This document shows positions 1-64,000 of a stretch of 64,000 nt of DNA, one piece after another. Every line of letters begins with the position of its first letter. The stretch's first letter is position 1. The stretch is from a virus. Under the pieces are notes generated by a model that had not been told where the DNA came from, did not search any database, and was given only the letters and a program-made list of their open reading frames with translations. The translations under genes and the position numbers were made by a program. The stretch spans positions 1 through 64,000 of IMG/VR virus record IMGVR_UViG_3300028844_003967. One strand, written 5' to 3'.

Positions 1-1028
1 ACCCTATGTTTGGTAACCTAGATGATATATCAGCATTTAATAGCGCATTGACAGCGCAACAAATTGCAGACATTTACAACGGTGGAGAACCAACTACACT
101 ACCAAGCGGAGCAGTAGCACACTATAAAATGGGCGAAGAAGCTAATTTTACAAGTAATTGGTTAGTTGACAATTCAGCATTAGATAATTATAGTAAAAGG
201 AGTTTTGCTTTTGACGGAGTGGATGACAAAGTTGAAATAGGCACACAATCTTTAGGTATAACGGGTGCAATTTCTGTAAGTGCTTGGGTTAAAATACCTA
301 CAAGTAATACGGGTGGTGGCGGCACTAATATTCAATATTTTGTAGGTGAAGATAGGACAAACTTAACAAATAGAAATTGGGTTTTGAATTGGAGAGGTGG
401 CGGATTAAACAGAATTAGTGGAGTTATTTTCGATAGTGGGGGTACTGCGGTTGCAGCTACAACAAATGCAATAGTACCTAACGATGGAAATTGGCATCAC
501 GTAATGTTTACTTATACGGGTGACACATCAACAGATGGTTTAAAGTTATTTGTGGATGGTATTCAAAGAGCACAAGGAACATCTTCAAATGGGGGAACAA
601 GGTCAACAACTGCGGTAGTGCCTACTATTGGAGGGATTTCGCAAGGTATTGCAAATATGTTTGAGGGTAATATTGATGAAGTTTCTATTTTTAACACAGA
701 CCAAAGTGCAAATGTATCTACGATTTACAATGGTGGAATACCAAATGACTTAACAGACCTTTCTCCATTACATTGGTACAGAATGGGTGAAGATGCTTCA
801 TTCAATGGAACTAATTGGACTGTCCCCGACAACGTAGGAACTAATACGGGTACATCTGATGCAATGACAGTAGATGCTTTAGTAGGTGAAGCACCTAATT
901 ATAGTGGTGGTGGTATTTCAAACGGTATGACAATAGAAGATAGAGTTGGTGAAGCACCAAGTTCAGAAAATAATGCTTTGAGTTTTAATATGGAATCAGT
1001 TGATAGAACTACAGACGTTCCAACATAA
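1..1028 (+). CDS. LamG-type tail fibre / adhesin protein, 5' partial
   Basis: The reading frame is open to the left edge. The first residues are the end of a LamG (concanavalin A-like) domain, so the true start lies upstream and the ATG at 6 is internal. A complete LamG-like domain follows at about residues 65-240 (motifs VSAWVKI, NWHHVMFTY, LFVDG, NIDEVSIF). Two copies of an IYNGG-x-P ... MGE-x-A-x-F-x-x-NW unit flank it, near residues 24-60 and 240-275, so the protein is modular. LamG domains bind glycans and are common in receptor-binding proteins of Bacteroidota phages. It is followed on the same strand by other surface-type proteins. The role in host recognition is inferred. Confidence 0.75.
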   Translation, partial: PMFGNLDDISAFNSALTAQQIADIYNGGEPTTLPSGAVAHYKMGEEANFTSNWLVDNSALDNYSKRSFAFDGVDDKVEIGTQSLGITGAISVSAWVKIPTSNTGGGGTNIQYFVGEDRTNLTNRNWVLNWRGGGLNRISGVIFDSGGTAVAATTNAIVPNDGNWHHVMFTYTGDTSTDGLKLFVDGIQRAQGTSSNGGTRSTTAVVPTIGGISQGIANMFEGNIDEVSIFNTDQSANVSTIYNGGIPNDLTDLSPLHWYRMGEDASFNGTNWTVPDNVGTNTGTSDAMTVDALVGEAPNYSGGGISNGMTIEDRVGEAPSSENNALSFNMESVDRTTDVPT

Positions 1029-1045
1029 TTTTAAAAAATATAAAA

Positions 1046-1306
1046 ATGCACAACAATAAAACATACGCAGTAATTAACTTAACAGATATTAGCTTAATTG
1101 ACTTTACACAAGTAGCTCAAAGTTCAGCATCTACTATTAGAAAGAGTTTAGATGATACGCAATTTGTTATTAAGTGGGAAAATGGTTATACACCAACTTT
1201 TATAACAGATAGTTCTGTAGTGCCAGTAGGTACATACGACCACCATGCAATTTTAGAATTAATGGCTACAGACAAATGGAGTCAACCAATAGAAGAAATA
1301 GCATAA
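1046..1306 (+). CDS. small protein between tail fibre genes
   Basis: This 86-residue protein has no family I recognise. It lies 17 bases after the LamG gene and is followed two bases later by the ATG I prefer for the next gene, so it belongs to the same transcript. It is soluble in appearance, with no signal or membrane segment. Small proteins between phage tail-fibre genes are often fibre chaperones or baseplate caps, but nothing in this sequence proves that. Confidence 0.6.
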   Translation: MHNNKTYAVINLTDISLIDFTQVAQSSASTIRKSLDDTQFVIKWENGYTPTFITDSSVVPVGTYDHHAILELMATDKWSQPIEEIA

Positions 1307-1308
1307 TA

Positions 1309-2331
1309 ATGATTGTAACAAGAGCCATAAATAGTCCACTTGAATTTGAGATTCCTAATCTTATAGACCCTCTATTCAAAATGACTATTGATACTACTAA
1401 AGCTGGTGCCACTAATACTCAATCTTATAGATTAGACTTACATGCTGGTGCAACTAATTTAACAGTTGATTGGGGTGACGGTAATTCAGATGTTATAACT
1501 ACATATAATCAAGCAGAATTAACTCATGGCTATGACGCAAGTGGTACTTATCAAATAAGTTTGAGTGGAAGTTTTGAAGGAATAACATCACCAAACAACA
1601 ATGATAGACTTAAAATAATGTCTATTGATAATTGGGGAACTATTCAATTTAAGAACATGAATAGTGCTTTTTCAGGTTGTGCAAACATGGTTGGGCTATA
1701 TACTGATAAGCCTGATACTTCTTTATGTACTAATATGGAATCTACGTTTGCTGGTTGTACTTTGTTTAATAGTAATGTAGATTTTGATATGTCTTTAAAT
1801 ACTGACCTTGAAGCGTTTTTATATAATACAACTAACTTTAATCAGCCTATTAATTGGGTTACACCAAATGTTGAAACTTTTTTTAGAACATTTTCTTTTA
1901 TGACAAACTTTAATAGTCCTGTAACTATAGATGGGTTTCTAAGTGTTACTAATGTTAGAAATGGGTGTACTGGAATGTTTGAGTGGTCTCCTGCTTTTAA
2001 TTCACCATTAACTTTTTCAGACTTTTCAAATGTTCCTAATGTAAATAATATGTTCAATGGTGCTACTAATTTTAATCAAGATATAAGTGATTTGGATATT
2101 TCAGGACTATTAACTGGTGAAGAATTAAAACTAGGTGCAATTAATATGTTGCGAAGTACTTCATTTTCAACTGTAAACTATGACTTATTACTTGTAGCTT
2201 GGGACACATTAGGAACAAGCAATATAAAATTCCATGCAGGTAGTGCACAATACTCATCAGGAGCACCAGCAACTGCAAGAGCAAATATGGTTAGCAGAGG
2301 TTGGGAAATAACAGATGGTGGACAAGTTTAA
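1309..2331 (+). CDS. BspA/DUF285-type repeat protein, probable adhesin
   Basis: I chose the ATG at 1309 over the longer in-frame start at 1276, because 1309 directly follows the preceding stop codon and removes a 31-base overlap. The N-terminal part (about residues 25-100) contains a PKD-like strand with VDWGDG. The rest carries repeats of the DUF285/BspA kind (N-M-x-x-x-F-x-G-C, F-N-x-x-I/V, MF-x-G-A-x-x-F-N), which form leucine-rich-repeat-like solenoids in Bacteroidota and mycoplasma surface proteins. It sits among other receptor-binding candidates, so a tail-tip adhesin is the likely role. Confidence 0.72.
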   Translation: MIVTRAINSPLEFEIPNLIDPLFKMTIDTTKAGATNTQSYRLDLHAGATNLTVDWGDGNSDVITTYNQAELTHGYDASGTYQISLSGSFEGITSPNNNDRLKIMSIDNWGTIQFKNMNSAFSGCANMVGLYTDKPDTSLCTNMESTFAGCTLFNSNVDFDMSLNTDLEAFLYNTTNFNQPINWVTPNVETFFRTFSFMTNFNSPVTIDGFLSVTNVRNGCTGMFEWSPAFNSPLTFSDFSNVPNVNNMFNGATNFNQDISDLDISGLLTGEELKLGAINMLRSTSFSTVNYDLLLVAWDTLGTSNIKFHAGSAQYSSGAPATARANMVSRGWEITDGGQV

Positions 2332-2345
2332 AAAATATTAAAATT

Positions 2346-3695
2346 ATGAGTGAAAGAAATCCAGGAATATTTTCAAGTATAGTATTTACACCTACTATAA
2401 ACTTAACTAACATGGTTGAGGTATCACAAGAGTCAGACTTTGGTGGTGAAGTTGGTGGAGTTATAACTTTAGCCGGAAATACCACCTACTTTATAAGAGG
2501 AGAAGTAAATTGCACTAATAGACTATTAATTCAAAACTCGGGTACAGCTATCATAGGATGGAATAGAGATGAGGATAGCTTAAACTTTACAGGTCTATCT
2601 AGTGTTAGTGACTTTATAACTGTTACCGAACAAAGCTTTGAGATAGCAAATATAAAACTTTCCTCTACTAACAATACAGGAGGTACAGTTTTATTAAGAG
2701 CAGTTAATTACAACCAGCCAGATTACAATGCGGGAAGGGATAAGGTATTAACTATTATCAACTGTCAGTTTAGAAACTGCTTTGACGTTTGGTTTATAGA
2801 AGGTTTTGACTTGTGTGATATTCAGAATACACTTGTTTGGTATATACAAGCTACTACTATAGGTTGTCAATTTAAGAACGTATCTAAACTACAGATTAGT
2901 TCTTGTGAATATGTAAGATGGTTTGATGAAACCTCTATACCTACCCCAAGTGGCTGGGCTACAACTCCAATGGTAGAATTACTTAACAATGGTGGAGGTA
3001 GTGGATTTGGAGCTGTTAATATAAGTGGAAGTATATTTCACCCTCAACAAACACAAGAAGGTATAACTATTAGCGATAGTGCAACAATAGGGTTTGGAAC
3101 TATATCAGCTAATACAGGGATAGATGTAGGTTTAACTACGGGTACTGTAACAAGTTTAGATTATGACATTCAGAATAGTACAATAATACAAGCAAATCAA
3201 GGTATTCAGAATGGTAATGCTAAAGGTATTTTAAGTCTTACAGATAACATAGTGTTATTAGATACGAGTAATGAAACTCCCGTAAGTGGCTTACGTTCTT
3301 TGCCCGTTGCCAATGCAAGTTTTATAGGAGGCGCGCCAACAAACGCAATTACCTTTCCAGTAGCTCAAAGAGTTATTACATCTAGTCCAAATGGTTCTTT
3401 TACTTATGATTCTAAAATAAATGGAAATTTTAGTGTTGCTTTAAACGGAACTGTTGGAGTTAATGCAAACGGTACTTTTAATATACAGATACAATTTAGA
3501 CAAAATGGTGTAGCATTGCCACTTATAGGTAAAACAACTATTAGAAATAGTGGAGGTACTTTTGTTGCTCAACCTATAGGTCTTTCTATACAAGGTACAG
3601 CAACTCAAGGAGATGTTTTTGATGTACTTGTAAGTATTGATAGTGCGAATGATGTTCTGGTATCAGAGTTAATAGTAAATGGTTATCAATTTTAA
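2346..3695 (+). CDS. putative beta-helix tail spike / fibre protein
   Basis: The 2346 ATG starts 15 bases after the previous stop. An in-frame ATG at 2301 would overlap the previous gene and is not preferred. Residues 45-290 are rich in short beta repeats with N/I/G periodicity, like parallel beta-helix proteins. The C-terminal 120 residues (repeated FTYDSKINGNFSV-type strands) look like a jelly-roll or C1q-like trimerisation head. No catalytic residues can be assigned. The position in the fibre cluster suggests a spike or fibre. The fold call is by eye only. Confidence 0.55.
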   Translation: MSERNPGIFSSIVFTPTINLTNMVEVSQESDFGGEVGGVITLAGNTTYFIRGEVNCTNRLLIQNSGTAIIGWNRDEDSLNFTGLSSVSDFITVTEQSFEIANIKLSSTNNTGGTVLLRAVNYNQPDYNAGRDKVLTIINCQFRNCFDVWFIEGFDLCDIQNTLVWYIQATTIGCQFKNVSKLQISSCEYVRWFDETSIPTPSGWATTPMVELLNNGGGSGFGAVNISGSIFHPQQTQEGITISDSATIGFGTISANTGIDVGLTTGTVTSLDYDIQNSTIIQANQGIQNGNAKGILSLTDNIVLLDTSNETPVSGLRSLPVANASFIGGAPTNAITFPVAQRVITSSPNGSFTYDSKINGNFSVALNGTVGVNANGTFNIQIQFRQNGVALPLIGKTTIRNSGGTFVAQPIGLSIQGTATQGDVFDVLVSIDSANDVLVSELIVNGYQF

Positions 3696-3716
3696 TAATA
3701 AAAAAACATAGAAGGG

Positions 3717-4046
3717 ATGGATTTACTACAGATTACAGCAATGGATGCAACATTTGCATTAAAAGATGTTATATATATTGTTACTGGAGTTGGAGCTGCT
3801 GTTGGTTTTTATTGGAAAATGATTGTACATGATAAAGAAATGGACGCTAAAATTAAACAGATGAAAAAAGACGTAGAAAAAAATGAAATCATTATGTTTA
3901 AGAAATTTACAGGTATTCACGCCCGAATGGACAAAAACGAAGAAAAGAATAAAACTGAACTGGATGCTATTAATGCAGAAATAACCGAAGTAAAGCTTGG
4001 GATTAGCACAATAAATGGTAAATTAGATATACTAATAAATAAATAA
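3717..4046 (+). CDS. single-pass membrane protein with coiled coil, holin candidate
   Basis: This 109-residue protein has one hydrophobic segment at about residues 17-36, followed by a charged, lysine/glutamate-rich helix (about 40-100) predicted as a coiled coil. The pattern resembles small phage holin or XhlA-like proteins, where a membrane anchor is joined to a coiled coil. It lies between fibre genes and the lysis-type genes at 5368 and 5544. The sequence cannot separate a holin from a membrane-attached accessory protein. Confidence 0.45.
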   Translation: MDLLQITAMDATFALKDVIYIVTGVGAAVGFYWKMIVHDKEMDAKIKQMKKDVEKNEIIMFKKFTGIHARMDKNEEKNKTELDAINAEITEVKLGISTINGKLDILINK

Positions 4047-4048
4047 TT

Positions 4049-5155
4049 ATGTCAATTATAATAAACGATAACCCAAATGATTTTAGTAGCTGGAAAGATA
4101 GTACAAAACATATATATTCTATATTACATAAATTATCTGCTGGAAGTACATTAGAGGTAAATGACAATTTAGTTTTAGAAAACACTAATAATACAACAAC
4201 TTCTGTTGCCATATATGGAGTAAATGTAATAACAACAAGTACATCTTCAGATAGAGCTTGTAAATTACCTATAGCTAAAACAGGGCGTTCTACTGTTTTT
4301 ATAAATAATTCAAATTTACCTATATTAGTATTTCCTTCTGCGATTGGTGGAGAAATTAACGGAGTAGTAAATGGTTTTGCCTCTATACCTAATGATGGTA
4401 GGGCTTATACTTTTTATTGTATTGAAAATCCTTTACCCGGAGCATGGACTTGGAGTGCACCAGCTACTGCTCAATATGATAGTGGAGAAATAATTTGCGA
4501 CACTACAGCAGGTGGTGGCTCTGCAGCTAATTTTAATGTAAGCGTTAGTACTAACTACGCTGCATCATATCTTGGTGCTGGAAGTCCAAGTACTGGCTGG
4601 GTATTTGCTTGTCAAACAAGACCTTTATTAGATACTCCTCTTCCAAATCTACTACCTTATTCGGCAGGAGATACAGGAGGAATATCAGGAACAGCTTTAT
4701 CAGCTGGAATTATGAATATTACTAAAATTAAAATTTATACTAATGCTCACGTTGGAGGAAGTGGAATTTACGCAGGAATGGCAGTATCTTCAGGTTTTTC
4801 TGTTTACGATAGTAGTATATCTCCGGGTAATTTTATTACTAATGGGCCTTCAACAGCGGGTTCTGGTCCTAATACATCAGGAGAAACTTGGTTGCAAGTT
4901 CCGGGAGCTACTTTAACACCTAATACATTATCTGCTAATATTGGAGATCCGGGAACAGATTATATTATATTAGACGTATCAAGTTCATGGTCTGCTTTAT
5001 CAAATTTTATAAATTTTGGACCTCCTCAATATATAGGCCCTAATGGAACTAATGTTGGTGAGTTTTTATGGTATATGGGAGTTTGGCAATTTTTTATACA
5101 GCCTAATGTTAATTTTACTGATTTTAAATATCAGTTTATATTTGAATACAATTAA
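4049..5155 (+). CDS. probable virion surface protein
   Basis: This 368-residue protein starts two bases after the previous stop. It is rich in G, S, T and N with predicted beta structure throughout and no signal or membrane segment. Residues 55-130 resemble phage proteins that expose a small beta sandwich. It belongs to the fibre cluster by position and composition. I do not recognise a named family. Confidence 0.5.
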   Translation: MSIIINDNPNDFSSWKDSTKHIYSILHKLSAGSTLEVNDNLVLENTNNTTTSVAIYGVNVITTSTSSDRACKLPIAKTGRSTVFINNSNLPILVFPSAIGGEINGVVNGFASIPNDGRAYTFYCIENPLPGAWTWSAPATAQYDSGEIICDTTAGGGSAANFNVSVSTNYAASYLGAGSPSTGWVFACQTRPLLDTPLPNLLPYSAGDTGGISGTALSAGIMNITKIKIYTNAHVGGSGIYAGMAVSSGFSVYDSSISPGNFITNGPSTAGSGPNTSGETWLQVPGATLTPNTLSANIGDPGTDYIILDVSSSWSALSNFINFGPPQYIGPNGTNVGEFLWYMGVWQFFIQPNVNFTDFKYQFIFEYN

Positions 5156-5181
5156 ATAATAAATAATAAATAAATACAATT

Positions 5182-5337
5182 ATGAAAAAAGGAAAAAGTC
5201 ACTCAAAATCAATGAAAGGAATGAAAGGTAAAGATATGTTTACTGGAGACAGACATGCTACAAAAGCTTTTATACCTAAACCAAAAGGTTACGGAGGAGT
5301 TAAAAACAGTACATATATAAGACCTCAATCTAAATAA
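5182..5337 (+). CDS. small basic protein, 51 residues
   Basis: The ATG at 5182 follows an A/T-rich leader typical of this genome, and the frame closes with TAA at 5335-5337. The protein is strongly basic (Lys, Arg, His) with a repeated KGMKGK start, followed by a Gly/Pro-rich tail. It fills the gap between two real genes on the same strand, which supports it. The function is unknown. Nucleic-acid binding or virion association is possible from the charge alone. Confidence 0.5.
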   Translation: MKKGKSHSKSMKGMKGKDMFTGDRHATKAFIPKPKGYGGVKNSTYIRPQSK

Positions 5338-5367
5338 GATTGAGGCTTATGCCTTAAATTATTTATT

Positions 5368-5547
5368 ATGGAAAGATTATTTAAAAGTGGTCTTGTGACT
5401 ACTATATTAGGAACTCTAATATGTATTGGAGCTTGTGTTCTTTATTTTATGGATAAACCAATGGAAGAAGTGGTTATTATGTTTGGATGGGGATTAACAT
5501 TTTTACGTTCAAAAGATTCATTGATTGGTATTAATCCAAAAAAGTGA
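5368..5547 (+). CDS. small membrane protein, holin candidate
   Basis: This 59-residue ORF has a hydrophobic segment at about residues 9-28 and a second weaker one at about 34-46. It lies directly upstream of the spanin-like gene, and its TGA stop overlaps that gene's GTG start (GTGA), which implies translational coupling. A short, one- or two-pass protein coupled to a spanin is the expected shape of a phage holin. The assignment rests on size, topology and context. Confidence 0.5.
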   Translation: MERLFKSGLVTTILGTLICIGACVLYFMDKPMEEVVIMFGWGLTFLRSKDSLIGINPKK

Positions 5548-5981
5548 AAATACTTTTTGTTATATTATTAGCATTTTTATTTTCTTGTAGTCCTCAAAAA
5601 AGGCTAAATAGATTAATAAAAAAACATCCCGAATTAGTAAAAGTTGATACCATTGTGGTAAGAGATACTATTCGAGATACTATTAATGTGACTACAGAGT
5701 TAGTCAAACTTGATACAATATTCTCATTAAATGAGATTCATGATACCATTACAATAACGAAGGACAATTTGACAATTCGTTATTATCATGATACAATTCA
5801 TGATAGTATATACATATCAGGTGAATGTGATACTATTTTTGTTAAGGTTCCTTATGAAAGGATTGTTGAATACAAAGTACCTTGTGATAAGGTAATTGTA
5901 AAAAAAGGTATAAGCTGGTGGTATTGGTTTATAATAATAATGCTTATATTAGGGATTTTATATTTAGTTAAGAAAAGATAA
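5544..5981 (+). CDS. unimolecular spanin-like lipoprotein (u-spanin)
   Basis: Translation starts at GTG 5544, overlapping the upstream stop. The 145-residue product begins with a lipoprotein signal (hydrophobic core, then LFSC with Cys15 as the lipidated residue). It continues with a polar periplasmic region carrying repeated DTI motifs, and ends with a strong membrane helix (about 124-141) and a basic tail. An N-terminal lipid anchor plus a C-terminal inner-membrane helix in one chain is the architecture of u-spanins such as T1 gp11, which fuse inner and outer membranes at the last step of lysis. Family homology is not claimed; the topology and the lysis context are the evidence. Confidence 0.65.
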   Translation: MKILFVILLAFLFSCSPQKRLNRLIKKHPELVKVDTIVVRDTIRDTINVTTELVKLDTIFSLNEIHDTITITKDNLTIRYYHDTIHDSIYISGECDTIFVKVPYERIVEYKVPCDKVIVKKGISWWYWFIIIMLILGILYLVKKR

Positions 5982-5984
5982 GTT

Positions 5985-6278
5985 ATGTATGTAGAGATAG
6001 AAGTTACAATGCTTGATAAAAAGCAAAATGAAATGCCAACAGTTATTCCAAGAGAAAGTATTTCATATTATAGAGGCTATATATCAAATGAAGATGAAGG
6101 TATGGATAGGGCTTTTGTTATGGTCTATTTAAAAGGAAATGATAGACCTATGAAAATTTTATCTACTTTGGATTCATTTAAAAAAAAATGTTGCGCTAAG
6201 CACGTTAATGTAGAAGGATTGTCAAATGATAAAATTGATAATTTAACTGAATATATAGCTGAATTAAAAAAAGATTAA
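5985..6278 (+). CDS. hypothetical protein at the end of the plus-strand block
   Basis: This 97-residue soluble protein starts three bases after the spanin-like gene, in the same transcript. It contains a two-cysteine KKKCC motif near residues 67-71 and a charged C-terminal helix. It is the last plus-strand gene before the bidirectional terminator. I do not recognise its family. Confidence 0.55.
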   Translation: MYVEIEVTMLDKKQNEMPTVIPRESISYYRGYISNEDEGMDRAFVMVYLKGNDRPMKILSTLDSFKKKCCAKHVNVEGLSNDKIDNLTEYIAELKKD

Positions 6279-6335
6279 TATATTTGATATTGTAATTGTA
6301 GTAATCCGCTATCAATAACTTTCAAAATTTAATTT

Positions 6336-6366
6336 AAAGGCTACCTTAATTAGGTAGCCTTTTTTT
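6336..6366. terminator. bidirectional intrinsic terminator between convergent operons
   Basis: A perfect 10-bp stem (AAAGGCTACC, 6336-6345, with GGTAGCCTTT, 6353-6362) closes a 7-base loop and is followed by a T-run at 6361-6367. The plus-strand lysis block ends at 6278 and the minus-strand DnaA-like gene ends at 6365. The hairpin therefore lies exactly where two converging transcripts meet. The stem has A-runs on one side and T-runs on the other, so it can act in both directions. Confidence 0.85.
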
Positions 6367-6805
6367 ATTTATACCATTTTCTATTAGGGTAATCCGGGCT
6401 TGATTGCCTAAACCTATTTATGTTAACCTTAATGTTTCTGTCAAAACTATTATATTCTTCTCTATATTTTTTGTTTGTTTCAACTTGATTAGCTACTGAT
6501 TTACAAGAATGCAATATTGTAGCATGATCTTTATTTCCACATTTTCTCCCAATATAAGAAGCTCCAATATCTGGAAAGTTAGTTCTTAACAAAGAATGAA
6601 TTATTTGTCTTGCTTTTACAATTTTTTGATATCTTACTCTTGAAAAAACAGCTTTTTCTTCTAATTCATATCTTTTACATACCATTTCGGTTATGTATTT
6701 AAAAGCATCTGTATTATGCTTAAGGTCTCCTAATCCGGGCATTACCCAAGGACTTGGTATTGGAATAAGCCCATTCTTTAAAGTATATATGTTTTCTTTT
6801 TGCAT
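6365..6805 (-). CDS. DnaA domain IV-like DNA-binding protein
   Basis: Residues about 40-115 match the C-terminal DnaA-box-binding domain of the replication initiator DnaA. There is a KARQIIHSLLR helix followed by the signature GNKDHATILHSCK, equivalent to the DHTTVLHAV signature that contacts DnaA boxes. The AAA+ ATPase domain is absent, because the protein has only 146 residues. It may therefore bind DnaA boxes in the phage origin or compete with host DnaA; this is inference. It is the last gene of the minus-strand block and ends at the shared terminator. Confidence 0.8.
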   Translation of the reverse strand: MQKENIYTLKNGLIPIPSPWVMPGLGDLKHNTDAFKYITEMVCKRYELEEKAVFSRVRYQKIVKARQIIHSLLRTNFPDIGASYIGRKCGNKDHATILHSCKSVANQVETNKKYREEYNSFDRNIKVNINRFRQSSPDYPNRKWYK

Positions 6806-6815
6806 AAAATTTTAT

Positions 6816-7676
6816 TTAAAATATATATCGAATTTTGTTCCAAGGTATAATTTTGTCATGTAGGTCGGTCCATTGTTTTATGTACTGACTTTTAAGATTA
6901 TGTTTATACCTTATGTTTACACCTCCATATTGAGATGTTTTAATCTCTTGGTTACTTGGTGTCCATAATAAATTTTCACCACTTAAATTATTGTCTAAAT
7001 TATGTTGATGTTTATTTTTGTTATGTGTAAGAAATATAACTTCAGCTAAAACTTCTGCTTTGTTTTCTATGTAATCATTACACATTTCAAATAATAATTC
7101 ATAATCTTCTAACCAGTTGTCATAAACTACAACAGGTGAAAAATTTAAGTGAACTTCATATCCTGATTCTATAAAAGCATCAACAGCTTTTATTCTGTCA
7201 ATAATTTTTGCTGTGTTAGGTTCTAAATCATCAGCTAAATTTTGAGGCATTAAACTAAATCTAATTCTTACTTTTTTTTTAGGATTAAAATATAAAAATT
7301 TTACAGGTATTGTTTTAGTAGCAAAAGTTCCCATAGCTATAGGATGATTTTTAAAATATTCAAAAATGTATTCCCAATTATGGTATTTAGCGTGTAAAGC
7401 AAAATCTTCATTACAAGATATATCATAAGTGATATATTTTTCATGAGTTTGATTAGGCTTTTTTATATCAGCAAACATTACATGATTATTTACAGCAGTA
7501 AGAATTTCATTAGGATTTTTTGCAATAGTTAATCCATTGGATAAATGTCTTTTCATATAACAATATGTACAGTTAAATAAACATCCATATCCAAATGAGG
7601 GAGTAATGTAATCTGATGATCTACCACTCTCTCTAATTTTCATACTTTTTCTTTTCAGTTCTTTTACTTTACTCAT
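6816..7676 (-). CDS. radical SAM protein, spore photoproduct lyase-like
   Basis: This 286-residue protein carries a CX3CX2C iron-sulfur motif at Cys32, Cys36 and Cys39 (GCLFNCTYCYMKRH), with the layout of the spore photoproduct lyase (SplB) branch of radical SAM enzymes. Later segments (IRFSLMPQNLADDLEPNT and HLNFSPVVVYDNW) also fit that family. SplB reverses a thymine photolesion, so a DNA-repair role is plausible, but related enzymes have other substrates. It lies between two terminator-like hairpins and may be expressed apart from its neighbours. Confidence 0.75.
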   Translation of the reverse strand: MSKVKELKRKSMKIRESGRSSDYITPSFGYGCLFNCTYCYMKRHLSNGLTIAKNPNEILTAVNNHVMFADIKKPNQTHEKYITYDISCNEDFALHAKYHNWEYIFEYFKNHPIAMGTFATKTIPVKFLYFNPKKKVRIRFSLMPQNLADDLEPNTAKIIDRIKAVDAFIESGYEVHLNFSPVVVYDNWLEDYELLFEMCNDYIENKAEVLAEVIFLTHNKNKHQHNLDNNLSGENLLWTPSNQEIKTSQYGGVNIRYKHNLKSQYIKQWTDLHDKIIPWNKIRYIF

Positions 7677-7710
7677 CTTTTTTTGTTTTTAGTTAATGTA
7701 ATAAAAATTA

Positions 7711-7743
7711 AAAGGGAATCGCCTTGGCAGACCGATTCCCTTT
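7711..7743 (-). terminator. intrinsic terminator after the RecE-like nuclease gene
   Basis: An 11-bp stem (AAAGGGAATCG at 7711-7721 with CGATTCCCTTT at 7733-7743) has an 11-base loop. In the minus-strand direction it is followed by a T-rich tract. It separates the nuclease gene (stop at 7768) from the radical SAM gene (start at 7676). Confidence 0.7.
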
Positions 7744-7767
7744 TTATCACACAATCCCGACACAGGA

Positions 7768-8622
7768 CTATATTATTCCTTGAATAAAGTGATTATCAAT
7801 TTCAGATTTATTTTCTATAAAATGATACTTAAACTTATTTAATGCATCTTCATATTTTTCTTTACCGCTAATATAAGAATCTTCTCCTAATTCAAAAATA
7901 CCTACAGTAAATGGATATGTTTTTTCAATAGCTATAAAATAAAACTTATCAATATTTGCTACATCTTTATAAAATGCAGCTTGTTGGTCATAGTTATATT
8001 TTCTCATAGCTTTAATAAAGCTTCTTTCTGTAACTGCATCAGACATTGTTTTTAAATCAACAACATACTTTCCAGTATTAGTAGCATCTAATTTAGATTT
8101 ACATTTAACTCCTAATAAAGTGTTTTGATAAACAATTTCATTTTTAGTATTAGAAAGTAACTGAGATACATTAGGAATGTTTGTTAACTTATCTCTAATA
8201 GCAAACACTCTATCCATTTCTTCCATAGTTAAACGCTCTCTATTAGCATTATTAATAAGAATTTCATTAAGCCATTCTTTATATTGTTTAGTTGATGTTG
8301 GTCTTTTACCTCCAATTTCAGCTATTATTTCGCTATCATCTACTGCATAAAACCTTGCTTCAAACATATCTGGTTCTAACACAATACAATGTACTGCACT
8401 TCCAAATGTAAATGCTTTAGATGTTTTACTTCCAAGCTCATAATAAGCTTTTAAGTGTTGAGGTCCACCTTCATTAATTTTCTTTAAGTGAGTATTAGTC
8501 ACATAATCTGTGTCGGCAAAATATTTATCATCATCCCAATCAAGAACACCGTCTTGATTAGGGTCGTGATTAACTAATTCTTTCATAAATTCTTTTGCTT
8601 CGTTACTTGGTATCATATTCAT
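7768..8622 (-). CDS. PD-(D/E)XK exonuclease, RecE / DUF3799-like
   Basis: The motifs are those of the RecB/RecE nuclease fold: GSAVH at 74-78, Glu162, KSKLDA with Asp179, then VVDLKT with Asp189 and Lys191, and the following YDQQAAFY helix (about 211-218). This matches the phage exodeoxyribonuclease VIII-like family, which resects double-stranded ends for recombination. SSB, Sak4-like ATPase and NinB-like genes in the same block make a recombination or annealing module likely. The ATG at 8622 overlaps the upstream stop by four bases. Confidence 0.8.
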   Translation of the reverse strand: MNMIPSNEAKEFMKELVNHDPNQDGVLDWDDDKYFADTDYVTNTHLKKINEGGPQHLKAYYELGSKTSKAFTFGSAVHCIVLEPDMFEARFYAVDDSEIIAEIGGKRPTSTKQYKEWLNEILINNANRERLTMEEMDRVFAIRDKLTNIPNVSQLLSNTKNEIVYQNTLLGVKCKSKLDATNTGKYVVDLKTMSDAVTERSFIKAMRKYNYDQQAAFYKDVANIDKFYFIAIEKTYPFTVGIFELGEDSYISGKEKYEDALNKFKYHFIENKSEIDNHFIQGII

Positions 8623-9044
8623 GATTTCAATTCTTTAATTTGAGCCTCAAGATTTTCTATTTTGGCTAATTTTTTATTTCTTGCTATTTCTTTAGCTTTA
8701 CTTCTGAAAGATTTAAATTCTTTTATATGTGATTCTAAATCTTCAATTATTGCATTTAATGATGCAGCTGAAACATCAAATGGAAGCTTTATATTATTAG
8801 AATAACCTATTACTTCCGTATCGTTTCCATAATAAAAAGACCACTTACTATAATCTGGATAAGAATCATCAAAATATAATCTTATTTCTTCTTTATCTTT
8901 ACTTATAATCGCATAATTTGTATCTCTGTAAGATACATCTCTTTTTACTCTTATATAATTATGATTAAAATCCATTTGTAATTCTTTTCCTGTTCTTGCA
9001 TAATCTTCTGCAAGTGCTATTAGTTTGTTAATTTGTTTTTTCAT
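8619..9044 (-). CDS. hypothetical protein with C-terminal coiled coil
   Basis: This 141-residue protein has a beta-rich middle (about 30-80) and a lysine-rich helix at about 100-140 that is probably a coiled coil. Its stop overlaps the start of the RecE-like nuclease (ATGA-type coupling). I do not recognise the family. Co-expression with the nuclease is the only hint at function. Confidence 0.6.
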   Translation of the reverse strand: MKKQINKLIALAEDYARTGKELQMDFNHNYIRVKRDVSYRDTNYAIISKDKEEIRLYFDDSYPDYSKWSFYYGNDTEVIGYSNNIKLPFDVSAASLNAIIEDLESHIKEFKSFRSKAKEIARNKKLAKIENLEAQIKELKS

Positions 9045-9050
9045 CTTTTT

Positions 9051-9269
9051 TTAATTTATACATGTACAGTTAATCTCTCCCTTTATATCTTTTCCGTTAG
9101 AAAATTCATTGTGGTCATTAAAATGACCTACTCCAGCATCAAAATGTACTTTTTGAAACATATTACCTTCATCATCTGCAGAGCAAACGATTGGTTTGTT
9201 AAGTACTTCTGGATTTTCTTTTGCAATGTCTTGCAATCTTGATATGTGTTCTTTAAGTGTTATAGCCAT
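9051..9269 (-). CDS. small conserved-looking phage protein
   Basis: This 72-residue protein begins with a helix (LKEHISRLQDIAKENPEVL) followed by PIVCSADDEGN. I associate this pattern with small phage proteins of unknown function that are often next to replication genes. The start at 9269 overlaps the preceding stop by one base. No catalytic motif is visible. Confidence 0.6.
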   Translation of the reverse strand: MAITLKEHISRLQDIAKENPEVLNKPIVCSADDEGNMFQKVHFDAGVGHFNDHNEFSNGKDIKGEINCTCIN

Positions 9270-9685
9270 TATCTTTTTTTAGGTTTAATAAATTTACGTT
9301 TCTTCTTAGGTTGACATAGTTCCCATTCATCTTTATATAAGAATTGCCAATCATAACCTTTCTTAATACCATAGTCTACAAATTCTAATGCATTTAACCT
9401 TCTTTTTACAAGTGGGCCATAGCCTAATGGTATATAATCTTTACCTATATACTCATGCATTTGTTTGCAAGCATGTATTAAATCATCACTAAAATGCTGA
9501 GTAATTATTTGTATAGGTTTATCTAATTGTTCTGTTTTATCAGATTTAGCATATTTATTCATTAAGTTTCTAAAATCATCTCTTTCTTCATTAAAAAATA
9601 CTACGAGTTCATTGTCAAAAGAATCTTGTAAGAATAGCTTATTCTGGTATCTGATTAATAAATTGTTTAATAGTTCTTGTGACAT
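9269..9685 (-). CDS. hypothetical protein with basic C-terminus
   Basis: This 138-residue protein ends in a strongly basic tail (KKKRKFIKPKKR), which suggests contact with nucleic acid. It overlaps the 3' end of the DUF1064-like nuclease gene by 47 bases in another frame. No domain is recognised. Confidence 0.6.
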   Translation of the reverse strand: MSQELLNNLLIRYQNKLFLQDSFDNELVVFFNEERDDFRNLMNKYAKSDKTEQLDKPIQIITQHFSDDLIHACKQMHEYIGKDYIPLGYGPLVKRRLNALEFVDYGIKKGYDWQFLYKDEWELCQPKKKRKFIKPKKR

Positions 9686-10187
9686 ACTTAATTTTACGCG
9701 GTTTAAATGATTTGTCGGTTAATAGATAACGTTCAGGAGTAAATGTTTTCTTAAATAGCATCGGTATCTTAGTCATAGTGACATATACTCCATACTTTTC
9801 ATAAATATCCTTTATGTTATTGGTAGCTAATCGAGTCATGTTATTATTATCAAATACTCCTTTAACTTCAACTATTGATACATTTCCTTGAGATATGAAT
9901 GGAGTGGTTATTTTTTCTCCATCTTGAAGCTCCTGTGTAAAAATACCTATAGCTTGATCAGTCCACTTAATTTTAAAGTCAGGCGTGTAAACTCTTCCAG
10001 AAAATAATGTTTGTGTTAACTCCTTATCGGGAACACGTTTCATTGGTTTAATGTATTTTATGGTTAAATCAGATGTTAACTGAAAAGGTTCATCAATCTT
10101 CTCCCATAATTCAATAAAATTCCAATTCCTTAATACCTCAAGATACCAAGAAAAATACTTTTCTTCTTTACTATCAAACATTATCAA
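9639..10187 (-). CDS. DUF1064-like PD-(D/E)XK endonuclease
   Basis: The N-terminus (FDSKEEKYFSWYLE) and the core YTPDFKI followed by VSIVEVKG fit the phage DUF1064 / VSR-like nuclease fold. Asp in TPDF and Glu-x-Lys in VEVKG are the metal-binding set. Members are thought to cut branched or damaged DNA during phage recombination. The protein has 182 residues, as expected. The ATG at 10187 overlaps the end of the J-domain gene by 14 bases; an alternative ATG at 10181 is equally possible. Confidence 0.7.
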   Translation of the reverse strand: MIMFDSKEEKYFSWYLEVLRNWNFIELWEKIDEPFQLTSDLTIKYIKPMKRVPDKELTQTLFSGRVYTPDFKIKWTDQAIGIFTQELQDGEKITTPFISQGNVSIVEVKGVFDNNNMTRLATNNIKDIYEKYGVYVTMTKIPMLFKKTFTPERYLLTDKSFKPRKIKYVTRTIKQFINQIPE

Positions 10188-10773
10188 TAATATTATCAGC
10201 CATATACGCAGCTATGTTATAATCATATCCTTCCATTATTTCACAAACTCTATATATAAAGTCAAATTCTGCTCTAAGCATTGAAATAGTCATTTCAGCT
10301 TTTTTAATATGTGGTTCAAATAGCTTGTGTAATATATCTTCTGACTCCGTAAATTTATTACGTTTACGAAATAGTATAAGTTCCAGTCTACGTTTAACTT
10401 CTTTACTTTGATTTATTTTATTTTCTAATTCTCTTATTTTATCATTAATAAGTGCATGAATTAGTTTAATAATATCAACTCTTTCAAATGAAGTTTTTTC
10501 AATATTAATTATTTCAGGAATAATATAGGTATCAAAAAATGTTTGTATTTCTTTTTCAAATGATACTTCTTCAGCATTACCTGTAATGTCGTACATTTTT
10601 CTACTTAAAGGATCTATTAAAACCGTATATGCTTTTTGAATCTTTTTAAATAAATCTTCATTTCCACTTTCCTTATCTGGATGATGTATTTTAGATTTAT
10701 CTTTATAAGCTTTTTTAATCTCTTTTGGTGTAGCATTTTTACTTACACCAAGTACTTCATATAACTCATCCAT
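10174..10773 (-). CDS. J-domain (DnaJ-like) co-chaperone
   Basis: Residues 1-65 form a complete J domain with HPD at 31-33, the DnaK-stimulating loop. The remaining 135 residues are helical and have no Gly/Phe linker, zinc finger or DnaJ C-terminal domain. The protein is therefore a short J-protein that would bring host DnaK to a specific client. Phage J-proteins usually act in replication complex remodelling or capsid assembly; the replication block suggests the former. A UUCG-type hairpin lies just downstream of the next gene's start region. Confidence 0.85.
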   Translation of the reverse strand: MDELYEVLGVSKNATPKEIKKAYKDKSKIHHPDKESGNEDLFKKIQKAYTVLIDPLSRKMYDITGNAEEVSFEKEIQTFFDTYIIPEIINIEKTSFERVDIIKLIHALINDKIRELENKINQSKEVKRRLELILFRKRNKFTESEDILHKLFEPHIKKAEMTISMLRAEFDFIYRVCEIMEGYDYNIAAYMADNIIDNV

Positions 10774-10786
10774 ATGTAATTATTTA

Positions 10787-10818
10787 AATTCATCGAGCAC
10801 CGAAGCACCCGACAAATT
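10787..10818 (-). repeat. UUCG hairpin a
   Basis: In minus-strand RNA this is a 14-bp stem closed by C(UUCG)G, with five G-U wobbles and no mismatch. On the plus strand the same five pairs would be A-C mismatches. It lies just after the stop of the Gp88-like gene and before the J-domain gene. Confidence 0.8.
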
Positions 10819-10819
10819 G

Positions 10820-11410
10820 TTATTTTTTACGTTCTCTAATTACTTTTACATCATTATCAGTGTAACATAGCATACAGTTCATGCATGCTCCATGACAATT
10901 AGCATTGTCTTTAGTAGATACAGCTGCAAAAGTTTTATCAAAATAATCTAATACCTTTTTATCAGTACACTCTCCATCAATTTTTGATACAGAAAAAATA
11001 TACTTAATATTTGGTATTTTATCGTATTTAAGAACAATGTCTGTTCTTTTAGTCCATAAACCAAAATTGGTATAAGGATTTTTCTTTGCTATTGCAATTA
11101 AGTTTTCCATATGTATATCATTAATTAACTCTCCAAAAGAGTTAAAGCGTACATATCGATTATTAAATGTTGGCAATTCTCTGTCAGTTAAAAGCTGTTT
11201 AGATAGTAATTCAGAATTATGTAATAGTTTAATCTCTAAGTTTTTTCTAAACTTAGAAAGTCGATTACTATAACAAACTCCACATACACTACCTTTTACT
11301 TTTGACATTAACTGACAAAAATCATTGGTTAAGCTACTAACACTAATGGATGGAATGTTTTTCATTTTACCATTACCTGTAGTAACGTGTACTTGAGTCA
11401 GGCTATTCAT
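10820..11410 (-). CDS. Gp88-family protein (cysteine-rich)
   Basis: The 196-residue protein shows the layout of the phage Gp88 family: a KMKNIPSISVSS start, a GSVCGVCYSNR cysteine pair near residue 42, a central FNSFGELIN / NPYTNFGLWTKR segment, and a C-terminal cysteine cluster (CHGACMNCMLCY, about 168-179). The cysteines probably bind zinc or an iron-sulfur cluster. The biochemical role of Gp88 proteins is not established. It is co-transcribed with recombination genes. Confidence 0.7.
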   Translation of the reverse strand: MNSLTQVHVTTGNGKMKNIPSISVSSLTNDFCQLMSKVKGSVCGVCYSNRLSKFRKNLEIKLLHNSELLSKQLLTDRELPTFNNRYVRFNSFGELINDIHMENLIAIAKKNPYTNFGLWTKRTDIVLKYDKIPNIKYIFSVSKIDGECTDKKVLDYFDKTFAAVSTKDNANCHGACMNCMLCYTDNDVKVIRERKK

Positions 11411-11418
11411 TTTTAAAT

Positions 11419-11721
11419 TTAGTGATTGTTATTTCTAACATAATAAGGCACATCTCTCATGTGCAACATAACTAATTTAACGCTTGTAGATATTCTTTCT
11501 TCTTTAAAAACTTTAATATATGGATCTTCTACCATTACAAGTCCATTCTTAAAAGCTTCATTATAACACAAATCTTCAGTAAGTTCTCCAAACTGAACAA
11601 CACTTCCTGGTATAGATATGTTTACAGTAAGAGTTTCTCCTTGTTTCATCTTATCAGATTCAACATTATATGCTGCTCTAATAACTTTTCTGATTTCTTT
11701 TTCAATTTGATTTAATTCCAT
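11419..11721 (-). CDS. hypothetical protein
   Basis: I chose ATG 11721 (MELNQIEKE) rather than the longer in-frame start at 11760. The extra N-terminal 13 codons are unlike a normal start and overlap the small gene upstream. The 100-residue product is helical at the N-terminus with a mixed alpha/beta remainder. It has no recognisable family. Its position between NinB-like and Gp88-like genes suggests a replication or recombination accessory. Confidence 0.55.
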   Translation of the reverse strand: MELNQIEKEIRKVIRAAYNVESDKMKQGETLTVNISIPGSVVQFGELTEDLCYNEAFKNGLVMVEDPYIKVFKEERISTSVKLVMLHMRDVPYYVRNNNH

Positions 11722-11827
11722 GTTTTTTATAAAGATTAATAATTTTTTCTTCAAAGTCAATGAACAAAAAGTCCATTTCTAATTCGTACTTGTCGAATAT
11801 ATCACGTAGTTTTTCTTTTAGGCTCAT
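11702..11827 (-). CDS. possible 41-residue protein
   Basis: ATG 11827 to TGA 11702 encodes a charged helical peptide (Lys/Glu/Asp-rich). It overlaps the end of the NinB-like gene by 26 bases and the start of the next gene by 20 bases. It would fill the only gap between them. Overlaps of this kind are common in this block, but the ORF is short and could be chance. Confidence 0.4.
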   Translation of the reverse strand: MSLKEKLRDIFDKYELEMDFLFIDFEEKIINLYKKHGIKSN

Positions 11828-12266
11828 AATTATTCATATAACAATCTTCATTTGGGTCTGGAATATCTATTCCTTTATTAGCAAAATGCACTTGTAACTG
11901 AAATTTAAATGTATTAAATTCTTTAGTTGTCATAGCGCTTGTGCTTTTAGTTTCAGAATATGTAACTAATTTACCCATTACTTCTTTAGTTCTAAATTTT
12001 GCTTTTACAATTTCGTTTAATATATAGTGATGAATATCCTCTTTTTCATAAGGCTCTCCTTCTATCTCTAATAGAACTTCTTGTACTGTTTTAATAGCTA
12101 CACCCCAATACCAACGATTCTGTTTAGCAGAACGTCTTTTATTTGCTTTCTTAATAGTAATTTCAATTTCTTTGTCTTTGTATTGCGTAAGCATGCTTTT
12201 AACAAAATCATGATTATTAATTACTATCTGTCCATTTTTGTCTACTGTTCCTATAAATGCGTTCAT
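11802..12266 (-). CDS. NinB / Orf-like recombination protein
   Basis: The 154-residue protein has the NinB pattern: an N-terminal strand region, then RRSAKQNRWYWG (about 45-56) with the conserved Q-N-R-x-x-W core, and a helical C-terminal half. Lambda NinB (Orf) is a single-strand DNA-binding recombination mediator working with SSB. Here the SSB gene lies immediately upstream in the operon, which fits. The family call is by motif only. Confidence 0.65.
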   Translation of the reverse strand: MNAFIGTVDKNGQIVINNHDFVKSMLTQYKDKEIEITIKKANKRRSAKQNRWYWGVAIKTVQEVLLEIEGEPYEKEDIHHYILNEIVKAKFRTKEVMGKLVTYSETKSTSAMTTKEFNTFKFQLQVHFANKGIDIPDPNEDCYMNNYEPKRKTT

Positions 12267-12277
12267 AAATTATAATT

Positions 12278-12313
12278 AAAATACAAGGAGTACCGAAGTA
12301 CTCCTTGTATTTT
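12278..12313 (-). repeat. UUCG hairpin b
   Basis: This is a 16-bp perfect palindrome with CGAA between the arms, so minus-strand RNA forms a stem closed by C(UUCG)G. It begins three bases after the SSB stop codon and ends 12 bases before the NinB-like start. Confidence 0.85.
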
Positions 12314-12315
12314 TA

Positions 12316-12948
12316 TTAGAATGGTAAATCATCATCTTCATCACCTAATTGTTGAGATTTTTCAACTGGCTCCATTTCTCTTGCAGTTTGTGGCATAGGA
12401 TTATTATCTCTTTCCCATATTTTTAATTCGCCATCAAACTTAGCTTTATCATCAGGTCTAAGAGTTTTTCTAAAATAATCACTCTTACCAGTTAGTTCTT
12501 CGTTAACCGGGCCGGAATATAAATATCTAATAGCCTCTTTAACTACAGGCTTATTATTGTTATTTTTATCATATCCGATATACTCTTCAGCTCGAAATAA
12601 AACTTTTATTTCTTTGCCTATTACATCAACTAATGCTTTTGCACCTTTAGACTTCATATCTACTCCAGCATTTGTAAAGAACTCTTTAATTGCTTTTAAT
12701 TTAAATCCTCTTGTATCTGCTGAATCAGCATCTCTTGTTCTAAAAAACTTTGATGTATTTAATTCTGCTGTAGATGTATCTCTAAATTCAACTTCCATAT
12801 AAGGACAGCCCTTATAATCTTTATTGATATCTTCAGATAGTTCACATTTTTGTACTTCTGCTACAGTAACTCTTGGAGAGCTCATGTATTTACTTTTTTG
12901 TTCAATTTGGTGCTTTTCAGCTTCTGCAAATTCTTTGTCAAAACTCAT
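12316..12948 (-). CDS. single-stranded DNA-binding protein
   Basis: The 210-residue protein has an OB-fold-like N-terminal region (VTVAEVQKCELSEDINKDYKGCPYMEVEFRD). It ends in the acidic tip DEDDDLPF, which matches the classical SSB tail that recruits partner proteins. The tail is the strongest evidence. It lies between the Sak4-like ATPase and the NinB-like gene, as in annealing modules of other phages. A UUCG hairpin follows the stop. Confidence 0.75.
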   Translation of the reverse strand: MSFDKEFAEAEKHQIEQKSKYMSSPRVTVAEVQKCELSEDINKDYKGCPYMEVEFRDTSTAELNTSKFFRTRDADSADTRGFKLKAIKEFFTNAGVDMKSKGAKALVDVIGKEIKVLFRAEEYIGYDKNNNNKPVVKEAIRYLYSGPVNEELTGKSDYFRKTLRPDDKAKFDGELKIWERDNNPMPQTAREMEPVEKSQQLGDEDDDLPF

Positions 12949-12979
12949 TTTTTACGTTTTAAAAATTAATAACTTAAAC

Positions 12980-13645
12980 CTACTTTTTAGTAGGCTCTTC
13001 TTCATTGTAATATTCTTCAATAACTTTAATTACTTCAGCTATATCGTTTGGCATTTGCTTAGGTAGCATTTCCATTGGAGATTTAGCTGAAACATGCTCA
13101 TAACCTTTCTGACGATTAGTTATAAATCTATATTCAGGATCTCCGTTTTCATTTGTTACCATATCTGAGAAAAGAACTATTACAAATTCTTTTTCTACTT
13201 TTTTCTTAAGACTACCATCTACAGATATAAATCTTTCCTCTACACCTCCTGCTCCTTCAAGCACTTGGTCGATTCCCGTCATTATAACATATTTATTAGT
13301 ATTCTTAGACTTATGTAATATTCTCATAAGTTCTTTTTTGTATTCATCCCAAAAATCAAAACCTTTAAATGCTTTACCAATTTCTCTATAAGCGTGTTCT
13401 GTTAAAGAAGTAAAACTTTCAACAACAACTATATCTGCTTTATTACTTGAAATTGCTTTATCAAATGTTTTTTCAAAAGCATCTAAATCAGCTATAGGAA
13501 CGTTTAATTTAAACTTTCCAGCGCCTTTAAATGGCAAAGCTTTTTGCTCTGTATTAATAATAATTGTTCTTTCAGGATTTAAATTTCTGAGTGAAGAACT
13601 CTTTCCGGTACCAGATGGCCCGACAATAAAAATGTTTGGTTTCAT
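12980..13645 (-). CDS. Sak4-like / AAA_24 RecA-fold ATPase
   Basis: A Walker A motif (GPSGTGKS, 9-16) opens the protein. The Walker B region is ADIVVVESFTSL near residue 70. The 221-residue length and the N-terminal P-loop match the AAA_24/Sak4 family of phage single-strand annealing ATPases, which work with SSB. The SSB gene follows directly. This arrangement suggests homology-dependent repair or replication restart of phage DNA. Confidence 0.75.
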   Translation of the reverse strand: MKPNIFIVGPSGTGKSSSLRNLNPERTIIINTEQKALPFKGAGKFKLNVPIADLDAFEKTFDKAISSNKADIVVVESFTSLTEHAYREIGKAFKGFDFWDEYKKELMRILHKSKNTNKYVIMTGIDQVLEGAGGVEERFISVDGSLKKKVEKEFVIVLFSDMVTNENGDPEYRFITNRQKGYEHVSAKSPMEMLPKQMPNDIAEVIKVIEEYYNEEEPTKK

Positions 13646-13650
13646 TTATT

Positions 13651-13860
13651 TTAGTTTTTAGAAATTAAAAATGATTCTTTGCGTACTACTCTATTACATT
13701 GCCCTCTATTTAAGGGTTTAATAGTTCTTTCTGTTAAGTCGCATATTTCAGTAGAATTAATCACGTTTTTATATGTATCAACCCACTCTATGCCTTGACA
13801 TAACTCAATAAGCTCTTGTTCTGACCTTATTTCTTTTTGTAAAATTAATAACCTTGTCAT
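13651..13860 (-). CDS. hypothetical protein
   Basis: This 69-residue soluble protein, directly upstream of the Sak4-like gene (five bases apart), has two cysteines and a helical N-terminus. I do not recognise the family. It is supported by its tight spacing between real genes. Confidence 0.5.
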   Translation of the reverse strand: MTRLLILQKEIRSEQELIELCQGIEWVDTYKNVINSTEICDLTERTIKPLNRGQCNRVVRKESFLISKN

Positions 13861-13909
13861 AGTTTATTTAATATAGTAAATGTAAGAAAAGTACATTAAT
13901 TAACCTAAC

Positions 13910-14167
13910 TTATTTAGGTTTTCTTGGTGCTGAATCTTTTCTAATTCTTAAGTTTACACTCTTACCTTTTTCATTTACTATTTTTTTATATTTAGTAGTT
14001 AATTTTAATTTAAAATAACCTTTAATATTGATTTCTTCGTTTCTTAACATCAAAGAACGACAAGCAAGGAAGAACCGTCTAATGACTATATGAATTACTT
14101 TCGGATGGATTCCTGTATTCTCCGATATTTCTTTGACGATTTTGGTATTCTTCCAATTCTTTTTCAT
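13910..14167 (-). CDS. IHF/HU-like DNA-binding protein
   Basis: The pattern ISENTGIHPKVIHIVIRRFF, then EEINIKGYFKLKL and a basic tail follows the HU/IHF fold: a helix-turn-helix-like start, a long helix and the beginning of the DNA-binding arm. crAss-like phages carry divergent IHF subunits. The full 85 residues are needed for the fold, so the gene really overlaps the end of dnaB by 89 bases in another frame. It probably bends phage DNA for replication or packaging. Confidence 0.65.
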   Translation of the reverse strand: MKKNWKNTKIVKEISENTGIHPKVIHIVIRRFFLACRSLMLRNEEINIKGYFKLKLTTKYKKIVNEKGKSVNLRIRKDSAPRKPK

Positions 14168-15512
14168 TATAAGGATTATTACAAAATTTAGTTAACTCAC
14201 TAATAAAGTATGTTTCTACACTTCCCATTCCGGTATTTCTACCTTTAGCTATTATTATTTCAGCTTGTTCGATAGGTGGAATACCTTCTTCAATTTGAAA
14301 ATAAGCTGGTCTATGTACAAATATAACTGTATCAGCATCTTGTTCTATAGCGCCTGATTCTCTCAAATCTCCAAGAGTAGGTCTTTTATTAGCTCTACCA
14401 TGAATTGCTCTGTTAATTTGAGATAAAGCCATTACTACTATTCCTAATTCAGATGCAATTTCTTTTAACATTCTTGACATTTTAGCAATTTCTTGCTCAC
14501 GATTATTAGCGCCTGGTATGTCACATGTCATTAACTGAAGATAGTCTATAACTACAAATCTAACTTCATATCTAATAAAATATTTTCTAATTTTATTACA
14601 TATTTTAGTAATGCTTCTTGATTTATCATCAATCCACCATTTTTGTTTAGACAATCTTTCTTTAGTTGTATCTCTCATTTGATAATTTTTATAAGACATA
14701 CACTTATTTCTTATGTTTTTCAATGGAATAAAAGCATCTGATGCAATAATTCTGTTAATTAAAGCAGTTTCACTCATTTCTAAAGAAAACATAGCTACAC
14801 GAACACCACTTAGAATATTATTTTTAAATATTTCTAATGCTAATGAAGTTTTACCCATTGATGGAGCTGCTGCAAGAATTACTAAATCATGTGGTTCAAA
14901 ACCTGTAATATGTAAATCAAGTTCAGTTAAATGTGTTTTAATAAAATGTGTTGTATCTTGATTGTCTTGATAGTCTATAGCCTTATCTAAAGCTTTGTTT
15001 ACATCAAACTCTTCAATTTCTCCCATTTCTTGAATTTCAATTATCTTTTCAGATATAGAACCAAGAATTAGCATAGGATCAACCATTTCATTACAACTTT
15101 CATTTACTTTGTCTGATAACAGCATTAATGCTCTACGTCTGGCATATCCATTTAATAATTTAATATGTTCCAGCAAATGTTCGTCATTGTCAATACGTTC
15201 ACATATATCATTGAGATAAACAATTAGGTCAAAACCTATCTTTTTCTCCATCACATAATCAACATATTTTTTACTTGTTAAGTAATCAGTTACCAAAACT
15301 ATATCAACTTTTGATTCATTTGATAACTCTCTTACCGCACTGTAGATATACTTACATTCTATTGTAGAAAATTCGTGAATACTTAGTTGGTCTGCAACCT
15401 GATAATAAGTATCTGGAAAATTAATAAAAGTAGCAAGTACAATTTCTTCTAAATCAGTATTTGATTGACCGATAAAGTTACTTTCTGTAAAAAAATCTAA
15501 TTGTTCACTCAT
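14079..15512 (-). CDS. dnaB: replicative DNA helicase, DnaB family
   Basis: The 477-residue protein has the DnaB N-terminal helical domain (about 15-130) and a RecA-type motor. Walker A is AAPSMGKT (215-222), the Walker B region is FVVIDYLQLM, and GDLRESGAIEQDAD matches motif 3. It unwinds DNA at the phage fork. No primase domain is fused. Its 3' end overlaps the IHF-like gene. A hairpin of the intercistronic family lies upstream, after the ThiF-like gene's start region. Confidence 0.92.
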   Translation of the reverse strand: MSEQLDFFTESNFIGQSNTDLEEIVLATFINFPDTYYQVADQLSIHEFSTIECKYIYSAVRELSNESKVDIVLVTDYLTSKKYVDYVMEKKIGFDLIVYLNDICERIDNDEHLLEHIKLLNGYARRRALMLLSDKVNESCNEMVDPMLILGSISEKIIEIQEMGEIEEFDVNKALDKAIDYQDNQDTTHFIKTHLTELDLHITGFEPHDLVILAAAPSMGKTSLALEIFKNNILSGVRVAMFSLEMSETALINRIIASDAFIPLKNIRNKCMSYKNYQMRDTTKERLSKQKWWIDDKSRSITKICNKIRKYFIRYEVRFVVIDYLQLMTCDIPGANNREQEIAKMSRMLKEIASELGIVVMALSQINRAIHGRANKRPTLGDLRESGAIEQDADTVIFVHRPAYFQIEEGIPPIEQAEIIIAKGRNTGMGSVETYFISELTKFCNNPYNEKELEEYQNRQRNIGEYRNPSESNSYSH

Positions 15513-15532
15513 TTATATTTATATATTAAAAA

Positions 15533-15556
15533 TCAAGGAGCAACGAAGCCCCTTGA
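15533..15556 (-). repeat. UUCG-family hairpin c (variant loop)
   Basis: In minus-strand RNA this is a 9-bp stem with one G-U wobble and a UUCGUU loop. It lies directly after the ThiF-like stop and before dnaB. Confidence 0.6.
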
Positions 15557-15559
15557 AAG

Positions 15560-16324
15560 TTACAATCCTATTGGATTTGTTTTTCCTGTTTCTAAATTAA
15601 TGTAATATCCTCTTTGAGTAATTGAATAATCTTTAAGTAGTTTCCATAATAAATTCAATCCCATATAAGAAACAATAGGATTAATAAATAAGTCTTGCTT
15701 TTCAATAGCTTCTGCTACTGAACAGCTTGGCTCATTATCATCTTTAATACTCTTTAAATCAAATTCTTTATCAATAGTTGGTAATTTTTCAATAGTCTTG
15801 TATTTCTTTGATTTAGGCTGTTTGGTTCTATCAGAGCTTCCAAGTATTACTTGACCTGATTTATTACTATTGCCTAAGTCTAACCAATAATAAGGTTTTT
15901 CCCAATCTTGATATACTTTTGTCTTATTCCAATATTTTGAAATATTCATTCTTGCTTTAGCAGTATCAACACAACTTATAACAATGTTAGTGTGTTCAGC
16001 TGTTTCTTTATCGTATTTATAGTTAGTGCTATGCCAAGAGGTTCCATAAAATCTATTGATTCTTGAAATAAGAACATCAGCTTTGTATCTACCTACATCA
16101 GATGCAGAAAATAGCTGTCTACCAAAATTTGCTTCTGTTACTTTATCATCATCAAACATAATAGCTAATAAGCCGGGATGTCCTAATGCTTGTAAGGTAA
16201 CATTCATTCTTGCCAATCCTTGAATTACTTGTGAACCATTACCTCCAGCTCCAATTACATTTACTGTAATTGGATGAGGTGGATTAACTATATAATCAGG
16301 AGCATAATGTATTTTAGACTTCAT
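15560..16324 (-). CDS. PRTRC-type ThiF (E1-like activating enzyme)
   Basis: A Rossmann nucleotide-binding motif (VIGAGGNGSQ, GAGGNG at 25-30) is followed by DDDKVTEANFGRQLF (58-72), the ATP/adenylation signature of ThiF/MoeB/E1 enzymes with Asp, Asn66, Arg69 and Gln70. Lys81 and ISCVD (116-120) also fit. No CxxC zinc pairs are present. The gene overlaps the upstream E2-like gene by ATGA and is part of a run E, C, F-position, B, ThiF, the order of PRTRC cassettes. It would adenylate the ubiquitin-like C protein; this is inference. Confidence 0.8.
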   Translation of the reverse strand: MKSKIHYAPDYIVNPPHPITVNVIGAGGNGSQVIQGLARMNVTLQALGHPGLLAIMFDDDKVTEANFGRQLFSASDVGRYKADVLISRINRFYGTSWHSTNYKYDKETAEHTNIVISCVDTAKARMNISKYWNKTKVYQDWEKPYYWLDLGNSNKSGQVILGSSDRTKQPKSKKYKTIEKLPTIDKEFDLKSIKDDNEPSCSVAEAIEKQDLFINPIVSYMGLNLLWKLLKDYSITQRGYYINLETGKTNPIGL

Positions 16325-17013
16325 ATTCCTAAATTTTCTTTAATATTATTAACTATTAGACTTTCTAATAATTCATCTGTAGGAAACTTGTTTTTTCCAT
16401 TTAATGATTCCCAAAGCTGATGTAAATCAGTTTTTGATTTAGATAAAACATTTTTCATGTTATGGCTAAATTTACTTTCCCAAAATCCTAATTCGATTCC
16501 TTTAATGTAATCTTCATAGTATTTTGCATCATTTGGCCATTTACCCGTTCCCCAACATACACTTCCATTATCACTAACATTAGAAAATGGAGCTATAAAC
16601 AGCTTAGTTTTACTGTTTAGTTTATTGCTTTTCATTGCGTATATGGATAGCTTATTGTTTTCAGCAACCCAAAGCAAACGCGGAACAGGAGCAATTATAT
16701 CTTTTAATTCAACAGATTTAGTAAAATACATCCTCATTATTTGAGGATTAGTTGTCCAAGCAACAAGAGTGTGACCAGGACTATTTCTTACAGTTATTAT
16801 ATTCTTAGGTATTCTTCCTTTAAATTGAAGTCTATCAGTAACATCAACAGACATAGTGTCCATTATATCAACAATAGTATTTTTCATTAAAGGATGAGTT
16901 GCCCCAAAAGACAAATCATCCTTAATAGAGCAAGATTCTAAGTAGTAATCACTACCACTCCTATGAACTATAATAGCTTGTACAGGTTTATAAAGTTTTT
17001 CTTTTAGTTCCAT
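16321..17013 (-). CDS. PRTRC system protein B (E2-like, Prok-E2_D)
   Basis: I chose ATG 17013 over 17115: it starts right after the preceding gene's TAA (17015-17017), with no overlap, and begins with MELKEKLYKPVQAII as family members do. The core PRLLWVAENNKLSIY followed by LFIAPFSNVSDNGSVCWGTG matches PRTRC protein B. Cys153 of the VCWG motif is in the position of an E2-like catalytic cysteine. The protein is 230 residues. Its TGA overlaps the ThiF start (ATGA). Confidence 0.78.
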   Translation of the reverse strand: MELKEKLYKPVQAIIVHRSGSDYYLESCSIKDDLSFGATHPLMKNTIVDIMDTMSVDVTDRLQFKGRIPKNIITVRNSPGHTLVAWTTNPQIMRMYFTKSVELKDIIAPVPRLLWVAENNKLSIYAMKSNKLNSKTKLFIAPFSNVSDNGSVCWGTGKWPNDAKYYEDYIKGIELGFWESKFSHNMKNVLSKSKTDLHQLWESLNGKNKFPTDELLESLIVNNIKENLGI

Positions 17014-17014
17014 A

Positions 17015-18226
17015 TTACATTTTTTCCCAGTTCCAAATCTCTCTATAATAAATATCAGTTCCGAAATCAAACCATTGTTCAAGTTCTTTTCCGAACAACT
17101 CATATTTTTCATCAAAATTATTTACATAATGATCAGCTGTCAATACAGAATAAGCACGAGTTTCAATTACTCCAACTTGTCCTGCATGGTCATTTAACCA
17201 TTGCTCAATACCAAATTCCCAAAATGGACATCTAAAATCCCATTCAAACTTTAAAAAATCTAAAGCTGTTACTGGATGACCAGATTCATACTCATCTTCT
17301 GTAATGAAAATTAAATCATTGATTGTAACGTTATTATGATTATAATATAATTTCATTCCATTTTTAGCCCATTCTAATAATTCAATAAACATAGAGTTTC
17401 TTGGCTTATAAGTATTGATTTCATTCATTAGCCAATCTTCATCAATCATTTTATAGATATCGTTTATTTCTTTTATTAGTAAATATCCAATTCCATCTTT
17501 AATTGGAATTTTATATCTACTATCAGGTCTCCAATGAATAAAATTCTTTAATTCATTAGCTGAACAAGATTCAAGAAAACCTTTTTTGTTCCAATTAAAA
17601 TCAACTTTATCTTCGCAGTCTACTAAACTATCAAAAAACATTTCTTTAGCATCTTCGCTAAACCCTTCTTGAAAATCATTTAATAAAAATTTACCTTTAA
17701 CTAATGAAATAACATTTCTTATTATTACATATAATTTTGGGTTTTCATTTCTTAATTGAATTAGCCATTTTAAAGGCATAGAAACTTGATTACACAACAT
17801 ATCGTGAGCACAATATGATTGTATATGTAAATCTCCATTAATATCTTCAATAAGAGTTTCTGCATTATTAGGCATAAGCCTATCAATTTTACTTTGCATT
17901 AAAGAAACAATATCATTTACACTCATGTCTTTTGTAAACACTAAGTCATTATTGTACTTAGGGTGGTTTTTAATACATGCATATAAATTAGATACAAAAT
18001 TATTGCGTACGTTGAAGCTACCTTGCTTCAACTGTACGCATAATTCATTGTAAAATTCTTGTTTCTTTAAGGAATGTGGTCTATTTGATTTGATGACATT
18101 ATTTGTCTTTCTTGATTCTCTAATGTTACTCCCCAATTTTCCTCTTGAGAAAATATTCTTCCCAAGTATTGGTGAAAGCTCTTTAGAGATTCGTTTTGTT
18201 TCAAATGTTTCAATTCCTGTTTGCAT
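17015..18226 (-). CDS. protein in the PRTRC-F position, possible PRTRC F
   Basis: This 403-residue protein lies between PRTRC C and PRTRC B, the place taken by proteins F and A in known cassettes. Its length is closer to F. It is tryptophan- and aromatic-rich in the C-terminal half (WDFRCPFWEFGIEQWLNDHAG, WFDFGTDIYYREIWNW), with no catalytic motif I can name. The first 53 codons overlap an alternative 63-codon frame (18067-18258) that starts two bases after PRTRC C, so the true N-terminus is uncertain. Assignment to F is by position and length only. Confidence 0.5.
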   Translation of the reverse strand: MQTGIETFETKRISKELSPILGKNIFSRGKLGSNIRESRKTNNVIKSNRPHSLKKQEFYNELCVQLKQGSFNVRNNFVSNLYACIKNHPKYNNDLVFTKDMSVNDIVSLMQSKIDRLMPNNAETLIEDINGDLHIQSYCAHDMLCNQVSMPLKWLIQLRNENPKLYVIIRNVISLVKGKFLLNDFQEGFSEDAKEMFFDSLVDCEDKVDFNWNKKGFLESCSANELKNFIHWRPDSRYKIPIKDGIGYLLIKEINDIYKMIDEDWLMNEINTYKPRNSMFIELLEWAKNGMKLYYNHNNVTINDLIFITEDEYESGHPVTALDFLKFEWDFRCPFWEFGIEQWLNDHAGQVGVIETRAYSVLTADHYVNNFDEKYELFGKELEQWFDFGTDIYYREIWNWEKM

Positions 18227-18258
18227 AATTTGTCTATAATTTTTAGATTTTCATCCAT
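18067..18258 (-). CDS. possible 63-residue protein overlapping the F-position gene
   Basis: ATG 18258 lies two bases beyond the PRTRC C stop and opens a frame of 63 codons rich in Lys, Glu, Gln and Leu. It overlaps the 5' part of the F-position gene in another frame for 160 bases. Both frames have similarly A/T-rich third positions, so composition does not decide. It could be a separate small gene, or the real N-terminus of the F-position protein joined by a frameshift. Confidence 0.3.
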   Translation of the reverse strand: MDENLKIIDKLCKQELKHLKQNESLKSFHQYLGRIFSQEENWGVTLENQERQIMSSNQIDHIP

Positions 18259-18260
18259 TA

Positions 18261-18470
18261 TTATCCTTTTACGCCAACAGTTTTACCAAATTCAAACATT
18301 ATTTCATCATTTTCAATAGATGGGCCTTCAAGTGATGCATTAGTTAATTCGGGATATTGTCCTGAATAAAATTGCATTACATCTTTAGCTTCCATAATTG
18401 GGTCTGGATCTGATAATGTAAGTTTTCCGTATTTGAATACTCTTTTTAGTGTTTTAGCTTCAAGGCTCAT
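18261..18470 (-). CDS. PRTRC system protein C (ubiquitin-like, Prok_Ub)
   Basis: The 69-residue protein shows the PRTRC C pattern almost throughout: RVFKYGKLTLSDPDP near the start, MQFYSGQYPELTNASLEGP in the middle and FGKTVGVKG at the end. The family has a ubiquitin-like beta-grasp fold. The chain ends at glycine (VKG), as expected if the C-terminus is activated by the E1-like partner. The start overlaps the end of the PRTRC E gene by 11 bases. Confidence 0.82.
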   Translation of the reverse strand: MSLEAKTLKRVFKYGKLTLSDPDPIMEAKDVMQFYSGQYPELTNASLEGPSIENDEIMFEFGKTVGVKG

Positions 18471-19197
18471 AATTAAATTTATTTACTGATTCAACTTGGA
18501 ATTGAGCTTTCGCGTCTAATTCATCTTGTAATACTTCTATTTCTGCTTCACTCATTGGTGCAGAATGAACAATACGATTGTTTTCTATCTCTAATTGATT
18601 AGGAGATTCAGGTAATTCATTTTTAATTTCTTTACCTAATTCATTAGCAATTACCGGAGCAGTTACAGCATCAGCTTTTTGAGCTTCAACAAATAAATCT
18701 ACTTGGTTTTTAATTGGTTTAGCATCTTCTAAATCTTTAGATAATTTGTTTACATTAGCTGCACCAGGAGTTAATTTAATAGCTTTGTCTAATTCTTTTT
18801 CAGCATTCTTAAAATCTTTAGCTGTAATAAATTCATTAGCTTTAATAATAATCTTAGCTACTTTTTCTTTATTCTTTTTAGCTTGAGCTTTTAATTCAGC
18901 TTGGTGTTTATTTTCTTCTGCTAATTTTTCAGCACCTTTCTCAAAATTGTCAATTTCAATAACGATACCTGTAACTTTAGTCATTGGTTCTTTAATAGCA
19001 TTAAAAAACTCTTCGTCAAGTTCTTCAATAGTACCTCTAATAACCATTGGCTGTACACTATCTTTAGCATTGTCTTTAATTCTTGGTTGTGGTAATAGCG
19101 ATACTACAACAGTATCTCCGGAACCTTTAGCAACCGTTAATGTTAAATTCATAGAGCCAAGAAATGGCGCTATAGTAGCGAAAAAATTTGTTTTCAT
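18460..19197 (-). CDS. PRTRC system protein E
   Basis: The N-terminal 90 residues (FFATIAPFLGSMNLTLTVAK, VVVSLLPQPRIKDNAKDS, IRGTIEELDEEFFNAI) match the PRTRC E family, including the typical opening at the initiator Met. The middle is a lysine/alanine-rich helix (about 85-150) and the C-terminal 90 residues are acidic and probably disordered. The biochemical role is unknown. It is the first gene of the cassette and is preceded by a 171-base leader with three hairpins. Confidence 0.78.
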   Translation of the reverse strand: MKTNFFATIAPFLGSMNLTLTVAKGSGDTVVVSLLPQPRIKDNAKDSVQPMVIRGTIEELDEEFFNAIKEPMTKVTGIVIEIDNFEKGAEKLAEENKHQAELKAQAKKNKEKVAKIIIKANEFITAKDFKNAEKELDKAIKLTPGAANVNKLSKDLEDAKPIKNQVDLFVEAQKADAVTAPVIANELGKEIKNELPESPNQLEIENNRIVHSAPMSEAEIEVLQDELDAKAQFQVESVNKFNYEP

Positions 19198-19243
19198 ACA
19201 TTTTGGATTTAATTAATAACTTTCATTGTAAATATAAATAAAA

Positions 19244-19271
19244 TTCAGTTAGCACCGAAGTACTAACTGAA
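19244..19271 (-). repeat. UUCG hairpin d
   Basis: In minus-strand RNA this is a 12-bp stem closed by C(UUCG)G, with one G-U wobble. It is the last of three hairpins in the leader before the PRTRC E gene. Confidence 0.8.
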
Positions 19272-19274
19272 GTA

Positions 19275-19296
19275 TTACAGCTTTCGCAAGCTGTAA
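19275..19296 (-). promoter_or_regulatory. hairpin with GNRA loop in the PRTRC leader
   Basis: A perfect 9-bp stem (TTACAGCTT with AAGCTGTAA) carries a four-base loop that reads GCGA on the minus strand, a GNRA tetraloop. It lies next to UUCG hairpin d. A structural RNA role is likely; the function is unknown. Confidence 0.6.
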
Positions 19297-19320
19297 CCAT
19301 TTGTATGAACAACAAAAACC

Positions 19321-19361
19321 AAAGAGCAGAGAAGAACGGAAACCATTCTTCAATACTCTTT
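19321..19361 (-). terminator. two-tier hairpin after the 19369 gene, possible terminator
   Basis: AAAGAG (19321-19326) pairs with CTCTTT (19356-19361). Inside it, GAAGAACGG (19331-19339) pairs with CCATTCTTC (19343-19351), with one minus-strand G-U wobble. In the minus direction a T-rich stretch follows. It lies eight bases past the stop of the gene at 19369 and may terminate or attenuate transcription into the PRTRC cassette. Confidence 0.55.
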
Positions 19362-19368
19362 TAAATTT

Positions 19369-19761
19369 TCACACTATTGTTAGTGTATTTTGCTCTACAT
19401 ATTCTAACAATATTTCAGACAGAATAGTTTTACATTGTTCTATTTGTTCTGTTTGAGTAGGAGTAACATCTCCATTTTCTAATTTGTTTAACCTACTTAT
19501 ATCTTCAAATAAATATTCAAATGATTCTTTTACTTGTTCATTTATTATTTCTTTAGCTGTCATTGGAATTGTAACTAAATTACAATGAAAAGCTAATTGG
19601 TCTAAAGGTATTCTTCCATGATTAGATGAATAATATCCTTGAGCTTTGTATCTCTCTACAAAATTGTCTAAAGCTTCTCCAGCTTCTTCTACAGTTTCGT
19701 AAGTTTTCATTCTATTGATAGATATACCATCAGGTGACATTACATCATAATATTTTATCAT
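19369..19761 (-). CDS. hypothetical protein
   Basis: The 130-residue protein has an N-terminal alpha/beta part (about 1-65, with ALDNFVERYKAQGYYSS) and a helical C-terminal part (about 70-130). I have no named family for it. The start overlaps the stop of the upstream gene (19758). The leader with three hairpins separates it from the PRTRC genes. Confidence 0.6.
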   Translation of the reverse strand: MIKYYDVMSPDGISINRMKTYETVEEAGEALDNFVERYKAQGYYSSNHGRIPLDQLAFHCNLVTIPMTAKEIINEQVKESFEYLFEDISRLNKLENGDVTPTQTEQIEQCKTILSEILLEYVEQNTLTIV

Positions 19762-20174
19762 ATGTATAATTTTGTGTTTTTAGTGTAGATGTATGAAATT
19801 TCTCCAAAAACCTCTACTGGCTCTTGAAATGGATAATATGCTATCCAATTAATAGCTTTCTTAGGATTAAACTCTAACTGTGTTGGCATATCATCAGCTA
19901 TCTCAACATCTTCTACATTGTCTTTTACGTAGCTACCAGCACATATCCATGCACATGGTTGTTTATTTGCTCCTTCTAAAATCTTTTTGGCTGTATTTGG
20001 CCTGTTATAAAGAAAGCAGTTTCTAAAAATAATAGTAAACTTAGTTGGATCTACGTATTCAACGATAGCTCCTTGTTTACTATTAGTTATATATTCTCTT
20101 ATTTGCCACCATCCGTAGTGCTTACCTTTTCCAAGGTGCCTACGAATAGTGTACATATAATTGGTATTAAACAT
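19758..20174 (-). CDS. hypothetical protein
   Basis: The 138-residue protein begins with YTIRRHLGKGKHYGWWQI and contains NRPNTAKKILEGANKQPCAWICAG, with two cysteines close together. It looks like a compact alpha/beta domain without membrane segments. The family is not recognised. Its start shares one base with the stop of the zinc-ribbon gene upstream, so translation is probably coupled. Confidence 0.6.
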   Translation of the reverse strand: MFNTNYMYTIRRHLGKGKHYGWWQIREYITNSKQGAIVEYVDPTKFTIIFRNCFLYNRPNTAKKILEGANKQPCAWICAGSYVKDNVEDVEIADDMPTQLEFNPKKAINWIAYYPFQEPVEVFGEISYIYTKNTKLYI

Positions 20175-20362
20175 TAATTTAAATGTTTACGAGCAAAAGC
20201 AGAATGAGCAGCTTGCTCTTCATCTGATTCTTCATCCTCAAAATTATATCCTCTTGGATTATTAATTTCATCTTCTCCACAATTCCCACAATAAGCTGGA
20301 TTGGAGTTTTCTTTATCTTTCCCTAAATTGTCGTAACAATTAGGACATCTTAAATCTGCCAT
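20174..20362 (-). CDS. zinc-ribbon protein
   Basis: This 62-residue protein has two CxxC knuckles (CPNC near residue 6 and CGNC near residue 27), the signature of a zinc ribbon, followed by an acidic tail. Such small proteins often bind nucleic acid or protein partners. It lies two bases downstream of another cysteine-rich gene (20365-20535). Confidence 0.6.
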   Translation of the reverse strand: MADLRCPNCYDNLGKDKENSNPAYCGNCGEDEINNPRGYNFEDEESDEEQAAHSAFARKHLN

Positions 20363-20364
20363 AG

Positions 20365-20535
20365 TTATTCTTTTTCTAATTCTACCATACCTGTACCGTC
20401 ACAGGTTTCGCATTTCTTCATATAGCCACATCCTCCACAACAATCTCCGATAGGATATACACTACATTGGTAACTTGTATCTTCAAAATATTCTCCATCT
20501 TCGCAGTCTGGACATTCTATTTGTTCATCAGGCAT
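20365..20535 (-). CDS. small cysteine-rich protein, DnaJ zinc-finger-like
   Basis: ATG 20535 to TAA 20365 encodes 56 residues with eight cysteines, including CPDCEDGE and CETCDGTG. The latter matches the CxxCxGxG repeat of the DnaJ central zinc finger. The spacing to neighbours (two bases on each side) and the cysteine pattern argue that it is real. It may bind zinc. It could act with the J-domain protein at 10174, which lacks such a finger, but that is speculation. Confidence 0.6.
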   Translation of the reverse strand: MPDEQIECPDCEDGEYFEDTSYQCSVYPIGDCCGGCGYMKKCETCDGTGMVELEKE

Positions 20536-20537
20536 AA

Positions 20538-20939
20538 TTATATCATTCTTAATGTATTGTTATTAAAGAATTTAATAGTAACATCAGTTCCTATTACTTT
20601 CTCAACAATAGCTTGAACATATCTAATGTAGCAATCTCTATCTTGTTTTTTCATTTTCTTAAAATAGTAATTATCTACAGTGTTTCCACTCCACATACTT
20701 ACTTCTTGGTCATGATGTGTTAAAAAGCCTGGTATATTCCAATTAGCTTTATAACTAAATCCAGTTATATATAAGCTTGTTGATATTCTTGTTTTTGTAT
20801 GGTTTCTTGCCACTACACAAACATACCCTTTCTTTTTTACCTCATCAATAAAGTCTTTCTGACTTGCTAAAGGTCTAAATTCCATTACCATAGGTGTCGG
20901 AATAAATTCAATTTTGTTAGTTTCAAATAATGCTTCCAT
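20538..20939 (-). CDS. hypothetical protein
   Basis: I use ATG 20939 (MEALFETNKIEF) instead of 20978, because it starts three bases after the upstream stop (20942) and removes the overlap. The 133-residue product has mixed alpha/beta character with several aromatic residues. No family is recognised. Confidence 0.55.
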   Translation of the reverse strand: MEALFETNKIEFIPTPMVMEFRPLASQKDFIDEVKKKGYVCVVARNHTKTRISTSLYITGFSYKANWNIPGFLTHHDQEVSMWSGNTVDNYYFKKMKKQDRDCYIRYVQAIVEKVIGTDVTIKFFNNNTLRMI

Positions 20940-20941
20940 AA

Positions 20942-21151
20942 TTATTTTTTTAATGCATGTTTTACTTCTCTTACCCATTCTTCATATCCAACTTGAAAAG
21001 CTATTGGGTCATACTTTCTTATGGAAGTTCCCCATTTGTTCTGCCACATATGTGCCATACGAATAGTTCCTCCAATTATCCAACGCTCATCTCCTTGTTC
21101 TGGAGATAAGTCGTTTAGATATTCTTCATACTCTTTTTTTGTCAGCTTCAT
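20942..21151 (-). CDS. hypothetical protein
   Basis: The preferred start is ATG 21151 (MKLTKKEYEEYL), which leaves a 26-base overlap with the upstream gene; an ATG at 21172 would lengthen it. The 69-residue product contains GDERWIIGGTIRMAHMWQNKWG. Its function is unknown. Tight packing with neighbours supports it. Confidence 0.5.
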   Translation of the reverse strand: MKLTKKEYEEYLNDLSPEQGDERWIIGGTIRMAHMWQNKWGTSIRKYDPIAFQVGYEEWVREVKHALKK

Positions 21152-21365
21152 GTATTTTGGTATTATCTTCAATTTTCTTAATTAGCTGATTCATTTCTTG
21201 TCTAACAAATTCTACAGTAAACAATGCTCTTTTGCCATCTTTTTCTATATCTTCTAATATTTTAATTGAAGCATCTCGTTCAGCACGTAATGCTTCAATT
21301 ATTATATAAGCTTCTCTTCCATTAAACAATTTAATTTCTTTTAAACGATAGTCTGATGTTGCCAT
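21126..21365 (-). CDS. hypothetical helical protein
   Basis: ATG 21365 (MATSDYRLKEIK) is preferred to 21389, which lies inside hairpin e. The 79-residue product is largely helical and charged, with probable coiled coil at about 25-75. No family is recognised. Confidence 0.5.
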   Translation of the reverse strand: MATSDYRLKEIKLFNGREAYIIIEALRAERDASIKILEDIEKDGKRALFTVEFVRQEMNQLIKKIEDNTKIHEADKKRV

Positions 21366-21380
21366 AATTATATATATTTT

Positions 21381-21416
21381 AAAATTCAATCAGCACCGAA
21401 GCACTGATTGAGTTTT
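21381..21416 (-). repeat. UUCG hairpin e
   Basis: In minus-strand RNA this is a 12-bp stem closed by C(UUCG)G with two G-U wobbles, then one mismatch and four more A-U pairs. It starts immediately after the stop of the secreted-protein gene. Confidence 0.8.
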
Positions 21417-21974
21417 TTACTTTTCTAAACATTTTAATTGATTACTTATTACATTAGGTTTATCACAATCGTAACTCTCATAACCTTTGCTCCAGTAAAT
21501 CCTAACCTTTTCTATGTCCGATGATTTAAGAGAGCTTATGTCTGACTCTTCTAAAACACAATAGCTTGAGTAAGTTGTTGTTCCCCTATCGTAATCGGAG
21601 TCTCCAAAATCTGACTTGCCAATTATAAGTTCAATCATTGATCCATCTACTAATTTCATAATAATTTTACTACCTTTAGACACTACTCCATAATATTCAT
21701 AGGCTTTTTTAGTTTGAAATTTAGCATTAAAATATAATGCATAAGTTTCATTTAGCTTGGCTGTGTAAACTCCAATTTCCAGATACTGCTCTTTCTTGCG
21801 TTTGTAGTATTTTAATAGTGCAGAATCTGTGTGAGAAATAAATGGTTCGGTTTCCATTATTATTCTTGTGTCTCCTGTAAATTCATCTACTTCATTCTTG
21901 TAGTAATTACATTCTTGTGCGTTACATATTAATACTCCCATTAATAAGGTTATTGTTAAAATTGTTCTTTTCAT
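21417..21974 (-). CDS. secreted protein of unknown function
   Basis: The 185-residue protein opens with a clear signal peptide (KR, hydrophobic core, cleavage after CNA near residue 19). The mature part is polar and beta-rich with four cysteines, two near the C-terminus. It would reach the periplasm of the host. Exported proteins are unusual in a phage replication block and can serve in superinfection exclusion or host-surface change. No family is recognised. Confidence 0.6.
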   Translation of the reverse strand: MKRTILTITLLMGVLICNAQECNYYKNEVDEFTGDTRIIMETEPFISHTDSALLKYYKRKKEQYLEIGVYTAKLNETYALYFNAKFQTKKAYEYYGVVSKGSKIIMKLVDGSMIELIIGKSDFGDSDYDRGTTTYSSYCVLEESDISSLKSSDIEKVRIYWSKGYESYDCDKPNVISNQLKCLEK

Positions 21975-21988
21975 TATTTTTATTTTTA

Positions 21989-22405
21989 TTAAATTTTTTT
22001 CACTAAGTGATAAATTTTTCTTAACTCAACTTTTTCTGCTTCAGTTAAATTTTTTCCAAGTCTTTCTATTAGAGATAAAACTTCATTTATTTTTGTTTTC
22101 TTACTTTTAGTTTTATTTTTCTTTAACTTAAATGGTAGGTTATCTGTTAAATCCCATTCTATCACATTTCTATTGGTTACAGTACATTTACGTACTCTCA
22201 CTTCATAAATGACTCCTAAATCACGTAATTCGGTAAACCTTGAAGAAACTCCAAAGACTCCAAATTTTGCTCCTGATTTTGTTATTGCTTCTGATGAAGT
22301 ACAAGGAGCTGATTTTAATAATGTTTCTAAAACTTCTAATCTTCTTTTAGATAATAACCCTTCTGCTTTTATTTGTTTATAACATTCTATACTTGTTTGT
22401 CTCAT
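21989..22405 (-). CDS. winged-helix DNA-binding protein
   Basis: Residues about 20-85 (RRLEVLETLLKSAPCTSSEAITKSGAK, then SSRFTELRDLGVIYEVRVRK) have the pattern of a winged helix-turn-helix with a recognition helix at about 52-62 and a wing after it. A lysine-rich linker and a C-terminal helix follow. It may regulate the operon. It sits directly downstream of the RadC-like gene. Confidence 0.6.
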   Translation of the reverse strand: MRQTSIECYKQIKAEGLLSKRRLEVLETLLKSAPCTSSEAITKSGAKFGVFGVSSRFTELRDLGVIYEVRVRKCTVTNRNVIEWDLTDNLPFKLKKNKTKSKKTKINEVLSLIERLGKNLTEAEKVELRKIYHLVKKI

Positions 22406-22417
22406 AATTATTATGTA

Positions 22418-22864
22418 TTAAATTAATCCTTCATCAGCAAAGCTATAAAAGCTTTCTTCTGTTATTATTAAATGATCAAGTACTGTAATATCAAGTAACT
22501 TTCCGCAATCTACCATTTTATTAGTAAGATTGATATCGGCTTGACTTGGTTTTAAATTACCTGATGGATGATTGTGTACAAGTATTACGCTTCTTGCATT
22601 ACACAATAAACCATGCTGAAATACAGTTTTAGGGTCTGCAATAGTTCCTGTTAGACCTCCTAATCCAACTATTGTAAAACCAATAGTATTGTTAGCTGTA
22701 TTTAGATATACACACATAAAAGCTTCTCTATAGTCAATTTGTACCGGAAATACTTTCCTTACAAATTCACTTAAAGCTTGAGAAGAATTTATTTTCATCC
22801 TATGTACATCATCTTTCTTAGTATATACTGCTTCCAGTTCTTTAGCAAATGATTTAAGATTCAT
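22418..22864 (-). CDS. RadC / JAMM (JAB) domain protein
   Basis: The 148-residue protein contains the full JAMM metal site: Glu47, His97-x-His99-P-S-G and Asp110. This is the RadC arrangement, without the helix-hairpin-helix part of full-length RadC. JAMM enzymes cleave isopeptide bonds next to ubiquitin-like proteins. RadC-type members are common on mobile elements, with unproven substrates. It is on the same strand as the PRTRC cassette about 4 kb away, whose standard protein A also carries a JAB domain. A hairpin precedes the gene. Confidence 0.85.
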   Translation of the reverse strand: MNLKSFAKELEAVYTKKDDVHRMKINSSQALSEFVRKVFPVQIDYREAFMCVYLNTANNTIGFTIVGLGGLTGTIADPKTVFQHGLLCNARSVILVHNHPSGNLKPSQADINLTNKMVDCGKLLDITVLDHLIITEESFYSFADEGLI

Positions 22865-22877
22865 AATTATATATTTT

Positions 22878-22913
22878 AAAATTCAATGAGTACCGAAGCA
22901 CTCATTAAAATTT
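22878..22913 (-). repeat. UUCG hairpin f
   Basis: In minus-strand RNA this is a 12-bp stem closed by C(UUCG)G, with two G-U wobbles; a few A-U pairs extend it past one mismatch. It lies between the stop at 22915 and the RadC-like start. Confidence 0.8.
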
Positions 22914-22914
22914 A

Positions 22915-23175
22915 TTAATACCCTACAAAATAATTCATCCATTCATCTTCATCTGCGTTATCTTGCATGTCATTAAACTCTTTAGCCATATCTCCATTAA
23001 GAACTACCTCTTGTGGTTTATTCTCTTCCGAGTATTTCTCATACGCATACAATAATGATTCTAATATCTTATGAGGCCCATTGTTCCTCATAAGCATTAA
23101 AACTGTATTTTCAGCGTGAGATGAGGTCATATCTTTAACCTCAATCTCTTTACCTTCTCTTGTTTTCCATTTCAT
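22915..23175 (-). CDS. hypothetical acidic protein
   Basis: The 86-residue protein begins MKWKTREGKEIEVKDM, has a central helix (about 20-50) and an acidic C-terminus. The opening resembles small phage proteins, but no function is known. It shares one base with the upstream stop at 23175. Confidence 0.55.
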   Translation of the reverse strand: MKWKTREGKEIEVKDMTSSHAENTVLMLMRNNGPHKILESLLYAYEKYSEENKPQEVVLNGDMAKEFNDMQDNADEDEWMNYFVGY

Positions 23176-23567
23176 TAGTCCTGGTATCTGTTAATGCTTT
23201 CTCCAAAGACAGTTGCTCCGTCAATGTACATGCCTTTCCAAAAGAATACTATTCTGTTTTTTTGTATAATTGGTTTAACCCACAAAGCAGGACTATCAAA
23301 CAAAACACCATTCTCTATCAAAGAAACAGAAGGTATTCTAATCTTTGAAATTTTAGTCTTGCTTATAACTTTAGTCTTGCCAAAATTATTCTTAACAGTC
23401 TTTTTAATAGTCTTGTTTTCAATTATACAGCCTTTTTTAGTGGCTTTTATAATTAAATTGTCAAATAGTACTTTAGCAATCTCCCAATCGCTTAAATCAC
23501 ATTCTTTTCTAAGTCTTTCTGAGCTTTTAAACCCTTTTTCTTCTAATAATTGTCCTAATCGTGCCAT
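23175..23567 (-). CDS. hypothetical protein
   Basis: The 130-residue protein has a helical start (ARLGQLLEEKGFKSSERLRKECDLSDWEIAKVLFDN) that could be a helix-turn-helix, a lysine-rich middle, and a beta C-terminus. I cannot assign a family. Confidence 0.5.
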   Translation of the reverse strand: MARLGQLLEEKGFKSSERLRKECDLSDWEIAKVLFDNLIIKATKKGCIIENKTIKKTVKNNFGKTKVISKTKISKIRIPSVSLIENGVLFDSPALWVKPIIQKNRIVFFWKGMYIDGATVFGESINRYQD

Positions 23568-23638
23568 AATCTTCTGTGTTTTATTAGTTGTTTGTATATA
23601 TATTAATTTGCAGAATATCTATATAATATCTACTGCAT

Positions 23639-23664
23639 AAAAAAAGAGGCTATTAAACCTCTTT
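23639..23664 (-). terminator. intrinsic terminator
   Basis: A 7-bp stem (AAAGAGG 23643-23649, CCTCTTT 23658-23664) is followed in the minus direction by seven U residues (A-run 23639-23645). The TAA stop of the 54-residue gene lies inside its loop. Confidence 0.65.
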
Positions 23665-23817
23665 ATTATTGTTGTCTTTTACAAGCTCATTCATCCATCT
23701 TACTAACAGGACATCTTGTAAATGTTTATCGTTAAAGTTTCTCCAAAAACTTAACATATCTTCTTTAGTTATTTTTGGAGTCTTTCTAACAGATTTACTC
23801 TTTCCAGCATTATCCAT
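23653..23817 (-). CDS. small charged protein, 54 residues
   Basis: ATG 23817 to TAA 23653 gives a lysine-rich N-terminus followed by an amphipathic helical part (EDMLSFWRNFNDKHLQDVLL). The start overlaps the end of the upstream membrane-protein gene by eight bases, typical of this operon. The stop sits in the loop of the terminator hairpin. Its function is unknown. Confidence 0.5.
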   Translation of the reverse strand: MDNAGKSKSVRKTPKITKEDMLSFWRNFNDKHLQDVLLVRWMNELVKDNNNKEV

Positions 23818-24139
23818 GCTTTTTAGATTTTTTCCAATGTTGATTTACATTAAACAAAGTGAATTTATCAAAGATAAGATCAGATTCTTTCCAATTTTTA
23901 AAAACATATATCCCTATCTCATCCGGATATAGATACATCTTTTCTAAATATTCAGTTTGATGTTTATAGTTTTCTGATTTTTTCTTATTATCTAAATGGA
24001 CAGTATAGTGATAAAGCTTTCTGTTCCACTCTCTGCATAAAGTAGATATATATAGATATTTTATACCAAACATAATAACATACGTTAGAGGTATAACAAT
24101 AGATAATATACATAGTAAGTGAATAGTTTCTTCGTTCAT
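23810..24139 (-). CDS. membrane protein
   Basis: This 109-residue protein has a hydrophobic N-terminus (about residues 6-32, probably one or two membrane passes) and a long polar, lysine- and tyrosine-rich cytoplasmic tail. No family is recognised. The 170 bases upstream hold hairpins rather than genes. Confidence 0.55.
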   Translation of the reverse strand: MNEETIHLLCILSIVIPLTYVIMFGIKYLYISTLCREWNRKLYHYTVHLDNKKKSENYKHQTEYLEKMYLYPDEIGIYVFKNWKESDLIFDKFTLFNVNQHWKKSKKHG

Positions 24140-24191
24140 AGTTTTTGTTTTAACAGGTTAAAATTTATTTCGAGTCTTTCTAAGACAAAAA

Positions 24192-24225
24192 CATTACCGC
24201 TGGACATACATTAGTCTGTCGGTAA
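24192..24225 (-). promoter_or_regulatory. structured element upstream of the membrane-protein gene
   Basis: ATTACCG pairs with CGGTAAT around 24192-24225, and an inner GAC/GTC pairing lies within. It has no T-run and is not of the UUCG family. It lies in the gap between the gene ending at 24314 and the membrane-protein gene and could be a leader structure. Confidence 0.35.
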
Positions 24226-24272
24226 TTAAGTATTGTTCGTATTTAATTGGGTAATTATTGCATCTGTTTAGT

Positions 24273-24306
24273 AAAAAAAAAGAGTACACGTTAGTGTACT
24301 CTTTTT
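24273..24306 (-). terminator. intrinsic terminator after the 24314 gene
   Basis: A 13-bp stem (AAAAAGAGTACAC with GTGTACTCTTTTT, loop GTTA) lies eight bases after the stop at 24314 and continues into a U-run in the minus direction. It may also work in the other direction. Confidence 0.75.
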
Positions 24307-24313
24307 GTATTTA

Positions 24314-24949
24314 CTAAAGGTTTGCTTTAGTTATGTTACTGATTTGGTCAAAGTTTCTATCTCCCGAAGTAATTTTCAATCGGTAAGTAGTATCTTTCAA
24401 CTCGTTGATAATTTTGCATAATGCTTCACAATATGCTTTAGGCTCATTTACTCGAACTGCGTAGCATTTGTTATTATCATTACTATTATCAAAGATAAAC
24501 TCTAATTCATCTCCATGCATTTCTCTTAAAGCAGGTAATTCTTTTGCAAGGTCTGTGATTTCGATAGGTTGAGTTACCTTGATTACAGATTCTTGGTCTG
24601 TACCCTCGTTTTGTACAACATCTACCTCTTGAGTATATGCTACAAATGGATTAGGTAAAGAACTAAGCAAATCTGTTTTATCAGCATGAATAAACAAATA
24701 TCTGTATTTGTTGATAGCTTTTGCTAATTCATTTGCTCGAGAAGTTCTGATAAAATCGTTTATACCGTCATCTCCTTTAGCTAATGCTCCAAAGTTTACT
24801 TTAACTGAATAAGTTTCTACTCCGTCTTTAGTTTTGGTATGAACGCTTGCATCTTCAAGTTTAGCAAATCCTGATTTCATTGTTCTTAATGCCGAGCTTT
24901 TTGCATTAGTTGATAATTGAGCTCCTCCGAATTGTTCTAAAAAATTCAT
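24314..24949 (-). CDS. hypothetical protein, possible single-strand DNA metabolism accessory
   Basis: ATG 24949 (MNFLEQFGGAQ) is preferred to 25003, because the extra 18 codons read through a hairpin-like leader. The 211-residue protein is soluble with mixed alpha/beta structure and a KTKDGVETYSVKVNF segment near residue 40. No family is recognised. It has its own terminator, so it may be a highly expressed monocistronic unit; this is inference. Confidence 0.55.
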   Translation of the reverse strand: MNFLEQFGGAQLSTNAKSSALRTMKSGFAKLEDASVHTKTKDGVETYSVKVNFGALAKGDDGINDFIRTSRANELAKAINKYRYLFIHADKTDLLSSLPNPFVAYTQEVDVVQNEGTDQESVIKVTQPIEITDLAKELPALREMHGDELEFIFDNSNDNNKCYAVRVNEPKAYCEALCKIINELKDTTYRLKITSGDRNFDQISNITKANL

Positions 24950-25042
24950 ATTAATGTTAGTGGTAAGCCACGACCTTTTAGTTAATAAATAATCAAGCAA
25001 CAAAGAAGAACAAAAACTCTTTGCTACTTGAAAAGTGTAGGT

Positions 25043-25207
25043 TTACGATACTCTCAATACTTTGAGAGAACGTGCTATTCTGTTAGGATTGTAGCTAACA
25101 AGAACAGATGTCATGATTTTAGCATCTTTTCTTGTAGATGCTAATAGTTTAGAACTTTTTAACCTTGGTCTTTTAGTTCGTGTCGGTGATAGTGTATCTC
25201 TTTGCAT
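25043..25207 (-). CDS. small basic protein, 54 residues
   Basis: ATG 25207 to TAA 25043 encodes a strongly basic peptide (many Arg/Lys, few acidic residues). It lies between hairpin g and the 24949 gene. Nucleic-acid binding is possible from charge. Support is limited to frame length and the repeated gene-hairpin-gene spacing. Confidence 0.45.
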   Translation of the reverse strand: MQRDTLSPTRTKRPRLKSSKLLASTRKDAKIMTSVLVSYNPNRIARSLKVLRVS

Positions 25208-25236
25208 ATTATTTGGTGATGTTTATAGTAAAACAT

Positions 25237-25265
25237 CAACCAACAAAGAAGTACTTTGTTGATTG
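25237..25265 (-). repeat. UUCG-family hairpin g (variant loop)
   Basis: This is a 12-bp stem with one minus-strand G-U wobble and a UACUU loop. It lies between the stop at 25280 and the small basic gene. Confidence 0.6.
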
Positions 25266-25279
25266 TTATGTTTAAGTTT

Positions 25280-25537
25280 TTATTTCATCTTTCCGTATCT
25301 GTTTTCAATAATTAATTCAAGAAGTATATTTTGTAGTTCTTCAGATAAATGCTGAAACAAATCAGGATTGTACTTAAACGAACAAAATTGATGTAATTGC
25401 CAAGCGTCAAGTGTACGCATAGTACTACTACTTACTTTACAGTTTCCGGATTTGTAGCACCACAATTCTATTGTTCTTTCTTTTGAGGTTTTTACCTCAA
25501 ATGTGTAGCCTAATAAGGTTATTTCTAATTCTAACAT
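25280..25537 (-). CDS. hypothetical protein
   Basis: This 85-residue protein has a beta-rich N-terminal half (LELEITLLGYTFEVKTS) and a helical C-terminal half. No family is recognised. It is bounded on both sides by hairpins of the intercistronic family. Confidence 0.5.
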   Translation of the reverse strand: MLELEITLLGYTFEVKTSKERTIELWCYKSGNCKVSSSTMRTLDAWQLHQFCSFKYNPDLFQHLSEELQNILLELIIENRYGKMK

Positions 25538-25561
25538 AGTTCAAGTTGTTACTCATAGTAG

Positions 25562-25595
25562 AATAACAAAGAATACCGAAGTACTCTTTGTTATT
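25562..25595 (-). repeat. UUCG hairpin h
   Basis: A 15-bp stem with one G-U wobble is closed by C(UUCG)G in minus-strand RNA. It begins two bases after the stop at 25597. Confidence 0.85.
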
Positions 25596-25596
25596 T

Positions 25597-25905
25597 TTAA
25601 AGGTTTTTAAATCCTCCTGCAAGACATTTGAAGTTGTTCCAAGTAGTTCTATACTTTTGATGTTTAGTCTGAAGTATAATAAACTGTGATGTTACATTAA
25701 CTACACGATATATTCCATTACGGGAATTAACGTGTATTTTATCTCCAATGTAACAAGGTTTAATAGCTTTTACGAGCTTAAATCTTCTTCTCTTAGGGTT
25801 AGCATCATAAACCTCAAGTTCGTAATACCATTTACTTGGTACGTCTAACACAACATCAGAAGGAAGAAACGGAGACCAACCATAGTCATCAATTTTATTT
25901 TTCAT
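25597..25905 (-). CDS. hypothetical protein
   Basis: ATG 25905 (MKNKIDDYGWSPF) is preferred to 25935, which reads from the leader. The 102-residue product is beta-rich (KWYYELEVYDANPKRRRF, GDKIHVNSRNGIYRVV), resembling a small SH3- or KOW-like barrel. It could bind nucleic acid. The family is not certain. Confidence 0.5.
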   Translation of the reverse strand: MKNKIDDYGWSPFLPSDVVLDVPSKWYYELEVYDANPKRRRFKLVKAIKPCYIGDKIHVNSRNGIYRVVNVTSQFIILQTKHQKYRTTWNNFKCLAGGFKNL

Positions 25906-25925
25906 ATTGCTAAGTTTTAAAATTA

Positions 25926-25954
25926 CAAAGAACAAGGAAGTACCTTGTTCTTTG
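25926..25954 (-). repeat. UUCG-family hairpin i (variant loop)
   Basis: A perfect 12-bp stem has a UACUU loop in minus-strand RNA. It lies between the stop at 25960 and the next start. Confidence 0.65.
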
Positions 25955-25959
25955 GTTAA

Positions 25960-26241
25960 TTACATTTGACTTGTATTATAAGGCTTGTCAATCATGTAGT
26001 AATCTGTACATAAATCTTCTAAAGATTCGTAATGACCATTTAAAGCTATCGCAAGTATATCACTTTTGGTAGTGTAATAGTCAATCCATGGAGAATAGAA
26101 GTACTTTATGTTGTATAAGTAGTTTTCGTATTTCTCGTATGTTTGTGATTCCATTTCATTATAACTCCATAATGAGTTTAATTTTTTCTGATACCAATTA
26201 TAAGCATCAGAAATTTTTTTGTAATTAATAGGTGTGTTCAT
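25960..26241 (-). CDS. hypothetical tyrosine-rich protein
   Basis: The 93-residue protein is rich in Tyr, Asn and Trp and mostly helical. No family is recognised. It is flanked by hairpins i and j. Confidence 0.5.
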   Translation of the reverse strand: MNTPINYKKISDAYNWYQKKLNSLWSYNEMESQTYEKYENYLYNIKYFYSPWIDYYTTKSDILAIALNGHYESLEDLCTDYYMIDKPYNTSQM

Positions 26242-26259
26242 AGCTTATAGTTTTAGTTA

Positions 26260-26295
26260 AACATTCAATGAGTACAGAAGTACTCATTGAATGTT
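26260..26295 (-). repeat. UUCG-family hairpin j (UUCU loop)
   Basis: A perfect 16-bp stem has a UUCU loop in minus-strand RNA. Its right arm on the plus strand overlaps the stop codon of the 41-residue gene by two bases. Confidence 0.75.
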
Positions 26296-26419
26296 ATCCC
26301 CAATTAAATTTAACAAATGGTTTGTTGGGTTTAATTGGTTTCCAACATACTCTTAGTTTATACACGTCTAACGTGTATTTCCAAGTGTTTCCGTCTTTAT
26401 GTAATCTAAATATTTTCAT
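26294..26419 (-). CDS. small basic protein, 41 residues
   Basis: ATG 26419 to TAA 26294 encodes a beta-type basic peptide (KIFRLHKDGNTWKYTLDVYK). Its stop lies at the foot of hairpin j, and hairpin k lies upstream. This is the same gene-hairpin-gene layout as its larger neighbours. Its function is unknown. Confidence 0.5.
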   Translation of the reverse strand: MKIFRLHKDGNTWKYTLDVYKLRVCWKPIKPNKPFVKFNWG

Positions 26420-26439
26420 ATGATTTAGTTTTAGTGAAT

Positions 26440-26471
26440 AATACAAAGAGTACGGAAGTACTCTATGTATT
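26440..26471 (-). repeat. UUCG-family hairpin k (UUCC loop)
   Basis: A 14-position stem with one U-U mismatch and a UUCC loop in minus-strand RNA starts two bases after the stop at 26473. Confidence 0.7.
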
Positions 26472-26472
26472 A

Positions 26473-26658
26473 TTAATGATTGTGAGAATGAAACATTAAT
26501 AGTTTTATTCTCATCTCAAGCATATCAGCTTTTTTCTTTGCACCAGCATAAGGTATAGATTCAGGTTTAAGCTCGTTTAATCTTGCTTTGTAACCATTAT
26601 ACTTACGCACAAGATTTCCTATGCGTGAATGCAGTTTATTCATCTTTTCAGTAGTCAT
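26473..26658 (-). CDS. small helical protein
   Basis: I chose ATG 26658 (MTTEKMNKLHSRIG) over the track-length start at 26742, because the longer form would read through hairpin l and overlap the small lipoprotein gene. The 61-residue product is a basic helical hairpin. Its function is unknown. Confidence 0.5.
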   Translation of the reverse strand: MTTEKMNKLHSRIGNLVRKYNGYKARLNELKPESIPYAGAKKKADMLEMRIKLLMFHSHNH

Positions 26659-26680
26659 ATCTAAGTTGGTTATAATTGTG

Positions 26681-26716
26681 AATAACCAACAAGCACCGAA
26701 GTACTTGTTGATTATT
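26681..26716 (-). repeat. UUCG hairpin l
   Basis: A 16-bp stem with two G-U wobbles is closed by C(UUCG)G in minus-strand RNA. It starts one base after the stop of the small lipoprotein gene. Confidence 0.85.
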
Positions 26717-26717
26717 T

Positions 26718-26858
26718 TTAGAAAGGACATACAGCTGTGCATGGTGCTGACTTAGAATAAGATTTACTTGTTGAGCATGATGACATGACTATACATACAA
26801 GTAATAAATAAGCTATTACTGTGAAGTAACAAGCATTCATAAGTTTTTCTCTTTTCAT
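26718..26858 (-). CDS. small lipoprotein, 46 residues
   Basis: ATG 26858 to TAA 26718 encodes a basic start, a hydrophobic stretch and a lipobox-like VMSSC followed by a short polar tail (STSKSYSKS) with two more cysteines. The predicted product is an exported lipoprotein of about 20 mature residues. The stop abuts hairpin l. A role in entry exclusion is possible but not shown. Confidence 0.5.
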   Translation of the reverse strand: MKREKLMNACYFTVIAYLLLVCIVMSSCSTSKSYSKSAPCTAVCPF

Positions 26859-26874
26859 AACTATAGTTTTAAAA

Positions 26875-26902
26875 ATTCAATAAGCAATGAAGCTTATTGA
26901 AT
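26875..26902 (-). repeat. UUCG-family hairpin m (variant loop)
   Basis: A perfect 11-bp stem has a UUCAUU loop in minus-strand RNA. The stop of the upstream 43-residue gene lies inside its arm. Confidence 0.65.
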
Positions 26903-27025
26903 AGGGTAACCTGCGTCATACAGGTATTGTTCTGTTCGCACATCAGCTTGGTGTACTTTGTAAAGAACAATTAGAATTAGCATTAATGTGATAGATAACA
27001 CGATAATTTTTAGTTTTTTTTTCAT
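26894..27025 (-). CDS. small membrane protein, 43 residues
   Basis: ATG 27025 to TAA 26894 encodes a Lys-rich start and one hydrophobic helix (about residues 7-23), then a polar tail. Its ATG overlaps the TGA of the upstream ORF (ATGA), which supports both ORFs. Its function is unknown. Confidence 0.55.
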   Translation of the reverse strand: MKKKLKIIVLSITLMLILIVLYKVHQADVRTEQYLYDAGYPIQ

Positions 27026-27141
27026 ATCAGTTTAATTAATTCACGATTAACAGCGTCTGAAATTTTTTGTTTAGAGCTGTAGTTTTCATTGATTTCTGCA
27101 TTAATTAATATGCGAGAAACGATTTGTTTAAATTTTTTCAT
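27022..27141 (-). CDS. small basic helical protein, 39 residues; first gene of the minus block
   Basis: ATG 27141 to TGA 27022 encodes a short helical, lysine-rich peptide (KKFKQIVSRILINAEIN). It is coupled to the next gene by ATGA. No coding frame of useful length lies further upstream on this strand until 28151, so it is probably the first gene of the operon. Confidence 0.5.
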   Translation of the reverse strand: MKKFKQIVSRILINAEINENYSSKQKISDAVNRELIKLI

Positions 27142-27199
27142 AATGATTTTAATATTAGTTTAAATAACAAAGAAGTACTACGAAGCATACTTAAAAAAA

Positions 27200-27229
27200 A
27201 TTCAATCAGTACGTGAGTACTGATTGAAT
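27200..27229. repeat. palindromic hairpin n
   Basis: A perfect 13-bp stem has GTGA between the arms: a GNRA loop if read as plus-strand RNA, UCAC on the minus strand. It lies upstream of the first minus-strand gene, next to a weaker hairpin at about 27173-27192. Confidence 0.65.
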
Positions 27230-27355
27230 AGTTGACTTGCTAAGTCTAAGTTTGGGAATTACACTCCAAAGCAATAAGGAGACACCACAACGGTTGGTAT
27301 CATAAGTGAACAACTGTTCACGCAAGCTTATTAAGATTATTACTGAATTGTAATA

Positions 27356-27383
27356 ATCAATCAATACCGAAGTATTGATTGAT
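27356..27383 (-). repeat. UUCG hairpin o
   Basis: A perfect 12-bp stem is closed by C(UUCG)G in minus-strand RNA, inside the non-coding region upstream of the minus-strand block. Confidence 0.8.
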
Positions 27384-27952
27384 GTTGCTTATTTACTTGA
27401 TGTAGTAGGTTACAAGCGTGTACCTAATTATTATAAACCAATCATAGTGGAATTAGAATAATAATCAAAGAATAAAGAAGTACAATACAAAGAATACGTC
27501 ACATTGTCATTGACAAATCGTCATGCTCTAACCATTGCTATTGTCATTTATTTCTTATAACTTCGTACACTCATATGTATCACGTATGAACAACAACATA
27601 ACCAAACAGTTTCTAATCGTAGTAGAAATGTAGAGGATTGACACTCTCCACTCGCTTGGCTCTCACTACAGTATAACTACGCAGTAGGTAGTAAACTCAA
27701 TCAAAATGCAATGAAGAACTTGTGATGAATTGTATTTGGATTTGGTTTTCAAATCGTTTTCGATTTGGTACCCCGTATGTTTCCATTTTGCTTTCAGAAG
27801 TTGCTAACTTTAAGATAGTCTTCTCACCCTTGGCATCCACTACTACTTTACGACCAGTATGTGTTTGGGATCAGGGCCGGGGGTTGTTTTAGGAATTGAT
27901 GTATTCAGTTAATTCAATAGGGGTATGTTATATAATGATAAAAAAATATTAG

Positions 27953-27960
27953 TATATTTG
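27953..27960 (+). promoter_or_regulatory. Bacteroidota-type -7 box
   Basis: TATATTTG fits the TAnnTTTG -7 consensus and lies 29 bases upstream of the ATG at 27990. A clear -33 TTTG at the usual 19-21-base distance is missing, so the promoter may be weak. Confidence 0.45.
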
Positions 27961-27989
27961 GGTATTGTTAATCATTAAAGATATGTGTT

Positions 27990-28118
27990 ATGCCAAAAGG
28001 TAAAAGGAAATTAAAGAAACGTATAACTGCTGCTAAGATGGGAGCTGGTGCTACTAAGAAGGTAGCGAAGAAAGCTGCTAAGAAGATTGTTAAGAAGCGT
28101 AGGAGTAGTGGGTATTAA
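27990..28118 (+). CDS. lysine-rich histone-H1-like small protein
   Basis: ATG 27990 to TAA 28116-28118 gives 42 residues, nearly half Lys/Arg, with AKK/AAKK repeats (ATKKVAKKAAKKIVKK). This composition resembles histone H1-like tails of bacterial nucleoid proteins. It is preceded by a -7 box and followed by a terminator, so it is a self-contained unit. DNA condensation or packaging is a likely role from composition. Confidence 0.6.
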   Translation: MPKGKRKLKKRITAAKMGAGATKKVAKKAAKKIVKKRRSSGY

Positions 28119-28124
28119 AAAATT

Positions 28125-28145
28125 AAGGGAGTGGTTAGCTCCCTT
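28125..28145. terminator. terminator between convergent genes
   Basis: AAGGGAG (28125-28131) pairs with CTCCCTT (28139-28145) around a 7-base loop. A T-rich run follows on the plus strand, and TTAATTTTTTAA follows in the minus direction. It lies between the plus-strand gene ending at 28118 and the minus-strand gene ending at 28151. Confidence 0.75.
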
Positions 28146-28150
28146 CTTTC

Positions 28151-28372
28151 TTACATGTTGTTGCCTTGGTGTAGTGTTTTAATTACAAGCCAAGCTAATA
28201 ACATTATTGATATTGGTAGTGTTAGAAACGTAATAACCCATATTGGATTATTCTCTCCTGAATGTTTAACGAACCAAGATATGGATGCTAATCCACACAT
28301 CCAGACTACTAATAATACGACCAATAGCATTGGTCTTTCCCATAGGTATTTCCAAATTGTTTTATTACTCAT
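28151..28372 (-). CDS. two-pass membrane protein
   Basis: This 73-residue protein has two hydrophobic helices (about 15-33 and 44-66) with short polar ends. The family is not recognised. It is the last gene of a four-gene minus-strand cluster separate from the main replication block. A holin-like or membrane-remodelling role cannot be excluded. Confidence 0.6.
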   Translation of the reverse strand: MSNKTIWKYLWERPMLLVVLLVVWMCGLASISWFVKHSGENNPIWVITFLTLPISIMLLAWLVIKTLHQGNNM

Positions 28373-28392
28373 GTTCTTTGTTTTAGTTTAAT

Positions 28393-28767
28393 TTATTCTT
28401 CTTCCATTTTAGATGTGAACCTATTTGGGTCCAATCTTTCTTTTTCTGTTTGTTCCTGGTCTATATCTAACTTGAATACTAAATCACCATTCATGTATGT
28501 TGCTTTGGGATCTATCTTGCCAAACATTTGACATAAATATATATCTCTTGTAAATCCACTAAGTGCAGCTGTGTAATCTGTTTTACCTTCCGGCACATAT
28601 GCTTTACGATAGAAATGCCATAGATACCATTTCTTACGATGCTTCTTTCTTAGGTTAGTTTCTAACACTAACGTATTCTGTTCTCTTGTAGATACAATGT
28701 GAGGATAGATAGGTACTAATACTTCTTCCTGTTCTTTTTCTTTACTTTCTTCTTTGGTACTTTCCAT
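28393..28767 (-). CDS. hypothetical protein with acidic N-terminus
   Basis: The 124-residue protein has a Glu/Lys-rich start (about 1-18), a basic aromatic centre (LRKKHRKKWYLWHFYRKAY) and an acidic end. It overlaps the preceding gene's 3' end by 52 bases. The family is not recognised. Confidence 0.5.
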   Translation of the reverse strand: MESTKEESKEKEQEEVLVPIYPHIVSTREQNTLVLETNLRKKHRKKWYLWHFYRKAYVPEGKTDYTAALSGFTRDIYLCQMFGKIDPKATYMNGDLVFKLDIDQEQTEKERLDPNRFTSKMEEE

Positions 28768-28925
28768 GTTGGAGGATTATTAGAGACCTTTACTAAACCA
28801 TTTAGTGATGGTGATTCAATGCCTCTTGATTTTAAAATTCTTCTTGTCTTTTCTCCTTGCGAGAGAATATTGTGTGAAATACTATTAATCGAATCTATAT
28901 ATTTCTTTTCTTCTTCCTTGTTCAT
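28716..28925 (-). CDS. small basic-tailed protein
   Basis: This 69-residue protein has a helical N-terminal half and a C-terminus dense in lysine (KKKVKKKNRKKY). Its ATG shares one base with the stop of the upstream gene (TAATG). Nucleic-acid contact is suggested by the tail. No family is recognised. Confidence 0.5.
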   Translation of the reverse strand: MNKEEEKKYIDSINSISHNILSQGEKTRRILKSRGIESPSLNGLVKVSNNPPTWKVPKKKVKKKNRKKY

Positions 28926-29275
28926 TAGTGTTTAAATTCATCGAACTCATAACAAACCCTACCTTCAGATACAATGTCAATTTCTCTGACTACAGCATAA
29001 TGCTTATCTAAGTCATCTCTAATATCTTTTTCTCTCCAAATAAATTTAATCAAGTTCGATCTTAAATTCTTGGTAGGTGATTGATTCTGTTCATCCAGAA
29101 CAATCGGGTACAATCTACAAATAATAGTCTTAACATCTTTCATTCCTTTAGCTACTTTTCTTTGATTTTTAGAAGTAAGTAGTTTGTGTACAGAATGAGG
29201 ATAATAATATATATTAAAATTTGCTATACAAGTTCTTGGCTTATAGCCTATTGGGTACTTTCTTTTTTCGTTCAC
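28925..29275 (-). CDS. hypothetical protein, first of the small minus-strand cluster
   Basis: The 116-residue protein is basic with an N-terminal RKYPIGYKPRTCIANF segment and helical remainder. It starts at 29275, diverging from the plus-strand morphogenesis operon whose first ATG is at 29345. The 69-base gap is AT-rich and must hold the start signals for both sides. No family is recognised. Confidence 0.55.
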   Translation of the reverse strand: MNEKRKYPIGYKPRTCIANFNIYYYPHSVHKLLTSKNQRKVAKGMKDVKTIICRLYPIVLDEQNQSPTKNLRSNLIKFIWREKDIRDDLDKHYAVVREIDIVSEGRVCYEFDEFKH

Positions 29276-29344
29276 ATTGCTAATTTATAAATATTTATTA
29301 AATCTAATGTACTTTTATTACATTAATTTATTATCATTGTACTA

Positions 29345-29704
29345 ATGAAAGCGAAACATACAAGATGTGACTTTACTGTTCCTTTGTACGATGTGTCTGT
29401 ATATGTTTACATATCAAATGATATGTCTAATAATGTATCTGCAATTAATAATGATTTTGGATTAAACTCCACTAACGTTAATTCTCAGGGCAAGTCTATA
29501 CAGTTTAGTAACAATAAAGAAACTAAGTTTGCTATGCTTTTTAAAGATGATGATAATTTAGATAAGGTAATAACTCATGAATCATTGCATATTTCTTGGT
29601 ATATTTGTGAATACGTTGGTATTGGGTTAACTCCAAATAACCATGAAGCACAAGCTTATATTCTTGAATACATAGTAGATAAAGTAAAGAGTTTTTTGTT
29701 TTGA
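29345..29704 (+). CDS. HExxH zincin-like phage protein
   Basis: The 119-residue protein contains HESLH (about residues 79-83) followed about 20 residues later by NNHEAQAYILEYI, with a Glu in the position of a third metal ligand. Short phage proteins with this HE(S/A)xH plus HE/QE-AxAY pattern form a known family of unproven function. The gene opens the plus-strand operon and is coupled by TTGA to the next gene. Confidence 0.55.
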   Translation: MKAKHTRCDFTVPLYDVSVYVYISNDMSNNVSAINNDFGLNSTNVNSQGKSIQFSNNKETKFAMLFKDDDNLDKVITHESLHISWYICEYVGIGLTPNNHEAQAYILEYIVDKVKSFLF

Positions 29705-30024
29705 GTAGAGTTAAGCTAAATAAGAATGGCAATCCTTTTGAGGAATGTGATAGAGAGATTACGGTTGAAGTAATGAATACTATTTCTGGTTTAAGTAAAA
29801 CTGGAATAAAAATGTTAGAATATATGATGTCCTATTCTCCAAAGGATGCTAATAAGATTTATATTGAAAAGAAAGCATTTATGTTTGATTGTGATATGAA
29901 GGAGAAGTCATTCTTTAATGGTATTAAAGATTTAGTAAATAATAATATTATTGCTACATCAGATATATCGTTTGAGTATTATTTTAACCATGCCTATTTT
30001 GGCAAAAAAGAAAAAACAAAATGA
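29701..30024 (+). CDS. possible winged-helix protein with TTG start
   Basis: Translation must begin at TTG 29701, overlapping the previous TGA (TTGA); the first ATG is 24 codons further in. The middle (GIKMLEYMMSYSPKDANKIYIEKKAFMFDCDM, then FFNGIKDLVNNNIIATSDI) has the pattern of a winged helix, as in small replication or packaging proteins. It ends in the start of the next gene (ATGA). Confidence 0.5.
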   Translation: MSRVKLNKNGNPFEECDREITVEVMNTISGLSKTGIKMLEYMMSYSPKDANKIYIEKKAFMFDCDMKEKSFFNGIKDLVNNNIIATSDISFEYYFNHAYFGKKEKTK

Positions 30025-30242
30025 TTGTAGAAAGAATATCAGAAACAATGTTTACTATTGACGGAGAATTGGCTGAGCTGTATGAAGGGAGATTAGAATT
30101 TTCCAATGGTCAAGAAATAACTTACTATCAGTTTAGAGCTGTTCAAGAGTTTTTAGATATAGAAGAAAATGATCTTCGTAACTTAGCGCATAGAAAAGTA
30201 GTAAGACTACTTGCTGAGTTAGGTATTAAAAGAGAAAAGTAA
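30021..30242 (+). CDS. hypothetical protein
   Basis: The 73-residue protein has a beta hairpin start (about 1-30) and a helical C-terminal half. It starts in an ATGA overlap with the upstream gene. No family is recognised. Its position just before the terminase suggests a packaging or assembly role. Confidence 0.5.
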   Translation: MIVERISETMFTIDGELAELYEGRLEFSNGQEITYYQFRAVQEFLDIEENDLRNLAHRKVVRLLAELGIKREK

Positions 30243-30246
30243 AGTA

Positions 30247-30789
30247 ATGTTTAACGAGCTTATTGAAATAGATAAAGAAGGTAATGTATTTATTCAAGAT
30301 GATTCTATTGCCTTAATGCCAAAACTATGGGCTGTCTATAAAGACAAGTATGGTGGAAGTAAAATGGTAAGATGGATTGTGTCAATGGATGATTACAAGT
30401 CTCCATTTCGTAGATTACCTGAAGAAGAACGTTCTGAAAGATTGACAATGAATATATTTGGAAAGAGAACATTAAGAAGAACTACTGAAAAACTTGTTAC
30501 AGAAGCAAGGCACGAATATAAAATGTTACAGTTTGACCCTATGGTTGATCAGTACAATGCAATGAGTGAGCAAATGTTTCTTATGACTCAAGTATTTAAG
30601 TCTATGAAACCTTCTAAAGATAATTTAGCTGATTTAAATGATATGCAAGTAAAAATGCAAAAAGCAGCAGAAGCACGAGAGAAGCTTAAAACAATGATTA
30701 TTAAAGACCAAGATTCTGATTCTAAAATTAAAGGTACAGGTTCAGATGATTTCTCAATATTTGAAAACGAACAAAGATTAGAAGATTGA
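30247..30789 (+). CDS. putative small terminase subunit
   Basis: The 180-residue helical protein lies immediately upstream of TerL, and its TGA overlaps the TerL TTG start. It has a long probable coiled coil (about 95-150), as in TerS oligomerisation domains. No clear helix-turn-helix is visible, and crAss-like phages have no well-established TerS. The call rests on position and shape. Confidence 0.4.
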   Translation: MFNELIEIDKEGNVFIQDDSIALMPKLWAVYKDKYGGSKMVRWIVSMDDYKSPFRRLPEEERSERLTMNIFGKRTLRRTTEKLVTEARHEYKMLQFDPMVDQYNAMSEQMFLMTQVFKSMKPSKDNLADLNDMQVKMQKAAEAREKLKTMIIKDQDSDSKIKGTGSDDFSIFENEQRLED

Positions 30790-32741
30790 TATCAGCACAA
30801 AAATATTCGCCAGTACTATTTGATAAAAGTATTAATAAGTTTGAAAGCTTTAGAACAGATAGTATAGAGTATTCACAATTTTGGAGAACTCAAAAGGATA
30901 GAATATTAAATGGCTACAAACCCAATGGAGGTGTTTGGATTCCGGGTAATTATTATTTCTATTTAAACTTTTCTAAAATACATGGATTAAACCCAGGTGC
31001 AAAACGTAAAAGCATGATATCTCCATTGTATCGTGACCAAGACCACGAGTACTATCAGGAAGTTCATGAAGCTAAAGAAAACGGTAGAGGAATTATTGTT
31101 TTAAAAGCAAGGCGTAAGGGGTTTTCTTTCATGAATGCCAATATACTTCTGCATGAATGGACTTGCTTTCCTCATTCTGAAAATGGATTAGGAGCGCAGA
31201 AAGAAGATTACGTACAAGATTTTAGAAAAAAGATGTTACTATCGTATAACGAGCTACCACCTCAGTTTAGAAATAAGATACTTCACAACAATGAGGAAAT
31301 CTTTATGTCTGGATATAAAGAAAAGGAGAATGGTATATGGATGGAGAGAGGAACTAAGTCTATGATTCACTTTAGGGTAATGGAAAAGCCAAATGCTTTT
31401 AGGGGTACTTCACTTAACTTTATGGTATTTGAAGAAGCTGGTGAGTTTTTAAAGCTTAAACGTTCTTTTGAATCTTCTGAAGATTGTTTTAAAGAAGGTG
31501 ATGTATTTTTTGGTACACCTATTATTGGTGGAACTTCTAACAACATGGAGATTGAGAGTGATGATTATATGGAAATGTTTTATAATGCTGAACGATATAA
31601 TCTAAAACCTGTATTTATTAAAGCTTCTAAAGTCTTTGGTAGTTTCTTTGATATGAGTACCGGCAAGTCTGATGTTAAAGGTGCTGAAGAATATGTAATG
31701 GCTGAAGCTCAGCGTAGGAAAGAATCAGGTGATTTACAAACTTACTATTCTTACTTACAAGAAAATCCTTTAGAAGTAGAACATGCTTTCTTTAAGTCTG
31801 GTGCTACTCCATTTGATTTAAATAAAATCAATACTCAGATAGGCAATATCATGACTAATAAGAATTTTGATATTGTTAAAAAGGGAAGATTAGATTGGCC
31901 GAAAAATAAGGATGGTAAAACTGTATTTGGAGGAAAGCCAATATGGGTAGATGATGATGGTAGCTTAGATGCTAATGACATAAATAAAGAAATGTTTCCG
32001 TTTGAGATGATTGAAAGACCATTAGATGGAATTAAAAATGCTCATGTTGCTGCAGTCGATCCTTATCATATTGATGATGAGTTAGAAGAAATGAAGAAAG
32101 GTGGTAAGGTAGATAATAAGTCTAAAGGTTCAATGTGTGTATATAGAAGGTTTGTCGATACTAATACTGTATGTGAACTACCAGTTGCATTTTATACAGA
32201 CAGACCTTATTCAAAAGAAGCTTTTTATGAGAACTGTTTAAAGATGTGTATTTATTATGATTCAAGAATATTAGTTGAATACAATGATGATGGTTTTTTA
32301 AAGTACTTTATTAAGAATAAAATGCAGAGATATCTAAAAGAACGACCACGTTCTGCTGATTCTCCAAATAGTAAAGCTACTAACAAGTATGGGGTACATA
32401 TGAAATCATTTCAAAAGAAACTACTTACAGAGCTTGTAGATGAATATGTTAAAAAACATCATGAAGATATTTACTTCTTGAAACTTTTAAATGAACTTGC
32501 AGTATATGGTAAACAAAACACAGATAGGGTAATGTCTTTTGGTATGGCTCTTATTCATTCTATGGATGCTGAAAGAAAGGTTTACGATGAAAAAGAAGAT
32601 GAAGAAGCAGAAAAAATGTTTATTCCTCATTTTGGTAGAAAAAACGATGGCACTATAGTGTCTATTCATAGAGATACGGACGGTAACTTGCAGAAGTCAA
32701 GAAGAAGTCCTAATTTTGATTACGATTTTAGTGATGATTAA
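30786..32741 (+). CDS. terL: terminase large subunit
   Basis: The start is TTG 30786 in a TTGA overlap; no ATG is usable near the N-terminus. The ATPase motor shows KARRKGFS (107-114, Walker A-like) and NFMVFEEAGE (211-220, Walker B with catalytic Glu). The RNase H-like nuclease begins with VAAVDPYH around Asp425, followed by ILVEYNDDG. At 651 residues it is near the usual size. It translocates and cuts DNA at the portal. The gene order that follows is that of crAss-like phages. Confidence 0.9.
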   Translation: MISAQKYSPVLFDKSINKFESFRTDSIEYSQFWRTQKDRILNGYKPNGGVWIPGNYYFYLNFSKIHGLNPGAKRKSMISPLYRDQDHEYYQEVHEAKENGRGIIVLKARRKGFSFMNANILLHEWTCFPHSENGLGAQKEDYVQDFRKKMLLSYNELPPQFRNKILHNNEEIFMSGYKEKENGIWMERGTKSMIHFRVMEKPNAFRGTSLNFMVFEEAGEFLKLKRSFESSEDCFKEGDVFFGTPIIGGTSNNMEIESDDYMEMFYNAERYNLKPVFIKASKVFGSFFDMSTGKSDVKGAEEYVMAEAQRRKESGDLQTYYSYLQENPLEVEHAFFKSGATPFDLNKINTQIGNIMTNKNFDIVKKGRLDWPKNKDGKTVFGGKPIWVDDDGSLDANDINKEMFPFEMIERPLDGIKNAHVAAVDPYHIDDELEEMKKGGKVDNKSKGSMCVYRRFVDTNTVCELPVAFYTDRPYSKEAFYENCLKMCIYYDSRILVEYNDDGFLKYFIKNKMQRYLKERPRSADSPNSKATNKYGVHMKSFQKKLLTELVDEYVKKHHEDIYFLKLLNELAVYGKQNTDRVMSFGMALIHSMDAERKVYDEKEDEEAEKMFIPHFGRKNDGTIVSIHRDTDGNLQKSRRSPNFDYDFSDD

Positions 32742-32754
32742 ATTATATTAATAT

Positions 32755-34953
32755 ATGGAGTTTCCAAGACAGAATATTCCCGAATCTCAAAAAGATGAGG
32801 AATGGCACATGAATACAGTTGATGCTATTATTTCACAAAGCAGACAGAATACGAGATACTTGTCAACAAGAAAAAATGACCACGAGAATTATCTAATTGT
32901 AAATGGAGACTTTGATAACAAGCAGTTTGAGTATGTTACTGACATGTATGGTATTACAGCTCCTGCAAGATTAGTAAATTATCCAATTATACTTCCTAAA
33001 CTTGATTTACTTGCTGGTGAATTAATATCACAACCATTACAATACACTGTAAATGTAGTAAACAGAAATGCTATTCGTAGAAAAAACGAAAAGCGAACTC
33101 AGATTGCAGCTGAAGTTATACTCAAGCCTATTCGTAGAGAAATAGAAAAAGTAATAGGTATGCCTCTTCCAGATGAAGATTTAGGTGCTGAAATTCCTGA
33201 AGATGTAGATGCTTATACTAAAATGAACTTTCGTGACCATGTAGAAGAAATGGTTTATACGGGTCTTTCGTATTGCTCACAAAAATGGGGATTAGACCAA
33301 GTGTTTAAAAGAGGATTTTATGATTTAGGAATTACCGGTAAAGAGTTTTACAGAGTAATGTTAAAAAATGGTGATCCTTATGTAGAGCGTTGTGACCCAA
33401 GGTCAATGCTTTATGATATAGATTCAGATAAAGAAAATATTAAAGATTCTAAATATGCTGGTGTAGATAATTGGTACACAGTTAATGAAATACTTGATAC
33501 TTACAATCTTTACTTAAATAAAGAGCAAATTAATGAGATTGAAGAATTAGAACAACAAGATACTGCTTGGTATCAGGAACAAAACTCTCAATACGATAAT
33601 TATACTTTTGCTAATGGAGAGTCAATGAAGGTTCGTGTAGTTGATGTTCAATGGCGTTCATTTAGGTCTGTTAAATATAAAGTATCTCCAAATAAATATG
33701 ACCCTTCTATTGATTATCATAAAAGAGTTAAAGATAATTATAAAGCTAAAAAAGGAGAGAAGATTGTTACTAAAGTAACTAATGATGTTCGACAAGCTGT
33801 TAAAATTGGTCATAATATTCTTATTAAATGGGGTAGGAAGCCTAATCAAATAAGATACGAAGAAAATTATTCTAATACTTCATTAGATTTCTTTGGTGCA
33901 ATTAGAAATAACTTTAATGGACAAACATTGTCTGTAGTAGATTCTCTTAAAAATATACAAATACTTTATAACATAGTAATGTATCAAATAGAACTTGCAC
34001 TTGCAAGGTCAGGTTCTAAAGCTATTGTATATGATGTTTCTCAGAAACCTAAGAATGTACCATTAGAAGATGTAATGTATCATGCTAAAAACTCTGGTCT
34101 TATTCTTATAAATTCTCGTCAAGAAGGCATGAGTAACTTTAATCAATTTCAATCTATTGATTTTACGCTATCTCAATCAGTTGCTCAAATGACTAATTTA
34201 AAAATAATGCTTGAAGATACTGCTGATAAACTTACAGGAATATCAGCTGCTCGTGCCGGGGTAACTAAGTCAGGAGATTTAGTAGGGGTTACAGAAAGAA
34301 ATGTAATGCAGTCTACATTAATTACTGCTCCATTATTTGATTTACATTATAACCTTGTTGGAGATGTATTGCAAGGTCTATGTGCTTTAATGAAGCCAGC
34401 ATGGGGAATGGAAGGTCGTATGGCTAATATATTTGGAGATATGGGTATGCAAACCTTTAAAATTGACAAATCTATTGCTTTGGACGAGTATGGTATCTTT
34501 GTTGAGAATAGTGGTAGAGAAGTTCAACGTAAACAATCTATGTTGGCTTTAATGGATAGATATGCTTCGTCAGGTAACTTAGATCCTATGGCTGCAATTA
34601 AAGCTGTAAATGCAGACAATGCTACTGAAGTAGAATCAGTATTAGTTCAAGGTCTTGAAGCAGTTCAAGCTGCATCTCTTGATATGGAACAACAGCAAAT
34701 GGCTTTACAAGAACAGACTAATCAAATAAATGCTGAGAAAACTGCTGTTTCTGTTAAAGTTGCTCAAATTAAAGCTGAAGCTGATATTGAAGTTCAGAGA
34801 ATGAAAAATGAAGCAGATGGTATAATTGGTGATGCTGAACGTCAGCATAAAGAAGATATGCAAGGTGCTGAAAGAAAGGCTAAATTAGATGAAGCTATGT
34901 TAATGGCTTCTGGTGAAGAAATGCAAGAAAACAATGAAGCATCTGAAATGTAA
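32755..34953 (+). CDS. portal protein
   Basis: The 732-residue protein directly follows TerL and has the size and layout of crAss-like portals. There is a helical N-terminal wing, a stem-clip region near residues 390-480, and a long C-terminal coiled coil rich in Glu, Gln and Lys (about 620-720) that would form the barrel. The segment RSGSKAIVYDVSQKP is typical of the family as I know it. It forms the dodecameric packaging ring. Confidence 0.8.
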   Translation: MEFPRQNIPESQKDEEWHMNTVDAIISQSRQNTRYLSTRKNDHENYLIVNGDFDNKQFEYVTDMYGITAPARLVNYPIILPKLDLLAGELISQPLQYTVNVVNRNAIRRKNEKRTQIAAEVILKPIRREIEKVIGMPLPDEDLGAEIPEDVDAYTKMNFRDHVEEMVYTGLSYCSQKWGLDQVFKRGFYDLGITGKEFYRVMLKNGDPYVERCDPRSMLYDIDSDKENIKDSKYAGVDNWYTVNEILDTYNLYLNKEQINEIEELEQQDTAWYQEQNSQYDNYTFANGESMKVRVVDVQWRSFRSVKYKVSPNKYDPSIDYHKRVKDNYKAKKGEKIVTKVTNDVRQAVKIGHNILIKWGRKPNQIRYEENYSNTSLDFFGAIRNNFNGQTLSVVDSLKNIQILYNIVMYQIELALARSGSKAIVYDVSQKPKNVPLEDVMYHAKNSGLILINSRQEGMSNFNQFQSIDFTLSQSVAQMTNLKIMLEDTADKLTGISAARAGVTKSGDLVGVTERNVMQSTLITAPLFDLHYNLVGDVLQGLCALMKPAWGMEGRMANIFGDMGMQTFKIDKSIALDEYGIFVENSGREVQRKQSMLALMDRYASSGNLDPMAAIKAVNADNATEVESVLVQGLEAVQAASLDMEQQQMALQEQTNQINAEKTAVSVKVAQIKAEADIEVQRMKNEADGIIGDAERQHKEDMQGAERKAKLDEAMLMASGEEMQENNEASEM

Positions 34954-34972
34954 TAAAAAATTTATATATTTG
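34942..34972 (+). promoter_or_regulatory. Bacteroidota-type promoter before the scaffold-like gene
   Basis: TCTG (34942-34945), a 19-base spacer and TATATTTG (34965-34972) match the TTTG / TAnnTTTG layout with one mismatch in the -33 box. Transcription would start about 20 bases before the ATG at 34998, raising expression of the scaffold-like and capsid genes. Confidence 0.55.
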
Positions 34973-34997
34973 TATTAAACATAATACCATATAAGAT

Positions 34998-36119
34998 ATG
35001 TCAGAAGAAGTAAAAGATGGTGATGTAAGTGGTGAAACAAAAGAGTTTGACCCAAGTGCATTCGGTAGTGGGATAGTTGAAACAGTAGAAAATAATACTG
35101 AAGAAACTCCTGAAATTGCAACAAATGAATCGTCAGAAGATTCATCTAAAGTAACAAATAGTGAAGATAATGATGATGAATCATTTGATTGGTCTAATAG
35201 TTATAAAGATGATAATACTGATAATACTGAAGAAGAAAAAAGTGAGGTAGAAGATTCAAGTGCTAATGAAAATAATGACAATACAGAAACAGAAGTATTG
35301 TCAGAAAATAATAATACAGATGCGGATAAGGATATAGAAAAAACTCCTTCTGTGTTTGATGGTTCTTTGACAGATGAACACTTTTCTGCATTTGCAGATG
35401 AGTTAGGAATAAAAGCTACAAGTATGACAGAGCTTAAAGATGCTATGTTAAAACTTGAAGAAGATAACAAAAGACTTCAACAAAATGCAGGAAGTAATGT
35501 AACTAATAAGAAAATTGATTCGTTACAAGGTTATCTAAAATTAGATGACAAAGAATTGTTACAAAAAGATTTAGAGGCTCAGGGCTTTAAAGGAGATCAA
35601 CTCCAAGAAGCAATAGATACTCTACAAGATAATGGGATGCTCAAAGTAGAAGCTACTAAAGTTCGTAATGCGATAAATGGTAGTATTGAAAATGAACGTT
35701 CTGCAATAACACAAGGTGCTCGTGACGAAGATGCAAAGCAACTAAAGGAACGAGAAGAAAGTGTTAAAGCTCTAAATACTTATATATCTAATCAAACAGA
35801 AATGTTTGGTTTTAAGATGGCTAAGGATGAAGAAACACTTGTAAAGGTTAGAGATAGCCATCACAAGTATATTACAAGTGGTAATTTTTTAAAAGATATT
35901 ACCAAAAATAATGAAAGTTTAGCGGAAAGCGCTTGGCTGTGGAAGAATCGAGAAACACTGCTAAAAGCTGCCCGTAACGGAGGGTTACAACAAGGACGTT
36001 CTGAAATTTTAAATGATTTGCACAATCCAGATACCGACAAAGGTAAAGGATTTGTTAGCCCTGACGGTAAGGGTGAATTTAATGTAAGTCAATTTAGAGG
36101 TTCAGCGAATAAGAAATAA
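34998..36119 (+). CDS. putative scaffolding protein
   Basis: The 373-residue protein lies between portal and capsid. Its N-terminal 120 residues are extremely acidic and disordered (Glu, Asp, Asn, Ser), followed by coiled-coil stretches (about 135-260) and a basic C-terminus. This is the usual composition of phage scaffolds that guide capsid assembly and leave. The acidic N-terminus with FDPSAFGSG occurs in Bacteroidota phages. A promoter precedes it. Confidence 0.65.
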   Translation: MSEEVKDGDVSGETKEFDPSAFGSGIVETVENNTEETPEIATNESSEDSSKVTNSEDNDDESFDWSNSYKDDNTDNTEEEKSEVEDSSANENNDNTETEVLSENNNTDADKDIEKTPSVFDGSLTDEHFSAFADELGIKATSMTELKDAMLKLEEDNKRLQQNAGSNVTNKKIDSLQGYLKLDDKELLQKDLEAQGFKGDQLQEAIDTLQDNGMLKVEATKVRNAINGSIENERSAITQGARDEDAKQLKEREESVKALNTYISNQTEMFGFKMAKDEETLVKVRDSHHKYITSGNFLKDITKNNESLAESAWLWKNRETLLKAARNGGLQQGRSEILNDLHNPDTDKGKGFVSPDGKGEFNVSQFRGSANKK

Positions 36120-36147
36120 AAATGTTGTATAATTTAAAATTAGAAAA

Positions 36148-37521
36148 ATGAAATACCATTCAGGTACATATGGTAAGGAAACCATCGAGTCTAATTCGTT
36201 AGTTGCGAATTTACTTAAATATCCAGAAATTGCTAAAACGTTAATTCGTCAATACCCACAATATTCTCTTAACTATTTTGTAGACGGTACAAGCCGATTT
36301 GCAAAAGAAGAGTTAATTGGAGAAAATGCTTTTAGATGGCCTATTATTGGACGTTTAAATCGACCATCTACATTAACTGGTGTTAGTGTTGGAACAGGAG
36401 TAGGTGTAGCTTCTTTTACATTTGAAACAGAAGAAAACTATTTAAATCCTAACGATATTGTAAGATTTAAATCAGGTAGACAAGCAATCATTATGTCAGA
36501 GCCTATTGCTTCTGCAGGTGGTTACACATTTACAGCTAAATTACAGACTAACGATTTAACATTAGCTTTATTAGCTTCTGATGTTGTTGCCGGTCTTACA
36601 GTTAATACTGCTGGTAGTGCTTTCCCTGAAGGTTCAGAAAGAGGTTACGAAAATCACGTTTACCCAGATTGGTACATCAATCACATTGGTATTAACAGAA
36701 AGTCTAAATCTATTACAGGTTCAGCTCTTACTGATATTACTTGGATTGAGAACAACGGTCAACGTCTATGGTACTTTACTGACCAAGACATGATGATGGA
36801 AGAGTTCTATTACCAAAAAGAACTTGATTCTTGGTATAGTACTTCTACTATGGATGCTAACGGAAATTCATTAGTATTTGGAAATGACGGTAAGCCTATC
36901 GTTAAAGGAGATGGTATCTTGAGACAAATTGATGCTGCCAATGTTGATACTTACAATGGTACATTAACTGAAAAAAGATTAACTGACTTCTTAGCACAAT
37001 TATCTCTTAACACAGGAGTTAAGTCTGCACATTGGTTAGTATTTACTGGAACTGGTGGTAGAGTTGCTTTTCACGAAGCTATGAAAGATTTAGTTTACCC
37101 TTCAGGTAACTTAATCTACGATGCTGAAATTGGAAAAGAGCAAGAAATAGGTGTAAACTTTACTACTTATAATGCTTTAGGTCACAGAATGACATTGGTT
37201 GAAAACCCATTGTTTGATGATCCTAACTTACATGGTAATGACATTGACCCAGTTAGTGGTTATCCTAAAGAGTCGTTCAGAATGGTATTCTTAAACTTCG
37301 GTCACACTAACGGTGTTTCTAACATTGAAAGAAAAGTGAAAGGAGCAGGTGGAATTAACAGAGGAATGATTGTTAAGTATATCGCTGGTATGGTTGACCC
37401 ATTTGACCAAAAATCAATGAAAGCTGCAAACTCTCGTGATAGCTTCACTTGTGAAGTATTATGTGAGTCTGGAATTATTGTAAGAAACCCATTGTCTTGT
37501 GGACAGTTGGTATTTGCATAA
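36148..37521 (+). CDS. major capsid protein
   Basis: The 457-residue protein follows the scaffold-like gene, as MCP genes do, and has the size of crAss-like capsid proteins with the HK97 fold. It is highly balanced in composition and uses more C- and T-ending codons than neighbours (for example AAC, TTC, TAC), consistent with a strongly expressed gene. The segment ENGAFRWPIIG-like start and C-terminal CEVLCESGIIVRNPLSC suggest a compact fold. The call relies on context, length and codon use. Confidence 0.75.
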   Translation: MKYHSGTYGKETIESNSLVANLLKYPEIAKTLIRQYPQYSLNYFVDGTSRFAKEELIGENAFRWPIIGRLNRPSTLTGVSVGTGVGVASFTFETEENYLNPNDIVRFKSGRQAIIMSEPIASAGGYTFTAKLQTNDLTLALLASDVVAGLTVNTAGSAFPEGSERGYENHVYPDWYINHIGINRKSKSITGSALTDITWIENNGQRLWYFTDQDMMMEEFYYQKELDSWYSTSTMDANGNSLVFGNDGKPIVKGDGILRQIDAANVDTYNGTLTEKRLTDFLAQLSLNTGVKSAHWLVFTGTGGRVAFHEAMKDLVYPSGNLIYDAEIGKEQEIGVNFTTYNALGHRMTLVENPLFDDPNLHGNDIDPVSGYPKESFRMVFLNFGHTNGVSNIERKVKGAGGINRGMIVKYIAGMVDPFDQKSMKAANSRDSFTCEVLCESGIIVRNPLSCGQLVFA

Positions 37522-37567
37522 TTCTAACACTGTTTTAAAATAATTGTTAATCCAATAAAAAGTAAAG

Positions 37568-38272
37568 ATGGAAAAGATAAGTAAAGCAGAAGTTAAAAGT
37601 CTATTAGTAGATGCACCAACTTCTGGATTCGCAGAAATTATATTAAAAGACCCAAAGAGAACGGGTTCAATAGTTCTTAGAGATTATCACTTAACGGATG
37701 ATGAGGGCGCACGCTCTCATCGTCCTTTTGTTGATAAAGAAGGTAATCATAGGATTATAAAAATAACGAAGAAGAAAAAGCTTAATTTAACTTATGATAA
37801 TGATAGGTTAGAATATATGCAAGCTAAACTTCATCCTATTTTTACAGAAGGTCCAACGCCTATTCTTATTGTTGTAAACAAGGAAGAAGAGGCTAATGAT
37901 TTTATTATTGAAAAAGATTTAGAAGCTAAAGTTAATGGAGTAATTCAAAAACTTAATGGTTCTGAACTTAGAAAATTTGCTCGTGTGTTGCTTCTTAAAG
38001 TAAATGAAGGTTCTACTGATGCTGCTGTTAAAAGAGCAGTATATGAAAAAGCTGAATTAGAGCCTATAATGGTTCTTGAAGCTTGGGAAGATCCTGAAAG
38101 ACCTTTAAAGGAATTAATTAGAGCTGGTGTAACAAAGAAAGTGTTTACTTCAAAAAATGGTCGTTGGTCATGTGAAGGTGCTTTATGTGGTACATCATTT
38201 GAAACAACGCTTGAGTGGTTAAAAGAGAATGAAGATTTATTACCTAAATTACGTAAACAGATATTTAAATAA
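37568..38272 (+). CDS. conserved-position virion protein after the capsid gene
   Basis: The 234-residue protein shows an alpha/beta N-terminal half and a helical C-terminal half ending in basic residues. It lies in the slot that crAss-like phages use for head completion or auxiliary capsid proteins. The central MQAKLHPIFTEGPTPILIV and the CEGALCGTSF cysteine pair are the only distinctive motifs. I do not recognise its family. Confidence 0.55.
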   Translation: MEKISKAEVKSLLVDAPTSGFAEIILKDPKRTGSIVLRDYHLTDDEGARSHRPFVDKEGNHRIIKITKKKKLNLTYDNDRLEYMQAKLHPIFTEGPTPILIVVNKEEEANDFIIEKDLEAKVNGVIQKLNGSELRKFARVLLLKVNEGSTDAAVKRAVYEKAELEPIMVLEAWEDPERPLKELIRAGVTKKVFTSKNGRWSCEGALCGTSFETTLEWLKENEDLLPKLRKQIFK

Positions 38273-38275
38273 GAT

Positions 38276-38914
38276 ATGACTTTACTTGAGTGGCACGAAA
38301 CAGCAGATTTATTAATTGACAAAGCTGATGCACCGTATTTTAATAGTACGGAAAAAGACAGATTTTTTAATTTATCTCAAGTTGAATTTGTTGAAACTCG
38401 ATATGGTCAATTTGAATTTAATGAAAGACGTAGAAAGGAGTTAATACCTTTAGTTAGAGTATCTACTGCTGTTACAGCAAATATAATTAATCTTGATGCT
38501 ATAACTGATTTTCTTTTTATATTAAACCTAAGAGGGGTTTTTTCTGATGGTTGTGGTGGAGAAATGAATAAAAGAATATCTCCAATTAAGTTAGATACTG
38601 AAGGAGGAAATGACAATGACCCTTTTAATAGACATGATAACGGTAACCCTGGTTATACTGAATATAATAATAATACTAATAACATAGTAGAAATTAAATC
38701 AGAAACAGACCCGATTAGCATTTCAATGAAGTATTTAAAATTACCTCGTAATGTTTTTTTAGATGAAACAGTTCCGGCTAATACTATTGAGTCAGAAATG
38801 CCTCAAGGAACACATGAGGAAATTATAAATATTGCAGTTAGAAAAATGTTGTTTACAGTTCAAGATCAACTTGGTTATCAATTACAAGCAAACGAAATAA
38901 ATCAACAAGAATAA
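38276..38914 (+). CDS. putative head-tail connector / ring protein
   Basis: The 212-residue protein starts four bases after the previous stop. It has a helical start (MTLLEWHETADLLIDKADAPYFNSTEKDRFFNLSQVEFVE) and a beta-rich remainder. In crAss-like phages this location codes for ring or adaptor proteins under the portal. No motif is decisive. Confidence 0.5.
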   Translation: MTLLEWHETADLLIDKADAPYFNSTEKDRFFNLSQVEFVETRYGQFEFNERRRKELIPLVRVSTAVTANIINLDAITDFLFILNLRGVFSDGCGGEMNKRISPIKLDTEGGNDNDPFNRHDNGNPGYTEYNNNTNNIVEIKSETDPISISMKYLKLPRNVFLDETVPANTIESEMPQGTHEEIINIAVRKMLFTVQDQLGYQLQANEINQQE

Positions 38915-38925
38915 CACTATAAGTT

Positions 38926-39201
38926 ATGGCAAAGAAACAAAAATACAATAGTATGGAGGACTTATCAGATATGAAAGTATCTGAATTGAAAGCTATTGCT
39001 CCAGAATTTGATGTAAAAATTTCTAAAAAAATGAGGAAAGCTGATATAATAAAAGCTATCTTTGATTCAAAGTATAATGTATTTATTGATGCTGATGCTC
39101 CTTCTAAGGCTAATTCTGTTAAGATAGAAAAACCTAAAGAAGTAAAACCAGTATTTAAAAAACTTGTTAAAGTTCATAAATACAGAAAAAACTTTCAATA
39201 G
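38926..39201 (+). CDS. SAP / Rho-N-like domain protein
   Basis: The 91-residue protein opens with MEDLSDMKVSELKAIAPEFDVKISKK-type sequence, then RKADIIKAI, a pattern close to the SAP and Rho N-terminal helix-extended-loop-helix fold, which binds DNA or RNA. A basic tail follows. In phage structural operons such proteins can be minor head or DNA-linked proteins. A small stem (GCTTGA/TCAAGC at 39212-39229) lies after it. Confidence 0.55.
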   Translation: MAKKQKYNSMEDLSDMKVSELKAIAPEFDVKISKKMRKADIIKAIFDSKYNVFIDADAPSKANSVKIEKPKEVKPVFKKLVKVHKYRKNFQ

Positions 39202-39263
39202 AATTTAACAAGCTTGAAATGACTCAAGCCTTAAATATATATAAATAAATAAAAAATAAAGAT

Positions 39264-39956
39264 ATGTCGCAAAACGCAGGACGTAATTATTTTGCACTAA
39301 TAGCTGAGGGTTATACTCCAGCATTAGCAGCAGATGGAACCATTGACCTAACGCCGGGTTACGTAGTTCCAAAAACATCATTAGTTAAGGCGCTTTTTGT
39401 TGCTCCAAACCCTGGAACAGCTGGTAATTTAGAATTTACATTTGCAGGTACTTATGTAGTTGGAGATATGATTCGATTGACTATTACTTCAAACTTGACT
39501 AATCGTCAACAATGGAGAAAGTCTTATGTTTACGAAGTTGTATCTGGAGATACAGTAACAGATATTGCAGCAGCATTTGCAGCATTAATCTCTGCTGATG
39601 ATGGAGAAAATTCTCCTTACGCATCTGCAACTAATCTTGCTGGTGTTCTTACTGTTACTCAAAAAGGTGATGATAAGAGAGGTTTGGTTGGTTATGAATA
39701 TACTGATTCAGCTGCCGGAACTATAGTTCTTGTTTCAACTTTAACAGTTTATTCAGAAGGGCAACCTGATGATTTACTAGATAAAGGTATTCCAGCTGAC
39801 CAAATCGGAACTGGTCCTTACGATACTGTTCGTATTGCTGCTAATCCAGAAGCTGCAATTCCATTTATTGATGCAGTTGGTGCAGTAGCAAAAGAAATCT
39901 ATTGGTTTGGTACTCCAGGTGAAGGAGCTCCTTTAGAAACGTTGATTAATTCATAA
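39264..39956 (+). CDS. virion protein with beta-sandwich domain
   Basis: The 230-residue protein has a segment at about 55-135 (EFTFAGTYVVGDMIRLTITSN ... YEVVSGDTVTDIAAAFAALI ... LTVTQKGD) that recurs in the protein at 41230. This looks like an Ig-like or head-fibre-type domain. A strong terminator follows it, so it closes the capsid transcription unit and may be made in high amounts. A head fibre or decoration protein is possible. Confidence 0.55.
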   Translation: MSQNAGRNYFALIAEGYTPALAADGTIDLTPGYVVPKTSLVKALFVAPNPGTAGNLEFTFAGTYVVGDMIRLTITSNLTNRQQWRKSYVYEVVSGDTVTDIAAAFAALISADDGENSPYASATNLAGVLTVTQKGDDKRGLVGYEYTDSAAGTIVLVSTLTVYSEGQPDDLLDKGIPADQIGTGPYDTVRIAANPEAAIPFIDAVGAVAKEIYWFGTPGEGAPLETLINS

Positions 39957-39980
39957 TCAATAATTAATTTTGGTTTATCA

Positions 39981-40018
39981 AAAAGGGTGATGGCAGTGTC
40001 ATCACCCTTTTTTATTTT
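39981..40018 (+). terminator. strong intrinsic terminator inside the structural operon
   Basis: AAAAGGGTGATG (39981-39992) pairs with CATCACCCTTTT (40000-40011) around a 7-base loop, followed by a T-run. It separates the capsid-related genes from the tail genes that start at 40025. Confidence 0.85.
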
Positions 40019-40024
40019 TATATT

Positions 40025-40723
40025 ATGGCAACATTAGATGAATACGCATACAATATTAGGAACATAGCACGTTCAGGTCAAGGTAACTCTGATGATGATT
40101 TATTAAGAATTAAACAAGTTAAGTTTTGGATTCAATATTATAGAGCTAAAGGAATTGAGATATTAACAGATATGGGTAAGCATATTGACCCACAACTTGT
40201 TCAAGATTTAGGTATTCTAAAATTAGAAGAAGTAGATAAAGCTGATAGTGCTTGTCCAGCGGTTAGTTGGGGATGTAAAATTCAAAAAGTTACTTTACCT
40301 AAATTTGCATCATTCCCTAAAAATAGAGCAATTATATTTATTGGAAAAATAGATAAACAAACTCCTTTAGATTATAATAAGGCTGATGTAAATAAATTTA
40401 AATCAGCTACAAGGTTTGGTAATTTAAGAAGTAAGGTATATTTAATTGGCAATACTGCATATGTAGAACTTATAGAAGCCGATGCTGATATGTGTTATAT
40501 AAATGTTCGTGGTGTTCTTGAAGATCCAACTAAAGCAAATTATTATCCTCAAGCTGGTTGTGAAGCTGTTTGTTGGAACGATGGTAAAGATGAATATCCT
40601 TTGCCTATGAGTCTTTATACTTATGTATTAGAAAATATACTGCAAAAAGAATTAAATTGGACTACACAAGCTGTAAACGATGAACTAAATAATGCAAGAC
40701 AAGATAACCAAAAGCTTAGATAG
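40025..40723 (+). CDS. putative tail adaptor / ring protein
   Basis: The 232-residue protein starts MATLDEYAYNIRNIARSG with SDDDLLRIKQVKFWIQYYRAKGIEIL. I associate this helical pattern with portal-adaptor or tubular-type proteins of podoviruses and crAss-like phages. A cluster of cysteines is present at about 77-84 and 179-184. Its start is only seven bases after the terminator T-run. Confidence 0.55.
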   Translation: MATLDEYAYNIRNIARSGQGNSDDDLLRIKQVKFWIQYYRAKGIEILTDMGKHIDPQLVQDLGILKLEEVDKADSACPAVSWGCKIQKVTLPKFASFPKNRAIIFIGKIDKQTPLDYNKADVNKFKSATRFGNLRSKVYLIGNTAYVELIEADADMCYINVRGVLEDPTKANYYPQAGCEAVCWNDGKDEYPLPMSLYTYVLENILQKELNWTTQAVNDELNNARQDNQKLR

Positions 40724-41228
40724 ACATGGGTTCATTACATTAAAAGGTGTATTTGATGAAGCTAAAAAATCTATAGATAAGGATTTAAATAACTTATCGA
40801 ATAATCCAACAAGGATTAATAAAATGACATGGAGAATGTTTTCTTTGATAATGCGAGAGTATTTCAAGATAATGTTTAGAGAGTTAGTAAGAGGTTATGA
40901 GTTTGTTTGGCTAAACAAATTTGGTAATTTACGCGTAGTAAAAACTATGTGTACAAGGTATAATCCATCTACTTATAAAGTTTATAAGGATAAAAATGGT
41001 AAACCTTACGTAAAAAAAGTTAAATTTGATGTAAATAAATATGGTGGTTATTGGCACTTTATTTTTTGGGATGTAGGAAAGAAATGGAGGCAATATCGTT
41101 TTGATGCTGATATAAAGTTTAAAAGAGCTTTTATGAAGCAAGTAGATAATGGCTTTGAATACTTAGACTACTCTCTATATAAAGACGGTCAAGGAGCATC
41201 AGACACTTACATCTTTAAAGTAAAATAG
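40692..41228 (+). CDS. hypothetical virion-block protein
   Basis: The 178-residue protein overlaps the previous gene by 32 bases. It is basic and aromatic (KYGGYWHFIFWDVGKKWRQYRF). It has a helical N-terminal half and a segment GYEFVWLNKFGNLRVVK that resembles the GYxVxLPxxGxLxIxK strand pair of some crAss-like small proteins. The function is unknown. Confidence 0.5.
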   Translation: MQDKITKSLDRHGFITLKGVFDEAKKSIDKDLNNLSNNPTRINKMTWRMFSLIMREYFKIMFRELVRGYEFVWLNKFGNLRVVKTMCTRYNPSTYKVYKDKNGKPYVKKVKFDVNKYGGYWHFIFWDVGKKWRQYRFDADIKFKRAFMKQVDNGFEYLDYSLYKDGQGASDTYIFKVK

Positions 41229-41229
41229 A

Positions 41230-42414
41230 ATGAGCCATAAAATATCTCTCAATAGAATTATAGGTAACGTTGTAGGTAATCTTGATCTTGAAAACATTAA
41301 TGAATCGATTGAAGATTTTGCAAGATGGTCTGCAGAAGCAGTAACTAAAATTGGTTCAAGAAACTCTTATCATAGGCATGAGTGTTTAATAGAAATTAAA
41401 AACTATAAAGCATCTCTTCCAAAAAACTTTGTTTCTCCGATTGCAGTTAAGTATAAAAATAATTTATTAAATATAACTAAAAGGAGTTTTAGAGATTTTA
41501 GCAAAGGTTCTGCATTAAATGTAGTTACAGATGGTGCTATAAATAACAATCAAAGAATTACAAATTCAGCAGGTGTACCTTTAACAGTTAGAATAACTTT
41601 TGTAGGTGTATTTACAGCTGGAGAAACTATTTCTATTACTGTAGTTTCAAATGATTGCGGTAATGTTTACTCAAATATATATAGTTATGTTGTTTTACCG
41701 GGAGATACTCCAGCTTTAATTGCTGTTGCTTTTAATGATATGTTTCAAGCTATTTCAAATCTTCCTTACACTACTGTAGTTAGTGGAGATTCTATTGATT
41801 TAATAGGTAGAAATCCTAACATTAATTTTACTATTGCTATTTCTGAAAACAGTGTAATGGGTTCTGTTGACCAATGTGTTGTTCAGAAAAGAGTTCCTGA
41901 AAGAATAAATACTACTAATACAGATACAGACACTAATGCAAGACATCCTAAATTCACTGATGATAGTTTAGCTAATAGAAGTGTAGCTAATATTGATACA
42001 GGAATGTTATCTACAAGTAGAACGGGTAGTTTAAATGCTTATGGATTTGGGTTTAATGATTTTCAATCAGCTCAAGTTTATTCAATAGATAATGGATGTA
42101 TTAACTTTAATGCTTTAGATGGTGAAACATTAGCTATTGCATATATGGGTGTAGAGTTAGATGAAGAAGGGTGGCCAATGATTTATCATATGCATGAAGA
42201 TGCTGTTACTCATTATTTACAGTATATGCTTATTTCAAGAAGATATTACAATGGTAAAGTTCCTCAGCATGTATTTGTTAATTCAGAAAGAAGATGGTTA
42301 TACTTATGTTCTCAAGCAAGAGGGGATGATGAAATGCCTACTCCTGATGAATTTAACTATCTTGCTAATATGTGGAATCAATTAATGCCGCTACCTAATA
42401 AAAACTTATTTTAA
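41230..42414 (+). CDS. putative tail/ring protein with duplicated beta-sandwich domain
   Basis: The 394-residue protein carries at about 115-215 a domain similar to the 39264 protein (FVGVFTAGETISITVVSN ... YSYVVLPGDTPALIAVAFNDMF). The N-terminal and C-terminal parts are helical, and the end (YHMHEDAVTHYLQYMLISRRYY) resembles tail proteins. Its stop overlaps the ATG of the next gene (TAATGG). The role is probably in the head-tail interface; the exact place is not determined. Confidence 0.5.
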   Translation: MSHKISLNRIIGNVVGNLDLENINESIEDFARWSAEAVTKIGSRNSYHRHECLIEIKNYKASLPKNFVSPIAVKYKNNLLNITKRSFRDFSKGSALNVVTDGAINNNQRITNSAGVPLTVRITFVGVFTAGETISITVVSNDCGNVYSNIYSYVVLPGDTPALIAVAFNDMFQAISNLPYTTVVSGDSIDLIGRNPNINFTIAISENSVMGSVDQCVVQKRVPERINTTNTDTDTNARHPKFTDDSLANRSVANIDTGMLSTSRTGSLNAYGFGFNDFQSAQVYSIDNGCINFNALDGETLAIAYMGVELDEEGWPMIYHMHEDAVTHYLQYMLISRRYYNGKVPQHVFVNSERRWLYLCSQARGDDEMPTPDEFNYLANMWNQLMPLPNKNLF

Positions 42415-45400
42415 TGGCAAGTAAGCAAACAGTAAACTCCTTCCAAGAGGGAATGAAGCAAGATGTTGATATCTTGTTGTCAAATAATAAATCTTATCGT
42501 TATTCGATAGGAGGGAGATTAATGTTTAATAAAGATGGGACTTATTCTTGGGAAGTTGAAAATGGAAACAGACTTTCTTTTTTAATGACTCCAAGAAATG
42601 GAACTGATGTTAGTAAATATGTTCCTATAGGTCATGCAGGAAATAGTAGTATTCGTGTTATATTTTCTGTTAATCCGGTATCAGGATTTTCAGAAATAGG
42701 AATATTTTCTATAGACAATGAAGGAAATGGACAATATAAAACATTGTTTAATGACCAAGACGATCCTAATGGAGATATATTAAATTTTAATCCTAACAAT
42801 CAAATTGAAGCTCGTTTTACTTATGAAAATGACTCTACCATTCGTGTATATTGGGTAGATGGTGTAGAAAATAATAGTAATCAACCAAGAGTATTTACGT
42901 TTAAATATGATAGAAATATAGGTAATAGTTCAAATACAAATGCTTATTCTGCTGTTACTTTAAGTGTTCATTCTATTAACTCTCAAGCAGAGTTTGATAT
43001 GGGGCTTATTAAATATGACAGAAGAGTAAATGGTAATTTATTAACAGGTGTTTATCAATATACTTATAGTCTTGGAACTGTAGATGGATATGATACTCCT
43101 TGGTACCCATTAACAAGAAAAATATTTGTTACTTCTGATGAGGTAAGTAATACTAATTGGAATACTTATGAAATGGAAGGTGCTGGTATTGTTTCTTCTA
43201 AGGGAAATAGAATAGAAATAAAAGGTATTGACCAAAAATTTGATAGAATAAGAGTTGCTTATGTTTACAGTAAAACAAAAGATACCAACGATAGTGCAAA
43301 TATATTTTCTCAAACAGATATTAGTGGGGCTACAATGTCATTTGACCATGTATCAAATCAAGGAGAACCATTGCTTATAGAGGAAATTCCAGCTATATTT
43401 TCAGGTATTAGAGCTGCTAAGACTTTAAATATAAAAGATTCTACTCTTTATTATGGAAATCTTGTAGAAGGTATATTATCTGATTATGATACTGAAACTA
43501 TTCTTTCTTCATTAACGGTAAAGCCTATCTTTAGAGATATGCGTTCTGATACAAAAAATTATGATACTACAAGTGCAATTACAAGTCCTCCGGTAACACA
43601 TCAAAATTCTTCTACAGAAACAACTACGGTAAGATTAAATCAAGGCGTTTCAGGAACAGAAACATATAATATATACCAAGACTATAAGAATTATAAAGGA
43701 ACTCAAGTAGAGCATTTATATACTGGTTATTTTAGGGGAGAAACATATAGGTTTGCTATTGTTTTTTATGATAAATTAGGATATCCTTCATTTGCTGCGC
43801 ATTTGTGTGATATTAAATTTCCCGAACAATCTTCTGATACATTTACAGCAAATAGAATTACAACTTCAAATACAGTAGTTAATGTTGCTGCTGGTGGTGG
43901 TGTTCTTCCTACAAGAGCATGGCCTACAAATAATTATGGTAATTATACTTCTCCTGCAGTTGTAGATGGAGAAAATACGGGTGCTGGAGATTATTCTCAT
44001 ATTAGAATAATGGGATTACAAGTAGATGGAATTGATGCTTCTACAATATCTCAGCAGATATCGGGATTTAAAATTGTTAGAACAGAGCTTGATGCTACAA
44101 TACTTACGCAAGGATTAGCTTACCCAACAGTAAAAGAAGTTAATACATCTGCTCCACTTCCATTGTATTTTCAAGAATGGGTTGATGCAACAACAGGTGC
44201 GCCTATGGGTGCTGGTACTTTAGAAGGAGATATTGCTCTTAAAGGTGTTGATATGGCAAATAGTATTACGAATACTACTTCTACGGGAACTACTCCATTG
44301 TTTTTAGTAAGACCAAACCTTACTACAATGTATTTACCCGATTATGATTTTGATGCTAACAATTTACCTACAATTCAATCTCAAGATAAATTAAAATTAG
44401 TTGGTGGTTGTTTTTCTCAAAACTCTACTCCAGCAAGTGCAGTTCCTGAATGGGATGGGTTTCAGCTTACGGGAAATAGTGATACTCAGCAATACGTTAA
44501 AAAAATGTATTACAGTGCTAATTTATTTCATGATGCTCCATCACAACCTTATCCAATATATTTGTCTGAAGCTTCTCCAACAGCCATTTGGACAACAGGT
44601 TTAGGGGGAGAAGTTCCAAATTATGAAACCGGATTGCTTTTAGCAAATAGAGTTGAATGGGAAAATGCTTCATGGACTCCATCTACAAATGAATATAAAG
44701 GTTGGGGTAAACCTCAAACTGTATTTTTTAAAACAACTAATTTTGGTAGTCAAACAGTTGGTGGTTCTGCTTTTTATAGTGTAAATTCTTTTGGAACTCC
44801 ATTGTATGGAGATTATATGGGTAATTGGATATGTAATTATGTTCGACCAAATGCTAATCCTTATGGGGGTTTAACTTTAAGTGCTTTAGAAACATCTATA
44901 TTTTATGGCACTGGACATTTTCAGCCGGTAAATAATTCTTCATTTATAACTCCTGCGGGAGCTTTATTTAACGAAATAGAAGTTTGGGGTGGTGATTGTT
45001 ATTTAGATTACTTTGGGTTTGCAAGAGTTTATAGTAGAATGGATGGTACTTTAGGTGCTCCTGAATATGATTACGCAGAAGGAATTGTATTTCCTTGGGA
45101 AAGTAAATTAAATCATACTTTAAGACAAGCTGCTTCACAAGACAATCCAATGTACACAGATGTTGGTACTCGTTCTTGGTATGAATATTTAAATGGTGGT
45201 ACTAATTGGCCAAAAGGTATTTTTGAATTTGATTTAGATAATAGATTAATAGAAGAATTTAATATTGCTGATTCATTGCAGTTTCAAGAGTTAATACAGT
45301 TTTATGCTCCTAAGCCTTTAAACTTTTTAGATAATACAAGGTTTCCTACTCGTTGGAGATATACACGTGAAAAGATAATAGGTGATCCAATAGATACTTG

Positions 45401-46733
45401 GAGATTGTTTCAGGTAAATGATTTTGATGATTTAAAAGGAGAGTACGGAGAAATTACCTCATCGTTATATATATTTAATCAAATATATTCTTGGCAGTTA
45501 TCTGCTTTTGGTAGGTTAAGAGCATCTGATAGGGCAATAATTGAGTCTGCTAATGCTGGTTCACTTACTACAGGCGTTGGTGATAAACTTGATGGAATTG
45601 ATTATGTGTCTGAAATAGAAGGAAATCAACATCAATGGAGTTTGTTTTCTTCTGGTAAGGCTGCTTATTGGATTAATGTTGATATGAAATCAATTATGAG
45701 ATTTGCTCAAGATGGTAGAGTAAGTCTTAGTGATACTTATGGTATTCATGATTTTAGTGCAGATACTTTAGGTATTTTTGCTAATATTGATAATCCTGCT
45801 TGGTCGGGAGGAATTGCTGGAGTTTACGACCATGACAATGGAGATGCTATTTGGTCTTTAAACTATGATGAATACTTATATAGAAATGGCCCTCTTTTTG
45901 TTTCTTCTGTAAAAACAGATGCAAGTTCAGAGGTTTATGAAAATAATTCAACTATATTTTTTAGTTATACTGGAGCTGTAGCAAGTGGAGTTTATTTTCC
46001 TCAAGGTTCAACATTATCAGGAGAAAATAATAATTCTGTTTATTATGTTTCTGCTAATTCTACTTCTAATGTTTTTGGAATATACACAGTAGATGCTAAT
46101 GGAGTTCCTACAAAATTAGTTGATGTTAATCCAAATGAATCATATAAAGTATCAAGAATTAGTAATACTGATGTATGGACAGCATCTTTAGTTCTAACTA
46201 AAGAGATAAGTCCTGAACCATTTTCAATATCGTTTAATGAGAATTTAAATTTATTTCAAGGATTTCATCCTTTTAAGTCTACTTTCTTTATGTCGCATAA
46301 TGACAATTTATTATCAGTAGATAATGATGTTGTTGGACAAGACAACAAGATTTTTATTCATGATAGTTTTGCTCCTAAAAATACATTTTACGGATTACAA
46401 TATAAGGCTATTTTATCATCTGTTTCTGCAGAAGCGCCAATGCTTCAAAAAATATTTGATGATGTTAGGGTTAACTGTAATGATGAAGCTTCATTAACAA
46501 TGACTAATTTCTTAATAGAAACTGAAACTCAAAGTTATTTTTTCGATGTTGCTTCTGATACAAGAAAAAAATATGTTGAAGATATACTTAGATTTCCTAT
46601 AAGAACTAAAATTCAAAAAGACCGTACAAGAGGCAAACATTTAAGAATGACATTTGAGTTTTTGAATAATTCGTATAAGTCAGTAAGAATGATTAATTTA
46701 GTAACATGGTTTAGAAATTCAAATAGAATATAA
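42414..46733 (+). CDS. tail hub / muzzle-like stabilization protein
   Basis: The 1439-residue protein begins MASKQTVNSFQEGMKQDVDILLSNN with YSIGGRLMFNKDGTYSWEVENG, which resembles the start of P22 gp10-type DNA-stabilization and crAss-like muzzle proteins. It is beta-rich throughout (beta-propeller-like runs of YGN, W and D). It lies between ring genes and ejected-protein genes, as expected for the tail hub that plugs DNA. The next gene starts one base before its last base (overlap). Confidence 0.7.
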   Translation: MASKQTVNSFQEGMKQDVDILLSNNKSYRYSIGGRLMFNKDGTYSWEVENGNRLSFLMTPRNGTDVSKYVPIGHAGNSSIRVIFSVNPVSGFSEIGIFSIDNEGNGQYKTLFNDQDDPNGDILNFNPNNQIEARFTYENDSTIRVYWVDGVENNSNQPRVFTFKYDRNIGNSSNTNAYSAVTLSVHSINSQAEFDMGLIKYDRRVNGNLLTGVYQYTYSLGTVDGYDTPWYPLTRKIFVTSDEVSNTNWNTYEMEGAGIVSSKGNRIEIKGIDQKFDRIRVAYVYSKTKDTNDSANIFSQTDISGATMSFDHVSNQGEPLLIEEIPAIFSGIRAAKTLNIKDSTLYYGNLVEGILSDYDTETILSSLTVKPIFRDMRSDTKNYDTTSAITSPPVTHQNSSTETTTVRLNQGVSGTETYNIYQDYKNYKGTQVEHLYTGYFRGETYRFAIVFYDKLGYPSFAAHLCDIKFPEQSSDTFTANRITTSNTVVNVAAGGGVLPTRAWPTNNYGNYTSPAVVDGENTGAGDYSHIRIMGLQVDGIDASTISQQISGFKIVRTELDATILTQGLAYPTVKEVNTSAPLPLYFQEWVDATTGAPMGAGTLEGDIALKGVDMANSITNTTSTGTTPLFLVRPNLTTMYLPDYDFDANNLPTIQSQDKLKLVGGCFSQNSTPASAVPEWDGFQLTGNSDTQQYVKKMYYSANLFHDAPSQPYPIYLSEASPTAIWTTGLGGEVPNYETGLLLANRVEWENASWTPSTNEYKGWGKPQTVFFKTTNFGSQTVGGSAFYSVNSFGTPLYGDYMGNWICNYVRPNANPYGGLTLSALETSIFYGTGHFQPVNNSSFITPAGALFNEIEVWGGDCYLDYFGFARVYSRMDGTLGAPEYDYAEGIVFPWESKLNHTLRQAASQDNPMYTDVGTRSWYEYLNGGTNWPKGIFEFDLDNRLIEEFNIADSLQFQELIQFYAPKPLNFLDNTRFPTRWRYTREKIIGDPIDTWRLFQVNDFDDLKGEYGEITSSLYIFNQIYSWQLSAFGRLRASDRAIIESANAGSLTTGVGDKLDGIDYVSEIEGNQHQWSLFSSGKAAYWINVDMKSIMRFAQDGRVSLSDTYGIHDFSADTLGIFANIDNPAWSGGIAGVYDHDNGDAIWSLNYDEYLYRNGPLFVSSVKTDASSEVYENNSTIFFSYTGAVASGVYFPQGSTLSGENNNSVYYVSANSTSNVFGIYTVDANGVPTKLVDVNPNESYKVSRISNTDVWTASLVLTKEISPEPFSISFNENLNLFQGFHPFKSTFFMSHNDNLLSVDNDVVGQDNKIFIHDSFAPKNTFYGLQYKAILSSVSAEAPMLQKIFDDVRVNCNDEASLTMTNFLIETETQSYFFDVASDTRKKYVEDILRFPIRTKIQKDRTRGKHLRMTFEFLNNSYKSVRMINLVTWFRNSNRI

Positions 46734-47452
46734 TGGCAATATTTACAGATACAAGAGAACTAAACAGACAAGCTTCTACAGACCATCTTGATAGAGTTAA
46801 GGGCTTAGACAAGACTGCATTAGCGATACTTGGATATAAAAATGATGGAACAAGAAGTGCTTGGGGTAAGATTAACCCTATGATTGGAGGGATAGGTACT
46901 AATAAATTAGCGCAAACAGTTATTGGTAAAAATAGTGAAACAGGAACAGATACATTAGCTGCATTAAAAGGTACTGAAAAAGAAGCTATAAACAATACAT
47001 TAAATAAAGCTGCTTTAGCTGCTACCATAATGTCTGCAGGAACTGGAGCTCCTATAATGGGTGCTATTAGTAAAGGTCTTGGAATGATTACCGGAGGTAG
47101 TGATAAAAGTGATTTGTTTAAAGATGTTTCTAATATGGCTAAAAAAGAAGAGTCTATGGAGGCTTTAGATTCAGTTAATTTAGATGGTGGATATTCTGAA
47201 CAAACTATTGATGGCGTTACTACAACAATGGTAGATGGTAATCCAGTAATGATAGATGGTGTTCCTATTGATGCTGTGGGTGGAACAGACGCTGGAGGTG
47301 AACTAAAAAATGTTTTAGGTAGTGCTGGAAATTTAGATATATTACAATCTGGAATTGGAGCCATTACTTCAGAGGTTGCATTAAATGAGGCAGAAAAAGA
47401 AGCTGTAGTTACAAGTGGTAAAAAATCAATGAATCAATTTAGTTACTTATAA
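46733..47452 (+). CDS. putative ejected or tail-internal protein
   Basis: The 239-residue protein has a hydrophobic Ala/Gly/Met-rich stretch at about 90-123 (small residues, possible membrane-insertion segment) and a glycine-rich C-terminal half. It overlaps the tail hub gene by one base. Proteins with such stretches in this position are often ejected with the DNA. No family is recognised. Confidence 0.5.
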   Translation: MAIFTDTRELNRQASTDHLDRVKGLDKTALAILGYKNDGTRSAWGKINPMIGGIGTNKLAQTVIGKNSETGTDTLAALKGTEKEAINNTLNKAALAATIMSAGTGAPIMGAISKGLGMITGGSDKSDLFKDVSNMAKKEESMEALDSVNLDGGYSEQTIDGVTTTMVDGNPVMIDGVPIDAVGGTDAGGELKNVLGSAGNLDILQSGIGAITSEVALNEAEKEAVVTSGKKSMNQFSYL

Positions 47453-47453
47453 T

Positions 47454-49850
47454 ATGAGAGGGTTAGATATAACAAAAAAAGATGAAGGTAAAAATTGGTG
47501 GGATAAATATACTCCTACAGAGCTTTTAAAAAATCTTACTAAACAAGAAGAAAAAGTTTATAAAGATATTCCTTATGTTCAAGGAGTAAATAATACTATA
47601 CCTTCTTTACCTAATTATGAGGGATTAGTTGATTCTCCTACTGCACAAAAATTCTTTGAATTAGTAAAAAATAAAAATTATGATTTAGGCGCTAAGGGTA
47701 TTGCTAATTGGACTAATGCTAATGGCAAACGTAAAACAAATATTGATAGTATAGATTGTAGTGGTGCTGTTTGTGTTGTTAAAAATGCAATGGGTGCTGA
47801 TTATAATTTAACAAATACAGGAGCTGCTAAATTTAAGTCTGTTGCTAAAACAAAAGGAATTAAGCCTGAAGAATCTGTTGATGGTGATATGATTGTTTTT
47901 CAAACCGAAGGAGATAATACAGACCATATTGGTTTTATTGTAGTTGATGATCAAGGAAGAAGATATATTGCTGAATCTTCAAGTTCTTACAATGGAACAA
48001 CTATTACTCCATACGAAGAAAGAGTAAAAGATTTAGAATCTCGTTTGCCAAACTTAACTTATGACATTGTTTCTGACAATGAAAACAGACCAGCTCCAAA
48101 GCCTTATAATACAAGTTACGAGCATTTAACTAATGATAAGATTGAAGTTAGACCTCCTTCAAAAGTTTTAGATAAAGCTAAAGAAGCTACAAAACAAGGT
48201 GCTATTCCTAATAATGCGGTAAAAGTTGAAAAGCCTATTGTTTCTGGAAATTCTTGGGGAGATAGATTTGTTGACATAATTAAAGAAGCGGGAGAAGAAA
48301 TAGCAGCTGAACCAACAATAGAAACTGCAACAGAAGAAGTTGCTATAGACCCTAATATTGACGCTACTTCTAAAGCTGGGGATGATACAGAAGTTGTCAC
48401 TGATGATACAGAGGGTGTTGGTGGAGCTGAACTAACCGAAGAATTAAAAGGTGGCATTACTGATGAAAATAAGCAAAAAGTAATAGATGCATTAGATTCA
48501 ATACCATCTTGGATGAAAAATGCAATAAGTGAAGACCCTAAAGTTCTTGATGACCCTACTTTTTTAGAAACTTTGGAAGGAACTCCAGCGGGTTCTATTT
48601 TAGATTTCTTTACAAAAGGATTAACTGGTGTTGACATTTTTAAAAAAGATGTTGATGATAAAAGTCAAGAGGTTCCAAATTGGATGAAATCAATAGGGGA
48701 AAAATTTACTTCTTCTTTTGCAAAAACAACTGGACTTGGTTTAGGAGATACGGCTAAAAAAATAGTTACTTCTGGTATTGTTGATAAACCTAAAAGTGCA
48801 TTAGCTGATGAAGAAACTGTAGCTGAAGAAGTAGATTATTCATCTCCAGACTACATTAATGATTTACCTGATGAAAATGGAGTTGTTGGTGGTGCAGGAG
48901 GTGTTGCAACCATAGATGATTTTGATGCTGATAAATTAAAACAACAAATTGCTGATAATAAAGAATTATTAGGAAATTTAAATAATCGTCAACCATTTGA
49001 ATATGAATCACAAACTCAATGGAATAATGATTTAGCAGGCACTATTGCAGATGCTGGTAGAGGTATTGTAGGAATGATAGGCGCAAGTGAGCCATTGCCA
49101 AAATATTCAAGAAGTGAAATGTTTAAAACATCTATGGGAGAACTTACCGATAGAAGAAACATGGGTCTTTCTGATGATGAAATTGGATTTGCTAAACAAA
49201 TGGCTGAACGAGGATATGGATATGACGTAAAAAATATTCGTAGAATGGCGGGTGGTTCTGCTGGTGTTGCTCTTGGAAATCTTGGTAGAGCGCAAGGTCA
49301 ACTATATGACCAATATGGTCAATTAGCTACAAGAGATGAAGCTGTTCGTAGACAAAATAGAGCTGACTTTAACAGAGGTGCTTTACAAGAAGAACGTGTT
49401 AATAGAATGATATTTGAAGATGATTTAAGACAAGCTGAAAGAAGTAAGGCTGCTGCTGCTCAATTAACTTCAGAGTCTATGAAAAATATTAAAGACCGTA
49501 ATCAATACAATAGGGCATTTGGACCAGGTAGTCAAATTTATCAATATTATGAAGATGTTCTTAGAGATAAAGAGTCATCTATTTTTTATAGAGAACAAGC
49601 TAATGCTGATAGAGAGCTTGAGGCTAAACAAGAGTTAGAAAGAAAAATAGCTGCAGATGAAAAATCTTTGTTTGAAAGAACAGGAGGTTTAAATGACGGT
49701 GTTACTTTAGGTGGAGAAGATATAATGACAGTAGAAGATGGTTTAAAAAAATTAAACCTAACTCAAGAATTATTTGATGGTTTAGATGATAATAGTAAAA
49801 AACAAGTTTACGATAAGTTATCGACTATGGGGATAGGAAAACCTAAATAA
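47454..49850 (+). CDS. NlpC/P60-like peptidase fused to long helical virion protein
   Basis: The first 190 residues show an NlpC/P60-like cysteine peptidase: DCSGAVC with Cys102 and DHIGFIVV with His158, preceded by GDMIVFQ. The other 600 residues are acidic linker (about 240-420) and helical coiled-coil C-terminus (about 480-798). Such enzymes cut peptidoglycan cross-bridges and may open the wall during DNA entry, or act as the lysin. Being inside the ejected-protein cluster favours entry. Confidence 0.7.
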   Translation: MRGLDITKKDEGKNWWDKYTPTELLKNLTKQEEKVYKDIPYVQGVNNTIPSLPNYEGLVDSPTAQKFFELVKNKNYDLGAKGIANWTNANGKRKTNIDSIDCSGAVCVVKNAMGADYNLTNTGAAKFKSVAKTKGIKPEESVDGDMIVFQTEGDNTDHIGFIVVDDQGRRYIAESSSSYNGTTITPYEERVKDLESRLPNLTYDIVSDNENRPAPKPYNTSYEHLTNDKIEVRPPSKVLDKAKEATKQGAIPNNAVKVEKPIVSGNSWGDRFVDIIKEAGEEIAAEPTIETATEEVAIDPNIDATSKAGDDTEVVTDDTEGVGGAELTEELKGGITDENKQKVIDALDSIPSWMKNAISEDPKVLDDPTFLETLEGTPAGSILDFFTKGLTGVDIFKKDVDDKSQEVPNWMKSIGEKFTSSFAKTTGLGLGDTAKKIVTSGIVDKPKSALADEETVAEEVDYSSPDYINDLPDENGVVGGAGGVATIDDFDADKLKQQIADNKELLGNLNNRQPFEYESQTQWNNDLAGTIADAGRGIVGMIGASEPLPKYSRSEMFKTSMGELTDRRNMGLSDDEIGFAKQMAERGYGYDVKNIRRMAGGSAGVALGNLGRAQGQLYDQYGQLATRDEAVRRQNRADFNRGALQEERVNRMIFEDDLRQAERSKAAAAQLTSESMKNIKDRNQYNRAFGPGSQIYQYYEDVLRDKESSIFYREQANADRELEAKQELERKIAADEKSLFERTGGLNDGVTLGGEDIMTVEDGLKKLNLTQELFDGLDDNSKKQVYDKLSTMGIGKPK

Positions 49851-49928
49851 CCTTAAAATAAATTTCTTATATTAAGAAGGTTAATAACAAAAGATTAAAA
49901 GATAAATAATATTTAATACATTTACAAT

Positions 49929-51464
49929 ATGGCAGATTGGGGTTTATATAGTGCTTTAAGAGGTACTGACGATTGGGCTCAAAAGAGACAAGACCAACAA
50001 ATGAATCTTCTTGCGGCTGAAAAAAGCGAAGCAAGAGAAAGACAAAAGGTTGCTGAATCTGCGTCTGCAGAAGCTGATATTGCAAAATACATGGAAGAAC
50101 TACAGAACTTAGAAGTTCTTCCTGAAGATCAAGAAAGAGTTGCACAAGCAGAAAAACAAGCTCGTCAAAATATTGTTGCTGGTATTGCTAAAAATAACGG
50201 AGATTTAAGAAGGTATATGAGTACGGGTGGTATAACTGCTCTTAATGATTATAAAACTTCTGTAATGCAATCAGAAGAAGTTAAACAAGCTGGTGTTAAT
50301 AAAGTTAATCTTACAAACTATCTTAATCAAGATGCTAAAGGAAACCAACGTCATAAATTTGTTGATGTTGATGTTCCTATGTTTGATGAAGAAGGAAATC
50401 AAATAGGTTCTGAAACTAAAAAAATGTCTTTCCAAGACCAATACGATTTGTATAAACAAGGAAAGATTAAAAATCTTAATTATGATGGTTCTGAAACAAG
50501 AATCAATATGGGAATTGAAGATTTTAATAGAATGTATAAAAATCCAGCTGACCCTTATCAAGAAGATAATTACGTTACTGCATCTAATATTTATGAAAAG
50601 ATGCTTAGTAAAGGAGCTTCAGAAGAATATGCAAGAGAGCAAGCTAACCGATATGCTGATATGGCTGCAAAAGGTGGAGATGTTTGGAGATGGAAAGCGG
50701 GAGATCAAAATGAGTTAGCATTAAAAATGGCTAAATTAAAAATGGCAAGAGATAAAGCTGCAGCAAAAGCAGCTGGTAGTGGAGGTAGAAATACTACTGC
50801 AACTCGAACATCTAATGTTATTGGAGAGGTTAATGAGTTACAATCAGGCTCAGTATTGCCATCTGGAAGAAATGACCAAAATGCTATTCTTTATAATTTA
50901 GGATTTAATAAAAATGATGATGGTGTATATATGCCTCCTTCTACTGGATTTGAAGTTAGAGATGCAATGAATCCTGAATTTAAATATGATTTAAAATATA
51001 TAGATAATATAGAATATAAAGATTATGTTGCTTTAGAAGATGAGAATGGTATTACGCAAAAATATTTAAGAGCAACTGTTAAATGGCCTGACCCAACATC
51101 TTTAATGGGCGGTGTGTTTTCTTGGGGTGATTGGGAAGATCAACCATTTACGGATAAAGTAGGTTATACGACTCCTAAAGACCCCTCAATAGAAAAAAAT
51201 TGGCAAATGGATTCGGATAATAATTATTTTACAGGAGATATATTAGTACCTATAGATAGAGCTATTAATACTCCGCATATTAAAATGCAAATGAATAAAA
51301 TGATTAATGTTAATGAAAATGCTGATTATACTTTTGGCAGCACTACTAATGAAGATATGCAAGAAATGTCAAGAGAATATTTAATGTATCTTTCAGAAGC
51401 TATGGATGTAAGTCCAGAAGAGGTATTAGAAACATTTATGATTGCTAATCAACAAAATCAATAA
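49929..51464 (+). CDS. virion cargo-type protein
   Basis: The 511-residue protein starts MADWGLYSALRGTDDWAQKRQ, has a long charged coiled coil (about 15-90) and a mixed remainder. It sits between the NlpC/P60 protein and the polymerase gene, the slot of ejected cargo in crAss-like phages. The 77-base gap before it contains a small stem (TTCTTA/TAAGAA near 49864-49878) and a TACATTTA box just upstream of the start. No catalytic motif is seen. Confidence 0.5.
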   Translation: MADWGLYSALRGTDDWAQKRQDQQMNLLAAEKSEARERQKVAESASAEADIAKYMEELQNLEVLPEDQERVAQAEKQARQNIVAGIAKNNGDLRRYMSTGGITALNDYKTSVMQSEEVKQAGVNKVNLTNYLNQDAKGNQRHKFVDVDVPMFDEEGNQIGSETKKMSFQDQYDLYKQGKIKNLNYDGSETRINMGIEDFNRMYKNPADPYQEDNYVTASNIYEKMLSKGASEEYAREQANRYADMAAKGGDVWRWKAGDQNELALKMAKLKMARDKAAAKAAGSGGRNTTATRTSNVIGEVNELQSGSVLPSGRNDQNAILYNLGFNKNDDGVYMPPSTGFEVRDAMNPEFKYDLKYIDNIEYKDYVALEDENGITQKYLRATVKWPDPTSLMGGVFSWGDWEDQPFTDKVGYTTPKDPSIEKNWQMDSDNNYFTGDILVPIDRAINTPHIKMQMNKMINVNENADYTFGSTTNEDMQEMSREYLMYLSEAMDVSPEEVLETFMIANQQNQ

Positions 51465-51469
51465 ATTTA

Positions 51470-54400
51470 TTGTTAATGAAGTCTGAAGAAAGTAGTAGAA
51501 TAACAGATAATATGAGTGATGAATTTTTATCTGAATGGATTGAAAGCGGTAAACCTATATCTGAATTTAAAAAATCTCAATCAGGTAAAGAAAAAGGTAT
51601 TGATATAAAAGAAACTGAAGATGCTATAATTGAATCAAATACAGATGATGATGCACGAGTAAAAGCTAATTTAGAAAAATTAAATGCATTAGCTGAACAA
51701 GAAGGTTTTTCTGTAGATGAAGTAGGTCAAAATTTTAAAGAAACAATAGGTCAAGTAAAAAGAGGTGTTCCTACTGGTTTTGAAGATACATATATTCCTG
51801 ATGTTCAGGAAAATAATCAAAGTTGGGCTGCTGATTTTGGCGAAGCATTATATGAAGGATTGGTTATTAACGCTGCAAAAGGAGTTACAAATTTAATTCC
51901 AACAATGTTTCAAATGAATCTTTTTAATACTTATGGGCTTCCTGGTGTTGATAAAAAAATAACAGATGATGTCACTAAGCTTACAATGGATTGGACTTCA
52001 GATTGGATTAATACTACTACTGCTTGGTTTGATGGAATTTCTCCTACATATAGTGATGCTTATTATAGAGGTGATTTTGACCGTAAATTAGCAACTGGAC
52101 TTGGACAAGGGCTTGGGTTTATTGGTGGTATTATGCTTGGTGGTGCGGGAGCCGTAGGTGCAATAGGAAAAGGTTCTAATATTGCTGCAAGACTTGGTAG
52201 TTTTGCAACTGGAACAACCATGATGTACCCAATGGTTTATGAAGAAGCTATTGAAAATAATATTGATCCAGCTCATGCTTCTCGATTAGCTTTAGGTATA
52301 TCGGGATTAGTTTCTTTAACTGAAGGAGCTGCACTTGAAGCTATTGGTAAAACAATGAGTAAACCTCTTGTAAATAAAGCTACTAAAGAAGTTCTAAAAA
52401 AAGAATTAACAAAACTTGGTAAAGCCACTTCATTAAAAGATATATATAAGCTTGAACAAAATTTTGCTAAAGGATTTAGTCAAAAAATTAAAGCTGTAGG
52501 TCCAAAAATGTTTCAAGGTTCTGCTATTGAAGCTGGTCAAGAATTTTCTCAAACATATATTGAGGAAGGAATGAAGCAGTTATATGATGGAACAATAGGT
52601 AGAGACAAGAAAAAAGGTGAAGGTGCTTTTGGTGCAGAAATAAGACCTTGGAAAGAAAAAGGATATGAAACTTTTGAAGAAGCTGTTTTTGGAGGATTAG
52701 TTGGTGGTATTCTTGGTGGAGCACTTCCTTCTACCGGAATGTTTAAAGGAAAAGTTCAGCAAGAAACTTTATTTAATTATGTAAATAAAAATGTTCGTAA
52801 AGGTAAACATAAAAATATATACAAAATAGAGCAATCTATTCGTGAATTACAGAATACAGGAAAATTAAATGAAGAACAAGCTAATCAAGCATCTGCTGAA
52901 ATAAAAAAATTAGTTAAATATTCTAACGAAACTAAGGCATTAAATATAACTGACGATATTGCTAATTATCAATTATATCAACTTTCTGATTATAATAAAC
53001 AAATAAAAAGTAATATAGATAAAAACTTTAAAGAAGCAGATAATTTACCTAAAGCTATTAATCAAGCCTATAGGGTTAATAGAGATATGGGTGATAAATT
53101 AGTAACTGCTATCAATCAGGATATGGATGATATTATTACTGATAAAAAACCATATACAAAAAGTAAAAATAAGTTTGAAAAAAGATTACAAGAGTATAGA
53201 AAACTTGCTGGAAAAGTTTATAATAATGAAATAACCGAAGAAGATTTTAATGCTGAATTAGAATCTATTAAAACTGGTAAAACTGCTAAACCATCACAAC
53301 AAAAAGCAGAGAAGGACAAAGCGAAAGCTGTTGAGTATAAAACTAAAGATGGTGATACTATTACTGAATCAGCTATGCAAGATGCTGAATCTATACTAAA
53401 AGGATATAATGCAGCATTAGATATAAGTCCAGAAGCAGAAGCTGAATTTCAAGCTAAGTTAAAAGAAGAATACGGTATTGAAAAAGAGGGATTAAGATTC
53501 TTAGTAGAAAACGAAGGAAGTACTGTTGATGAAATGAAAGCTAATCTTGAAGCTACTGAGATTGCTGATAAGAAAGAAGAACCTAAAGTTAAAAAAGTAA
53601 AAGCTTATAGAACCGAGGGTACTGAAATGGGGAAACTTGATACTGCTTTTAGAGGTAGTGGAAAGTACTATGCTTTAGATAAACCATTTGTTACTGGTAA
53701 AGAGGGAGAGGTTGTTACTGAAAGTGAAATTGAAATAGATGAGTCTAAAACATTAGATTTAACTAAATCACAAGAAACTGGTAAGGAAGATTCTGCTTCT
53801 AAGAAATATAGCGAAATAAGAAAAGAGGCTAAGAAAAGATTTGATGCTATTCCTCGTAAAGAAAGAAAAACAAATACATTCAATGATTTAGTTCAAGAGG
53901 TTGCTTTAGAACAAGGTATTGAGGGTGTTGTTAGTTACATTGAGCCAGGTGCTCCTGATGTTGATGTAATGAAAGAATACGGTAGGGAATATGTTGACTA
54001 TAGAAAACCTACTGATAAAACTAAAGAAGAAGAACTATCTGTTAAAGAGCAAACAATAGAATCTTTAAAAAATGATTTAAAAGGTGAGTTTGTATCTGAA
54101 GAAGCTAAAAAGGAAATACAAGAAAAAATAGATAAATTAGAAGCTGAAGTAAAAGTTGAAGATGAACTTGATGAAGATGGCGTTGAAGAACAAATCCAAG
54201 AAGATGAACAAGTTGAAGAACAAACAGAAGAAGAATTAAAAAATGATTTAGCTAACATTGAAGATGCAGAAATAGTTGAAGATTTAGAGAAACCAACACA
54301 ACAAAGTAGTGAGGTTAAATCTCAAAAAGATATTGATGATGCTATAGATAGCGCATTTGATTTTCTTAATGATAATGAAAGTGACCCTAAAGAACAAAGA

Positions 54401-57400
54401 GCAACAACTAATGTTATTGCTAAAGATACTGTTAGAAATAATCCAGCTCTTCAAAAGAAAATTGTTAAACACTTTAGAAAAATATTCCCTAATATACCTG
54501 TAAAGCAAGTTGAAAGAATTGCATCTGAATATGGTGGACAAGTATTGGGTAGAGTAGTTGAGAAAGGAATTGAAATAGATTCTTCACAAGCTTTTCAAAA
54601 TACAATTATACATGAGTACGCTCACGTATATATGAAAATTCTTGGTAAGAATGATCCGGTAATAAAACTTGGTTTAGAATTAATTGAAGATACTAAATAC
54701 TTTGAGGATGCTAAAAAAGCTTATCCTAACCTTAGTAAAGCTGACCAATTAGAAGAAGCATTAGCTGAAGCTATTGCTGATAATTCTTATGAAAAACTTA
54801 AAATTAAATTTGAAGGAAGTAATGTAGATAAGTTTGTTGCTTTCTTAAAAAAGTTTTGGTCAAGAATAAAAAGACAGTTTACTAAATCTAAATCTAAGGA
54901 TATAGTAGATATTATTTCGGATGGTATAACTTTCCGAGAACAACCTTTTATGTATAACTCTAAAATACTTACTGGAGTTAACAAGGAGCAACGTGCTACT
55001 AAGAAAGCTGTTGAAGCTACTTCTATGATACAAGGTTATTTATCTATGCTTAGAATGAAAAAAGTAGAAGATAAGAACTTTATCTTTGACCCTAATAATT
55101 CTGCACAAGTTTCCGGATTTGTTTATACTGCTTTTAAAAATAGATATAATTTAGAAAAAGAAAATAAACTTAAAGATAATCAGGTAAAGATATTTGATGA
55201 TGTAACAATAGATTTAATTCCAGAAGAAACTAAAGCTGATGTAGCTGCTAATAGAAATGCTGTTATGAGTTCTATGGAAAACGATATGCCTCAATTATAC
55301 GAGGTAGTTCAAAGGTCTATTGAATCATTAACTAAAAGTGCATTACCAACTTTAGAAGAAATATCTTCTGATAGTGCTGTAAAAGCTAACAAAAAAATAT
55401 CTGAATCTATTAGGTCTATTGTTACTGCTATTATTGATTATGATGGTAGAATTATAGATGCTAATAACATAGATAGATATGTTGCTGATTTAGCTGCTAA
55501 TACTTATGGTAAGGCTGGGTTTGAAGCTCAACTTCAAAAAGATGCAGAAAAAGGTAAAAGTATTGAAGCAAGTAGGTTTTATGAAATGCTTGGTCAAATG
55601 TCACCATCAATCAAGCAATCTATTGTAAGTGAGTTATCTTCTTTAATTCAAACTAAATATACGGGATTAACATTACAAGATGAAAATGGAGTTCCTAAGC
55701 TTACATCAAAAATAGTTAATGAAGATGAATCTGTTAAATCGCAACTTGATAGTTTCTATCAAAGAATAGAATTATTAAATGATGATTTTGGTTTAGATGA
55801 TTTTATTGATGTACCAAAAAATAGATATCTACTTAAAAACAAAGATGTTGATGCTTTAAATGAAGCTAAAAATATAATTGAACAATTATATGATATTCAA
55901 ATAGACAATGAAACATGGGGTAGTTTATCTGATGATATTATAAAATCTTCTAAAGAGGATTGGGGAATGAGTAATTTCCTAAGAGCAGTTAACGATGTTA
56001 TCAAAGGAGATAAACGTCCAAAAGCTATAAATACTTGGAGTAAAAAAGTTTTTAAAGCTGTTTCTGATAAAACTGCATTGACAAATAACTTCCCTAACAT
56101 GAGTGGGAATAGTGTTTCGTCTACAAACTTTGGTTATTTTATTTCTGAACAAGCATCAATGATGTTTAATAAAGAAGGACATTTAGATAAGATGAAAAAA
56201 AATCCTATCTACAAAAATAATCCTGTCTTTAAAATGATTGTAAATAACTTTGAAAAAAACGAAGTTAAAGATATTGATTGGGCTGTGCATGATGCTTTAA
56301 GTAACATGTACACAAGTAAAGTCATGGATCATCCAAGACAATATAAAGCTGATACAGTTATTGTAGGTTTATCTTATTTTGCAAATGATGCAAGTAAAAA
56401 TAGCTATAGACAAAGTATAGGTGTATCTGGAGATAGAAGTAAAATTACAACAGTACGTTCTCCAAGATTTGATAATTTTGAAGCTATTAAAGAGCAATTA
56501 ATTAAAGATGCTGCTACTCAACAAAAAATATTTAATAATGCAGTCAAAGGTCTTGATGTCAATTCTGATGAATATAAAAAGATTGTAGAGAACTTTAATG
56601 ACATGTACATGAATAAAGTAGTAGATGGAAAAGTTGTTACTCCTAATAGTAAGTTATATCCAAGTGAAGCTACTAAACAAAACAAAGCTAATATAGCTTA
56701 CATTAAACAAGTTGTTAGAGGAAACAAACTTGAAGCTGCTATATCAAAAGACCATGTAGGTGCAAAGGAAAAATATAAAAGCTTTGACGAGTTAGTAGGT
56801 GCTTATTATTACACTGAAGCTATTAACAGAAATGCTTTAATGGATTTGTTTGCTGGTACTATGTTAGACCGTAAAAATGTAGCTGATGCTGTTAAACGTG
56901 GTTCAGGATATAATTCTGGTGGTACTTTAATTGAACATAATAAACCTGTTACGTTTGTTGTTTATGATGTTCCAAGTGAAGTTGAAGAAGGAGAATACAC
57001 TTCTGATTCAATGAGTATAGATGGAACACACTTACACAAACACACTATGGATGATGCTGGTGTTATGGGTAATGTAGGTACTAATAAAAAAGATTTTATA
57101 TTTCAAGTAGACCCAAGTACTTCTAAAACGTTTATGGTCAAGATGAGTTCTATTGGAATAGAACAAAATGAAGATGGTACTAACTTTGATAAAATGGGCC
57201 CAGAATACAAAAGAATGGGAGATGCATTTTTAAAAGCCGAAAAGTATTTTGCTAATAAGTATGGAGATAATGCACCGCATATTAAGTTTGTTGATAGTAA
57301 AACATTAAAAGGTAATGACGGTAGCTTTAAGAAAGTTAAACTTACTGATTTACTTAACGATTTAGAGAATAATGAATTTGGTTCTCTTGAAGATGCTTCT

Positions 57401-60391
57401 TTTGAAATGGAAGTTAATAACCATAGAGTTGCTTTTGACCTTAATAAAGATTTATCTAAAATTCCTTTAGAACAACAAGAAGTGGTTCTTTCTACTCAAG
57501 AAAGAGTTATTGCTTCTACTAAAGCTACTAAAGCTGAAATAGATACTTTTGAACAATCTATTGTTGATATGCTTCAAGAAAGCTTAGGTATGTCTAATGA
57601 AGATTATTATAAATCTAAAACTAAACGAGATGTAAATAATCCTCAAAAGTTTTTAGACAGTTTGCTTAAAAATGCTGATGAGCAAAAATCAAATTCAATA
57701 TCTGAATTGCTTTATAATATTAGAGATTATAATCAAGCAAATCCAAGTAATCCAATTACCGTTTATGATGACCCAAATTTAGTTAATCTTGTTCAACAAG
57801 CCATTGCTACTAAATTTACTAAAGATGGTATTCGTACAGAAATGGCTGGAAATTATTTACATATGTTACCTAACTATGGAAATGATTTAAAATGGTATGA
57901 CTATGGTAAAACAGGAACAGAAAGTCATCCAGAGATAGGTGCGCCAATGTCAATGTTTGTTCAAAAAAAAGAAGGAGAAACTGATGCAGAATATGTAACC
58001 AGAGCAAATAAATATTTAGAAGATGCTAAAGCTAAAGGTGGATTAAGAACTGTTGTTGTTCGTGTTCCTGCTTCAAAAGGTATGTCTACATTTGTAGCTA
58101 CTGTTAAATATTTTACAGACCCTTCAGTTAATACTGTTATAGTTCCTGATGGATTTATTAAGGCTTCGGATGCTGATCACGATGGAGATAAAACTTTTGT
58201 CTATAGAGAGGATATAAAAGCTGATGGTACAATTAATGTAAATTCAACTAAAAACAAAGCGTTTAATGAACTACATAAACGTATATCTTCTGAAGCTCTT
58301 GTTGAGGAAACAAAAGACAGTTTAAAGTTAGAGCCTATTAAAGATATTTTAGAAGAATATAATTTAGACCAAACTAAAGATTATAAATTAACGGATGCTG
58401 TAGAGTTAGCTAATATTACTGAACAAATGGGATTTGGTGAACGTGCTATTGGAATATTAGCAAATGCTTCTAAAATGTTATCAGTAATGAGTCAGTCAAA
58501 AGAAGGTTTAAAATTTGAACTTAGATTTGGCTATGAAATGGAAATGGATAATGGTACTCTAAGAGGAAAACTTTTAGATTATGCTGAGAGTACTCAATAT
58601 CAAGATTTTGTAGATACTCAAGGTTCTGATATGGCAAGGCTATTACAAGCTGCATTAGATATGGGTAATGACCCTATATTAATGTCCACCGGTATTAATG
58701 CAGAAACAATTAATGTAGCAACAACATTAACATTACTTGGTGTTCCAACTAAACAAGTAATAGGCTTTTTAAACAATCCAGCGATTAAAGACTTTAATAT
58801 TGCGTTGACTAAAATTAATGGTGGTTTTGGTATTGGAGAAAGCACTACTGCTTATAGATTACAAGAAGAATATTTACAAACTATATCTCCTGATAAGTCA
58901 AGATTTAAAGATGCTGAATCTTTAAGAAAGCATATTGATAATAATAATGGAGAAATTAGAAATCTTAAAGAAGGTGTTTATCAAACTAAAAAAGGAGATG
59001 TTTATTTTTCTGTTACTAATGTGGGTGAGCAAGGTATTGGAACAATAGAAATGATTGGTGCAGATAGATTAACTGGAGAGTATTCTGATTTAGCTATAAT
59101 TGAAAAGTACTTAGAAATAAAATCATATGCTGATGCTCTTCAAAAATTACTTCCTATTATAAAGTTAGATACTAATTTACCTAATAATGGAGTTGGAATT
59201 AAAAACTTAAGTGATGTAGAATCTGATATTAAGCAAGATGAATATCCAATTACTGTAGATAATTTACTTAATAGACCATTAAATAAACATCAGATGCAAG
59301 TAGCTGAATTACAAAAATCATCAGCTAAAAGTAAATTTATTACTCAGAACGATTTCTTTTTTGGTCTTACTAAAAAATTCAATAGACCTAAAGCTTCTAT
59401 AGATAATTCTTTTATGCATCAACATGCTGAAAAAAGTTTAAGATTAGAACATTCAGACCCTAAGAAATTTATTTATGATTTTGCAAATGACATTAGTAAT
59501 ATTATTTACTCCGGTTTAAGTGGAGAAATAAATGTTCCAGATGCTCGTTGGCAAGATTCACAAATAAGACAAGAAGTAGAAATGTACTCTAAATTAAAAA
59601 ATGAAAATCGTCAAGAGTATAATAATGATATGGCAAACTTGCCTGAAATGTATTCAAATGCTATTGAAGAATTGATTCCTCAATATGAAGAAGCTTTAAA
59701 TAATTTTGATAGAAATTTAGAATTATCTAAGAATAAATTTATTAATGCTTTACAAGTATCTTATAAGCAAGATGAGGATGGAAGTAAAAGTGAGTATTTA
59801 ATTAAGTCTAAAACAGGATATAGTAAAGAAAGCCCTACTGTTAAGCAAGAAATTAAAGATGCATTTCTTAAGTTACCACAAGATATGCAAGATAAATTTG
59901 TTGATTATCAATTACTACGTCATGGGGTTAATGAAAAAATGGGTAGCTTAATGGGTATGTTACCTAACAGTCTTGGTCTTAAAACAGATGCTCTTTCTTC
60001 TATTAATGAAATAACTAAGATGGGTAGTAGAGAAGATTATTTTAAAAATCAAAAAAATCTTATAGAAAGAAATACTGCTTTATCAATGCTTAATACATTA
60101 TCAGAGCCTAAGTATGTTGAAAAGATTGAAGAAGGTAACGATAATTTATTAGGCTTAAATAGTCGTGATGCTTATATAAAGCAAGGAGAAAATATATATA
60201 AAAGAACAAGTGATAAGGTTGATATAAAAGGTAATGAACTTCCTATATATAAGAAGATAACTAATGATCAGTTTGTTGCTGGAAAACATTTTACTAAATT
60301 TGGTACCGAAGAATCATTAGAAGAAAGTAAAATTTCTGATGAGCAGATTGAGGAAGAAATAAAAAAATGTAGAATTAAACCTAAGAAATAA
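51470..60391 (+). CDS. giant virion RNA polymerase with zincin domain
   Basis: The 2973-residue protein has several parts. About 205-235 is a Gly/Ala hydrophobic segment. At about 712-765 (KAYRTEG ... GKYYALD) lies a possible ADP-ribosyltransferase-like fold. A charged coil follows at about 880-960. HEYAH at 1048-1052 is an HExxH zincin. DADHDGD at 2234-2240 gives the catalytic DxDGD (Asp2236, 2238, 2240) of two-barrel RNA polymerases, preceded by VNTVIVPDGF as in YonO/crAss-type enzymes. phi14:2 gp66 has the same DxDGD and is packaged to transcribe early genes. The role here is inferred from that. Confidence 0.82.
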   Translation: MLMKSEESSRITDNMSDEFLSEWIESGKPISEFKKSQSGKEKGIDIKETEDAIIESNTDDDARVKANLEKLNALAEQEGFSVDEVGQNFKETIGQVKRGVPTGFEDTYIPDVQENNQSWAADFGEALYEGLVINAAKGVTNLIPTMFQMNLFNTYGLPGVDKKITDDVTKLTMDWTSDWINTTTAWFDGISPTYSDAYYRGDFDRKLATGLGQGLGFIGGIMLGGAGAVGAIGKGSNIAARLGSFATGTTMMYPMVYEEAIENNIDPAHASRLALGISGLVSLTEGAALEAIGKTMSKPLVNKATKEVLKKELTKLGKATSLKDIYKLEQNFAKGFSQKIKAVGPKMFQGSAIEAGQEFSQTYIEEGMKQLYDGTIGRDKKKGEGAFGAEIRPWKEKGYETFEEAVFGGLVGGILGGALPSTGMFKGKVQQETLFNYVNKNVRKGKHKNIYKIEQSIRELQNTGKLNEEQANQASAEIKKLVKYSNETKALNITDDIANYQLYQLSDYNKQIKSNIDKNFKEADNLPKAINQAYRVNRDMGDKLVTAINQDMDDIITDKKPYTKSKNKFEKRLQEYRKLAGKVYNNEITEEDFNAELESIKTGKTAKPSQQKAEKDKAKAVEYKTKDGDTITESAMQDAESILKGYNAALDISPEAEAEFQAKLKEEYGIEKEGLRFLVENEGSTVDEMKANLEATEIADKKEEPKVKKVKAYRTEGTEMGKLDTAFRGSGKYYALDKPFVTGKEGEVVTESEIEIDESKTLDLTKSQETGKEDSASKKYSEIRKEAKKRFDAIPRKERKTNTFNDLVQEVALEQGIEGVVSYIEPGAPDVDVMKEYGREYVDYRKPTDKTKEEELSVKEQTIESLKNDLKGEFVSEEAKKEIQEKIDKLEAEVKVEDELDEDGVEEQIQEDEQVEEQTEEELKNDLANIEDAEIVEDLEKPTQQSSEVKSQKDIDDAIDSAFDFLNDNESDPKEQRATTNVIAKDTVRNNPALQKKIVKHFRKIFPNIPVKQVERIASEYGGQVLGRVVEKGIEIDSSQAFQNTIIHEYAHVYMKILGKNDPVIKLGLELIEDTKYFEDAKKAYPNLSKADQLEEALAEAIADNSYEKLKIKFEGSNVDKFVAFLKKFWSRIKRQFTKSKSKDIVDIISDGITFREQPFMYNSKILTGVNKEQRATKKAVEATSMIQGYLSMLRMKKVEDKNFIFDPNNSAQVSGFVYTAFKNRYNLEKENKLKDNQVKIFDDVTIDLIPEETKADVAANRNAVMSSMENDMPQLYEVVQRSIESLTKSALPTLEEISSDSAVKANKKISESIRSIVTAIIDYDGRIIDANNIDRYVADLAANTYGKAGFEAQLQKDAEKGKSIEASRFYEMLGQMSPSIKQSIVSELSSLIQTKYTGLTLQDENGVPKLTSKIVNEDESVKSQLDSFYQRIELLNDDFGLDDFIDVPKNRYLLKNKDVDALNEAKNIIEQLYDIQIDNETWGSLSDDIIKSSKEDWGMSNFLRAVNDVIKGDKRPKAINTWSKKVFKAVSDKTALTNNFPNMSGNSVSSTNFGYFISEQASMMFNKEGHLDKMKKNPIYKNNPVFKMIVNNFEKNEVKDIDWAVHDALSNMYTSKVMDHPRQYKADTVIVGLSYFANDASKNSYRQSIGVSGDRSKITTVRSPRFDNFEAIKEQLIKDAATQQKIFNNAVKGLDVNSDEYKKIVENFNDMYMNKVVDGKVVTPNSKLYPSEATKQNKANIAYIKQVVRGNKLEAAISKDHVGAKEKYKSFDELVGAYYYTEAINRNALMDLFAGTMLDRKNVADAVKRGSGYNSGGTLIEHNKPVTFVVYDVPSEVEEGEYTSDSMSIDGTHLHKHTMDDAGVMGNVGTNKKDFIFQVDPSTSKTFMVKMSSIGIEQNEDGTNFDKMGPEYKRMGDAFLKAEKYFANKYGDNAPHIKFVDSKTLKGNDGSFKKVKLTDLLNDLENNEFGSLEDASFEMEVNNHRVAFDLNKDLSKIPLEQQEVVLSTQERVIASTKATKAEIDTFEQSIVDMLQESLGMSNEDYYKSKTKRDVNNPQKFLDSLLKNADEQKSNSISELLYNIRDYNQANPSNPITVYDDPNLVNLVQQAIATKFTKDGIRTEMAGNYLHMLPNYGNDLKWYDYGKTGTESHPEIGAPMSMFVQKKEGETDAEYVTRANKYLEDAKAKGGLRTVVVRVPASKGMSTFVATVKYFTDPSVNTVIVPDGFIKASDADHDGDKTFVYREDIKADGTINVNSTKNKAFNELHKRISSEALVEETKDSLKLEPIKDILEEYNLDQTKDYKLTDAVELANITEQMGFGERAIGILANASKMLSVMSQSKEGLKFELRFGYEMEMDNGTLRGKLLDYAESTQYQDFVDTQGSDMARLLQAALDMGNDPILMSTGINAETINVATTLTLLGVPTKQVIGFLNNPAIKDFNIALTKINGGFGIGESTTAYRLQEEYLQTISPDKSRFKDAESLRKHIDNNNGEIRNLKEGVYQTKKGDVYFSVTNVGEQGIGTIEMIGADRLTGEYSDLAIIEKYLEIKSYADALQKLLPIIKLDTNLPNNGVGIKNLSDVESDIKQDEYPITVDNLLNRPLNKHQMQVAELQKSSAKSKFITQNDFFFGLTKKFNRPKASIDNSFMHQHAEKSLRLEHSDPKKFIYDFANDISNIIYSGLSGEINVPDARWQDSQIRQEVEMYSKLKNENRQEYNNDMANLPEMYSNAIEELIPQYEEALNNFDRNLELSKNKFINALQVSYKQDEDGSKSEYLIKSKTGYSKESPTVKQEIKDAFLKLPQDMQDKFVDYQLLRHGVNEKMGSLMGMLPNSLGLKTDALSSINEITKMGSREDYFKNQKNLIERNTALSMLNTLSEPKYVEKIEEGNDNLLGLNSRDAYIKQGENIYKRTSDKVDIKGNELPIYKKITNDQFVAGKHFTKFGTEESLEESKISDEQIEEEIKKCRIKPKK

Positions 60392-60393
60392 TT

Positions 60394-63300
60394 ATGGCAG
60401 TATGTCCAAATATAAGTCACCCAGATTGGAAAACACTTGAAGCTCGTTATGGAGAAAAAGGTGCTTGGAGAAAATATATTGAGAATGGTTATAATATACC
60501 TACTCCTGAAAATGTTTCTAAGCAATTAAAGTTTGACAAAGATGGGATTAGGTTTAAAAAAAGAGATACTTTACAAGCTTTAAATGACAATCCTGCATTA
60601 GCTAAAAAGATTATTGATAGACTTGCAAAGCTATATCCTGATGTAAAGGTTTATGAAAATGGATTGTTTGATGAAAATGGTAATTGGATAGATATTGCTC
60701 CTGGTGAAAAAGGTATGCATTATCGTAATGCTTTTATGGGTGCTGTTGCTTGGGCTAATGATGCATATATGGAAACCCCACCACATGAATATGCACATGA
60801 GTATGTTGATATGTTTAGGGAATTACCTATTGTTAAAAAAGGTATTGCAAAATATGGAGAGGAACAGCTTGTAAAAAGAATAGGTTCTTATTATGCTAAA
60901 CGTGAAATGAGTAATTCATTCCAAAAATTCTTACAAGATTTTTGGTCTACTATTAAGTCTTTTGTTGGTTCTCCTGATATTGCTGATATTTTAGCTCAAA
61001 ACTTTTATGAGGGTAAAATGTTAGATGGTCCAATTCATAAAGGCACTGCTATTGTAAGATATCAAGAAGGTGATGGTGTGTTAAAGAAAACTAATGGAGG
61101 TGTTAATTCTGATGGTCGTTATGATAAAGACGCTGAAAAGATAGTTGAACTTACTGATGATTGGGCTAAAAATGAAATAAAAGGTAATGGTGTAGGAACA
61201 TGGTATGAATCTACTGAAGGAGTAGAAGAATTTAATCGTTATGGTTTATCTAATTATATTGCTCAAACATTTAATAGATTAAAATCTCAAGATTTAAATA
61301 GAGATGGTGAATATATGAACTCTCCATTTCTTGATACAAGGTTAATTGAAGATGTATTAAAAACTATAGAAGATGAAGGTTCTATGGATTTAATAGGTAA
61401 GGCTATAATTGGTAAAGAGGAAGTTGTTTTAGATACTGAACAAGCAGCTGCTTTAGCTACAATACTTCGTGCAGAAAAAAGATTAAATCATATTCAAAAA
61501 GCTAATAATTCTTATTACGATGGTGATGGAAATTTTATTCCAAGAGAAGATGTAACTCAAAATATTAAAGATTCGATTGATGAAACTGCTAAACGTAGAG
61601 AATACCTTTATAATAAAGTACCTACTAAAGCGTTAAGAGAATCACTAAAATTTATTGAAAAAGCTTTAACTTCCTTACAATTAAATTCAAGACTTATAGC
61701 TAAGTATCTTTCAGGTAGTGAAAATAGTGAACTTTCTGATATGGCTTATAAAGCATTAGACCAAGCAGATAGTAAGAAGTTAGGTATAATGCAAAGATTT
61801 ACAGATATATTTACTGCTACTGAAAATATACCAGGTTATAACAAATGGTCTATATTTCAAACTCCTGATGCTAATATTAAAGATTTAGATACTGTGTCTG
61901 TAGAAACTTCAGATGGAACAGTAGAGCTAACTAAATCGGAATACATTACTATGTATTTAAATTTAAGACAAGCAGATTCAAGAAAAGCTATTATTAATAA
62001 AGGCTTTATACTTGATCAAAGTGTTAAAGGTCGTGAAGGTCAATTTAATAAAACATTTACATTAAAATCAAGTGAGCCTATTAAAATACAAAAAGCTGTT
62101 GAGGCAGATTCTGAAATGATGGAAGTTATTAAAAAGATAGATGAATCTTTAGCTTACATGTATGAAGAAACTAATCCGGTTTTTAAACAAGAACATGGTT
62201 ATGATTTAGAAGAAAGAGAATATTACTTTCCTGTTTTTACTGGAGCTGAAAGTGTAATGCAGATAAGAAGTAAGAATAGTCTTGACCAATTTAGAGCGGG
62301 TAATGCACGTTTAGGACAAGATAAGCCATTACGTATTGGTGACTCTGTAGCAATAATGAATAACATAAAAAACAGTGGAGCAACCTATGCTGCATATGCT
62401 TTGCCTATTTCTAACTTAAGAAAGTTAATGGCTGATGTCGCTGATAAATATGAAAATCAACAAGAAAAAACTTACTTTAAAAGTTTAGAAGGAATAATAA
62501 ATTCTATTGAATCTCCCGGTGAATTGTTTAATAGTGGTACAGAAAAGAATTTTAATCAATGGGTTAATAGCCTTACAAGTAATTTTTCTGTTTCTGTTCT
62601 CGGAATGAACTTAGCTGTTATGATGAAACAACCAGTTTCATATATAACTGCAATGGAAGAGATAGATAAAAAATATTTAAAAGGAGCTGGATGGGGTATA
62701 GGCGGTGTTGTTGGAATATCTCCAATGAAAATAATTAGGTCATTAGCTTATACAGGAGTTAAAGGTGGGGAAAGTAAACTTCCCGTTGAATGGAATTTAG
62801 ATAAAAGTGACCCTATATATGAAGAATTAATGAAGATGCCTAAGATGAGAGCAAGACTTGAAGGTATGGTATCTAAAGAAACGGGTGAAGCTTTAATGAA
62901 TCAAGATATAGGAAGGGATAAGATTAAAGTACCCGGAATGAAAAATGAAGATGGTACTCCAGTTTATATTAGTAAAGCAAGGCTAATGGAGGGTATTAAG
63001 ATTTTTGATTCTGTAACTATTATGTCTATTTACAAAGCGGTAAAACTTGAAACTGCTGAACAACATCCTAATCTTGTAGAAGGAACTGCAGAGTATGAAA
63101 CTCATGTAGAATTGAGATTAAATGATATTGTAAATAAAACTCAACCTACTTATGATGCTCCTAATAGAGCAGTACTTTCTTTGTCTAAAAATCCAGTTGC
63201 AAGGGTATTAACTATGTTTAGTTCTGCAAGAAGTAAAGTAGCTATGTTAATGATTGATGGTGTTATTAGTTATGTAAATAATCCTTCTCCTGAGAATAAA

Positions 63301-63705
63301 GCAAAATTATTTAAAAGAAGTTTAAATGTAATGGTTACAACTTCTATAGCTTTGGCAGCTATAGATATGTTAAAAGGAGCTACTCTTTACGGAATGGATG
63401 ATGATGATGATATTTTTGCAGGAATTGGAACTTTAATGATTTCTAATAATTTAAGTTATTTGTATGGTATAAATAATTTAAGTTCTTTAGTTATGTCACA
63501 ATTAGATGATAAACCTTGGCATAAGACAATGCAGCATCCAGTTGAAGGATTAGTTCAAGAAACTTCTGAAGCATTAGCACATATCTTTAAAGGAAACTTG
63601 GATAAAGCATTTTGGAAGTCATTAGATGTAGCAATGAAAACTACAGGTTTACCATTAGTTGCAAAAACATATCCTAAAGCTGTTATTAGCCGACTTCCAG
63701 AATAA
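60394..63705 (+). CDS. second zincin-containing ejected protein
   Basis: The 1103-residue protein starts two bases after the polymerase gene. Its N-terminal region has PPHEYAHEYVDMF with HExxH at 131-135. The surrounding NPALAKKI, FLQDFWSTIKSF and DI pattern closely resembles the zincin region of the polymerase protein, so the two are probably paralogous there. The remainder is helical. The C-terminal 250 residues (FSVSVLGMNLAVMMKQPVSY, ARVLTMFSSARSKVAMLM) resemble large polyvalent-protein-associated segments. Probably ejected into the host. Confidence 0.68.
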   Translation: MAVCPNISHPDWKTLEARYGEKGAWRKYIENGYNIPTPENVSKQLKFDKDGIRFKKRDTLQALNDNPALAKKIIDRLAKLYPDVKVYENGLFDENGNWIDIAPGEKGMHYRNAFMGAVAWANDAYMETPPHEYAHEYVDMFRELPIVKKGIAKYGEEQLVKRIGSYYAKREMSNSFQKFLQDFWSTIKSFVGSPDIADILAQNFYEGKMLDGPIHKGTAIVRYQEGDGVLKKTNGGVNSDGRYDKDAEKIVELTDDWAKNEIKGNGVGTWYESTEGVEEFNRYGLSNYIAQTFNRLKSQDLNRDGEYMNSPFLDTRLIEDVLKTIEDEGSMDLIGKAIIGKEEVVLDTEQAAALATILRAEKRLNHIQKANNSYYDGDGNFIPREDVTQNIKDSIDETAKRREYLYNKVPTKALRESLKFIEKALTSLQLNSRLIAKYLSGSENSELSDMAYKALDQADSKKLGIMQRFTDIFTATENIPGYNKWSIFQTPDANIKDLDTVSVETSDGTVELTKSEYITMYLNLRQADSRKAIINKGFILDQSVKGREGQFNKTFTLKSSEPIKIQKAVEADSEMMEVIKKIDESLAYMYEETNPVFKQEHGYDLEEREYYFPVFTGAESVMQIRSKNSLDQFRAGNARLGQDKPLRIGDSVAIMNNIKNSGATYAAYALPISNLRKLMADVADKYENQQEKTYFKSLEGIINSIESPGELFNSGTEKNFNQWVNSLTSNFSVSVLGMNLAVMMKQPVSYITAMEEIDKKYLKGAGWGIGGVVGISPMKIIRSLAYTGVKGGESKLPVEWNLDKSDPIYEELMKMPKMRARLEGMVSKETGEALMNQDIGRDKIKVPGMKNEDGTPVYISKARLMEGIKIFDSVTIMSIYKAVKLETAEQHPNLVEGTAEYETHVELRLNDIVNKTQPTYDAPNRAVLSLSKNPVARVLTMFSSARSKVAMLMIDGVISYVNNPSPENKAKLFKRSLNVMVTTSIALAAIDMLKGATLYGMDDDDDIFAGIGTLMISNNLSYLYGINNLSSLVMSQLDDKPWHKTMQHPVEGLVQETSEALAHIFKGNLDKAFWKSLDVAMKTTGLPLVAKTYPKAVISRLPE

Positions 63706-63707
63706 AC

Positions 63708-63738
63708 TTTGAATTATAAATAAATAAGATTAACTTTG
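63708..63738 (+). promoter_or_regulatory. Bacteroidota-type promoter, near-leaderless
   Basis: TTTG (63708-63711), a 19-base spacer and TAACTTTG (63731-63738) fit the -33/-7 consensus of Bacteroidota promoters exactly. The next ATG is only five bases beyond the -7 box, so the mRNA would be nearly leaderless if that ATG is used. Confidence 0.65.
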
Positions 63739-63743
63739 AAAAT

Positions 63744-64000
63744 ATGAATTTAGTACTTGACTTTACAGCTTGCATGGCAGATGATTGCAAAAGCATTAAA
63801 TTTTGCGATACAACTTGTGTGTTTGACCCAATTCTACCAGCTAACTGTGTTAACGGATATGGCTATTTAGATAACCCTTCTAAAAGAGATATTAACTATG
63901 CAAGATTTGGTTGGATAACTCCTGATGGAAATGTTATGACTGATTTAGATTTAAACTGGAAACCAGGCACTAAATCTTTTGTTGAGTTTACTGTAGAAAG
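63744..64000 (+). CDS. cysteine-rich protein, 3' partial
   Basis: ATG 63744 opens a frame that runs off the window (85 full codons visible). It has five cysteines in the first 40 residues (TACMADDCKSI, FCDTTC, ANCVNG), followed by a beta-type segment. If the promoter upstream is real, an alternative start is the internal ATG at 63774. The family is not recognised. It lies at the start of a new transcription unit, so it may be a tail or fibre-related protein. Confidence 0.5.
   Translation, partial: MNLVLDFTACMADDCKSIKFCDTTCVFDPILPANCVNGYGYLDNPSKRDINYARFGWITPDGNVMTDLDLNWKPGTKSFVEFTVE

Follow-up and report, generated by a model that had tools for sequence, protein, structure and literature searches.

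The analysed window is a stretch of 64,000 nt belonging to a 69220-base, possibly incomplete IMG/VR record (IMGVR_UViG_3300028844_003967). On its minus strand, at 15560-19197, it carries a compact cassette with the gene order E, C, small ORF, F, B, ThiF (Table 1). Five PRTRC-type genes had been named here in a first-pass annotation, and all five were located where it had placed them, with E, C, B and ThiF backed by Pfam and NCBIfam. The profile searches that it had proposed gave scores over the cut-off for protein E (PF19556, 110 bits, cut-off 26; TIGR03741, 56 bits, cut-off 38), for protein C (PF14454 Prok_Ub, 87 bits, cut-off 25; TIGR03738, 78 bits, cut-off 46) and for ThiF (TIGR03736 PRTRC_ThiF, 254 bits, cut-off 145). 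Protein B exceeded the Pfam cut-off (PF14460 Prok-E2_D, 106 bits, cut-off 25) but missed that of NCBIfam (TIGR03737 PRTRC_B, 87 bits, cut-off 131), and we therefore regard it as a diverged member. With strong profile scores for all proteins but F, the cassette is assigned to the PRTRC-type sets of ubiquitin-like, E1 and E2 proteins, and the identical gene order and reading frames across many independent contigs argue that the arrangement is not due to chance. The tight joints described earlier are present, namely an 11-base overlap between E and C, an ATGA at B/ThiF and a 2-base gap after C, but the latter leads into a 63-aa ORF that had not been counted, and the gap between F and B is 1 base.

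Table 1. Positions in the window of the cassette genes, the flanking hairpins, the neighbouring genes and the phage marker genes.
Feature	Position	Strand	Basis or remark
PRTRC protein E, 245 aa, first cassette gene	18460..19197	-	PF19556, TIGR03741
PRTRC protein C, ubiquitin-like modifier, 69 aa	18261..18470	-	PF14454, TIGR03738
Small ORF, 63 aa, sixth gene	18067..18258	-	conserved nested ORF; F begins within it, in another frame
F-position protein, 403 aa	17015..18226	-	position; one family with 145 other cassettes (iterated profile)
PRTRC protein B, E2-like, 230 aa	16321..17013	-	PF14460
PRTRC ThiF, E1-like adenylating enzyme, 254 aa	15560..16324	-	TIGR03736
Terminator-like hairpin directly upstream of E	19244..19271	-	similar in 13/15 relatives examined upstream
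Terminator-like hairpin directly after the ThiF stop	15533..15556	-	similar in 11/24 syntenic relatives
DnaB-like replicative helicase, conserved neighbour	14079..15512	-	PF03796, 266 bits
Small HU-like protein, conserved neighbour	13910..14167	-	name from sequence only; synteny
Sak4-like ssDNA annealing protein, conserved neighbour	12980..13645	-	phrog_2872, 105 bits
SSB-like protein, conserved neighbour	12316..12948	-	inferred from DDDLPF tail; no PHROG match
NinB/Orf recombination mediator, neighbour	11802..12266	-	phrog_72, 63 bits
Terminase large subunit, crAss-like	30786..32741	+	phrog_6681, 282 bits; best GenBank phage relatives crAss-like
Portal protein, crAss-like	32755..34953	+	phrog_6547, 276 bits
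Major capsid protein, crAss-like	36148..37521	+	crAss001 gp32 structure 7qof, E 2.7e-8

The F protein gave no match in the Pfam, NCBIfam and PHROG families, so its name refers to position only. Neither the window F nor the near-identical F of locus L006 matched PRTRC_F (TIGR03742) or alpha-hel2, unlike the F proteins of the Polaromonas plasmid pPNAP01 and of Burkholderia phage BgVeeders33, which matched TIGR03742, and comparison of the window's F family with PRTRC_F by hhalign was not significant. The AlphaFold2 model of F (pLDDT 82.8) is confident from about residue 52 onwards, where it forms a mostly helical core, and shows the N-terminal 50 residues as disordered; set against solved structures it gave nothing convincing, and one viral model, A0A6J5L345 from an uncultured Caudovirales phage, resembles it.

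The start of F (18226) falls inside the 63-aa ORF, and disorder in the first 50 residues of F would be expected if this stretch mainly serves the small protein. A nested small ORF was found at 111 of the 115 junctions between the ubiquitin-like gene and F, against 0/117 E2-ThiF and 3/127 F-E2 junctions scanned as controls by the identical procedure. Its frame relative to F is constant in 131 of 136 cases, its start overlaps the stop of the ubiquitin-like gene in 45 of the 136, and in the overlap region the F frame is open while the third frame contains stops (112/122). Judged by this pattern of conservation, the small nested ORF is a sixth gene of the cassette.

By its terminase, its portal and its crAss001-type capsid the contig is placed among the crAss-like phages (Crassvirales), as had been supposed. 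Its terminase shares only about 25-28% identity with those of crAss-like phages already known, which makes it a distant member. In the search for a virion RNA polymerase, a 2973-aa protein was seen that carries a DADHDGD motif and has no PHROG or solved-structure match.

The DnaB-like helicase adjoins ThiF, in line with the earlier description of a cassette next to dnaB, and genes for replication and recombination follow it. The cassette had also been described as lying inside a phage replication operon; it does lie in a replication block, but terminator-like hairpins part it from DnaB and from the upstream genes. Because these hairpins, recognised as patterns in the sequence, bound it on both sides, the cassette probably forms its own transcription unit within the block.

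Relatives of ThiF were found on 103 viral contigs, of which 80 were kept, and relatives of protein C on 60, while the best 80 genome contigs with relatives are nearly all labelled Bacteroidota. A run of DnaB, HU, Sak4 and an SSB-like gene comes after ThiF on about 20 other viral contigs as well, even where ThiF identity falls to about 42%. The first-pass annotation had suggested looking for the gene order in other crAss-like genomes, and five contigs besides the window indeed pair a PRTRC cassette with a crAss-type terminase and portal. A quick ThiF tree puts the window, with support 90, in a group made up of 18 syntenic rows, all from phages; since further syntenic rows branch elsewhere, the tree does not show a single origin for all of them. 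Each of the cassette genes has a dN/dS below 1 in the comparison of the window with locus L031. Since plasmids and Bacteroidota genomes commonly carry PRTRC genes, it could be imagined that a plasmid or ICE cassette ended up on a phage contig fortuitously, as a passenger or as an assembly artefact. Set against the same junctions on about 20 other viral contigs, the crAss terminase and portal on five more and the purifying selection, this is extremely improbable, and we rule it out on the repeated synteny. As far as sequence comparison tells, the cassette has long been kept by a phage lineage and is not a stray insertion.

The conjugation-like chain had been called complete. This holds for the E1, E2 and ubiquitin-like proteins, but protein A (the JAB peptidase), a ParB-related protein and protein D were not found in the 69220-base record; the positive controls were clear for protein A, the Polaromonas control for ParB scored 787 bits, and the control for D itself scored below its cut-off. 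The sole trace of JAB is a weak match to the RadC-family domain of a protein at 22418-22864, which lies over 3 kb upstream of E and thus outside the cassette. Operon type 6d, whose chemistry has already been predicted (Iyer, Burroughs and Aravind, 2006; PMC1779556), and the classical proteobacterial PRTRC cassette of Polaromonas pPNAP01 share with the window a ubiquitin-like protein with a terminal Gly, an E2-like protein with a Cys and a downstream His, an E1-like protein and a helical protein. However, type 6d has an adjacent JAB peptidase gene, which is absent beside the window cassette, and pPNAP01 has ParB, which was likewise not found in the phage. The plasmids of Parabacteroides distasonis (NZ_OY725769) and Tunicatimonas pelagia (NZ_CP120684) show the same order as the window, E-C-F'-B-ThiF, with ThiF proteins 43-45% identical to that of the window, and searches of these two plasmids likewise gave no JAB, ParB or D (controls clear for A and ParB). 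The Bacteroidota group also shares with the window the unclassified F family and the nested small ORF, but its copies lie on plasmid or chromosomal elements and not beside a phage DnaB block.

Of the loci collected, only the Burkholderia-type prophages and the Polaromonas plasmid have an A-type JAB. BgVeeders33 and its related prophages (L137-L157) likewise have a phage-borne PRTRC cassette, unrecognised in BgVeeders33, but they are not crAss-like, form a separate branch of the ThiF tree, possess the JAB protein A and have a protein C with a C-terminal extension after GTKG. We suggest that this extended form of C would need a peptidase, whereas the Bacteroidota form would not. The BgVeeders33 annotation has a 61-aa protein at the place of the small ORF. 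The distribution of these parts also bears on the idea that the system is selfish, conjugation and its loss acting as an addiction-like module or partition aid that does not directly serve replication. Addiction was proposed by Iyer et al. (PMC1779556), the PRTRC name derives from the link to ParB on plasmids, and locus L024 has ParB; but ParB, D and the JAB peptidase that would oppose conjugation are missing from the phage and Bacteroidota versions, and we consider such a role improbable.

Residue conservation was followed in 184 aligned ThiF and 181 aligned B proteins. In ThiF the nucleotide-binding glycines of the GxGGxG motif, R69, K81, D120 and C201 are essentially invariant. The candidate catalytic residue Cys201 (184/184; codon 15722-15724) lies in a PSCS motif, which we liken to the cysteine motif PxCT of E1 enzymes in eukaryotes. 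In protein B, Cys153 is invariant (181/181; codon 16555-16557), Asn145 stands exactly 8 residues ahead of it in all 181, as in the HPN...C arrangement, and His184 follows downstream in 166 of 181; a compensating His downstream of the Cys has been described for the type 6d E2-like proteins (Iyer et al., 2006; PMC1779556). Protein C of the window ends in VGVKG, with Gly69 as its final residue, and most of its relatives end in G-x-K-G. The top structural matches of the protein B model were nearly all E2 or UEV folds, with a modest best Z of 5.2 (4.3 A over 127 residues); Foldseek alone gave no significant match for B, and no solved structure matched C or B by sequence. Both the profiles and the solved structures place the ThiF and MoeB families as the characterised enzymes nearest to the window ThiF, which points to a possible sulfur-carrier pathway: the protein would turn C into a thiocarboxylate, the way ThiF acts on ThiS, for cofactor or tRNA thiolation. 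The E2-like partner with its invariant Cys speaks against such a pathway, as does the lack of any sulfurtransferase or cofactor family among the most frequent neighbours, and we find it very unlikely.

The reading that we favor, and to which we give about an even chance, is that of a JAB-less conjugation cassette of operon type 6d (Iyer et al., 2006) in its Bacteroidota PRTRC form, which most likely aids replication of the phage or element. The sequences show the identity and order of the genes, the invariant catalytic residues, the linkage to a phage and the lack of JAB; we infer each of the catalytic steps, as well as the role of F, the targets and the benefit. ThiF would bind ATP and adenylate protein C at its exposed C-terminal residue, Gly69; C would then move onto Cys201 of ThiF as a thioester, be handed to Cys153 of the E2-like protein B and finally reach target lysines or another nucleophile. 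F, helped by E and the small protein, would probably provide substrate binding and stand in for an E3. As the Gly is exposed at synthesis, the tag would require no processing, and with no gene for a dedicated isopeptidase the phage would probably not reverse it. The location of the cassette, as its own transcription unit in a replication block, suggests phage or host DNA replication or recombination proteins as the likeliest targets, and replication of the element itself would be the likeliest benefit. The neighbourhood weakly favors a role in replication: the phage neighbours are replication and recombination genes, and the bacterial copies have topoisomerase, beta clamp, SSB and conjugation genes among theirs. 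This link to replication targets comes from neighbourhood only and is weakened by the terminator-like hairpins. The literature searched contains no report of a PRTRC protein carrying out conjugation. Three purified proteins would suffice to test this compact, peptidase-free system.

The main rival to a role in replication is counter-defence or an inter-phage weapon, in which the tag would be put on structural proteins of rival phages or on defence proteins of the host; we regard this as possible but clearly less probable. Counter-defence genes usually turn over fast, and the cassette, unlike what would be expected of such genes, remains beside replication genes over deep divergence. On the other hand, the bacterial E1/E2 systems studied in the papers covered serve host defence, namely CBASS with Cap2 and Cap3 (PMC10097602) and Bil (BilABCD; PMC12948488), of which the latter tags phage tail fibres, and Iyer et al. 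(PMC1779556) proposed protection from invading replicons for the mobile operons. The cassette resembles both systems in its E1/E2-type conjugation, but CBASS has a JAB peptidase and the PADLOC E1-E2 models match the window ThiF weakly. As bacterial ubiquitin-like conjugation has been studied mainly as an anti-phage defence of the host, a version long kept by phages reverses the question.

Such systems have so far been catalogued mainly from bacteria and bacterial plasmids, and the cassette would link the crAss-like phages, which are among the commonest human gut viruses, to the chemistry that was predicted for mobile operons of bacteria in 2006. The first-pass annotation had supposed the system to be undescribed in a phage of this type. 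Within the papers searched this stands for a PRTRC ubiquitin-like/E2 cassette, and no paper dealing with crAss-like phage genes for ThiF or ubiquitin-like proteins was found in the open-licence literature, a scope that makes the absence weak; the E1 half, however, is already present as crAss001 gp76. The crAss001 gp78-gp77-gp76 block, found in Steigviridae and Flavobacterium phages, has a ThiF-like E1 in the replication region as the window does, with gp76 annotated as ThiF and gp77 as a metalloprotease, but this ThiF is only distantly related to that of the window, a JAB protein is present and no ubiquitin-like protein is recognised. As to gp78, its HSH...C-x-G motif is E2-like, but hhalign was not significant with either 7 or 43 sequences. 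We tentatively speculate, while holding it to be rather unlikely, that both arrangements are forms of a general crAss-like device, peptidase-free PRTRC with a nested sixth gene in one lineage and gp78(E2)-JAB-ThiF in crAss001 and its kin, each tagging proteins during phage DNA replication.

At the junction between the genes for the ubiquitin-like protein C and the F-position protein, a conserved ORF of 40–70 aa lies over the start of F in a frame other than that of F in the collected loci L006–L242, and no such ORF is entered in the gene tables of the Bacteroidota plasmids examined. The model of the F-position protein itself (window 17015–18226) gave a single strong structural match, A0A6J5L345, a predicted protein from an uncultured Caudovirales phage; this hints that unrecognised phage copies are already present in UniProt.

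Burkholderia-type phages and prophages (L002, L137–L157) carry a JAB gene between B and ThiF, and their C protein extends C-terminally past GTKG. The RadC-family gene of the window is retained by its nearest relatives and is missing from view in some syntenic contigs. The crAss001 block is common across Steigviridae and Flavobacterium phages (L026, L005, L027–L030, L243–L278). By hhalign, gp78 gave no significant match to E2, and its sequence contains an HSH...C-x-G motif that recalls E2 enzymes.

Features in the window and in compared loci
Feature	Location	Strand	Remark
Small nested ORF	window 18067–18258	–	covers F gene start, other frame
RadC-family JAB-domain gene	window 22418–22864	–	>3 kb upstream of cassette
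2973-aa protein	window 51470–60391	+	DADHDGD motif
gp78–gp77 (JAB protein)–gp76 (ThiF)	L026 2073–5744		crAss001
Tyrosine-integrase-like gene	L012 11399–12682		directly adjoins cassette

The 2973-aa protein, for which PHROGs and solved structures yielded no match, is possibly a virion RNA polymerase. In contig L012, whose 76 kb also carry a crAss terminase and portal, the integrase-like gene adjoins the cassette, which might point to a temperate crAss-like phage.
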